From: Ianthella basta
Taxonomy: Eukaryota > Porifera > Demospongiae > Verongiida > Ianthellidae
Length of the DNA: 64,000 nt
NCBI GenBank assembly: GCA_964019415.1
Contig: OZ025872.1
Location: 1-64,000, forward strand
Direction: 5' to 3'
The notes below the pieces were generated by a model, which worked only from the letters and a program-made list of their open reading frames with translations, ran no database searches and was not told the origin of the DNA. Below are positions 1-64,000 of the stretch, piece after piece. Position numbers and translations under genes: made by a program. Every line of letters starts with the position of its first letter. Position 1 is the stretch's first letter.

Positions 1-48
1 AGAGAAGTGCCTAACCCACCAAACCCTAACATTACACGCTAAAGCATA

Positions 49-142
49 CAGTGGTTTCAGGATTACTTGTCCCGGTTACCCAATGCACAATGCACATTGC
101 ACCATGAAGATGACGCGTTCACGTGCCACGTGACGCGAAATT
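49..142 (-). repeat. Left terminal inverted repeat of the two-gene element
   Basis: This is the inverted partner of 4012-4095. It starts CAGTGGTTTCAGGATTAC and carries alternating ATTGCAC/ATGCAC words and the E-box pair at 120-132. It lies about 130 bp upstream of the first coding exon of the plus-strand gene, so it could also serve as its promoter. Confidence 0.6.
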
Positions 143-270
143 TGGCGCCTCGGGTTGTTGTGGTTTTATGTGTACATGCCAGTGGAATCTTTGTTCGGTT
201 GTGGCTTCTTTTAGGCAGTTCATTTGTGTGATAGTGGGCGAGACAATTTGTATACATGTACTGAGTTGTT

Positions 271-2389
271 ATGGCGAACCTGAACGGACCGAGCAAGAGC
301 GCGAGGCTGACGGACCTTCTGTTTGGAGGGACAGAATCAGATCAAAGTAAGTCAAGCATGGTTCACCGAGGCTCTGGATAGCTTTCTGTGTTCGTAGCGT
401 TTACACTAGAACGATTACGCTGGAATATGGCGCGGCATCTTGATTCGGTCGGCTTGATAGATAGGCCACCCGTTCTTCGCAACTACGTGTGGACTGGCAA
501 TTAAACTTGGTGCACATGTAGAACAGTACAATATAGCTAAGGGCTGAGAAGAAGACTATCAGGGATGCTGCTGTTAGGCCATTGAAGACGATGTGGATGA
601 AGAAATATTACTTTGGTTGAAAGCACTACATTTCGGACACTGAGTGTAACATCACCGAAGCAGCTTTGTTTGGAGGTTTGTCATCGTCAGTATCAAGTCT
701 CATCCTTGCCCTACCCATAGCAGCAGATTGGCTTGAAATGCTGTAAGACTGGAAATAAGACCTGACAATGCTGAAATAGTCTCTCTTGCTTCATGGAATG
801 TGTCATTCTGGTAAATCTCCAATATATTCGAAGCTGAACAGAGTCATTTTTACTCGTCTACACCCATACGCTACGACTCTGTTTTATAATGCTCCACTTC
901 TCTGTTTTTGAAACATCCGTTTTCTGGATATTTTTATTGTTTTAATGTAAACGTGTGATTGCAGCAGAATTGTTCCATATTTGGGCGAAAACCTTTTTTT
1001 GATGTACAGTAATTTAACAATTTCTTGTCCACCTGATCACATGTTGCGCATTGCATGATACACAGTGCATGCGCAACGGCTCGCACATGCCATGGACGTG
1101 TTCATGTGCGTCTCTTCCAACTTATGCATAGAGGCATCCTCTCTTCCCACCATCAATCTTGGGAGAATGACTTCCACAGGCACTGTGATAGCTACACCGA
1201 TATCACGTGGCACATGCAAGTGTGTATGATGTGCATTGTGCATTTGGGACTAGAAATGGTGACACTACACTGTAAATCAGGCCTGAGTTGTGAGTGTAGC
1301 GGAGGTGGTTCGCTGCATGACTTGTGAGTATTGTGGAGAGTGATTCATGCAGTGAGTTGTGAGTATAGCTATAGTAGCTTGCTACTGTTGCTTCTCTTTT
1401 GTGTAGCACCATCCTCAGAACTACTTGACTCTCTAACACAATTTGCAGGGTCAGTACCGATCACTTCTCAGCCTCTGTTTTCATCTCAGATGTCGTACGA
1501 GTTGTCGCCCATTATACCAACTCAGCCATATGCAGTTCCTGCTGAGCACCACTCTGCTCAGGAGGATACCAGTAAAGCTGCAAATACAGCACCTGTCCAG
1601 CCTCTGGATATCATGGTCAAAGTCTCCTGCAGGAAAGGCAAACAAGACCAAATGTTTGCTCTGTCTGATGTTGACGTGAAAGATATAGAATCTATAAGAG
1701 ACTTGAAGTTTTATCTTGCACGAAAAATTCCTGTTCGCAGCATCTCCACAGTTGGCTACTTAGTGAAAGGAAGAAAGAAGGTGTGGCTGAAAGATGATGG
1801 GGAGCTGCAAAGGTTGATTCATTCCACACTCGTTAAAGGCAAAGGCACGTTATGGTGTGAAGGGCTGACAGAAGTGGACAGGGATGAAGACTCTGGTGAT
1901 GACAAGTCCATGTCCGTTGCAAGTCCGAAACGTAAGAAGACAGTGATGGAAGAAAGACGCGCCCATGTGCAAGATATTTTTGAGGAACTAAGGGAGCAAC
2001 ATGGAAGTGAGTATTCTGGGCCACAGTACAGGCTATGGGCAGAGGCCATTGTGAGTGGCAGCCATGACAGCAGAAGCAATCCACCAGCGGGAACAATGTT
2101 CAAGAAGCAAGCCAGCTCAGTGGTAACTGGACATTCTAAAGTGAAATTTAATGGCTCTAAATGCTCAGCAACAGCTACTATTACCACTTCTTCATCTAGC
2201 TCACCGCCTCATGCCTCGAGATCGAGCCCATCATCTGCCACCCTGACACCTAGATCTGCTGCATCCCTGAAGTCAACTTACATTAAACAAATCAAAGAGC
2301 TGCACGAATTACTTGCTATTGACGCCATCACACAGGAGGACTATTCGAGACAAAAAGATCTGATTTTGCACAAGATGAACAACATGTGA
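271..2389 (+). CDS. Unknown two-exon protein, PB1-like N-terminal region and SHOCT-like C-terminus
   Basis: Exons 271-346 and 1449-2389 encode 338 aa. The donor is GTAAGT at 347, the acceptor is TTTGCAG, and a split Arg codon joins them in phase. Residues about 90-175 look like a small ubiquitin/PB1-type fold (hydrophobic strands, VGYLVKGRKKVWLKDD, then a Trp-containing strand). The middle is basic, then has RAHVQDIFEELREQHGSEY, then Ser-rich linker. The last 30 residues (KELHELLAIDAITQEDY...) resemble a SHOCT oligomerisation motif. I do not recognise the family and no catalytic motif is visible. It lies inside the candidate transposon and converges on the transposase, so an accessory transposon protein is one reading and a host gene the other. 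Confidence 0.6.
1199..1272 (+). repeat. Third, diverged copy of the transposon end, inside intron 1
   Basis: Read on the minus strand from 1272 this begins CAGTGTAGTGTCACC, is preceded by TA (1273-1274), and keeps the TTTCTaGTCCC and ATGCACAATGCAC words plus a degenerate CACGTG. It has the orientation of the right end at 4095. Either a smaller 49-1272 derivative is nested here, or an end was duplicated internally. Confidence 0.45.
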
Positions 2390-2936
2390 CGATGCATAAT
2401 CACATATAGTTCATCTGGCCAATGTTAGTGGCGACCTTGGCCTTTAATTTGCCTTGATCCTGTATTAATTTTGCTGTTCTTTGATCCTTTGTTGATTTTC
2501 TGCATGCCACAGTGATCCGTTATTGATCTTTTAAGCTATAGTGTTCACATTACTGTTTTAATTTGTTTTGTAATTACAGTGGCCTTCTGCAATTGTTTTG
2601 CACTGATAACATGACGTTGTTACACATTTTTGCACTGCTAGCATTATGATTTTGCACTCTTTAATTTTACAACTGCATGATGCATGCATGTATGCAAGTA
2701 CTTTACATCATGTCACAATTTTGGGTTACTTTGCGTGTGGTTGGGTTATAATTACATTATCAATCCAAATTGTGTGCATGTTTGCATGTGCTTGATTATA
2801 TTACATAAAGCAATCACACCTGTTCATGAACATCAAGCAATTGCATGCATAATACATAATGAATAGCTTTTGCAGATATGACGGTCACCTTATCTTTACA
2901 TAATCTTATATTGTGTACAACTATATGCATGTCCTG
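2390..2936. other. AT-rich spacer between convergent genes
   Basis: The shared 3' region of the two convergent genes is AT-rich, with many TGCATG/ATGCAA words and no convincing open frame. TA followed by CAGTGGCC at about 2576 weakly resembles a transposon end, but the match stops after a few bases. Confidence 0.4.
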
Positions 2937-3899
2937 TTAAACCAAGTAACCAGCATGCTTGATATATGCGCGACAGTCCTCTTCCTTGACAGATGCGAAC
3001 GCTGATGCAAGGACAAGTCTTGGATCACTTGTGGCGTGAAATACAATGGAATTACTCCTTATGTAGGACTTGACCTGATGGAAGCATTCCTCAATTGGGT
3101 TCAGGTCAGGGCTGTAAGGAGGAAGGAACCATAGTAATGCTCCCGAGCTGAGGATCAATTGACTGACTTCATCAACATGATGGATTGAGGCATTATCCAT
3201 TATTACAATTGAATTCCTGTTTGACCCATTGAATGGCTTCAGCACAGGCAACAAGCTGTTGCGAACGTATTCACAGAACACATGCCCGTCCACTGAGCCT
3301 TCTACCAAATAGAAATCTTCCACTCCTCTCACAGTAATGGCTGCTAGGGCCGATATCCTTCTACCACAAATATGAAGCTTCAGGGAGACTGGTGCAACAC
3401 CTCTCAAGCCATATCCTTTCTCACGATGAAGGTCACGTTGATTGCTGCCAGTTTCATCAACAAACACGAACATGTTAGCAGGCACATGCATGACTTCATT
3501 GATAAATTTGGCCCTCTTCTCTTCAGACCTTTGGCACACGATGAAGTGCATTTTCTGCCTGGAGAGCCCCATTTTGTGTATTTCCGTACATATCTGACTG
3601 AGTGATACTGCTATTCCCATTGCTTCCAGCTTTACCTGGATCTCCTCTAAATACAATCCAGGCAGGTCGAAAACAATCTGCAGTAGCATAAGCTGTTCTT
3701 CTTCTCGCAACTTAGGTAAGCGTCCTCTCTTCCTGCCATCTTGGGTTACTTCTCCTGTGTTGAAGAACAAATCGATGCATCTTCTAACGCTTTTAGCGGA
3801 CACGAAAAAATTCTCCGCGATCTCCGTGACGCTTTGCTGCCTGTAGATGTATGACCACACCATTCTCCATCTTAAGTCAGCAGAGAAGGCTCGAGGCAT
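2937..3899 (-). CDS. Tc1/mariner-superfamily transposase, DD34E, intact
   Basis: A single uninterrupted exon encodes 320 aa starting MPRAFSADLRW; three in-frame codons lie upstream but the first is GTG, so ATG at 3899 is preferred. Residues 1-50 look like a homeodomain-like helix-turn-helix (SVTEIAENFFVSAKSVRR) and about 60-115 like a second winged helix. The catalytic core shows D148 (FVDETGSNQRD), D235 (IVIMDNASIHH) and E270 (YSPDLNPIEE), with 34 residues between the second D and the E. These are the DDE residues that cut and join transposon ends. The frame has no stop or frameshift, so the copy may be young or maintained. The nearest inverted end is 4012-4095. Confidence 0.88.
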   Translation of the reverse strand: MPRAFSADLRWRMVWSYIYRQQSVTEIAENFFVSAKSVRRCIDLFFNTGEVTQDGRKRGRLPKLREEEQLMLLQIVFDLPGLYLEEIQVKLEAMGIAVSLSQICTEIHKMGLSRQKMHFIVCQRSEEKRAKFINEVMHVPANMFVFVDETGSNQRDLHREKGYGLRGVAPVSLKLHICGRRISALAAITVRGVEDFYLVEGSVDGHVFCEYVRNSLLPVLKPFNGSNRNSIVIMDNASIHHVDEVSQLILSSGALLWFLPPYSPDLNPIEECFHQVKSYIRSNSIVFHATSDPRLVLASAFASVKEEDCRAYIKHAGYLV

Positions 3900-4011
3900 G
3901 ATGTTCACCGTAAGTCCGATTTGTAAATAGCTAGCTAGCTACTTCGCGTAGTTCCACGAACGACATACGACGCCTTAGCGAAGCGATATGCATTATTTAT
4001 AGTCGCCATTA

Positions 4012-4095
4012 CGGGTATCACGTGCCACGTGATGGAGCGTTATGCATTGTGCAATGTGCAATGTGCGATCGGGACAAGAAATCGTGAAACTACTG
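4012..4095 (+). repeat. Right terminal inverted repeat of the two-gene element
   Basis: Inverted relative to 49-142. It contains the perfect E-box pair around 4019-4032, GCATTGTGCAATGTGCAATG, and ends ...GAAACTACTG followed by TA. It sits about 115 bp upstream of the transposase ATG. Confidence 0.6.
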
Positions 4096-4292
4096 TAACA
4101 TGCGCGCGCGTACACACTTACTTTAGCGAAGACACGATGCCTGGGAAACACTCCAGAGCGCCAGAAAAAAAACGCAGCGTGCACCAGCTTCTCGGAGGCC
4201 ATTTTCTTCGTCGTCTTGGTAACTAAGCACGTGTGTACGGGTGCCTTAGCACCGCCCCCTGGACTGTGACGTCACGCAATGTATTAAAGATA

Positions 4293-6671
<2,379 letters not shown>

Positions 6672-7270
6672 CGCGGCAGTCTTAAAAAAGCGTCGGGCGT
6701 GGGTATGCGCGTGTGTTTTCCAGTGTTCTGTGCGCGTCTGGATGGTTCAACAGCAGATCTGTCGTCGGTGATGTCGGTTTTCGCTCCCATTCTGTCCTGG
6801 ACCCGTGTCCAGGCTGAAAATCGGGCGTTAGGGCTCTAGCTCGCCGACAGCGGTTTGAACAGGGATTCGGGGTTAGATTAGCAGTCGTGTGTGATAGTTG
6901 TCTCTTAGTTTTTGTGTGTTTTGACGGTTTTGAGGACGATTTGACGGCGCCGATACAACGAGGTCATCGTTACGAGTCGTTCGTTCGCATTACACTCCAG
7001 GGGGAGGTCATCTGGCGGAGTGGCCACACTTCTGGCACTTGCCTCTACCCTTCCGACATGCTGGTGCTCCCTTGTCTGCAAAGGCTCGTGCTGGCAGCAA
7101 TGCGAGGCCACCTTACATAGCATACGCAACCACACGCGCACTATCATAATAATAATTTTATCTTGCATGCAATATGGCCGAAGGTGGTCATAAGGCAAGT
7201 GGAGAACATGCACATGCATGCAGTTGATACTTGATGGCCTTGGTATGCAGTCATGCATGCATTCACTCTT
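6672..7270. other. Intergenic stretch, nothing recognised
   Basis: No conserved coding signal is seen on either strand. Short open frames show no domain-like composition. Confidence 0.4.
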
Positions 7271-7894
7271 GCCCACACCTACCCACCCACACATACATGC
7301 ACACAATGCAGTAACTGCAGACGGCTTCAATAATGAAGCAGTTTCGCCCTTCTGGGGCTCATCAGTGCAGTGCTTGCTCAAGCAAATTCACAGTCACACG
7401 CACTCGCCACTGGAGCACCCGCCCACACCTACCCACCCACACATACATGCACACAATGCAGTAACTGCAGACGGCTTCAATAATGAAACCGTTTCGCCCT
7501 TCTGGGGCTCATCAGTGCAGTGCAAGGCTGTCTGTGGCTGTTCAGAGAGGGAACTCGGCATCAGTGCTGGGGACCACTGGCCAGCTGCCTGGTCAGGACT
7601 TCCTTTTTTAACTAGCTAACTAGCCAACAGTGAAGCATGACCATTACTTTATTATTCATGTTATAATTTTAGAAATTTATCATAATATTTGAATAATTAT
7701 AAAAAAAAAAAAGTGCAGTGCTTGCTCAAGCAAATTCAGTCACACGCACTCGCCACTGGAGCACCCGCCCACACCTACCCACCCACACATACATGCACAC
7801 AATGCAGTAACTGCAGACGGCTTCAATAATGAAGCCGTTTCGCCCTTCTGGGGCTCATCAGTGCAGTGCTCTGCTCAAGCAAATTCACAGTCAC
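7271..7894. repeat. 150-bp tandem repeat, about 2.5 copies, interrupted
   Basis: The unit starts GCCCACACCTACCCACCC and contains GCAGTAACTGCAGACGG, CAATAATGAAGC and CTTCTGGGGCTCATCAGTG. Copies begin at 7271 and 7421 (period 150). A third resumes at 7712 after the insertion at 7524-7711. Copies are almost identical, suggesting recent amplification. Confidence 0.85.
7524..7711 (+). mobile_element. Poly-A-tailed insertion with 10-bp target duplication
   Basis: A 188-bp segment interrupts the 150-bp repeat. AGTGCAGTGC occurs immediately before it (7514-7523) and again immediately after (7712-7721). The segment ends in about 12 A on the plus strand. Poly-A plus a short direct repeat is the signature of LINE-mediated retroposition. 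No tRNA-type promoter boxes were seen, so it may be a SINE or the 3' end of a retroposed transcript. Confidence 0.6.
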
Positions 7895-8280
7895 CCACTA
7901 TTTGTATTGTCATTTGTAAGCTGGAATCAGTGTGATTCAAATGAAAAACAACTAAATTCCTAACCCACCACCAACCCACCACAGGCATGCATGGCAAAGG
8001 GCATGCATGTACAAGGGGCCATCTTGTGGGAGGGACAACGCAATGACATCGCCCAACCTGGGGGACATTAGGCCAGGAATTAATCAGTTTGTTATTTGCT
8101 CAGTGGAGCTGTTTGTTGTGATTTGTGGTCGCAACAGTGGAGCTGTTTGTTGTGTTGTTGTGGTCGCAACCAGGAATGCAGATGGGACCATTTTGTGGGT
8201 GGGGTCTAGGCTAGCCCACAAAAGGAGGCGCCCATACAGCCAGTGCATTTAGTCCAAAGAGAAAGAAGCGCAAGTTGACA
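7895..8280. other. Region upstream of the recombinase-like gene
   Basis: Holds a tandem duplication of a 33-35-bp unit at about 8101-8168 (GTGGAGCTGTTTGTTGTG repeated, each followed by TGTGGTCGCAAC). No TATA box was recognised. The plus-strand gene starts at 8281. Confidence 0.45.
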
Positions 8281-11200
8281 ATGGCGGGCGAAGAGGACCT
8301 CTTTTGGAAACTTCTGTGGAAATCGGCTTTTGCCCTGGCGGCACAGGGCTCACAAAGAGGTATGAGCAGTCCCTACAACACCACAATGGCCGGCTAACCT
8401 TAATCTCTAGCAGTTTCAATCACTGATACCTTCAATACCAAGCCACCTATGTACGTACGTACCTACCTAATATACCTACCTACCTACCTACCTACCTACC
8501 TACCTACCTACCTACCTACCTACCTACCTACCTACCAAAGTAGCAATCACTGATACCTTCAGTACCAAGCCATCTACCTACCTACCTACCTACCTACCTA
8601 CCTACCTACCTACCTTCCCACAGGCAGACAAGGAGGTGCATCCATCCATGAGCACCCCACAGAGACTCCCCCACAACTCCACACCCCTGAGACCCTTCCC
8701 CACGCCACTGAGGCTCACCAACAGCCCCACACCACTGAGACTGGCACAGAGCCCTACCCCGCTGAGACTGGCACAGAGCTCCAGCCTACCGAGACTCGCC
8801 CCCTCTCCACCGAGACGGGGCCAGAGCACCCGCCCACTGAAGTGCCCACGGAGCACCAACCCATTGATACTGGGACCGAGCACCCACCCACAGAGACGGC
8901 CACGGAGCACCAACCCACTGAGATGGCCACCGAGAACCCACCCACCAAGGCGTCCACAGAGCACTCGCCCACTGAGACCGGGACAGAACACCCACCCACT
9001 GAGACCGGGACAGAACACCCACCCACTGAGACCAGGACAGAACACCCACCCACTGAGACCGCGACAGAACACCCACCCACTGAGACCGCGACAGAACACC
9101 CACCCACTGAGACCGGGACAGAACACCAATCCACCCCAACAAGGTCTCACACACACCAACCCATCCATCTTAAGAGAAACACTGCATGCCCACCTCCCTC
9201 ACACTGTTTACATTGCAACAAAAATTTCATAGCCATACATACATACATACATACAAGTGAATTGGCGGCATGAATGCATTACATATGCGGCTTCTCTCTT
9301 ACGCAGCAGTGACAGTGATGGTGGTAGCGACTACCAGCCACCAGCCAAACGGCAGCATCAAGGGACTGCCTCCAATAAAGGAGGACGCACGAGGAGCTAC
9401 CTCGATATCCATGCTCCAGAGCACGAGGCACTATGCGAGAAAATGGACAAAATGAGGCGCTTTTTCACGGACCCGGTCAGCCTACAGAGGGGCCGGGACC
9501 CCATTGCATCGATCACATGGGAGAGAGTACAGCTGCACCATCTACGTAAGTCAGTGTACCTGCCACTTGTTACCCACCCATCCCCACGCACACAGACTAT
9601 GCCAGAGGCTCCACACTACGTACGTAGATCACACATCATGTCTGTCTACACACTGTACAATTGAGACCCCCTCACCCGCTAATCCCTTTCCCTCGCACAC
9701 ACTTAGTCTTCTTTGCATACGTAAAAGAAGAACAGCAGACCAGCCCCGCCCTTGAGTGCCTCTTGGACGCTGAAATGATTGAGGGGTTCGTGTTAACCCT
9801 GAAAGAAAAGCCTCTCCAAGGCATCACCATTTCACGATACCTCAGAAACCTGAGGTATGGCCTACGCTACCTCTACATAAAGGATGGAAAGGAGTACAGC
9901 GAGCAGGAGCACTACATAAACATGGGCAGACTCGGGGAGCAGTGCCGTAGGCAGGTCGTCTCCTCTACAGCACGCCGAAGCTGGCAAGCATTGCAAGCAC
10001 AGCAGAAGTGGGCCGAATGGTGAGTCTGAGGGGGATTTGACAACTTTCAGTGGTGGGCTAAGTGTCAAAGCTATACCAAAGAGTTGCATTGGAGCAACTC
10101 AAAGCCTTACATATATACCTACTCCACGGCGTCCATGCCACCCTCCCCTACCCTCCTCCCTTCTCTATGCAGGGATGACATTCTGGCTGCAGTCAAAGAG
10201 CAGAAGGGTCTCTTTGAAGGAGCAACCCGCCCCCGCATAAAGGCCCAGGAGTCTCAGAAACTACTGGCCATGCTCTTCTACACCGCCCTCCCACCTGGCC
10301 GTGCAAAGGAGTTCCAAACGTTACACGTGGCCATCCACGACAAACTACCTATGCCAGTGGTGGACCAAGCGAGGCCAAACTGCCTCTACATCACTACGGA
10401 TGGCAGGCAAGCCTACCTTCTATTGGCCGATTACAAGACTCACAAGAGTTACGGGGACCACTTCCTCCCCCTGGACGATGACAGTCAGCTATTGAGTCAC
10501 CTTGTGATACACCTAAGTCACCACAGGGAGGTCCTGCTGGGAGCAGGACAACAGACCACTGCCCTCTTCTTAGTGAGTACAAGACATACATATAACTATA
10601 TATATGGTACACCTATGCATGTATACACCACCACCGGAATCACCGCTATCACCATCACAGTGCAGTTGTCGTTCTCTAACTCAATTCTTTCTTTGGTACA
10701 GAACGATAGGGGAGCACCATACAGTGCCAGTTCGTGGACTGCCTACATTGAGGGAATCTTTGAACGCCACATTGCGAAAAAGATTGGCCCCACTTTGCTG
10801 AGATCCATTTTCGTTACTCACTGTGAGAAGTCAAACCTTTCAGAAGCAGAAAAGGAGTCTATGGCCACAGCCATGCGGCACAGCAGGCGAGCGGTGAGCA
10901 AGCACTGACATGTGCATTCAAACCCTACTCACTCCATTGCAACCAGCATGCACAAACATATATCCACCCATGAACCTATGCCTACCAACTTTAACGTGAA
11001 TTCCTATCCACTCGTGAATATGCAGCAAAAAGAGCATTACGACAGACGCACACAGGTGGACAGGGAAAAGAAGGGCAGGAAGTACACCGGAGGCCTACTT
11101 GAGAAGGCCCTGTCCTCGGCAACCACCACCACTGAGGACTCGGCCGGGCCATCCACCAGAGAGCCACCAACTGACAGCGACAGTGACAGTGACAACGAAG

Positions 11201-11391
11201 GACCTGATCTAGGAGACATTGTCGCAATCGTGCTGCCAGACTCCACCGCAGTGAAGCCAAAAGTTGACGTGGGCAAAGTCATGCGGATTGACAAAGCCAA
11301 GACGACGCTCAGGTATTTGCCACTCAACCACGTTGGAGGTAACAGATACCACTGCAAACTCGGGGATAATCATGACAGTAAGCATGTGTAG
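8281..11391 (+). CDS. Spliced tyrosine recombinase-like protein (Crypton-like)
   Basis: Seven exons (8281-8359, 8624-9143, 9307-9545, 9707-10019, 10173-10572, 10702-10893, 11026-11391) join in phase to 702 aa. Residues 28-200 are low-complexity with repeats of TEHPPTET; a basic/acidic stretch follows (SDSDGGSDYQPPAKR). Residues about 300-590 look like a tyrosine recombinase: an N-terminal helical core-binding region, then R427 (ALPPGRAKEF), K472/K475 (YKTHKSYGDHFLPL), R551 (TLLRSIFVTH), H577 (AMRHS) and Y586 (HYDRR), i.e. R-K-R-H-Y with the usual HxxR histidine replaced by Thr548. The C-terminal 60 residues suggest an SH3/chromo-like barrel (GDIVAIVLPD... GKVMRID). Such enzymes cut and rejoin DNA through the tyrosine. 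A Crypton-type transposon gene or a domesticated copy are both possible; the donor of exon 2 (GTCTCA) is weak. Confidence 0.72.
8457..8617. repeat. (CTAC)n tetranucleotide microsatellite in intron 1
   Basis: Two CTAC/ACCT runs (about 8457-8535 and 8574-8617) flank a 35-bp unique piece that itself copies intron sequence at 8417-8452 (CACTGATACCTTCA). The second run abuts the exon 2 acceptor. Confidence 0.95.
8866..9130 (+). repeat. Coding 24-bp minisatellite in exon 2 of the recombinase gene
   Basis: The unit encodes TEHPPTET/G (8 aa), repeated about ten times with increasing identity toward the 3' end. It is in frame with both exon borders, so the array lengthens the linker without breaking the protein. 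Confidence 0.85.
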
Positions 11392-12060
11392 CGATCCATC
11401 CACGACACCTAACTTCACGATGGCACCCAATTATGCGCAATAGAACGACGGCATAGAATAGAGACTAGGTAGCGAATTTGGGACCTAAATTGTCACCGAG
11501 GAGCAGCTGGTCTAACGCCACACAACACCTAACTACTACACATGTACATAGTCACTACGTGGTGCGTGCTGGGGGAGACTCACCTATGACCGACGCTAAG
11601 GCTGTGGCTCTTTGGCTGCATGTGCACAAGACAACACATATGTAAATGATTTCTGTACAACCAAACCTATCGGGCAAAATGTACTGTAGGCACAAGAGGA
11701 CTTGATGGTGGGCCATAAGTGCATTCCTACGCAGAAATGCTATGTTTCATAGGGCTAAAGCGCGTCCATGGCGCCTGATTCTGACTATACCCCAACTGCA
11801 CCTTAGCAGAAAGGTCTACGGCGAGTCTACAGCGGCGTTTCTAGGGACAGGAGGCCTCCATGGTCATTTCTAGAGAGCTAAGGCTAGCATAGAATGCTTG
11901 CTGTGCATACAATACGTGGAATTGCAGCATAAAAGGACTGTGGCGTGTCTACAGCGACGTTTCAGGGCACATGAGGCCTCAATGTCTACTACAAGCGAGC
12001 TCAGACAAGTCTACAACGCACGCCTTCCGCGCTGAAGATATAACCCTAATCCTAACCTTA
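11392..12060. other. Intergenic, nothing recognised
   Basis: No supported gene. It includes a loosely repeated phrase around 11755-11990 (GCGTCCATGGCG / GCGACGTTT / AGGCCTC). It ends in a short telomere-like run (TAACCCTAATCCTAACC) at the edge of the satellite array. Confidence 0.4.
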
Positions 12061-15000
12061 ACGAGATGCACTGGACCCCCTACGACATGCACTGGACCCA
12101 CATTGAGATGCACTGGACCTCCTACGAGATGCACTGGACCCCCTACAAGATGAACTGGACCCCCTACGAGATGCACTGGACCCCCTACAAGATGAACTGC
12201 ACCACCTACGAGATGCACTAGATTCCCTACGAGATGCACTGGACCCTCTACTACATTCACTCGACCCCCTTTGATATGAACTGGACCCCCTATGACATGC
12301 ACTAGAAACTTTACGAGATGCACTGGACCCCATACGACATGCACTGGAAACCTTACGAGATGCACTAGACCCCCTACGAGATGCACTGGACCCACTGCGA
12401 GATGTACTGCACCTTTTTCGAGATGCAATGGACCCCCTACGAGATGCTCTGGACCCCCTACGACATGCACTGGACCCCCTACGAGATGCACTGGACCCCC
12501 TACTAGATGCACTGGACCCTTTCGAGATGCACTCTACTCCCTACAAGATGCACAGGACCCCCTACGAGATGCACTGGACCCCCAACGAGATGCACTGGAC
12601 CCCCTACGAGATGCACTGGACCCCCTTCGAGATGCACTGGACCCCCTACAAGATTCTCTGGCGTCCTACGAGATGCACTTGACCGCCTACGAGATGCACT
12701 GAACATCTCTAAATGATGCACTATACCCTCTACGAGATGTACTGAACCCCCTTCAAGATGCACTGGACCCCCTACGAGATGCACTGGACCCCCTACAACA
12801 TGCACTGGACCCCCTACGAGTTGCACTGGACCCCCTTCGAGATGCACTGGACCCCCTACGACATGCACTGGACCCCGTTCAAGAAGCACTGGAGACCCTA
12901 CAACATGCACTCTACCCCTTACGAGATGCACTGGACCGCCACGAGATGCACTGGACCCTCTACTAAATACACTGGATCCCCTTCGAGATGCACTTGACCC
13001 CCTTCGAGATGCACTGGACCTTCTACAACATGCACTGGAGCTCCTATGAGATGCACTGGACCCCCTATGAGATGCACTGGACCCCCTACGAGATGCACTT
13101 AACCGCCGAGACGCACTGGACAACCCTAAATGATGCACTTGACCCTCTACTAGATGCAATGGACCACCTTCAAGATGCACTGGACTCCCTACGACATGCA
13201 CTGGACTCCCTGCGACATGCACTGTACCCCCTACGACATGCACTAGACCCCCTACGAGATGCACTGCACCCCCTTCAAGATGCACTGGACCCCCTACGAC
13301 ATGCACTGGACCCCCTACGAGATGCACTGGACCCCCTACGACATGCAATGGACACCCTACGAGATGCACTGGACACCCTACAACATGCACTGGACCCCCT
13401 TCGAGATGCACTGGACCCCCTACGAGATGCACCAGACCCCCTACGACATGCACTGGACCCCCTACGACATGCACTGGACCCACATTGAGATGCACTGGAC
13501 CCCTATGAGATGCACTGCACCCCCTTCGAGATGCACTGGACCCCCTACGACATGCACTGAACCCCCATACGAGATGCACTGGACCCCTGCGAGATGCACT
13601 GGACAACCCTAACGGATGCACTTGACCCTCTACGAGATGCACTGGACCTCCTACATGATGCACTGGACCCCCTATGAGATGCACTGGAACCCCTACGAGG
13701 TGCACTGGACCCACTACGAGATGCACTGGACCCCCTACGACATGCACTGGACCCACATTGAGATGCACTGGACCCCTTACGAGATGCACTGGACCCCCTG
13801 CAAGATGCTCTGAACCCCCTACGAGATGCACTGGACCCCCTACGAGATGAACTGGACCACCTACGAGATGCACAGAACTCCCTACGACATGCACTGACCC
13901 CCCTACGAGATGCTCTGGACCCCCTTTGAGATGCACTGGACCCCCTAAGACATGCACTAGACCCCATACAAGATGCACTAGACCCTCTACGACATGCACT
14001 GGACCCCCTAGGAGATGCACTGGACCCCCTTCGAGATGCACTGGACCGCCTATTAGATGCACTGGACAACCCTAAAGGATGCACGTGACCCTCTACGAGA
14101 TGCACTGGACCCCCTACATGATGTACTGGACCACCTACAAGATGTATTGGATTCCCTACGAGATGAACTGGTCCACCTACGAAATGCACTGGACCCCCTA
14201 CGAGATGCACTGGACCACCTACAAGATGCACTGGACCCCCTTTGAGATGCACTGGACCCCCGACGACATGCACTGGACCCCGTACGAGATTCACTGGACC
14301 TCCTACGAGATGCACTGGACAACCCTATAGGATGCACTGGACCCCTTACTAGATGCACTGAACCCCCTTCGAGATGCATTGGACCTTTTACAACATGCAC
14401 TGGACCACCTACAAGATGCACTGGACCCACTACAAGATGCACTGGACCCCATACAAGATGAACTGGACCCCCTACGAGATGCACTGGACCCCCTACGAGA
14501 TTAACTGGACCACCTACGAGATGCACTGGACTCCCTATGAGATGCACTGGACCGTCTACTAGATGCACTCGATCCCCTTCAAGATGCACTGGACCCCCTA
14601 CGACATGCACTGGACACCTTACGAGAATCACTGGACCCCCTACGAGATGCACTGGACAACCCTAAAGGATGAACTAGACCCCCTACGAGATGCACTGGAC
14701 CCCCTATGAGGTGCACTGAACCCCCGACGAGATGCACTGGACCCCCTACGAGATGCACTGGACCGCCTACAAGCTCCACTGAATAATCCTAAAGGATGCA
14801 CTGGACTCCCTTCGAGATGCACTGGACCCCCTACGACATGCACTGAATCCCCTACGAGATGCTCTGGACCCCCTTCGAGATGCACTGGACCCCCTAAGAC
14901 ATGCACTAGACCCCATACGAGATACACTGGACCCCCTACGACATGCACTGGACCCCCTAGGAGATGCACTGGACCCCCTTCAAGATGCACTGGACCCCCT

Positions 15001-18000
15001 ACGAGAAGCACTGGATTCCATACGAGATGCACTGGACCGCCTATTAAATGCACTGGACAACCCTAAAGGATGCACGTGACCCTCTACGAGGTGCACTGGA
15101 CCCCCTACATGATGCACTGGACCACCTACAAGATGTATTGAATTCCCTACGAGATGAACTGGACCACCTACGAAATGCACTGGACCCCCTACGAGATGCA
15201 CTGGACCACCTACAAGATGCACTGGACCCCCTACGAGATGCAGTGGACCCCCTACGACATGCACTGGACCCCGTACGAGATTCACTGGACCCCCTACGAG
15301 ATGCACTGGACAACCCTATAGGATGCACTGGACCCCTTACTAGATGCACTGGACCCCCTTCGAGATGCATTGGACCTTTTACAACATGCACTGGATCACC
15401 TACAAAATGCACTGGACCCACTACAAGATGCACTGGACCCCCTACATGATGTACTGGACCCCCTACGAGATGAACTGGACCCACTATGAGATGCACTGCA
15501 CCCCCTACAAAATGCACTGGACCCCTTACAAGATGCACTGGACTCCCTACAAGATGCACTGGACCCCCTACGAGATGCACTGGACCCCCTACGAGATGCA
15601 CTGGACTCCCTACGAGATGCACTGGACCTTCTACGACATGCATCGGACCCCCTACGAGATGCACTGGACCCCCTTCGAGATGCATTGGACCTTTTGCGAC
15701 ATTCACTGGACCACCTACAAGATGCACTGGACCCCCTACGAGATGAACTGGACCCCCTACGAGATGCACTGTACCCCCTACAAGATGCACTTGACCCTCC
15801 ACAAGATGCACTGGACCACCTACAAGATGCACTGGATTCCCTACGAGATGCACTGGACCCACTACTAGATGCACTGGACCCCCTTTGAGATGCACTAGAC
15901 CCCCTACGACATGCACTGGACCCCTTACGAGATGCACTGGATACCCTACGAGATGTACTGGACAACCCTAAGGATGCACTGGACCCCATACGAGATGTAC
16001 TAGACCCCCTACAAGGTGTACTGCACCCTCTTCGAGATGCGCTGGACCCCCTACGACATGCACTGTACCCCCTACGAGATGCACTAGACCCCCTACGAGA
16101 TGCACTAGACCCCCTACAAGATGCACTGGATCCCCTTCGAGATGCAATGGACCCTTTACAAGATGCACTGGACCCCCTACGAGATTCACTGGACCCCCTA
16201 CGAGATGCACTGGACCTTCTATGAGATGCACTGGACCCCCTAGGAGATGCACTGTACCCCCTTCGAGATGCACTGGATCCCCTTTGTCATGCACTGGACT
16301 TCCTACGAGTTGCATTGTACCTCCTTTGAGATGCATTGGACCTTTTACGACATCCACTGGACCGCCTACAAGATGCACTGGACCCCCTACGAGATGAACT
16401 AGACCCCCTACGAGATGCATTGTATCCCCTACAAGATGCACTTGACCCCCTACAAGATGCACTGGACCACCTACTTAAGATGCACTGGATTTTCTACGAG
16501 ATGCACTGGACCCACTACTAGATGCACTGGACCCCCTTCGAGATGCACTGGACCCCCTACGACATGCACTGGACCCCTTACGAGATGCACTGGATACCCT
16601 ACAAGATGTACTGGATAACCCTAAAGGATGCACTGGACCCCATACGAGATGTACTAGACGCCCTACGAGGTGTACTGCACCCCCTTCGAGATGCGCTGGA
16701 CCCCCTACGACATGCACTGTACCCCCTACGAGATGCACTAGACCCCCTACAAGCTGCACTGAATCCCCTCCGAGATGCAATGGACCCCCTACGAGATGCA
16801 CTGGACCCCCTACGAGATGCACTGGACCCCCTACGAGATGCACTGGACCTTCTATGAGATGCACTGGACCCCCTAGGAGATGCACTGTACCCCCTTCGAG
16901 ATGCACTGGATCCCCTTCGTCATGCACTGGACTCCCTACGAGTTGCACGAGACCCCCTACGACATACCCTGGACCCCCTACGAGATGCACTGGACCCCTT
17001 ACGAGATGCACTGGACCCCCTACGAGAAGCACTGGACCCTCTACGAGATGCACTGGACCCCCTACGAGATGCACTGGATCCCCTATGAGATGCACTGAAC
17101 CCCATACAAGATGCACTGGACCCCCTATGAGATGCACTGGACCCCTTACGAGATGCACTGGACACCCTACGAGCTGCACTGGATCCCCTACGAGATGCAC
17201 TGAACTCCCTACAAAATGCACTGGACCCCTTTCGAGATGCACTGGACCCTTACGAGATGCGCTGGACACCCTATGAGATGCACTGGACACCTTACAAGAT
17301 GCACTCGACACCCTACAAGATGCACTGGACCCCCTACGAGATGCACTGGACCCCATACAAGATGCACTGGACCACCTATGAGATGCACAGGACCACTTAC
17401 AAGATGCACTGGACTTTCTACAAGATGCACTGGACCCACTACGAGTAGCACAGGACCCCCATCGAGACGCACTGGACCCTCTATGACATGCACTGGACCC
17501 CCTACAAGATGCACTGGACCCCCTACATAATGCACTGGACAACCCTAAAGGATGCACTGGATCCCTGTCGTCATGCACTGGACTCCCTACGAGTTGCACT
17601 GGACCCCTTACGGTATACCCTGGACCCCCTACGAGATGCACTGGACCCCTTACGAGATGCACTGGACCTTCTACGAGATGCACTGGACCCCCTACGAGAT
17701 GCACTGGACCCCCTACGAGATGCACTGGACCCCCTACGAGATGCACTGGATCCCCTATGAGATGCACTGAACCCCCTACAAGATGCACTGGACCCCCTAC
17801 GAGATGCACTGGACCCCTTACGAGATGCACTGGACACCCTACGAGCTGCACTGGATCCCCTACGAGATGCACTGAACTCCCTACAAAATACACTGGACCC
17901 CTTTCGAGATGCACTGGACCCTTACGAGATGCGCTGGACACCCTACAAGATGCACTGGACCCCCTACGAGATGCACTGGACCCCATACGAGATGCACTGG

Positions 18001-19553
18001 ACCACCTATGAGATGCACAGGACTACTTACAAGATGCACTGGACTTTCTACGAGATGCACTGGACCCACTACGAGAAGCACTGGACCCCCATCGAGACGC
18101 ACTGGACCCCCTATGACATGCTCTGGACCCCCTACAAGATGCACAGGATCCTCTACCACATCCACTGGACCCCCTTCGAGATGCACTGGATCCCCTTCGT
18201 CATGCACTGGACTCCCTACGAGTTGCACTGGACCTCCTTCGAGATGCATTAGACCTTTTACGACATCCACTGGACCACCTACAAGATGAACTGGACCCCC
18301 TATGAGATGTACTGTACCCTCTACAAGATGCACTTGACCCCCTACGAGATGCACTGGACCACCTACGAGATGCATTAGATTCTCTACGAGATGCACTGGA
18401 CCAACTACTAGATGCACTGGACCCCCTTCGAGATGCACTGGACCCCCTACGACATGCACTGGACCCCTTACGAGATGCACTGGATACCCTACGAGATGTA
18501 CTGGACAACCCTAAAGGATGCACTGGACCCCATACAAGATGTACTAGACCCCCTACGAGGTGTACTGCACCCCCTTCGAGATGCGCTGGACCCCCTACGA
18601 CATGCACTGTACCCCCTACGAGATGCACTAGACCCCCTACGAGATGCACTAGACCCCCTACAAGCTGCACTGGATCCCCTTCGAGATGCAATGGACCCCC
18701 TACGAGATGCACTGGACCCCCTACGAGATGCACTGGACCTCCTACGAGATGCACTGGACCTTCTATGAGATGCACTGGACCCCCTTCGAGATGCACTGAA
18801 TCCCCTTCGTCATGCACTGGACCCGCTACGAGATGCACTGGACCCCCTACGACATACCCTGGACCCCCTACGAGATACACTGGACCCCTTACGAGATGCA
18901 CTGGACCCCCTACGAGAAGCACTGGACCCCCTACGAGATGCACTGGACCCCCTATAAGATGCACTGGATCCCCTATGAGATGCACTGAACCCCCTACAAG
19001 ATGCACTGGACCCCCTACGAGATGCACTGGACCCCTTACGAGATGCACTGGACACCCTACGAGCTGCACTGGATTCCCTACAAGATGCACTGAACTCCCT
19101 ACAAAATGCACTGGACCCCTTTCGAGATGCACTGGACCCTTACGAGATGCGCTGGACACCCTACGAGATGCACTGGACACCTTACGAGATGCACTGGACC
19201 ACCTATGAGATGCACAGGACCACTTACAAGATGCACTGGACTTTCTACGAGATGCACTGGACCCACTACGAGAAGCACTGGACCCCCATCGAGATGCACT
19301 GGACCCCCTATGACATGCACTGGATCCCCTACAAGATGCACTGGACCCCCTACATAATGCACTGGACAACCCTAAAGGATGCACTGGACCCCCTTCGTGT
19401 TGCACCGGACCCCCTTCGACATGCACTGGACCCCCTACGAGATGCACAGGACCCTCTACCACATGCACTGGACCCCCTGCAAGATGCACTGAACCTCCTA
19501 CGAGATGCACTGGACCCTTACAAGATGCACTTGACCCCCTATGGAGTGCACAA
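12061..19553. repeat. 7.5-kb satellite array, 21-bp unit with higher-order repeats
   Basis: About 355 copies of a 21-bp unit with consensus core GATGCACTGGACCCCCTAC plus GA or CA. Variants form larger periods: 14058-14320 closely matches 15046-15310 (offset 988), and units containing ACAACCCTAAAGG recur at about 16615, 17540, 18505 and 19370. Because 21 is a multiple of 3, several frames stay open for hundreds of codons (HWTPYEM forward, VHLVGGP reverse). There is no start context, splice logic or domain, so I do not call them genes. Confidence 0.95.
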
Positions 19554-19938
19554 CGGAAGCAATCAAAAGACGCCATTCAGCGTTCACCACGTGTGTTCAA
19601 AGTGCTAGATTGCTTCGTATGAAGGAATGAAACGTCATGCAATCCTAAGAGTATTAGAAGTTGCTCTTGCACAGATTCTGGAAACTGCCTGTGTGGTCCC
19701 ACAGCTGGCGTTCAATATGCCGTGCTAGTGTGCGGCCTTGCTTGTTGGCTTGCATGCAATACCCAAGTCAATAACTGCATACACTGCATACATCTGCTTA
19801 TGCTTGTAACAAGAAACAAACTAGTGAGGACACAGAACACGAGTCAACAGTATCATACACATGTTCCGGGTACATGACAACACACACAGTAAATGGGTGC
19901 AAGAAACACAGACAAGGCAAGACACATTTACAGCTTGG
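19554..19938. other. 3' flank of the LRP5/6 gene
   Basis: Unique sequence between the satellite array and the stop codon of the minus-strand LRP5/6 gene. It presumably contains its 3' UTR. No gene was seen. Confidence 0.4.
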
Positions 19939-22900
19939 TTAAACCATTGTGGATGAAGATGAATAATTGATGTCATCTTTGTGAAATTCGCCATTAACTG
20001 ATCGTGATGTGACTGGAGAAGGAGGGGGCGGAGGTGTACAATGCGAATTGGATGCCAAGGAAACTACATCAGAGGGGCTGCCCGCAGACAAAGGGGGGTA
20101 AACACCATAGTCAGCACTAAAGTGTTGCAACTGCAAGTGGGAATCGATATCAAGCGGTGGTTTACGGTGGATACTTTGGGGCTTCCCTTTCTCAGAAACT
20201 GAGGAAATCTTGTCATAATCACTCATGAAGCTGAAGCTGACAGAAGGGTTTGGAGCTCGGTAGCTGCGATCTTCAGGGTCAACCAGGAATTCAGGATCAA
20301 AGGTAACAATTGAAGGATGTGGAACCATGGCAATGGACTTTTGGGTGATGGGTGACGGCGGGGGGTCAGAGGCAACCATAGTCTCCAAAGAATGGTCTGA
20401 ACCTGAGAAAGCACCCTTTTTCTCGAGTCCCGGTAACACTGTGAAGGGCATGTCTGGTTCAGTTGCTGACGAAACATGTGTCTCCCTGGTCAGAGTAGAC
20501 ATGGAGCAAAATGACCCTTCAGACTGCGATGCCTCCCCTCCCTGTGCTGTGCTAACAGACATCCGTGTCAGACGTGCGGATGAGCCATTCTGACTGGAAA
20601 CAGCTTTGGTTGTCTTCTTGTCCCGTAGGTACCTGAGAAGCAAAGCACCCACGAACACCAGCACCAGTGCTGTGCTAATGGACAGCAGAAGGGAAGTAGC
20701 AAGGATGGCGGGTTGGTCACCAACTGATTGGGGCGCGGGGATGGTCTGAGTACTTGGTGACGAAGAAGATGACCCTGAACACCAAGACAAATTGATGCCA
20801 TGCACTGACCCCAACAGTAACCATTACCCACGTTAACAGCAACAGACATCGCTATGCTCACACACAGGCAGCTGCTACCTCTTTTAGTCCAACTATAGCC
20901 ATCAATAAACTTACAAAAGTAGCTATCACCATGGCACACTAATGTGACAGCTGTCACCCTCACTCACTACAATGACAGCTGTACCCCCCCCCCCCCCCCC
21001 CCCACACATACACATACAAGTGCAACTGTCGCAAACCTACCTGTAATGTTACAGTTCATCTCATCTGACCCATCCTCACAGTCAGGATGGGCGACAAAGA
21101 GCTCACATCGGAAATTGATATCCACACATTTTGTCTTGTCTGCACACATAAACTGGGTCGAATTGCATTGAACTGGAGATAGGTGAGAGCAGGGCAGCAG
21201 TCAGACTGTGATGAATGGTGGCAACAGCAATGATGTACAGAAACAGTGAGAATAAGAGCAGTCTGGCACCGGATAGACCACCCAGTCGCAGTGCCTCACC
21301 ACTACCAAACACACAGCAACCTCTCACACAATTTCATATGAATCCATTAGGGTTGTGTGTGTGTGTGCGTGCGTGCATGTGTCAATGCTAAGGAAAGACT
21401 GTGACAGTACCCAGCATGCTCTGCCAGAATGAGCACTCACTGCAGTTCTGGTTGTCTGCATCCAGGTTTTCACACCTCTCCAGATTATGCTCTGAACACC
21501 GTTCTTCATAGAAAATGCACTCATCCCCAGTCGCAGTAACGCACCGCAATTGCCCCATAGGACACTTACCTGTACAGAGAGGGTTAGTTGCCGTGGTCAT
21601 TGGCTGCTATTGGGTTAGGGTTAGCCTAACCCTAACCCTAAGTGACAGCTAGAGTAGCACAACAGCACACCCAGCCTTGCACCAAACACAGCTTACATTA
21701 GGAAAGATGTACAGCAATGCCAGTGTAACCATTCTGTTAACAGAGCACATTATAACCTACAACATGGCATTACTGCAGTGGAAATGGTCTACACCCCAAG
21801 AGCTTGGTACTAAGGCATTTCATGTCGCACACAAGCACACCATGTGTGCATTACTTTGGGAGTGATAGGGAGTGATAGTGATAGGTTTAGAGAGAGCACC
21901 TACGTATATACACAACTTGCAAGGTGCCTGCGACTACCCCACTCACAGGTAAGTAGGGTGGGGGGCTCATCAGTACCATCAGGGCAGTCATCAAAGCCAT
22001 CGCACTCAGAAGTTGTTAGGATACAGTGCCTGGTTTCCCTGCATCTGGTCTCAGTCGCTGAGCAGTGCGGCTCCTGGCACTCCTGAGACGACTCAATATG
22101 GGTATGTTGATATGGGCAGATGCACTGATAGGGCAGTACCCTTAGGGCTAGGGGGTCACTGGGTCTACACCAGTATGGGCAAGGTGCTTCATCGACCAGG
22201 CAGGGATGGACCCCACTACCTACATGGGACGAGGCAGGGAGAGCAGTGACAGTCTCTGACACACAAGGTGCATGAGCAGGTGCAGCTGTGGGCATACTTG
22301 GGGGGTAATGGGAGAGGGTGAACACAAAGTCAGTGACGCCTTGTGCCTCAGTAACAGCCGTCGAGGGCTGATGGCTGACTGCCTTCTTGTTCTTCATAAC
22401 AGCCTTCTTGCTGGGCTCGTACCAGTACACATAGTCCTCTGCCACCCTCAGCACTGCAGGGCAGGGCAGGTGGGAATGGGATGGCAGCAGCAGCATCAAC
22501 CAGTAACATGCAATAGCCACAGATCACATGCAATGGACTCAAGATGTAACAGTTGACTAGATGACGTTGAAAGACTTTCTTTCGATTTTAATATCATTTC
22601 AATTTCATTTTTCAATCATCGACTAGATGGGTGCAGGGTGATATAGGCTGGTGAACACAAGGTTACGTGTCAGCTCCAGGGTACTGTCACTGCTCCTTGC
22701 AAGGTGAACACAGCGTGCCAAGGCCATGCACGTAGTATATGGTCAATGATATCTGATGCAAAGTAGCAAACCACCCACCACGGTTCAAGAGCACTTACAG
22801 GGCTTCCCACTGTCCACTGCCGCATTTCTAACAAGGTCATGAATTCCTCGACTTGTGAAGTTGTAGTAATACACGGTGCTATGCAGGGCACAGAGGGAGT

Positions 22901-25900
22901 ACAGACATCACCTTCACACGGACCATGTCCACACAGACCACGCCCACACAGACCACGCCCACACGGACCACGTCCACACGGACCATGTCCACACGGACTG
23001 TGTCCACACGGACCATGCCCACACGGACCGTGTCCACACGGACCACGCCCACACAGACCATGCCCACACGGACCACGCCCACATGGACAAGCGTGGTACA
23101 CCAACACACCACCAGCAACCTCACAGGTCAACGAGCACTCACTTCACTGCAAGGTCCACCCAAAAGAGGTTGCCAAAGTCTACAGCATCGTCATAGACCA
23201 GGGAGTGTGGCCGTCTCAGGATATTGCCATTACGTATGGCACCAATGTCACCAGATGGGGTAAGGTTGCGGAAGTGGATTTCTAAGCTGTTGTAGTTGAT
23301 TGTAGATATCCAGAACAGCCGACTGCGGAGAACAGTCCACACAATACAGTATGTGTCATCACACCACATCACTGACACAACAACACAACCATACATGATC
23401 GTTGTTTGGCATAACAAGGTGGCAAGGTGTTTACTATGCAAGTAATAGGAAACCTGAGGGGCACGTCACTGTTAGTCACTCAAATCTGTACACAAAATTT
23501 GACAGAATAAGCATTTCCTCCTTCCATCACATAACACATGCAGTGAGTCCTCTCACCCGTGCAGAGGGTCCACTGCAATGTCTCTGAACCGTGTTCGCTT
23601 GTCATACTCAAACACTTCTGGGCTACCTCCCTTGCGACCCACACCCTCTATGAAATGGGCCTGCCCACTCCAGAACCAATTTCCCCCCAAACGGTCATAC
23701 TGAAGACGGGACCACTGCCATGTGTTGCTTGAGTTGAAGCGCACAACAGTTCTCTGTGAGGAGCAAGTAACACAAGACCCAACCATGTTGCAGCAGGTGC
23801 CACCGAAAGGCTACTACAACTTTAACAAGACACAAACCTGGGTCCAATCCCCTAAGTGGAGGGCAGTGACAGCGTGGACATCCAGCACGAACACCTCGCC
23901 GAAGTGAGGGTCATACTGGATGGATTGTATGTCCGTTCCTGTAAAGGGCAGTGCCTGCAGCGTCTTCCAAGACAGACTGCCACCAGGTTGGTACGGTGCC
24001 AGCAGGAGCTCAGTGTTAGTCGAGACCAGTAGAAATGGCTCTACATCTGAGGCACACAGACGTTGCATGTGCAATACGTATGTACGTAGCATACACACCA
24101 CAGCACATGCACACATGAAGTGACCTCTACCTGTGCACTTCTTTCCATCCTTCCCCAGCACCATGTGTGGTGGGCACTGGCACACAAATCCCTCCTGCTG
24201 CGGCAGGCACACATGGCTGCAGCCTGCCTTACGAAACTGGCACACATGGAAACCTACACACACATATACACACACACATACACATACACACACACACGTG
24301 AGCCTGGCAGGTGGCAAAGGTGGGAGGGCTTGGTACACCTACCTCGCTGACTGATGGGGGAGAGGATGGTAATGTCATGGAACACAACATCGTTGATAAG
24401 TAGGGGTGAATACGGACACCCGGTGTGCTGCTGCACCACGCAGACATACTGGCTCCGGTTAGTTTGGTTAATCAGCAGAAAGGTTTGGCTGCCCCTGGCT
24501 GCCACTGACTGCATCATAACACCTTTGTGCAGCTTCAGATCCTGGTCAGTCTTGAAGTTGTGGTAGAAGGCGGTATCATTCTCAGTGCCCTCAGAAGACA
24601 CGATTGAGAAAAGGCTCTTCTCCTCAACTTCAAAGAAAAGTTTCTGCACTGTCTCACCCTCCATCTTCAGGGCATACAGGAGCTGAGGAGTACTGCAGTT
24701 GTCAAACTTACAAAACAGCACTCGCCCCACAGGAGACCCCTGCTGGACCCAGTACAGTGTCCTGTAGTGACAGCAGAGCACAATCCATGTCCACCTCCCA
24801 CCCCCTACACCGCACCAGCACTGCACCACACACACCTGTTCTCAGAGTTCACCGCCAGCCTTGTCAATCCAGTCAGCCCCGCCTTGAAAACACGGTGACC
24901 CAATCCATCAACCGCCACATAGTCGATCCGTCCCTCCTCCGGGAGGGTCCAGAAGATGTTGCCTCCTAGCCAGTCCACGTCAATAGCCCCCACCGGACCA
25001 GACCCATGCAGGTCCACCACCAAGCGAGGGCTACCATTTGCTGTGACATTTTTTATTGAGCCTTCAAAGTGGTACTCCAAGTTCAACACATAGATACCCT
25101 GCCAGTGAACCAAAACACACCTCTCCATCAACCAACAGTACAACACACACCTCTCCATTAACCAACAGTGCAACACACCTCTCCATCAACCAACAGTGCA
25201 ACACACACCTCTCCATCAACCAACAGCGCAACACACACCTCTCCATCAACCAACAGCGCAACACACACCTCTCCATCAACCAACAGTGCAACACACACCT
25301 CTCCATCAACCAACAGCGCAACACACACCTCTCCATCAACCAACAGTGCAACACACACCTCTCCATCAACCAACAGTGCAACACACACCTCTCCATCAAC
25401 CAACAGTGCAACACACACCTCTCCATCAACCAACAGTGCAACACACACCTCTCCATCAACCAACAGCGCAACACACACCTCTCCATCAACCAACAGCGCA
25501 ACACACACCTCTCCATCAACCAACAGCGCAACACACACCTCTCCATCAACCAACAGTGCAACACACACCTCTCCATCAACCAACAGTGAAACACACACCT
25601 CTCCATCAACCAACAGTGCAACACACACCTCTCCATCAACCAACAGCGCAACACACACCTCTCCATCAAACAACAGTGCAACACACACCTCTCCATCAAC
25701 CAACAGTGCAACACACACCTCTCCATCAACCAACAGTGCAACACACACCTCTCCATCAACCAACAGTGCAACACACACCTCTCCATCAACCAACAGCGCA
25801 ACACACACCTCTCCATCAACCAACAGCGCAACACACACCTCTCCATCAACCAACAGTGCAACACACACCTCTCCATCAACCAACAGCGCAACACACACCT

Positions 25901-26814
25901 CTCCATCAAACAACAGTGCAACACACACCTCTCCATCAACCAACAGTGAAACACACACCTCTCCATCAACCAACAGTGCAACACACACTCTCCATCAACC
26001 AACAGCGCAACACACACCTCTCCATCAAACAACAGTGAAACACACACCTCTCCATCAAACAACAGTGAAACACACACCTCTCCATCAACCAACAGTACAA
26101 CACACACCTCTCCATCAACCAACAGTACAACACACACCTCTCCATCAACCAACAGTACAATACACACACATCCAACTTACCTTTTTGCCCAAGTCATACC
26201 AGAAGAGCTTCCTACTTCTGTAGTGCACTGCCACTAGGTCCAGGGAATATGAAGGCAGGATAAGACTGATGGACACCTGTGTGCTTGCGATGACTCGGAA
26301 TACAGCACGTCCAGCCCCACCCACAACGTAGAAAGAGGGATCCTCTGCATGGACACGAGGTATGCAAAGGCAGCAATCACATTAGCCGAGGCCTTCTGAG
26401 CTGAGACTAACACTAGCCACAACATGCCGAACACTAACACCACTTATCCCCTATTGAAAGGAAAACACATTAAAGGAATTCCCTCACCTTCACAGACGTC
26501 GTGCTGCAGGTGGTAACCAGAGGTGCACTCGCAAATTGCATTGCTAGTCTTAGCCAACGGGACAGGGAAGCATAATTGGTGATCTTTCTTACAGGGACTG
26601 TCGTCCGCATAACACTGGCTAGCTCCTGAGGCAGAAAACATCAGACACAGACACTGCTTGTCGAGACATGCACATATTTACAATACTAAAGTACTCCACA
26701 CACTGTGCATGACCAACACACACACACACAACGCTCAATCACACAGGGTACAGGGCCACAAGAATTATACAACACAAGTTAGCATGTCGTACAGAGACAG
26801 ACAGACAGACAGAC

Positions 26815-26862
<48 letters not shown>

Positions 26863-29443
26863 GTGCATGGCACAAGTACAGCAAGCAACAACACTTGGTG
26901 TTAAGACTATCCTCAACTCTACATAATCTGCCATCCCATCACACAACGCCCACTCACGCTCCAATAACATGCACACACGCATGCACACACACACACACAC
27001 ACTGCTACACACAATTTACCAAAAGGAACGTGATCAACGTTTGCTACTATAGCTCTGGGTGTAGGAAACCTATCAAACACCACTTCAAACGTAGGGTTTT
27101 CCCCTCCAAGAGGCAACCTTTGGATACGCCCACTACTCTGGTCTGTCAGGTAGAGGTAGCCGTCCCTCAGGGAGATGTCACTGAAGTACTGCCCCTCCTG
27201 CAGTGCCACCAGGCGCCGTGGTAAGGACACATTCCAAATAGCATAGCCAATTTCCTTCAAACCCACATCCACCCAATACAGAGTGGTAGTGGCTGCTTCG
27301 TCAATTGCCATGGCAACCGGCCGGCTACCTGCCGTCAAGTTGTAAAGCTTTTTCTTCCAACCTCCATTGAGAGGGCTGAACAAAATGGCCGCTCCTGCAT
27401 CATCCAGCTCCGCCCACACCAGGAGACTGCGGCAAGGAAAGGCACTTAAAACAGCACAACACACAGCCAGTTAGCTTCCACTCACCTGTGCTGCATGTTG
27501 AGCACAAGAGCCCGCGGGCTGTTGAGGCCTTCATCAAAGATAACAAGGGGGTTTCTTCCATTCCGATCCACCACGCCAATCAGCCCTAGCACCGTGTCCA
27601 CCCAGTAGACCTGCTCCAGGTAGACGTGCAGAGACACGCTGCTGGCTGCCACTGACAGTAGACTTGTCACATTCATCCCAGTGGAGTTAATGGAAGCTAT
27701 CTTAATGACACCCATGCCACGCTCACTGGAGTGGTCCTCACTCCATACCACAACAGAGTCATCCAAATCCAAGTAGTAGTCAATGCTAGTCACGTTGGCA
27801 GCCTCTGTAGGAAGCTGAAAGTCCAAAAGGGATGAACCTCCCTCCCGTTCCACAAACACACGCACTTGGTCACTGTATCCCACCACCAGAGCAACATCAT
27901 GCCCTGTCATGAGGAATACACAGTACACACATCAGATAACCCAGTGTCCCTCCCTCCCTTCCCCTACCTCTCCCTTCCCCTACCTCTCCCCTCCGCTACT
28001 CCCTCCTTCCATCCCCTGCCCTCCCTCCTTCCTTCCCTCCCTCCTTCCTTCCCTCCCTCCCTCTCTCCATCCAACACAACTCACAGGAAGAGCACTGCCC
28101 ATTGTTATCCCCATACTCCATTTCACCCGACTGACAGAGACACCTTCTCTCAGTGGAAGAAAGCGGCACACAGATTTTCATGCAGCCTCCATTGTCGCTC
28201 ATGCATGGGTGGCTCTCTGCACACGTAGCAGCAACAGGGACACCATCAGTGCATCACACTCACCACACAACCACATCTGTGCCTGGCAGCAACACACACT
28301 CACTCACCAGAGAAGGTATGGTTAGTGAAGGCAGGTGTGATGTCATAGGGACGCAGGGAGTAGTTCTCATACAGGGTGGCAGCTTCACCCAATTCCATTG
28401 GACGGGAGAAGATGGAGCCCGCAATTCCTGTAGCGCTTAGCTGAGACCAGAACAGAGTGTCCTGCCCGACGGTCACTGCATAGGGGGTGGAGTTACGCAA
28501 GGCCGGCCCTTCCAGCTCCGCTCGGCCCGAGCCGTTGTAGAAGCAGTACTCAATGACTGTCACATCTACAGCAACAAGCAGCCCAGAGTTAGTCACCCAT
28601 CACAGACCACGCCCCCAGCCCCTCCCATTCCTCACTCTCTATTCTCCTTGTCCAGAACAGCCGCTGACGTGCTGCATCAATGGCCAGCCCACGGTAACTG
28701 CCAGGGCTTGTGAGGTTGATGACCACACTCCGCTCAGTCCCGTCCATGCGAGCCCTCTCCACACGCGCACCAGGGCCGGTGTCCATCCAGAACAGCAAAC
28801 CGCGAGACGGGTCCAGCTGAACAGCTTCAGGAGATGTAAGGTTCTCCCACAGAAGAATACGACGGTACTGTCCCGTCTGTGTTGCCACAGCGATCCGCCT
28901 TTGGTCTCTATCACTAAAAAAGATGTTCTTTCCCAAGGGGTCCACCGCAATCCCGGCAGGCCGCGTCAGGTCGTACATCACCACCTCCAACCAACCTCCT
29001 GTGCCATTGGAGAAGGCCCTCCTAATGCGTTTATCTGCAGTGTCAATCCAGTAGATGCGGTCTTCTACTGGATCGTAGTCTAGAGCCTCTGCGTCAGCCA
29101 ACCCAGCCACCACTGGGCGGGGCTGAGAGGCGTGTGCCACTACTTCTTGTATGTCCAGCCCATTCGCAAAGTATACGATGCTCTCTTCACTACCCCACAC
29201 ACATGGCAGCAGTCCTGCGGGGAGGGGGGAGGGGGGAGCTCCACCATTTAAGACAAGCATGCACACACACCAAGCCAATCTCCCACACAGCAGCCTGTCC
29301 CCCGCTGGTATGCAGACAGTGATTGATGTGGGTGGACAATGCCACACCCTCAGCTACAAGCCGCCAATCCATAGCAGGGACCATTAGGTACACATTCCCT
29401 GGCCCTACCCCCACTCACCTGCCAACAGGAGCCACGCCCACAT
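19939..29443 (-). CDS. LRP6: LRP5/6 (Arrow)-type Wnt co-receptor
   Basis: Nineteen exons, all phases consistent, encode 1720 aa: 29443-29419, 29214-28636, 28565-28308, 28216-28085, 27903-27486, 27426-27020, 26625-26488, 26344-26181, 25098-24836, 24761-24343, 24253-24131, 24046-23838, 23753-23557, 23322-23143, 22878-22799, 22453-21947, 21569-21441, 21139-21041, 20774-19939. The signal peptide starts MWAWLLLAGLLP. Then come four YWTD-type propellers (about 10-287, 332-606, 653-934, 976-1215), each followed by an EGF-like module. EGF modules at 288-331, 607-652, 935-975 and about 1270-1320 occupy own or shared exons. Three LDLR class A repeats (about 1325-1442), one membrane helix (about 1465-1490) and a 230-residue tail follow. 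The tail has PPPSPIT (about 1580) and PPPSPVT (about 1690), the motifs that GSK3/CK1 phosphorylate to bind Axin. This module order is diagnostic of LRP5/6, at the plasma membrane with Frizzled. Vertebrate LRP6 has five such motifs. LRP5 and LRP6 cannot be separated here. Confidence 0.93.
21610..21641. repeat. Inverted interstitial telomere-type repeat in an LRP5/6 intron
   Basis: TTGGGTTAGGGTTA is followed after GCC by TAACCCTAACCCTAA, a head-to-head pair of TTAGGG repeats able to form a hairpin. It lies between exons 16 and 17. Confidence 0.85.
22917..23094. repeat. 15-bp intronic minisatellite
   Basis: About 12 copies of CACACGGACCACGTC-like units with C/T and G/A variants, between exons 14 and 15 of the LRP5/6 gene. 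Open frames across it are artefacts. Confidence 0.92.
25112..26165. repeat. 30-bp intronic minisatellite, about 35 copies
   Basis: The unit CTCTCCATCAACCAACAGTG plus a CA-rich part repeats with near-perfect identity. The main variation is GTGCA versus GCGCA. It makes up almost the whole intron between exons 8 and 9 of the LRP5/6 gene and ends 13 bp before the donor side of exon 8. Confidence 0.95.
26795..26862. repeat. (AGAC)n microsatellite
   Basis: A tetranucleotide run in the LRP5/6 intron between exons 6 and 7. A pure C run (about 17 bp) lies in the last intron at 20986-21003. Confidence 0.93.
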
Positions 29444-30751
<1,308 letters not shown>

Positions 30752-33700
30752 TCATTGTGCGTTGCTGTAGGGGAGGGGAATGGTCTTGGCGGCCCTCTCC
30801 TGCTCCACAGGGTCCCCCTCACCGGGGATGTGGTAGCATCGGGCCCAGTCCACCTGGGAAGGTCGCCGTCCACAACAGCTAACACCAAAGAAGTCAGCAG
30901 TGTTTTGAAGGAGGCCACGACTAAAGTGCACAGAGACAGAGCAACACAAGTAGTTTCCATGGTAACCCCACCCTAACCCGAGCCAAACGCCCTTTGCTCA
31001 CTTGAAAGGACTGTTGCCCTGCAGATTACGAAAGTGTTCATAGCGAAAAGCATTCATCTTCTCATTTGTCGTACTGGCCTGGACAAAGATCTGCACCAGA
31101 GCAAGTGGGACAGATCATTACTCTACACACCATCCCAGCCCCACCCCCCCCCCCCCCCCCCCCATGCACACACCTGAATGCACTGTGAAGCAAACAGGAG
31201 GTGCACCCACATGAAGTGCACCACACAGTTGAAGAACACCCAGGAGACCCAGGGGTCGCAGCGCATGTACATGTTCAGCCGACTCCAGAAGGACAGGTCT
31301 TCCTCAGAGTAGCATTGCAGCATCATCAAACGCACACACGTCGCAATGCCCCAGATGAGCAGCCACTGTAGGGTCAGCAGGTAGCCCAGGAACACCAGGT
31401 GGTTGCGAGTGCCTGCATGCGGGCAGGCAAGCATGAATGAAGAGCAGCCCTCCCCTCCCCTCCCCACTCTCCCCCCTCCCCTCCCCCCTCCCCCTCCCCT
31501 CCCCCCTCTCCTCCCCCTCCCCTCCTCCCTCCCCTCCCCTCCCCCTCCCCTCCCCCCTCCCCTCCCCTCCCCCCATGGCCCAACTCTCACCAATACAGTT
31601 ATAAGTCCACAGACAGTGATGGTCAAACTTGGCCACACAGCGATTGCAGACAAGGCAGTGCTTTGAGCGAACTGGTTTCTGGACCTGGAGAGAGAGCAGA
31701 GTTAGGAGGTGTGGCTAGGGGCAGAGGGCAGGAAGCCATGCACTAACATACCAAACATGTTGTACAAAACTTTGCAGTGTCAAACAGCCCCTGCTCACAC
31801 AGCTGGAGGATGGTCTGTGGGGGGCAAACGGGATAACAGCAGTGAGGGCAGCAAGTGCCCCTCCCCTTCTTCCCACCACACCCACCAGCCGAGCTGTCTG
31901 CAGGCTGAGGGCCTTTGGGATGAAGCCAGGGTCAGCGCAGACTGTCCTCCAGTAGAAGTACAACATGGCCACGTTGATGAGCAGGAACAGCCAGGGACGG
32001 TGGATGAGGCCAGCTGAGGGGGCAGGGACAACACAGTGACGAGAGAAGAAGGATAGGGGCGGGGCAGGGGTGGGGACACACCTGGTAAGGCCACTGTGAA
32101 GACAGTGTAATAGAGCCAGAGTTTAGTAGCAAAGACAAGTCCAACAGGCAAGGGCGTGTTTGGGTTGCCTGGGAGATACAGCCTGGAAGGAAAGAGGAGG
32201 GGAGGGGAAGGGAGGGAGGGAAGGGAGGGGAGGGGAGGGGAGGGAGGGAAGGGGAGGGGAGGGGAAGGGAGGGGAGAGGAGGGGAGGGGAAGGGAAGGGA
32301 GGAGAGGGGAGAGGAGGGGAAGGAAAGGGAGGGGAGGGGAGAGGAGGGGAAGGAAAGGGAGGGGAGGGGAAGGGAAGGGAGGGGGAGGGGAGGGAGGGGG
32401 AGGGGAGAGGAGGGCAGAGGAGGGGAGAGAAGGGCAGAGGAGGGGAGAGAAGGGCAGAGGAGGGGAGAGAAGGGCAGAGGAGGGGAAGAGAGGGAGAGGC
32501 AAGGGGATGGGAGAGGAGAAGGGAAGGGTTGTGTGTTGAGTGCTGGGGGCTGTACCGAGGAGGCTGACCTCTCACCTGATGACAGCCTGCAGGATGGCAG
32601 TGATCCCACTGAGGCCCATCAGGTAGACATACCAAGCCCAGCTGTACACTCCGAGCAAACCGTAGGCCAGGAAGAAGAGTGTGGGGGCGAGGAACATGAG
32701 CCACCAGCTAACACGCTGCAGTGAGGGAGAGAGTGGCATGGGGAAACAGTAGGCATGGCACGTACATGGTGTTCACATTATGGCCAAGGCTACATCAACT
32801 TTTGAGTATTACTGACAACTAAACAGAATGTGAGCACTAGGACGGGAACAAGAAAAGTAGCTGTATAAATAGACAAATTTAATGCAGTTGTACATACAAG
32901 CCGATTTCAGGTTGCTTGTTAGTCTCGCGTAGCCCAGACACTTTCCTCCATTTCCGCTGTGGCCCCTCACCCTAGTGTAGTGTGGCCCCTCACCCTAGAG
33001 TAGTGTGGCCCCTCACCCTAGTGTAGTGTGGCTCCTCACCCTAGTGTAGTGTGGCCCCTTGTGCAGTGTGGCCCCTCACCCTAGTGTAGTGTGGCCCTCA
33101 CCCTAGTGTAGTGTGGCCCCTTGTGTAGTGTGGCCCCTCACCCTAGTGTAGTGTGGCCCCTCACCCTAGTGCCTAAGGCCCTATGTACATGTGCACCACT
33201 GACTTGGTTGTACAAGAGGTAGTTCCGTAGGCTCCTCTGGGCCAGCCTCTCCTCCTCCACACTCAGCAGCTGCATGATGTACTTGTTGCGCTGCTCCTGG
33301 GCAATGACTAGGGGGGATTTCCCCAAACGATTGACCACACCCACTGGGGCCTTTGCCTGCACTAACACTTTCACAGCGGCCACATTGTTCCCTGTAGCAG
33401 CGTGGTGTAAGGCTGGGCGGGGCAGGGTTAGGAGGGTGGGGCAGTGTGGGCGGGTTGGGTCACCCAGCACACCTTAGCACACACAACGTACATACCAGTG
33501 TTCCCTTCAGTGTCCACTGCACCCACAGACGACTCCAAACTGACTAGTAGTCGAATGGCGTCAGCACTGCAGGGGGAGGGAGGGAGAGGGGAGTGGAGGG
33601 GATGGCCGGCCCTCATTGTCACACAACACGCCCACCCCAGACGTCCAGGCTAACCTGTAGCACCTTGAAGCAGTGTGCATGAGAGGGGTCATGCCATTGG

Positions 33701-34403
33701 CATCTTTCACATCCACTTCCTGCAGAATGAGGAGCCTGGTGGTCACATGACCTACATGTGAGTGCCACGCCCACTCACCATCCCCTTGGCTGTGTAGTAA
33801 GCAGTGATGTCAGCAAAGCCTAGCTGAGCCGCAACGTGTAGGCAATTGAGGCCCTCGCTGTCCAAGATGTACGGGTTAGCACTGTACCTCATAAGGACAA
33901 TCACCATTGGCAGATGACCTTGCCTGTAGGGGAAGGGTGGCACGTGACCACTTTAACATCGCGTGACTATTTGCACTAAAATGGCCGCTACCTGGTGGCC
34001 CAATGCAAGGGGGTGCCCCTCAATTCGCCGCCGACTGCGTTCACGTCAGCCCCCTTCTGAATGAAATAACTTTGGAAGAAGAGGAGGCGCACGTTATACG
34101 CACACACAAAGTGAAAAATTCCCTTCCACCCCTAAGTTAGTGCCCGTTCGCCCACCTGGCGACATCCAGTCTGTTGTTGATGGCCGCCCAATGCAGGACA
34201 GTGATGTCTTCGTCGTCCCCCTGCGTCACACTGGCGCCCTGCTCTTCCACCAACTCGATACAGCGGCGCAGGACGCCGTACTGGGCGGCCTCCACTAGGT
34301 TGAACGTGGAGGGGTCCCTGCGGGGAGCTGGCGGAGGCGACTGATGACTTGTCGTTTCCTCGCTCTTCCCTCCGTCAACTCCTGGACCGTCTGAGGAGCT
34401 CAT
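30752..34403 (-). CDS. ZDHHC17: Ankyrin-repeat DHHC palmitoyltransferase (HIP14/ZDHHC17 type)
   Basis: Fourteen exons encode 612 aa: 34403-34156, 34069-33992, 33923-33779, 33719-33655, 33566-33496, 33412-33204, 32715-32576, 32182-32082, 32013-31886, 31814-31752, 31684-31591, 31412-31174, 31090-31002, 30920-30752. Residues about 35-240 are ankyrin repeats ([40 protein letters not shown]). Membrane helices follow at about 275-315, 330-350 and 358-376. The Cys-rich domain reads FCTTCL...[11 protein letters not shown] with the catalytic D437-H438-H439-C440 ([14 protein letters not shown]). Two more helices ([18 protein letters not shown] and [14 protein letters not shown]) follow, then the family-typical TTNEKMN and NSPFN tail. 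Ankyrin plus DHHC occurs only in the ZDHHC17/ZDHHC13 pair. The intact DHHC favours ZDHHC17. Acts on Golgi/vesicle membranes to S-acylate client proteins. Confidence 0.93.
32188..32520. repeat. Purine/pyrimidine tract (GGGGA)n abutting a 3' splice site
   Basis: On the sense (minus) strand this is a 330-bp CCCTCC/CTTCC tract ending at the acceptor of the ZDHHC17 exon starting at 32182. Similar tracts precede other acceptors (see findings). Confidence 0.93.
32960..33172. repeat. 23-bp-type tandem repeat in a ZDHHC17 intron
   Basis: Imperfect copies of GTAGTGTGGCCCCTCACCCTA lacking some or all of the CTCACCCTA part. They lie between the last ankyrin exon and the first membrane-helix exon. Confidence 0.85.
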
Positions 34404-34682
34404 GTCGACCCAACGCCGCTAGCTACGTATACACCAGATCACAATCAAGGGTTGTCCACATGTAACACGCGCGCACACACACGTTTATACAGGAGATACG
34501 GCTATGCTTGATGTATTATCATTCACCCATTTGCTATGAATACCAAATGTACAGCCACTACACACATGTATATACGCGCGCGTTCTTTCCGTCGCCCGGA
34601 AGGTGAGGGGAGTGGAAGGGGAATGGCCATCCCTCCCAACTCTGTCCGGATGTTCTTGCTGCGTCTGAACTGCGTGGTCCTG

Positions 34683-44164
<9,482 letters not shown>

Positions 44165-44269
44165 GCTGCTTCTAGCTACGCAGCACAAGTCCCTTCAGTT
44201 CTGTGTAGGGCAAGCTCGAGATAACGTTCCGCGCGCCATTTGCAAGCAACGCGCGAAACAATAAACAAC
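44165..44269. promoter_or_regulatory. Short bidirectional promoter, LRRIQ1-like / F-box gene
   Basis: Only 105 bp separate the two divergent start codons. The region is GC-rich (GCGCGCC, AACGCGCG) without a TATA box. The start codons are well supported; promoter function is inferred from spacing. Confidence 0.6.
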
Positions 44270-45454
44270 ATGGCTGCCAGCAGGAGCTATAGCTACCCGA
44301 GGAGAAAGCGTGTTGCAGTCCGACCGAGCTCTTCGCCAAGAGTCTCCCGTCAGGATCCTCTGCTATGCGCCAAACCTAAGCGGTTGAAGATGGTTTCCAA
44401 ATGGCAGAATGACTGGGACGCACTCCCCCAAGAGCTCCTAGTAATTATTCTTCGTTATTTGCAAGATAGTCACGCATTGCTTGCGTGCCGGCGCGTGTGC
44501 AGGTCGTGGTGGGCGTGTTGCGAGGACCCCTGTCTGTGGAGGAGCGTGGTCCTGTCTGTAACGACCTCCAAGTCAGACAAGTCTACAATCTGGGACTTTG
44601 CCGGCCGCCACTCCATCGCACACTACCACCTGCACTGGTACAGCAGTGGGTTGGTGGGCAGGCTGCTCGACCACGCCCCCACCCTCTCGTCCCTGGTGGT
44701 GGACAGGTATGAGCGGTACTCAGAGGAGCTGCTGAAGGCTGTGCTGGCGCCTAAGAAGGCAGCAGCCATGGCATTGCAGTCCGTTACATTACGATGTTCA
44801 AGCACACCAGTACCCAACAAAGGAAGGGGGTGTGTCCCAGTGAAACAAGCAGGGTCTACCCCCACTGCTGATGAGCTAGTCCGGGCAGCTGTGGACACAC
44901 TTGTTTGCCTGCCGCAGCTCTACCGTGTGCAGCTGGAGGGCTTCACAGGCAGGGCCTTCCCCCTTCTGCCCCCATCTGCAGCACTTGTGGCAGTCACCAA
45001 GCTGACATTAAAGGGATTCCCCCATGCTGATCTTGGTACCATGGCAACCAAGTTCCCTGCCCTCTGTGAGCTGACCCTATTCCAGTGCACAGTGCTCTGT
45101 GAAGCCAGCACTGACAGACCTTTCTCCTCCCTCAATACACTGGTTCTCCAACACTGCCGTCTGGGTGCCTCGCATCTGCCCGGTCTTCACTCTCTCCAGC
45201 ACGGGGACTTTGCCTTCTGCTCTCTGAGCAGTGATGAGCTGCAGACAGTTCTGTCTGCCCTCCCCACAGGAGGGCTGGCTCATCTTGACCTGTCTGGCAA
45301 CAAGGTCTCTTGTGAGGGGGCAAAGCTGGCAGTGACAAAGTTGAGCAGTAAAGGCGGCCATCTTGTTCTGAAGCACTGCCACAGTGCTGGCCTCAGTCAG
45401 CATGTGTTGCTACGGTTACAGAAGAAGCATCCCAATGCAGTCATTGTCCAGTAG
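44270..45454 (+). CDS. Intronless F-box protein with leucine-rich C-terminus
   Basis: One exon of 394 aa starting MAASRSYSYP (an earlier in-frame TTG is not used). The basic N-terminus precedes an F-box at about 50-95 (DWDALPQELLVIILRYL...CRRVCRSWWACCEDPCLW), which binds SKP1 in SCF ubiquitin ligases. The rest shows irregular leucine-rich repeats (LVVDRYER, LYRVQLEGF, LCELTLFQC, LNTLVLQHCRLGA, LAHLDLSGNKV, LVLKHC), the usual substrate-binding side of FBXL proteins. I cannot name the vertebrate orthologue. Its last codons are the source of duplicated fragments at about 48870 and 51870. Confidence 0.85.
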   Translation: MAASRSYSYPRRKRVAVRPSSSPRVSRQDPLLCAKPKRLKMVSKWQNDWDALPQELLVIILRYLQDSHALLACRRVCRSWWACCEDPCLWRSVVLSVTTSKSDKSTIWDFAGRHSIAHYHLHWYSSGLVGRLLDHAPTLSSLVVDRYERYSEELLKAVLAPKKAAAMALQSVTLRCSSTPVPNKGRGCVPVKQAGSTPTADELVRAAVDTLVCLPQLYRVQLEGFTGRAFPLLPPSAALVAVTKLTLKGFPHADLGTMATKFPALCELTLFQCTVLCEASTDRPFSSLNTLVLQHCRLGASHLPGLHSLQHGDFAFCSLSSDELQTVLSALPTGGLAHLDLSGNKVSCEGAKLAVTKLSSKGGHLVLKHCHSAGLSQHVLLRLQKKHPNAVIVQ

Positions 45455-45811
45455 CAGACATCTCTCTGACTGCAGCCTCACTACAGGCTCAGCACTTAGA
45501 CAGTACCGATGTGCCGGGAGGAGGGGAGGTTGCAGTTGTGTATGGATGTGTTTTGATTTGAATAGATTGGTCACTTTCATTTTAATACAATCCATGCAAT
45601 TGGGAACATTGTGACTGCAGTGATCACTGCCAAGGCAAGCAGTACATGTGTAATTTAATTACATTCATGATTCATGAAGGCTAATGATCGAGATGAGTTG
45701 ATGTACATGCATCTCTCAATTTAATACAATATCATACAACATACGCCACAATCACTGCATGTGTAGTATGCCAATGTTGCATCACTGCATGTGCACACAG
45801 TCTGTTGCAGC
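45455..45811. other. Convergent 3' intergenic region, duplicated downstream
   Basis: No gene. It is the 3' flank shared by the F-box gene and the first caspase gene. A diverged copy lies at 48905-49260. Confidence 0.6.
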
Positions 45812-47739
45812 TCAGTTCAGTTTAATGACACCACATCGCTGCAGCTGGTGAACAAGGTCCTTCGCCGCTCTCTCCTTGGACTCGTGCTTCCTGCCAACCA
45901 CTTGTACAAGCTCGCTCACAAAGTGCAGCGGTGCAGCTCCCTCGGGAGGGGTCACATCCAACGTCAGCTGACATTGAAATGTATTCTGAGCAACATTCTC
46001 AGGTTCACCTGTCAGACTCCACCTCCCTCCAGCGTTCTCCACCTTCTGTCGGCACTCATTGAGGAGCTCTTGGCATTTCTTATTGGCACCCCTGGAGACA
46101 ACAATGGGCTGCGGAGCTGGTGAGTGTCTGATGGGCGGAGCTAGCTCTGGTGAGTGTCTGATGGGCGGAGCTAGCTCTGGTGGGTGTCTGATGGGCGGAG
46201 CTAGCTCTGGTGGGTGTCTGATGGGCAGAGCTAGCTCTGGTGGGTGTCTGATGGGCAGGGCTACAGACTGGCCCATGGGTGGGGCTAGTGGGTGGTTTCT
46301 CTCCCTGATCAGTCCCTCCAATGTCTCCACCATCAGTCTGCATGCCTCTTCTTTTGCCTCGTCCTTGGTGCGAAAGGGCTGGGACTGTTCAGTGTACCTC
46401 CTCCCCTCCCACTCCACCTGCAAACGGAAGATGTATCCGTTCTCCACTGGTGTAGGCGTCTCCACCACATTCAGCTGGTAGTGCTGTTTAAATTCATTGT
46501 TGAACCTTGCTCGGTAGTTCACCTGTGATGGCGAGGGGTTGGGTTGGGGCTGGGCTGGGGGCTGGGCTGGGGGCTGGGCTGGGGGCTGGGCTGGGGGCTG
46601 GGGTGGGACTGCAGATGGCACCTGAGGGGCTCTCACCAACACTGAAGGCAAGATAGCATACACATATCAAGTTATACACATCATCACAGCATCATACACA
46701 CATACACAATACATACATACATACATACATACATACATACATACATACATACATACATACATACATACATACATACATACATACATACATACATACATAC
46801 ATACATACATACATACATACATACATACATACATACATGCACAGCTCAAAATGCAACTGTGTAGGTGTATTTACTTTGGGGCCAGCAAAGTTGACGCAGC
46901 TGAGCTGCAGATGCAAAGAGGTTGATATCTCCAATCAGAGTGCACCTGTTGATCTCTGCTATCTGGAAGGTAGCATCATTGGGCGACTCGGTCTGTGACA
47001 GCAAACTTTGACACATGTACAACATCTCTCGGTTGACCTCCGCAATCAAGGAAAGGAGTGCCATGTTGCAAGCAGCCATCTTTGGAGCAAACAGCTCCGA
47101 CCACATCCCATGAGAAGTTGAACCAGGAGAGGGTAACAGCTCTTGCGCAATGTAATCAGGTAGAGTAGAGAAAACCACAAGATGGTTTCCCTCGGAAGGC
47201 ATCAGATCGCCCTGTGCGCTAGTCCCGCCGCGGTCCGCCACCCGTTCCGGAGAGGGCACACTAGCTGAACGAGCTAACACCCTTCCCCTGTCCCGCTTCT
47301 CCCCGCGACAGGCGTCAAAGAAGAGCAGCTTTGCGACACCCGTTCCACAGCGGTGCTGCAAGAAGGGCTCGCACACGTCGTCCGTACTCAACCTCTGACC
47401 GTCTTGGCAGACGATGTAGTCCTTCTGGCCGTGTCCGCAGTACACGAACACGAGGTGCTGCTTGACGGCGCTGGAGGCCGCCGATATCTCCAACGCTGAC
47501 ACGTGCTCGAGCAGACGGATCGTCTCCTGCTTGGTTAGGTTGGTGTAAGGGTGCACGCTGAAATGGAGGGCTTCCAGCGCTTGGATCCACGTTACATGGT
47601 CCTTCTTCGTCCCCAGGAGTTCTTTCCATTTGGGGTCGGGGCAGTTTGTGTAGTCGTTGGTCAGAACTACAGCCACGCCGATTGTCGGCAACTGCTGTAC
47701 TGCGTCAAAGCGCGGTACGAGTGCTCCTCCCATCGCCAT
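45812..47739 (-). CDS. Caspase-like peptidase with two dsRNA-binding-like domains, copy A
   Basis: Exons 47739-46875 and 46641-45812 encode 564 aa, phase 1 junction. The ATG at 47739 (MAMGG) matches the start of the other two copies. Residues about 18-285 are a caspase-fold C14 domain with the dyad H103 (VYCGHGQKD) and C144 (LLFFDACRGEK), then the small-subunit-like part (HLVVFSTLPDYIAQE, HGMWSELFAP). Exon 2 gives a PPAQ-repeat linker, a dsRBD-like unit (about 329-400; FRLQVEWEGRRY then RTKDEAKEEACRLM), a PIRHPPELAP repeat, and a second dsRBD-like unit (about 475-560; CQELLNECRQK, FQCQLTLD, KESKERAAKD-type helix). The alpha-beta-beta-beta-alp­ha order fits a dsRBD but RNA binding is not proven. 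No CARD or DED is visible. Confidence 0.85.
46708..46838. repeat. (ACAT)n microsatellite in the intron of copy A
   Basis: About 33 perfect tetranucleotide repeats between the caspase and dsRBD-like exons. The introns of copies B and C lack it. Confidence 0.96.
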
Positions 47740-47897
47740 GTCTCGCCTGGCCTGTTCTACCGACTCTGCTAGCACAACAGATGCACTGTAGGGGACTGGT
47801 AGGAGCGCTGGGAGAGACCTAGCCGACTGGGCATGACAAACCGACACAATTCTTCGTAGACTTAGGGGAATTCCCTAAAGAAGCACCGGCTGTACTC

Positions 47898-47921
47898 TTA
47901 ATAGTAACATGATCATGCAAG
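47898..47921 (-). promoter_or_regulatory. Conserved upstream motif of caspase copy A
   Basis: AATAGTAACATGATCATGC, about 160 bp before the ATG, recurs before copy B (51791-51812) and copy C (54319-54343), where it carries a TATAAATAG-like core. Conservation in otherwise diverged flanks suggests promoter function. Confidence 0.45.
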
Positions 47922-47983
47922 TCCATAGATAACAGCATGCAAGCAGCTGAAGGACACGTGCACTGGATGACAGTGCTATTGTT

Positions 47984-48580
47984 TCACGATGCCCCGCCCC
48001 CTGCCTGCTGTGCCGCGTTCTGTCCTGCACTCATCATCATGAAGACCACAAGTCCAACCAGGATGTACATCCACTGTCAATAGGGGAGGGGAGGGGAGGG
48101 GAGGGGAGAGGAGGGGAGGGGAGGAGAGGGAGGGGAGAAGAGGGGAGGGAGAGGGGAGGGGAGGAGAGGGGAGGGGGAGGGGAGGAGGGGAGGGGGAGGG
48201 GAGGGGAAGGGAGAGGGAGGGAGAGGGGAGGGGAGGGGAGGGGAGGGGAGGGGAGGGGAGGGGAGGGGAGGGGAGGAGAGGGGAGGGGACGGGAGGGGAG
48301 GGGAGGGGAGGGGAGGGGAAGGGAGGGGGAGGGAGGGAAGATAGGGAGAGGAGGGGAGGGGAGGAGAGGGGGAGGAAGGATAGGGAGGGGAGGGGAGGGA
48401 GGGGAGGGGAAAGGGAGGGGAGGGGTAGGGAGAGGGAGAGGAGGTAGAGAGGATAGGACGCCACAGCCAGTATCCACACACTCTGCCACATCTGTCACTG
48501 TCATTGTCAGCAACACACTATAGCACTAATGGTGTCCACGACTTCGTACACAAGGCTCAGGTATATGCACTGTCACAGAC

Positions 48581-48613
<33 letters not shown>

Positions 48614-48868
48614 TTGCACACACATACACACACACACAAACATGGTACCCAAGCACACACAGGAGCTCACATATCTCTGTAAGAAGCTCCTGTTGTCCTG
48701 TGTCTGCTCTGCTGCCTTCCTCTCGGCCATCTTTTGCAGAAACCCATCAACCTCCGGGCTAGGGGGCGGGGTGTAATCACAGACAGCCTTGCCTACAGCC
48801 CCGCCCACATCACAGCAGCACACGCCCTCACTGCAGGCTCACCCACAGACAGCCTTGCCTACAGCCAC
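47984..48868 (-). pseudogene. EMC10: EMC10 3' fragment (last two exons only)
   Basis: Exon-like blocks 48758-48671 and 48073-47984 match the last two exons of the intact EMC10 gene (54873-54786, 54464-54375), with the same splice sites and open frame (FLQKMAERKAAEQTQDN, then WMYILVGLVVFMMM). Exons 1-5 are absent; the copy stops in the intron before exon 6 and joins F-box gene 3' sequence at about 48870. It has no start and is a duplication remnant. The intron contains a 370-bp GGGGA tract (48078-48455). Confidence 0.88.
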
Positions 48869-49260
48869 GGCTACAGAAGAAGCATCCAATCTTAATGCAT
48901 GCAGTCACTAATTGTCCAGTAGCAGACGTCTCTTCACAGCTGCCTCACTATCAGCACATGACTAAACTGCATGGCCAAGGGTGGGAGGGCAGTTCTGTAT
49001 ACTGATGTATTCTGATTCAAATAGATTGATTGGTCGCTTTTCAATTATAATACAATCTATGCAATTGAAAACAATTAATGGAACTGTATTGATGCCAATC
49101 TGAGATGTGAAGTTAATTACATTCATGAGTCATGATAGATAATTGAAAATAATGATGTGTTGAGGTACATGCATCACTTACTAGATGCATGCACATACAA
49201 TAATAGTATGCCAAAGCTGCAATCGCTGCATGCGCACATGTGCACACAGTCCGTTGCAGC
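48869..49260 (+). pseudogene. Copy of the F-box gene 3' end and its downstream flank
   Basis: From about 48873, ACAGAAGAAGCATCC and later ATTGTCCAGTAGCAGAC match the last codons and stop region of the F-box gene (45418-45465). Further similarity (AATACAATC..TGCAATTG; TGCACACAGTC) continues to the end of caspase copy B. A few indels break the reading frame. Confidence 0.75.
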
Positions 49261-51042
49261 TCAGTTCAGTTTAATGACACCACATCTATGCAGCTGGTGG
49301 ACCAGGTCCTTCGCCGCTCTCTCCTTGGACTCGTGCTTCCTGCCAACCACTTGTACAAGCTCACTCACAAAGTGCAGTGGTGCAGCTCCCTTGGAAGGGG
49401 TCACATCCAACGTCAGCTGACATTGAAAGGTATTCTGAGCAACATTCTCAGGTTCACCTGTCAGACTCCACCTCCCTCCAGCGTTCTCCACCTTCTGTCG
49501 GCACTCATTGAGGAGCTCTTGGCATTTCTTATTGGCACCCCTGGAGACAACTACCTGTGCAGCAGGTGGGCGTGGCATGGGTGGGTACATCACAGCCTGG
49601 CTGATGGGTTCAGTAACACAGTGACCCATGGAGGCTGATGAGTGGCTGCTGGGCGGGGCCATGGGTGGGGCTGGTGAGTGGCTGCAGGGCGGGGCCATGG
49701 GCGGGGCTGGTGAGTGGCTGCAGGGCGGGGCCATGGGTGGGGCTGCTGGGTGGTTCCTCTCCCTGATCAGTCCCTCTAACCTCTCCACCATCAGTCTGCA
49801 TGCCTCTTCCTTTGCCTCCTCCTTGGTGTGACAGGGCTGGGACTGTTCAGTGTACCACACCCCCTCCCACCACACCTGCAAACGAAACGTGTGTGCACCC
49901 TGCTCCTGTAAGGGTATCTCCACCACAGGCTTCAGCTGGTAGCGTTGTCTGAAATCATTATTGAACTTCTGGCGGTAGTTCACCGATGATGGTGCGGGGC
50001 CGCGTGGGGGCTGAGGTGGGATCACGGCTGGCACTTGAGGGGCTCTTACCAACACTGAAGGGAAACAGTCAACACATGAAACGCTCAGCAACGTCAACAA
50101 ACGTACAGTCATATGTACTATAACTGAAACCTTACACAGTACATACATACAAGTGAATACACACATGACCCAGCACATGCAGGTCTTCTCACAAGCACAG
50201 TATACACACGAACAGGTCCACTTACTTTGGGAAGCAAGCTGAGCTGCACATGCAAACAGGTTGACATCTCCGATTAAGGAGCCCCTGCTGGTCTCTGCTA
50301 CCTGGAAGGTGGCACCTTGCTGTGACACAGGCAGCGACAGCAGTCTGCGGCACTCGCACACCATCTTCCAGTTAACGTCTGCAATCAGGGAAGTGAGTGG
50401 TTTGTTGCAAGTAGCTAGGTTCGGAGCGAACATCTGCGACCACATCCCATGAGGAGGGGAGCCAGAGAATGAGAAGAGCTCTTGCGCAATGTAGTCAGGG
50501 AGAGTAGAGAAGACCACGAGGTAGTTTCCTTCAGAAGGCATCAGCTCGCCCTGAGCGATGGTCCCGCCGCGATCCGCCACCCGTCCAGGCACACTAGCTG
50601 AACGAGCATACACCCTTCCCTTGTCCCGCTTCTCCCCGCGACAGGCGTCAAAGAAGAACAGCTTTGCAACACCCGTTCCACAGCGGTGCTGCAAGAAGGG
50701 CTCACACACGTCGTCCGTGCTCAAGCTCTGACCGTCTTGACAGACGATGTAGTCCTTCTGGCCGTGTCCGCTGTACACGAACACGAGATGCTGCTTGACA
50801 TCGCCCGAGGTCGCCGACATCTCCAGCGTTGACACGTGCTCGAGCAGACGGATCGTCTCCACCTTGCTTAGGTTACAGTAGGAACGCACGTCGAAGAGGA
50901 GGTCGCCCAGGGCGCGCTTCCATGTGCGGTGGTCCTCCCTCGTTCCTAGGAGCTCTGTGCAGTCGGGGCAGCCAACGTAGTCGTTGGTTAGAATCACAGC
51001 CACGCCAATTGTTGGCCGTAGGGGCGCGTTTCCCATTGCCAT
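49261..51042 (-). CDS. Caspase-like peptidase with two dsRNA-binding-like domains, copy B
   Basis: Exons 51042-50226 and 50054-49261 encode 536 aa. The start MAMGNAP is matched in copies A and C; an in-frame ATG at 51069 would add nine residues. The catalytic His (VYSGHGQKD) and Cys (FFFDACRGEK) are present. Exon 2 encodes the two dsRBD-like units with a copy-specific linker of about three APPMAPPCSHSP repeats. The 171-bp intron contains no in-frame stop, so intron retention would insert 57 residues without truncation. Its promoter region carries a 605-bp inverted-repeat element. Same orientation and exon layout as A and C. Confidence 0.85.
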   Translation of the reverse strand: MAMGNAPLRPTIGVAVILTNDYVGCPDCTELLGTREDHRTWKRALGDLLFDVRSYCNLSKVETIRLLEHVSTLEMSATSGDVKQHLVFVYSGHGQKDYIVCQDGQSLSTDDVCEPFLQHRCGTGVAKLFFFDACRGEKRDKGRVYARSASVPGRVADRGGTIAQGELMPSEGNYLVVFSTLPDYIAQELFSFSGSPPHGMWSQMFAPNLATCNKPLTSLIADVNWKMVCECRRLLSLPVSQQGATFQVAETSRGSLIGDVNLFACAAQLASQSKWTCSCVYCACEKTCMCWVMCVFTCMYVLCKVSVIVHMTVRLLTLLSVSCVDCFPSVLVRAPQVPAVIPPQPPRGPAPSSVNYRQKFNNDFRQRYQLKPVVEIPLQEQGAHTFRLQVWWEGVWYTEQSQPCHTKEEAKEEACRLMVERLEGLIRERNHPAAPPMAPPCSHSPAPPMAPPCSHSPAPPMAPPSSHSSASMGHCVTEPISQAVMYPPMPRPPAAQVVVSRGANKKCQELLNECRQKVENAGGRWSLTGEPENVAQNTFQCQLTLDVTPSKGAAPLHFVSELVQVVGRKHESKERAAKDLVHQLHRCGVIKLN

Positions 51043-51165
51043 GTCTCTCTTGGCCCGGTCCACGATCATCCACGCTACCCTGCCATGGCCACGGGCCAAC
51101 TAACCGAGTGCTGACGTTGGCGATGGCAGTTCTGCGTATAGTTGGGGAAAATCCCATCTGGAGTA

Positions 51166-51770
51166 CCGGTGTCACAGTTTATTCCATCCCCCCAGTTTTA
51201 TATCCCCCCGGGTAAAATAAACTAGGATACTTTATCCCCCGACTTCGAATTTCTGAGTATTTCTTAACTCTTTTTGGTGTGTTTCACCTCGAGGGGTTGT
51301 TCTGACAGCCATCAACCCTGCTTTGACAAGCAGTAGCTAAGATTCAGACCGTTTCATGCTCCTCACATGCTCAGGCTGTAGCGTCGATGTACCTGCACAT
51401 TGATGTCCACCAGTTTGCGAAACTGCACGCCGTACTGCTACTCAAGCACTTCTGCTCGTTGTAGTAGTGCCCTCTTGACATTCCTCGAGAACCCAGAGGA
51501 TTACACAAGCATCCCAGCCATGGTAGAAGGACAAAAACCTCACCGCGGTCGTCAGTTAACAAGATCGATGTGGTCTTCTGCAAGGACTGCGAAGGAAGTG
51601 CAGGGTTCGCAGATATCATCACCTAACAGTCTCTTCTGGTAGTGGTAAGTCTCATCCTGCAGCAGGGTGCATTTTACTAGCTTCTATCAGCATTTCTGTG
51701 TCGTTTAACCAACCTTCGGTTACCCGGGGGGGATACTTTATACGGGGGGTAAAATAAACTGTGACACCGG
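51166..51770. mobile_element. MITE-like insertion upstream of caspase copy B
   Basis: The left end reads CCGGTGTCACAGTTTATT and the right end is its reverse complement (AATAAACTGTGACACCGG), each followed inward by C-rich/TATA words (CCCCCC, TATA). The 605-bp interior has no gene. It separates the copy B start codon from the conserved upstream motif (51791) that is about 160-200 bp from the ATG in the other copies. Exact target duplication is unclear. Confidence 0.7.
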
Positions 51771-51790
51771 CCCGGGGGGCACCGATTTCT

Positions 51791-51812
51791 ATAAATAGTA
51801 ACATGGTCATGC
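51791..51812 (-). promoter_or_regulatory. Conserved upstream motif of caspase copy B
   Basis: ATAAATAGTAACATGGTCAT matches the element before copies A and C. Here it is pushed about 750 bp from the ATG by the inserted element. Confidence 0.45.
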
Positions 51813-51868
51813 GGTCCTTACCCCTGACTCCATGAGTTTTGTGGCTCGAAGTGCGTAAACGACAAGTG

Positions 51869-52144
51869 CTTAGTCAGCAGCATGTGTTGCTATTACGAAG
51901 CATATCTCTATGCGCAGTTTATTCCTCCCTGCAGCACCACCACAGCACAGACTAGCCACAAGTACAATGTATTCTAGTACAGTCATTGCATTGCAGGTGT
52001 CCACCTTACACTGGCCATGGTTCATGACACAACTAATGCTACTCAATAGCTACTCTACACATGTGTCATTATACACAGCTGATCACTACACGTGCACGCG
52101 CTACAGGGGGCACACCACAAGCAATGCATGGTCTGCTGTGGAGC
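51869..52144 (+). pseudogene. Second short remnant of the F-box gene 3' end
   Basis: TAGTCAGCAGCATGTGTTGC followed by ACGAAGCAT (51871-51905) resembles the F-box gene at 45393-45432 (CAGTCAGCATGTGTTGC..AGAAGCAT). The remainder to 52144 is diverged 3' flank of copy C. The match is short. Confidence 0.45.
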
Positions 52145-54130
52145 TCAGCGAACTCGCACGACACAGTTCTGCTGTAGCTGCCAGACAAGGTCCTGTGCAG
52201 CTTGTTCCTTGGAGTCGCGCTTCTTGCCAACTACCTGCACACGCTTCGATACCAAGTGTAGCTGCGCAGCTCTTGCAGAGCGGGCCACAATCAACTTCAG
52301 CTGACACTGAAAGGTGGAGTGAGCAACACCTTCAGGTTCACCCGTCAGACTCCACCTCCCTCCGGCATTCTCCACCTTCTGTCGGCACTCATTGAGGGGC
52401 TGTCGATACTTCTTATTGACACCTCCGGAGACAACAATGGGCTGCACAGCAGGTGGGCAGGGCATGGGTGGGGCTGCAGCCTGGTTTGTGGGTGGGGCTG
52501 CAGCCTGGTTTGTGGGCGGGGCTGGTGGGTGGTCGCTCTCCCTGATCAGTCCTTCTAACCTCTCCACCATCAGTCTGTAGGCCTCTTCCTTTGCCTCCTC
52601 CTTGATGCGGCAGGGCTGGGACTGTTCAGTGTACTGCCTCCCCTCCCACTCCACCTGCAAACGGAAGGCGCACCCACCCCTGTAAAATATAGTTGCCCCT
52701 TTCACCTTCAACTCATGCTGCTCTTTTAAATTTTCAAGTCTCTGCTGGTAGTTGGTGGGTGCCAATGGGGGGCTGGGTGGGGGCTGGGGTGCAGATGGCT
52801 TCTGAGGGGCTCTTGCCGACACTGAGGGGGAATAGTATAGTGGAGAAGTACATGGTCACAGCACATCAGTAACACGCACGCTCGCAATTGTATTTTTAAT
52901 ACCACTGCAAATACTTGGCTACGTGAACCCCATGGATGTGGTAAGCCAGCAGGTGGCAACAAGACCGATGGCACCGTTGGCTGTTGGCTGCGGAGACACC
53001 AGCCTTATCACCCCAGTAACATGGCCCCCTCAGTGCAATAAAGGTATTCATCTATAGGCTTGCAAGACTCACGAGATGAGAGAGGTGGGGTACAGCCTTG
53101 AGTGATGGCATTAGAATATCCATCCTTGGCTCCTTGCTGTAGAATTCCCCACCTACACTTGGTAATGTCTAAGTGACTAGCATACGTTGCACTACCAGTG
53201 CTAAACACTGGAAAGTGTGCTAGAACAGAGAATTACTCAAATTCCTTTCTTTCCCCAGTGGTTTGTGGTTCACAAGTGTATGCAAGTCTATTTACTTTGG
53301 GGCCAGGAAAGTTGATGTAGCTGAGCTGCCGCAAACAGGTTGACATCTTCAAATAAGGCGTTGCAAGTCTCTGCTACCTGGAAAGTGGCAGCTTCGGGCG
53401 ACTGAGGGTGTGACAGTAAACGACGACACTGGTCTACCATCTCCCGGTTGACATCTAATATCAGGAAAGTTAGCGACTGGTCGCAAGTAGCCAGCTTTGG
53501 GGCAAACAGCTCCGACCACATCCCATGAGGAGGGGAGCTTGGAGAGCTCGAGGATGGGAGTTCCTGGGCGGTGTAGTCAAGGAGAGTAGAGAACACCACG
53601 AGGTAGTTTCCCTCTGAAGGCATCAGCTCGCCCTGAGCGATGGTCCCGCCGCGCTCCGCCACCCGTCCAGGCTCCCTAACTGAACGAGCATACACCCTTC
53701 CCCTGTCCCGCTTCTCCCCACGACAGGCGTCAAAGAAGAGCAGCTTTGCAACACCCGTTCCACAGCGGTGCTGCAAGAAGGGCTTACACACGTCGTCCGT
53801 ACTCAACCTCTGACCGTCTTGGCAGACGATACAGCCCTTCTGTCCGTGTCCGCAGTACACGAACACGAGGTGCTGCTTGACGGCGCTGGAGGCCGCCGAT
53901 ATCTCCAACGTTGACACGTGCTCGAGCAGGCTAATCGTCCCCTGCCTGTTTAGGTTGAAGTAGGAACGCACGTCAAAGCGGAGGTCGCCCAGGGCGCGCT
54001 TCCAGGTGTGGTGGTCCTCCCTCGTTCCTGGGAGCTGTCCCCACCTGGGATCGGGGTAGCCAACGTAGTCGTTGGTTAGAATCACAGCCACGCCAATTGT
54101 TGGCCGTAGGGGCGCGTTCACCATTGCCAT
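52145..54130 (-). CDS. Caspase-like peptidase with two dsRNA-binding-like domains, copy C
   Basis: Exons 54130-53296 and 52821-52145 encode 503 aa. The start MAMVNAP matches copies A and B. The dyad His (VYCGHGQKG) and Cys (LLFFDACRGEK) are intact. Exon 2 has the dsRBD-like pair (FRLQVEWEGRQY; FQCQLKLIV) around a short PPTNQAAA repeat linker. Copy C is the most diverged in the second dsRBD-like unit. It sits directly downstream of intact EMC10, the likely ancestral position of the gene. Confidence 0.85.
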
Positions 54131-54318
54131 ATCTTGTGTCTGGCCTGGTCCACAACCAACCTACCCAACTAGGAAAAAGGATGCCGAAACACTGACTGAG
54201 TGGGACCGCGGGCAGCTGTTTCGAATGCAAGAAATTCAACCGATAACGGTCACAGAATGCGCCATGCAAGCTTCGGCGTAATTGCAGGGGAAACTCCCGG
54301 GAGAAGTGGCTCATACCC

Positions 54319-54343
54319 ATAAATAGTAGCACGATCATTCAAG
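54319..54343 (-). promoter_or_regulatory. Conserved upstream motif of caspase copy C
   Basis: ATAAATAGTAGCACGATCAT, about 190 bp before the ATG and 30 bp from the EMC10 stop codon, so it overlaps the EMC10 3' UTR region. Confidence 0.4.
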
Positions 54344-54374
54344 TATAGTGCTGCAGCCAGCAGTTTGTGCTATT

Positions 54375-56588
54375 TCACGATGCCCCGCCCCCTGCCTGCT
54401 GCGCCGCGTTCTGTCCTGCACTCATCATCATGAAGACCACAAGTCCAACCAGGATATACATCCACTGTCAATAGGGGAGGGGGGAGAGGGGAGGGGAGGG
54501 GGAGGGGGGAGGGGGGAGGGAAGGGGGGAGGGGAGGGGATAGGACACCACAGCCAGTGATCCAATACATCAGTATCCACACACTCTGCCACATCTGTCTA
54601 CTGCACTGTCATTGTCAGCAACACGCTATAGCACTAATGGTGGCAGGCATACATACAGACACACATACACATACACACGCACACACACAGGCCCACACAG
54701 ACACACATACACATACACACGCACACACACACACACGCACACACACAGGCCCACACATGGTACCCAAACACACACAGGAGCTCACATATTTCTGTAAGAA
54801 GCTCCTGTTGTCCTGTGTCTGCTCTGCTGCCTTCCTCTCGGCCATCTTTTGCAGGAACCCATCGACATCCGGGCTAGGGGGTGGGGTGTAATCACAGACA
54901 GCCTTGCCTACAGCCCCGCCCACACCACAGCAGCACACGCCCCCACTGCAGGCTCACCCACAGACAGCCTTGCCTACAGCCCCGCCCACACCAGAGCAGC
55001 ACACGCCCTCACTGCAGGCTCACCCACAGACAGCCCTGCCTACAGCCCCGCCCACACCACAGCAGCACATGCCCTCACTGCAGGCTCACCCACAGACAGC
55101 CTTGCCTACAGCCCCACCCACGCCCCCACTGCAGGCTCACCTTGGTCCAGCCTCCCCACTGTGCAAGTGGACTGACGTAGTGAAGGTCCTTGGGGGCTAA
55201 CGGGAGAGGGAGGGGGAGGGGAGGGAGGGGGAGGGGAGAGGGGGAGGGGTTAGGAGCAAGGTGGGAGGAGATAGAGCTGAACAAACTGGAGTGACCACTT
55301 ACAAGGGTCATAGAGTCGCCACACTCGTCGGCCGTTGTTGTGAGTGCCACGCCCACCACTGCCCCGCCCCCATCACCGTGCACTGTGATGTGGTCCTCCA
55401 GTTGTGACTCAAGCAGCAAGCACTGCACAGGAGATAGGTAGGCAGGTACACACTACTGGGCGTGGCATGGGCGTGGCTAGCTAGCACTGCACAGGAGAGA
55501 GGTAGGCAGGTACACACTACTGGGCGTGGCATGGGCGTGGCTACCTAGCACTGCACAGGAGAGAGGTAGGCAGGTACACACTACTGGGTGTGGCATGGGC
55601 GTGGCTACCTAGCACTGCACAGGAGAGAGGTAGGCAGGTACACACTACTGGGCGTGGCATGGGCGTGGCTAGCTAGCACTCACAGCTCTGGTGAAGCCGT
55701 ACACGTAGGATCCTCCAGTGGAGTTGTCAGATGTGAGGGGAGAGGAGAAGGTTGTCTGCACTCGAATCAAATAGTTTCCACCTCTTTGTGCTGCCTCCTA
55801 CACAGGGGGGGGGGTCCAATCAAAGCAACCCAACTCTCCAGTTCCAAGCACCATTTCATTACCATAGCAACAGAGAATACACGTTGAATGGCAGTCTGGG
55901 GGCATGCCGTCTGACACTGTCCCCTCCCCCTGTCAGGACCCGCCCACTCACACAACAGTCCACCTCACCAGTAGCCTGGCCTGGTCCTCTGCTGAGAGTG
56001 GATATTGGTCAAAGTCCGACGGCCGAGAGGAGCGCAATGACTGCACAGACAGAGTACCCCTACAACAAGAGCGAGGGGGCGGGGTCAGGCACACACTGCA
56101 ATACTACAGTCACTGTCACACAAGTGTAGTGTGACTTGTGTACAGAGTCCACTGGAAGTAACCACACAGCTAAATAGGTACTTCCAACAAGTAACCAATG
56201 TCACCATTGATATCAGTGCGTGGACTCTGCAGGACTCACATGACGTCATACATAACACAGTGATTTACTATAAACACTACTCATATCTAATTCAATAGGT
56301 CTATTGCAGGCCCAGTGCATGGAGGAAACACGATTCATGTATAAACTGCCACACAGTATCATACAGTAATGCACAGTTCAAAATAAGCAAAAGTAGCAGA
56401 AGCTATGAGACAGCTTAGAACATTGAGTACCGTTTTGTGAAATGGACTGAGTCGAAGGAGTGTTCAATGTCCAGAGTGACGACAGAAGCTGCTTTGTGGC
56501 TACTCGATGACTTTTTGGCACTCCAACCCACACTCCAAAGAGACTGCGAAAGAAGTACACAGTACAATAGTGTGGTCGCGGCCGCCAT
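54375..56588 (-). CDS. EMC10: ER membrane protein complex subunit 10
   Basis: Seven exons encode 238 aa: 56588-56431, 56059-55969, 55797-55684, 55422-55303, 55196-55141, 54873-54786, 54464-54375. The signal peptide starts MAAATTLLYCVLLSQ. The luminal domain shows HSFDSVHFTKRGTLSVQSL, ARLL, SYVYGFTRACLLLESQL and TFTTSVHLHSGEAGP, lining up with the known EMC10 pattern. A charged linker (FLQKMAERKAAEQTQDN) is followed by one membrane helix (WMYILVGLVVFMMM) and a Gly/Ala-rich end. EMC10 is a luminal-facing subunit of the EMC insertase, which helps insert tail-anchored and multipass proteins. Introns 3 and 5 hold 64-bp and 66-bp tandem repeats. Divergent from SYCP3. Confidence 0.9.
54888..55140. 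repeat. 66-bp tandem repeat in EMC10 intron 5, about 4 copies
   Basis: The unit includes ACAGACAGCCTTGCCTACAG and CAGCAGCACACGCCC. It spans nearly the whole intron. The EMC10 fragment at 48780-48865 keeps about one and a half units, so the array expanded after duplication or contracted there. Confidence 0.88.
55421..55680. repeat. 64-bp tandem repeat in EMC10 intron 3 carrying acceptor copies
   Basis: Units start at 55421, 55485, 55549 and 55613. Each contains CACTGCACAGGAGA, which on the sense strand is TCTCCTGTGCAG/TG, a copy of the exon 4 3' splice site. Confidence 0.9.
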
Positions 56589-56770
56589 TTTATAAATCAC
56601 GTGACCAGCAGCTTTTGCCCGCGAAATTTCAGCTGTCTGCATTGAGCAGAACTGCTTGCTATCTTCCTTTCCAGTTTTCTTCACTACTGCGGGTAGGCCG
56701 CGAGGCGCGCAGAGTATACTCACTGCCATTTGTGTTCAGTTCTTTCCTCTTACCCTGTTCGCCTGCAGTT
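56589..56770. promoter_or_regulatory. Bidirectional promoter region, EMC10 / SYCP3
   Basis: 182 bp between divergent start codons. GC-rich near the EMC10 side (GTGGTCGCGGCCGCC), no TATA box. Function inferred from spacing. Confidence 0.55.
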
Positions 56771-58240
56771 ATGTCTTCCTCACTCACTGGCTCGGCAGCG
56801 AAGGGTGGTCGCAAGACAAGTGGGAGGAGGTCAGGAGGGCGGAGCAAGAGCGCCGAACAGGTGGGCAAGGAGAACTGCTTGGTCGGCGATACCTACGCGT
56901 TTGACGACGCAGACGCTAACGGAGACAGTCCCTGTGTGGACTCGAAGCTGCCGCTGGGTGAGCTAGGAGTTAGCTAGACACAGTAATGCGTTTTGGTGTT
57001 GTGTGTGTGGAGGAGGGGGGAGGGGGCGTGCAGCAGTGCTGGGCCGTTATTGCTGTCCTGGTGAGGTACCCTTGGTCTGGCTGTCCCGCCACAGGTGCTG
57101 CTGGCGGCTTTGGGAGCTCTCGGAAGCGCTCGCCACTAGATGACTTTGACGAGGAGCCTGAGGGCAACGGGTGAGTGGAGAGTGGCAGGCATGGCCCACC
57201 TCTCTGAGGGCATCCTCCACCGCCACCATGACTTGGTCGCAATGACTAGTCACCTGTCACCCACCACCTGTCACCCACCACCTGTCACCCATCACCCAGG
57301 GCAGAGCTGCAGACGCTGCTTGGTGCTATTGGCAGTGACATAAGGAAGAGGATGGATGGCAAGCGCAAGAAAGTGGAGGCTCTCACTCAGAGCACAGTGG
57401 CAGCAAACAGCAAGCGCTCACTGGACCTCTTCCAGAGGCAGCAGGAGGAGAGGTGGTGTGGGGGAGGGGGGCACAAGCATACGCACACTTGCACTACACA
57501 GCACTTTAGGTGTCACTGTGTGTGTGCATGTGTGTGTTTTACAGACAGCGGATCATTGATGAGTTCCTGTCTAAGACTAGCCAAATCCAGCAAAAGTGGC
57601 AAGGAGAGAACCTGAAAATGAAGGAACAGGAGGAGAAGTTCTATGTAGGTTCAGTGAAGGGAGGAGGAGGGGGAGGGGCAGCACACACCACTAGGAACAG
57701 ACCATGAGATGTGAAGTACTTCTCTGGTCATTCCCATGCAGGAAACAGTCAAGCAGCACGAGCGTGACCTCCAGCGGCACCGCGTGGCTCAGACTGAGGC
57801 CGCAAAGCTGCTCAAGCAAATGCATGAGCAGTTTAAGAAGGTACCAATCACATTTGAAGAACATATATTCATCCATACTCCCCTGCCCCGCCCACTCTCC
57901 TTCCCTGCCCCGCCCACTCTCCTCCCCTGCCCTACCCCCACACCTCCCCTGCCCCGCCCCCACAGGGCCTGCAGGAGCTGGAACAGGTCCACCAGCAGCA
58001 GCACTGCTCAGTGCAGAGTGAGAACAAGAGAGACATGGCCCTACTGCAGAAGAAGCTGCTTATGGAGACGGTCAGTCTACACACACCTGAGGGGAGAGGT
58101 TGTCACATGACTGTCCTACTGTCACATTGTCACATGACTACCCTACTGTCACACCTCACATCACTGTCCTGTATCTATAGCAAAACCAAGGCATCAACAA
58201 TGTCCGTCAGTCCCTCCAGTCCATGCTGGCTCAAGTGTAA
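56771..58240 (+). CDS. SYCP3: Synaptonemal complex protein 3 (SCP3/COR1 family)
   Basis: Seven exons encode 259 aa: 56771-56957, 57095-57170, 57300-57452, 57545-57644, 57742-57840, 57966-58070, 58181-58240. A Ser/Gly/Lys-rich N-terminus (about 1-60) and acidic segment (SPLDDFDEEPEGN) precede a long coiled-coil Cor1 domain (about 90-259) with SDIRKRMDGKRKKVEALTQS, QQKWQGENLKMKEQEEKF, KLLKQMHEQFKK, MALLQKKLLMET and the family-typical end NNVRQSLQSML. Length is close to vertebrate SYCP3 (about 236 aa). The protein polymerises along chromosome axes in meiotic prophase. Expression should be germline-biased while the divergent neighbour EMC10 is housekeeping. Confidence 0.92.
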
Positions 58241-58767
58241 CCATGGCAACCTCTCAACTGTGAAGATCAAAGCCTCAGTCCACTATTAAACATGCTGTCA
58301 GATGTACCACACGACCCTACCCCCCAACACATGTGCCCACACCCAGCTATGTACCAGCGTATGCACCGCACATGTGTGTATCTTATCTTCACCTACTCAT
58401 GTGTCAGCCCATCACTGGAGTCACTCCCCTGCATCTAGCAGGGTGGTGTGGTGACAGTTGGTGAGTGACACACAAACAGTCACTTCAGCAGTGGTGGCGA
58501 ACAACAATTAGACCATAAAGGCCCCGCCTGAGGTAGTGTTGGTTGCTAAACACTGTCACCACAGTCTTGGATCACCTTACACTCCTTCGCTCGGTGAGTA
58601 ACAAACACTGAATACAGTGGGGGGGAGGGGGGAGGGGGCGGGGCACAGGACCTTGACCTGTGACCTGTGCTGAGGTGTGAACACTTTACATTATAATACA
58701 CATTTATACAGTGTCCCTGCAATGTTCATTGTTGTCACACTTGAGTCCATTGCTTGAGCCAGCTAGC
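58241..58767. other. Convergent intergenic region
   Basis: The 3' side of SYCP3 and of the minus-strand F-box gene. It holds a GGGGGAGG run near 58619. No gene was recognised. Confidence 0.45.
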
Positions 58768-60363
58768 TCAAGAGTAGTCTGCCATTACTTGAAGAGCTCT
58801 GTTCTGTTGACGAAGAGCCTGAAAGCAGAAGGGAGGGCAGGGGGAGGGGTATGGGACATGTGGTGGGGGCAAGGGGTTCAAGGCCAGTACTCACATTCAA
58901 GCGCTCAATAATCCTCTTAAACTCTGCAATGGACTTCTTGTCGTTGATGTCTTCAAAGTAGTCACTGAAGCTGAGGGTCACCAGTACCTTCCGGAGGTGG
59001 GGCCATGTACCTGTCCAGTGTATGGGGAGTGGTAAGGGAGAGGACCCTGGTGCATGTAGGGGGTGTGTCCTCACCTGTCAGCAGCGTGACCGCCCGAGGT
59101 GTGATAGGTGTGTGAATGAAGCTTATTGCAATCAGCTTGGGGGGCGTGGCCGAGAGTAGCACAGTCATGGAGGGTTGGTTGATCTCAAAGCAATGCACCA
59201 GCCGTAGCTCTCGCAGCTGCTGGCAGTCGGTCACTACAGGAAGAGCACGTGCACTGCCACTTCACACACACAGACATACAGTATACACACATAGCAAGGA
59301 ACTCACTAAACTGGGCCACGCCCACTGGGGTCAGGGTGGGACCTCCCACAGCAGCACACCGTAGTCGTGGAAACCCACGGGCCATGTTGTAGAGACAGTG
59401 GTCTCCAAAGCACCCCTCCTTGCCCTGCCCATCCACCGGGGGAAAGTACAGTGCCCGGATGTTGGGAGAACCACAGGACAGGGACCAGATGGCTTCAGCT
59501 GTTGGAGGAAATTCCACACTACTGTAGGCCAGCTCTTGCAAGTTGGGGCAGTAAATGCCAGCCAACCAGAAGACCCTGGTGTGGGGGGAGGGGAGGGGGG
59601 AGGGATAGACACTGTGTGCTGCAGTCCACTGTCAACACCTACCTATCAGTGACCATGACGTGACACTCAGTGATGTAGACACGTCTGAGGCAGTGCCCAG
59701 ATGACTGGAAGAAGACAGCCAGACCACTCTCCAGGCAAGCCCTACGTGGAAACACAACATACTTGTCATCAGCCCTTCCCCTCCCCTCTCTGCCCCTCCC
59801 CCTTCCCCTCCCCCCTTTCACTCACCTCTGTCGCTGGATGTAGCTCTGCAAGTCCTCATCAGTGTACGCTGGCACTGGACACAGTCCATGGAGTTTGAGA
59901 GACTCAGTCTGAGTACACCACTCGGCCATTGCCTCCACCACCTGCATGGAGGGGAGGGGAGGGGAGGGTGACTACCACAGGGGAGGGGGAGGGTGTGACA
60001 GTTCTGACCTGGGCAGGCAACATGATGTCTTTGATCTCCACCTGTTTCCATAACGATGAGTGTCTGCTGACCTGCCTCCACCTCCAACAGACCCCGCCCA
60101 CCACGAGCAGCTCCAGAGTGGAGAGGTACTGGAATACCAAGAACAACGCTAGCTCAGACGTAGGGGGGAGGGGCAGCTCCTCCCCATCCCTCAATGTCAC
60201 ATCATCCACACCTGCGTCAGTGGAAGGAGTAGTCAAGCTGCCTCCATGGCAACCAGGAGTGGGAGGTGTCATGTGTCCAATAGCAGGAGACCCAGCTTCA
60301 TTGGAAGCCTGATGGACCTGCAAGGCTGCAGCAAATAACCCGACTACTAACACACAGTTTGGA

Positions 60364-60402
<39 letters not shown>

Positions 60403-61312
60403 ACAGGCGGACAGATAGATGGTAGCATACCTCCTTCAGTGGTGCTCTGTGAGGTGTAGCATGACCCGTCATGTGACCTCTGCTCCAGTGACACAATCAC
60501 CTGAGAGAGGTTGCCCCCGGTGGGCTCGGACTCTGCAATCACTTTACGCAGACTGGCAATCTCACTGCAGGCAAGATGGGGGAGGGGCACACAGGTAAGA
60601 GGGGGAGGGGCACACAGGTAAGATGGGGGAGGGGCACACAGGAGGATGGGGGAGGGGCACACAGGTAAGATGGGGGAGGGGCACACAGGAGGATGGGGGA
60701 GGGGCAAACAGTAAGATGGGGGAGGGGCACACAGGTAAGATGGGGGAGGGGCACAAGGGCACAACGGAATAGAAACGTTCACCTCTCCCTGTGTGCCAGT
60801 TCGGCTGCCAGGCGATCCCTTTCACTGGTGGTAGCTGCCACCAGCTCACGCAGTTCATCTCTGTCCTTCAACAGACTGTCACGCTCCAGGGTAAGCTGAT
60901 CCACCATGGAGAGGGGCGGGGTCAAGGACCAGTCGGGAGCAGCCTCTTCCTGCAGAAGTCACACACAAAAGCCAGTTAATCTAAACCAGACCATCAGCAT
61001 GCTCACGCCCACCTCACTGCACGGAGTATAGGCCTAACGTGGGCCGCGGGGAGGTGGTATAAACCGTGCACGCTTGACTGAACACACCGAGCCCACCTCC
61101 TGACCGCTGCCGTTCCAACTGGGAGTGGTCAGGAAGTGCTCTTTATCCACGATGGAGGATCCCGGGAGCTTCTCGCCGCAGCTGGACGCCACATCCACTG
61201 CGTCTCCAACGTTATTTCTTCCCACTGAGTGACTAACGCGACTGCTGGCGTGTTTGTCGCTGCGCTTTTCTGCAGACACTGCATTCGGCAGACTAGACAA
61301 CGAGTCGGCCAT
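58768..61312 (-). CDS. F-box protein with N-terminal coiled coil and LRR-like C-terminus
   Basis: Ten exons encode 547 aa: 61312-61097, 60949-60783, 60564-60431, 60325-60009, 59941-59826, 59741-59643, 59575-59307, 59233-59075, 59010-58895, 58818-58768. The N-terminus is Ser-rich (MADSLSSLPNAVSAEKRS). Residues about 80-150 form a coiled coil (LTLERDSLLKDRDELREL). The F-box is at about 228-270 (ELALFLVFQYLSTLELLVVGGVCWRWRQVSRHSSLW), expected to bind SKP1. The remainder has leucine-rich-like strands (LRRVYITECHVM, LQELAYSSVEF, LRELRLVHCFEI, LRKVLVTLSF). I do not recognise a specific orthologue. Confidence 0.82.
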
Positions 61313-61495
61313 TTTCCCCGCCACATGGCTAATTACGTAGTACGTGTGATTAAATTAGCTGATGTGTGCGCCGGTCAGATGATGGCGGCCACACGCACGC
61401 CCAGGCTCTCATGGGACCACCACCACACGCAGGCAGTTGACACACAGCGCATGTGTGTCCATACTAAATATGTACATATGTTGTCTCAGGTGGTC

Positions 61496-62587
61496 TGTGC
61501 CTGTGCAAGGAGGTCACTGATGTCTTGACGGTCCTTCTGCAATGTCTGGTTGAGCGGCTCCAGGTGTAGAGCAGCATCGTAGTCCTGCAGGGCTGACTCA
61601 GACAGACAGACAGACAGACAGACATAGTGGAGTATCACAAACTGAGCAGTTGCAGTTGGTGCAACAACACTGTCTGATGACAACATCTGTTGATAAGTGA
61701 CAACATCAGATGACACCAAGTGACACCACAGGTGACATGACAGTGAATCTGATTATAGGTAACATCCACTGACAAATGACAGCCACTGCCCATGTCCCTT
61801 GGCTTCTTCCCTCTCCAACACTCCCTCCCTCACTCCCTCTCCCTCACTCCCTCTCCCACACTCCCTCTCCCACACTCCCTCTCCCTCGCTCCCTCTCCGT
61901 CACTCCCTCCCCCTCACTCCCTCTCCCTCACTCCCTCTCCCACACTCCCTCTCCCTCACTCCCTCCCTCACTCCCTCCTCCTCCTACCTCCCTCACTCCC
62001 TCCCCCACACTCCCACATTCCACCTGCTGTGACTACCTCAGTGATCTAATAACATCTGTTTACAGAGCACACGCCCCCAGGCACCTTTAAGGACCTGCCA
62101 AGTAGTCTATTGTACTCTTGTCTATACTCTCCTACATCACATGACCCGTTTGGGCTGGGGGGCAATAATCAATAGAGGGGGCCATTTGGGCTGGGGGGCA
62201 ATAATCAATAGAGGGGGCCATTTGGGCTAGGGGGCAATAATCAATAGAGGGGGCCATTTGGGCTGGGGGGCAATAATCAATAGAGGGGGCCATTTGGGCT
62301 AGGGGGCAATAATCAATAGAGGGGGCCATTTGGGCTAGGGGGCAATAATCAATAGAGGGGGCTGTGCGTGGGTGTGTGTGCAGCACTTGAGAGACTCATT
62401 GCATTACACCAGGTGGTGCAGCCACACATGTGTGCAGGGTCAGAGGTCAAAGTGCACAGCGCACCCCACCCGCTCACTCACCCATCTCCAGCAGCCCCAG
62501 TCTGAGGTAGGCGGTCCCTCTTCGTACAAACACCTTCACTCTCTGTTTGCTGTTGGCCGGCACTACCGGGTAGAGGACCTCCAGTGC
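61496..62587 (-). CDS. DNAAF4: DNAAF4/DYX1C1-like C-terminus (last two exons, partial)
   Basis: Exons 62587-62482 and 61592-61496 join in phase (Gly/Ala split) and encode about 67 aa ending in a stop. They read ALEVLYPVVPANSKQRVKVF, VRRGTAYLRLGLLEM and ALQDYDAALHLEPLNQTLQK. This is the terminal TPR pattern of DNAAF4, a co-chaperone for axonemal dynein assembly. The upstream CS domain and other TPRs are not found between 62588 and the TRAF-like gene. The rest lies beyond a large intron holding that gene, or the copy is a 3' remnant. Confidence 0.65.
62157..62362. repeat. 36-bp minisatellite in the DNAAF4-like intron, 6 copies
   Basis: The unit includes CAATAATCAATAGAGGGGGC and CATTTGGGCTGGGG; copies differ only by G/A in GGGCTGG/GGGCTAGG. 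A reverse open frame of SIDYCPLAQMAP repeats is an artefact. Confidence 0.95.
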
Positions 62588-63295
62588 CTGCAGCGGGGGG
62601 AGGAACAAGGATAGGAGGAGGATCTGAGGATTGCTTGGAATGCAGATCTGAAAGGAGCTCAAAATACTGGGGGCAGGCTTTCTACTGTCCTGTTAAAGGC
62701 AATGGCATGATGTGTGACAAAAGGATGGTGGAGGAAGTGAGCGAGCCTGCCTCACCAAGTGCCACCTAATCAGACAGTCACTATATGGAGATGTTGTCTG
62801 CCACAACTCATTATCCAGGCACTGGCACACCCACACACGCCCCCTAAACACACCCACCTACAGGCACACAGAGAGACACCTACACACAGACACGCACACA
62901 CACAGACAGACACAACACGCTTCCCCCATTACCTACACGAGGCCGGGCATTCAAGAGTAGAGCCCTTCAAGGAGTGAGGGGGTGGATGGGATGTGTTTGT
63001 GCTTCTTCCTCTCATGCCACTCATACCCAGCCTCCTCAACTCTCACTCCCAAACACACAATACACCCAAGGTCAATCACCAGCTGTCATCACACATGCCC
63101 TCCTCCCAGCTCAGGCGCACACAGAGGGAGAAGGTGCCCATCCAACAACATCCCAGCTCTTCTGTTGATCAAATTACTGTTAGCAAACCACAAGGCCAGC
63201 AAACAAGTCCACTGCGTGGGCACACTCTATTGAAGCATGTGAGGCATGCGTGGGAGGGTGCCAGTGGGCAGGTGCCACTAGCCCAAGTGCAAGCC
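62588..63295. other. Region upstream of the TRAF-like gene, no gene recognised
   Basis: No DNAAF4-like TPR or CS exon was found on the minus strand. It is CA-rich between 62820 and 62915. It ends in the promoter of the plus-strand TRAF-like gene. Confidence 0.4.
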
Positions 63296-63303
63296 TATAT
63301 AAG
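63296..63303 (+). promoter_or_regulatory. TATA box of the TRAF-like gene
   Basis: TATATAAG lies 25 bp before the first ATG (63328) and about 217 bp before a second in-frame ATG (63520). Its position suggests transcription starts at about 63325-63330, which favours the second ATG. Confidence 0.5.
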
Positions 63304-63327
63304 TAGCCGTCAGCCCGTCTGGCAGGG

Positions 63328-64000
63328 ATGCGAGTGAGGGGGAGGAGGAAAGAGCTGCCCCAGCCCCAGACTAGCTTAGGAGTGAAGACCTCCTGGAATA
63401 AGGGCTACTGCTCAGTGCCCACTGGTGACAGGTGGATTAGCCAGAAGTTGAGGAGAGCCTCTGAGCCCAGGGCCAAAGCCTACACCTCTACAGTCAGTGA
63501 GCCCAAGGAGTTGGTAGGGATGTCTGGTCCACGACTGGCCTACAAGGGAGTGGAATTCCAGTTCGTAGGGGAGGTGGGAGAGGACTTGATCTGTGTCATC
63601 TGCCAGGACCTGCTGCACTGCCCAATGCTCACCAGCTGTGGCCACCTCTTCTGCTACAAGTGCTTGAAGAAGACTAAGGACAAGAAGAACTGCCCAGTTT
63701 GTCGCAAGGACTTCTCCCGCAGTCCCTTTAAGGATGAGTTTCACGATAGGAAGATAAAGAACTTAAGAGTGCACTGCGTGAACCAGGACAAGGGGTGTGG
63801 CTGGGTGGGGGAACTGGGACATGCCCACGAACACATCCAACACGCCAGCTGCGGGCACCTGCCCATTATCTGCCCCAACCGCTGCTCAGAGTCGCGTGTG
63901 CCCTTCGACCAAGTGGAGGTCCACCTCAAGGCATGCTCCGAGCAGGAGGTCCCGTGCGACTACGCCACACTGGGCTGCAAGGTGCGGATGAAGAGGCACC
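63328..64000 (+). CDS. TRAF-like RING finger / TRAF zinc-finger protein, 5' part
   Basis: An open frame runs to the window edge (224 codons from ATG 63328; from ATG 63520 the protein would start MSGPRLAYKGVEF, which I favour given the TATA position). It contains a complete C3HC4 RING (CVICQDLLHCPMLTSCGHLF, CYKCLKK, CPVC), then TRAF-type zinc-finger spacing (CVNQDKGCGWVGELGHAHEH, C..HLPIICPNRC, VHLKAC). RING plus TRAF fingers are the N-terminal half of TRAF E3 ligases that act in receptor-proximal NF-kB/JNK signalling. The C-terminal MATH domain would lie outside the window, so TRAF versus a RING-TRAF-zf-only protein is open. Confidence 0.85.
   Translation, partial: MRVRGRRKELPQPQTSLGVKTSWNKGYCSVPTGDRWISQKLRRASEPRAKAYTSTVSEPKELVGMSGPRLAYKGVEFQFVGEVGEDLICVICQDLLHCPMLTSCGHLFCYKCLKKTKDKKNCPVCRKDFSRSPFKDEFHDRKIKNLRVHCVNQDKGCGWVGELGHAHEHIQHASCGHLPIICPNRCSESRVPFDQVEVHLKACSEQEVPCDYATLGCKVRMKRH

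Follow-up and report, generated by a model that had tools for sequence, protein, structure and literature searches.

Three neighbouring genes (g1-g3) of the window, the whole 64-kb stretch of DNA analysed here, each encode a caspase-type protease joined to units resembling double-stranded RNA-binding domains (dsRBDs). This arrangement suggests a one-protein virus alarm working by protein cleavage, and we place at roughly 0.5 the probability that it is a dsRNA-triggered protease resembling PKR in mechanism, a protease of caspase descent taking the place of the kinase. The more elaborate proposal of an RNA-gated, caspase-derived alarm with trypsin-like (Arg/Lys) specificity, present as at least two families (four genes in C5; four exon pairs in C8, of which one has a broken caspase exon) and in one CARD-bearing form that would unite RNA sensing, a signalling adaptor and the protease in one chain, is tentative, and we hold it somewhat short of even odds. 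An earlier sequence-only reading had proposed a dsRNA-switched protease from the gene layout; overall, its interpretation is partly supported.

Gene models and protease domain

The gene models were built in silico only, and comprise the following features:

46875..47739, minus strand: g1 exon 1, which encodes the caspase-family (C14) protease domain (ATG start at 47739)
45812..46641, minus strand: g1 exon 2, covering a Pro-rich linker and unit 1, followed by a repeat linker and unit 2
46289..46534, minus strand: g1 unit 1, dsRBD-like, KDEAK; Pfam dsrm 19.1 bits (cut-off 23)
45815..46105, minus strand: g1 unit 2, probable dsRBD
50226..51042, minus strand: g2 exon 1, which encodes the caspase-family protease domain (ATG start at 51042)
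49261..50054, minus strand: g2 exon 2, with both units and their linkers
49747..49995, minus strand: g2 unit 1, predicted to fold as a dsRBD, with KEEAK; Pfam dsrm 22.1 bits
49264..49554, minus strand: g2 unit 2, probable dsRBD
53296..54130, minus strand: g3 exon 1, which encodes the caspase-family protease domain (ATG start at 54130)
52145..52821, minus strand: g3 exon 2, with both units and their linkers, lacking a Pfam dsrm match
52526..52756, minus strand: g3 unit 1
52154..52438, minus strand: g3 unit 2

In these in-silico models the predicted proteins are 564 (g1), 536 (g2) and 503 (g3) amino acids long. The start codons are our own choice, placed at a common DMAM, and g2 has an additional in-frame ATG upstream of the one chosen. 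The introns of g1-g3, of 233, 171 and 474 bases respectively, are GT-AG and phase 1 with an identical junction (Q-M-x-x-R-A-P-Q), and a single-frame fusion with a phase-1 intron was found in all four C5 genes (g1-g3 and a fourth copy, described below). Since no in-frame stop interrupts the g2 intron (50055-50225), both halves lie in one frame (49261-51099, 612 aa) even if unspliced. The one-protein layout described previously is supported by these models, as are the Pro-rich linkers.

All three proteins match Pfam Peptidase_C14 (PF00656; E values of 1.2e-21, 2.9e-21 and 3.5e-17), scoring 63.3-78 bits against a cut-off of 21.4, and each retains the catalytic dyad (GHGQK and DACRGE). A profile of 10 C14 sequences from the genome, g1-g3 included, matched caspase-3 over nearly the whole domain (E 2.7e-27); the best 60 of 165 PDB rows for this profile were caspases without exception, MALT1 being absent from these 60. 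However, sequence alignment places Leu/Asp/Glu at the S1 positions of g1-g3, versus Arg/Gln/Arg in caspases. The roles of the S1 residues in caspase P1 Asp binding, and of Asp462 and Glu500 in MALT1, are taken from PMC4357240. The Asp and Glu of g1-g3 sit at the positions of this MALT1 pair, as placed via the caspase alignment and not by a direct MALT1 alignment. Going by these residue roles, the aligned sequences indicate that the g1-g3 proteases are not caspases in the strict sense, the P1 Asp-binding residues being swapped for an acidic, MALT1-like set. The earlier description of a caspase with an intact dyad therefore holds for the C14 family match and the His/Cys pair in all three proteins, but not for the strict label. 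On the basis of the acidic S1 pocket, cleavage after Arg or Lys is predicted, as in MALT1. Because of the S1 replacement, Asp-based caspase assays may come out negative, and could miss the activity of these proteases.

The window genes resemble metazoan caspases (C14A) in the dyad and the near-full-domain caspase-3 match, but differ in the S1 Leu/Asp/Glu, the C-terminal dsRBD-like units and the lack of any CARD/DED prodomain found. They resemble MALT1 (C14B) in the acidic S1 of g1-g3 (Asp and Glu, the latter replaced by Val in the fourth copy) and the predicted Arg/Lys preference, whereas they show no Death or Ig match and group by sequence with caspases (best 60 of 165 PDB rows). Pfam found no CARD, DED, Death or Ig domain in the g1-g3 proteins or in 10 chosen surrounding minus-strand ORFs, and the CARD of the fourth copy had no tblastn match in the 64-kb window, in agreement with the previous statement that these genes lack CARD/DED. 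NCBIfam gave no match for any of five sequences. The inter-subunit segment contains 7, 7, 8 and 3 Lys/Arg residues across the four C5 genes; Asp is present there in g1-g3 and missing in the fourth copy, with no Asp common to all four. The genome caspase alignment covered 26 of the 54 places from the genome search and the tree 17 of those 26, leaving out C13, C12b and any row shorter than 176 residues. Two C5 rows without a dsRBD were placed among the dsRBD rows in this tree, which flags long branches meeting.

The two C-terminal units

Unit 1 is a dsRBD by predicted fold: the structure model of g2 unit 1 has an alpha-beta-beta-beta-alpha order with a block-mean pLDDT of 71-91, and matches dsRBDs using both Foldseek and VIA. 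The sequence-only reading had proposed structure prediction and an HMM search against DRBM (PF00035) as checks. The first supports unit 1 of g2, with unit 2 modelled at low confidence; the second gave 19.1 bits for g1, 22.1 for g2 and no match for g3 unit 1, so that all three miss the cut-off of 23, as does the fourth copy (19.5 bits). When compared with 11 dsRBDs of the same genome by hhalign, unit 1 reached 93.9% probability, with none of 200 shuffles equally high. Searched against PDB sequences at E up to 10, the unit 1 profile matched PKR alone, and weakly (E 0.037). The motif K[DE]EAK occurs in g1-g3, keeping two of the three KKxAK lysines, and KKEAK in the fourth copy; the GPxH loop is absent from unit 1 and its net charge is near zero. 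Among the best structural matches are dsRBDs from protein complexes (DCL4 dsRBD2 with DRB4, Miranda/Staufen dsRBD5) as well as ribosome-hibernation proteins.

Unit 2 is probably a dsRBD, its alpha-beta-beta-beta-alpha order appearing only in a low-confidence model (pLDDT 46). The previous claim of two dsRBD-like units is thus upheld by predicted fold for unit 1 and is only probable for unit 2. In place of the KKxAK lysine motif, all four C5 genes carry SKE[RQK]AA in unit 2. The best fold matches of this low-confidence model are non-significant; PACT's third dsRBD (D3 homodimer) heads them, and the third domains of TRBP and Loqs are also in the list. Against own-genome dsRBDs, hhalign gave a probability of 3.3% over 71 columns, a score reached by 7 of 500 shuffles, none of them spanning 60 columns or more. 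A PDB sequence-profile search with unit 2 returned one match only, the flagellar L-ring protein (E 0.33), which was rejected as unrelated. The genes share a tandem of dsRBD-like units with PACT, TRBP and Loquacious, whose third domains head the weak fold list of unit 2; these proteins are not known to carry an enzyme.

Further copies in the genome

The count of three genes given earlier is correct for the window and understated for the genome, a fourth copy being located 9.9 Mb away. This copy splices in silico to CARD-X-caspase-unit1-unit2, and probably carries a CARD, given a CARD_2 match of 37.1 bits in an exon joined in frame by the in-silico splicing. Its dyad reads GHG and DTCRG, and its S1 has Val where g1-g3 have Glu. 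The combination of a dsRNA-linked domain and a CARD in one protein is reminiscent of RIG-I-like receptors, although the fourth copy has neither a helicase nor a C-terminal RNA domain.

In a second family, C8, four caspase exons alternate with four dsRBD exons that lie above the Pfam cut-off (33.8-44.6 bits for all four in the genome search; 38.6-46.9 bits for all three scanned with Pfam). This family keeps KKKAE and has a net positive second unit, and of its four caspase-dsRBD junctions the two that were read are phase 1. As a second cluster of such exons in this genome, it adds support to the earlier interpretation. A frame break interrupts one of the C8 caspase exons, and some C5 caspase copies are split over two frames (e.g. 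C5:370012-370284 and 370278-370667). We count two observations from the genome against an RNA switch: near C5 relatives at 0.488 and 1.27 Mb lack a dsRBD-like unit of this kind, and RIG-I_C-RD matches occur elsewhere, separate from the fusion genes, so that another dsRNA sensor probably exists.

Outside this genome, scans with two short peptide patterns each yielded 28 matches in viral contigs and 38 in prokaryote contigs, none of which was confirmed. Gasdermin had no match in the genome, and the control genomes likewise gave none. No caspase-dsRBD protein is described in the titles and abstract starts found in a partial body of open-access literature.

Proposed mechanism and alternatives

In PKR (EIF2AK2), one polypeptide carries two dsRBDs together with an effector enzyme that pairing activates. 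The window genes likewise combine two dsRBD-like units and an effector enzyme, but here the enzyme is a C14 protease as opposed to a kinase, the units are C-terminal and unit 2 is without the lysine motif. For the fusion protease we infer RNA binding, dimerisation, activation, specificity and outcome along the following lines. Unit 1 would dock on dsRNA, while unit 2, which lacks the lysine motif, would help molecules pair or stack; crowding on the RNA would then bring the protease domains together, leading to activation by induced proximity as for apical caspases. Cleavage would occur after Arg or Lys and may extend to the protease itself, within the basic segment between its subunits; the output may be cell death or signalling cleavage. 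CARD adaptors may be involved as well, as the probable CARD of the fourth copy hints. In favour of this reading we count the in-frame fusion, the signs of constraint on protease and units, the dsRBD likeness of unit 1, the C8 exons, the altered S1 with the Lys/Arg of the inter-subunit segment, and the CARD_2 match of the fourth copy. Counted against an RNA switch are the loss of GPxH, the two-of-three lysines and near-neutral charge of unit 1, the lack of KKxAK and poor model of unit 2, and the unit 1 matches to dsRBDs from protein complexes.

Several of these features lend themselves to the main alternative, in which the dsRBDs are protein-interaction or dimerisation modules (for a Dicer or TRBP-like partner, for example, or a constitutive dimer) and dsRNA is not the trigger. 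The missing GPxH, a unit 1 that is not net basic, the protein-complex dsRBDs among several of its top matches, and a unit 2 fold list headed, non-significantly, by the PACT D3 homodimer with the TRBP and Loqs third domains would all fit. It has to be set against the K[DEK]EAK of unit 1 kept in all four C5 paralogues (KKEAK in the fourth copy), and against the KKKAE and net positive second unit of C8; we regard it as unlikely. Less likely still, the dsRBDs may localise the protease to dsRNA, where it trims RNA-bound viral or host proteins, RNA being an address and not a switch. The same anatomy would serve, the long Pro-rich linkers permit tethering without allostery, and basic RNA-binding proteins would be apt substrates for an enzyme of the predicted Arg/Lys specificity. 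However, caspase-family domains usually need dimerisation or cleavage for activity, and hence their accumulation on RNA would be apt to activate them as well.

Substitution counts bear on the main reading and on the remaining alternatives. Across the 6 pairs of the 4 paralogues, and as counts without a significance test, dN/dS was 0.26-0.40 for the caspase part, 0.17-0.62 for unit 1 and 0.17-0.40 for unit 2, compared with 0.42-1.03 for the linker between the units (25-51 codons). The sequences thus show signs of constraint on the protease and both units, with a relaxed linker. Each of the 18 gap runs in exon 2 has a length divisible by three, and the three window models contain no stop codon. 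A caspase-family regulator or decoy, binding RNA or other caspases without cutting, could account for the deviating fourth copy (DTCRG, Val for Glu in S1), but seems very improbable given the His and Cys kept in all four C5 genes and the low dN/dS of the caspase part. Decaying recent tandem copies or a mis-joined gene model, as the split C5 copies and the broken C8 exon might suggest, are likewise very improbable in view of the in-frame gaps, stop-free models and low dN/dS, a g2 frame open through its intron, and the independent caspase-dsRBD pairs of C8.

In vertebrates, several proteins stand between the sensing of dsRNA and a protease. If the PKR-like reading is true, the fused sensor-protease would represent a shorter route from dsRNA to protease in an animal, and the genes make testable the question of whether dsRNA can directly switch on a caspase-family protease.

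Gene models of the g1–g3 cluster

The genome searched comprised 209 Mb in 96 contigs, the window forming the start of contig C5. The sequence-only reading had proposed three adjacent genes encoding a caspase-fold peptidase with an intact His/Cys dyad, and this was borne out: exon 1 of g1–g3 matched the C14 domain in a Pfam search (63.3–78 bits), and GHGQK and DACRGE are present in all three. The cluster and further features read in the window are:

Window 45812–54130, minus strand: g1–g3, three genes of two exons each (in silico gene models)
Window 44225–45454, plus strand: putative F-box/LRR-like gene adjoining the cluster (reading of the translation)
Window 2937–3938, minus strand: putative Mariner/IS630-like transposase ORF, 333 aa, open (reading of the ORF)
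Window about 12500–19600: long repeat-rich tract in which several repetitive ORFs overlap

Exon 2 encodes, in order, a Pro-rich linker, unit 1 (a dsRBD by predicted fold), a variable repeat linker and unit 2 (a probable dsRBD). The introns (3/3) are GT-AG, phase 1 and identically positioned, that of g2 being open in frame. By simple counts without significance test, the linker had a higher dN/dS than the protease and the two units, where the ratio was low, and none of the 18 gap runs in exon 2 disrupts the reading frame. Because of the low domain values, the frame-keeping gaps and the open models, g1–g3 look like real, constrained genes. A short repeated minus-strand ORF (DGFLQKMAERKAAEQTQDNRSFLQ) lies upstream of g1 and g3 (window 48557–48838 and 54615–54953), and the tandem duplication unit therefore seems to include upstream DNA.

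A fourth copy and other caspases on C5

Unit 1 and unit 2 each gave four matches genome-wide, all inside C5 genes with C14 domains. A paralogue of g1–g3 was located elsewhere on this contig:

C5 about 9.9127–9.9161 Mb (L038 1747–5099): fourth copy (in silico splicing)

Splicing across three GT-AG introns of matching phase gives an 879-residue frame comprising a CARD (CARD_2, 37.1 bits), segment X, the caspase domain, unit 1 and unit 2, with a start region lacking the DMAM start common to g1–g3. Segment X (231 residues; no Pfam match for the one copy scanned) has 84 matches genome-wide, its own included, many on C3 (11.3–12.2 Mb) and others elsewhere, and would represent a widespread, unnamed CARD partner in this genome. 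CARD matches, too, are frequent on C3 among the 150 listed out of 367 candidates. CARD-X may therefore be a cassette common in this genome; its joining to the fourth-copy caspase is predicted from splice signals alone.

Two caspases closely related to g1–g3, at C5:0.488 Mb and C5:1.27 Mb, had neither unit 1 nor unit 2 in the genome search. A Death-like ORF located downstream of the caspase pair at 0.488/0.492 Mb scored 16.1 bits, below the cut-off of 22.6. At C5:0.37, 0.48, 0.69, 0.94 and 0.99 Mb there are caspase copies that score the same or almost the same and are divided over two reading frames. Translation of the one such locus read places a putative Tigger/pogo-like transposase ORF beside its caspase (L043 4499–6160), and a mobile element may thus have spread these copies.

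A second caspase-dsRBD family on C8

The pairing of caspase and dsRBD is independently supported most strongly by a family at C8:6.186–6.200 Mb (L036, L037), where four caspase exons alternate with four dsrm exons on one strand. All four dsrm exons exceeded the cut-off in the genome profile search, the three scanned scoring 38.6, 46.9 and 41.5 bits, and the two caspase-dsRBD junctions examined (2/4) read as phase 1. One caspase exon (L036 7091–8223) is broken across two frames. An additional caspase fragment, at C8:6196836–6197102, contains a stop. Elsewhere, dsRBD matches cluster at C7:1.792–1.806 Mb, several within long ORFs.

S1 pocket and proposed mode of action

According to PMC4357240, P1 Asp is bound in caspase-7 by Arg87, Gln184 and Arg233, similar positions in MALT1 being Asp365, Asp462 and Glu500. 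Aligned to caspase-3 and the genome's own caspases, g1–g3 read Leu, Asp and Glu at the S1 positions. Judged by these aligned residues, the designation 'caspase' in the sequence-only reading holds for a C14 domain with intact dyad but not for a strict caspase. Asp occupies the caspase Gln position in 19/26 rows of the genome alignment; five rows (C19, C38a–c, C12a) have the full caspase S1 set plus Cys, and row C7 keeps the three S1 residues and lacks the Cys. A tree of 17 of the 26 rows, subject to a long-branch warning, separates Asp-type from full-set rows at 100/100. The inter-subunit segment contains 7, 7 and 8 basic residues in g1–g3; from this and the aligned Leu/Asp/Glu, cleavage after Arg or Lys is predicted. 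In the fourth copy, Val replaces the S1 Glu, the Cys motif reads DTCRG, and the inter-subunit segment has three basic residues and zero Asp.

Induction of apoptosis by dsRNA is described as common to cnidarians and bilaterians in PMC11251625, whose caspase survey included one sponge and whose main text does not contain the term dsRBD. A literature search of partial, mainly open-access coverage found no title or abstract opening that describes a caspase-dsRBD protein. Genome-wide domain matches include caspases, CARD, Death and the RIG-I C-terminal domain (RIG-I_C-RD), a gene content characteristic of an animal. As three matches to the last lie within 13 kb (C14:5.215–5.228 Mb), RIG-I-like receptors probably exist beside the caspase-dsRBD proteins in this genome.

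The layout of g1–g3 is compatible with a switch like that of PKR, a dsRNA-activated kinase: unit 1 would bind dsRNA, unit 2 would pair the chains, and the protease domain would be activated by proximity. The main rival explanation is that the dsRBDs are protein-binding modules. RNA-contact motifs are mixed, unit 1 keeping most of KKxAK, lacking GPxH and not being net basic, and the second unit on C8 being basic with KKKAE kept and GPxH absent. Under the PKR-like proposal, the working mode would be shared with PKR, although the g1–g3 effector is not a kinase, and with an apical caspase, although by its aligned S1 residues g1–g3 would not be a strict caspase. Cell death would be just one possible output of such a switch.
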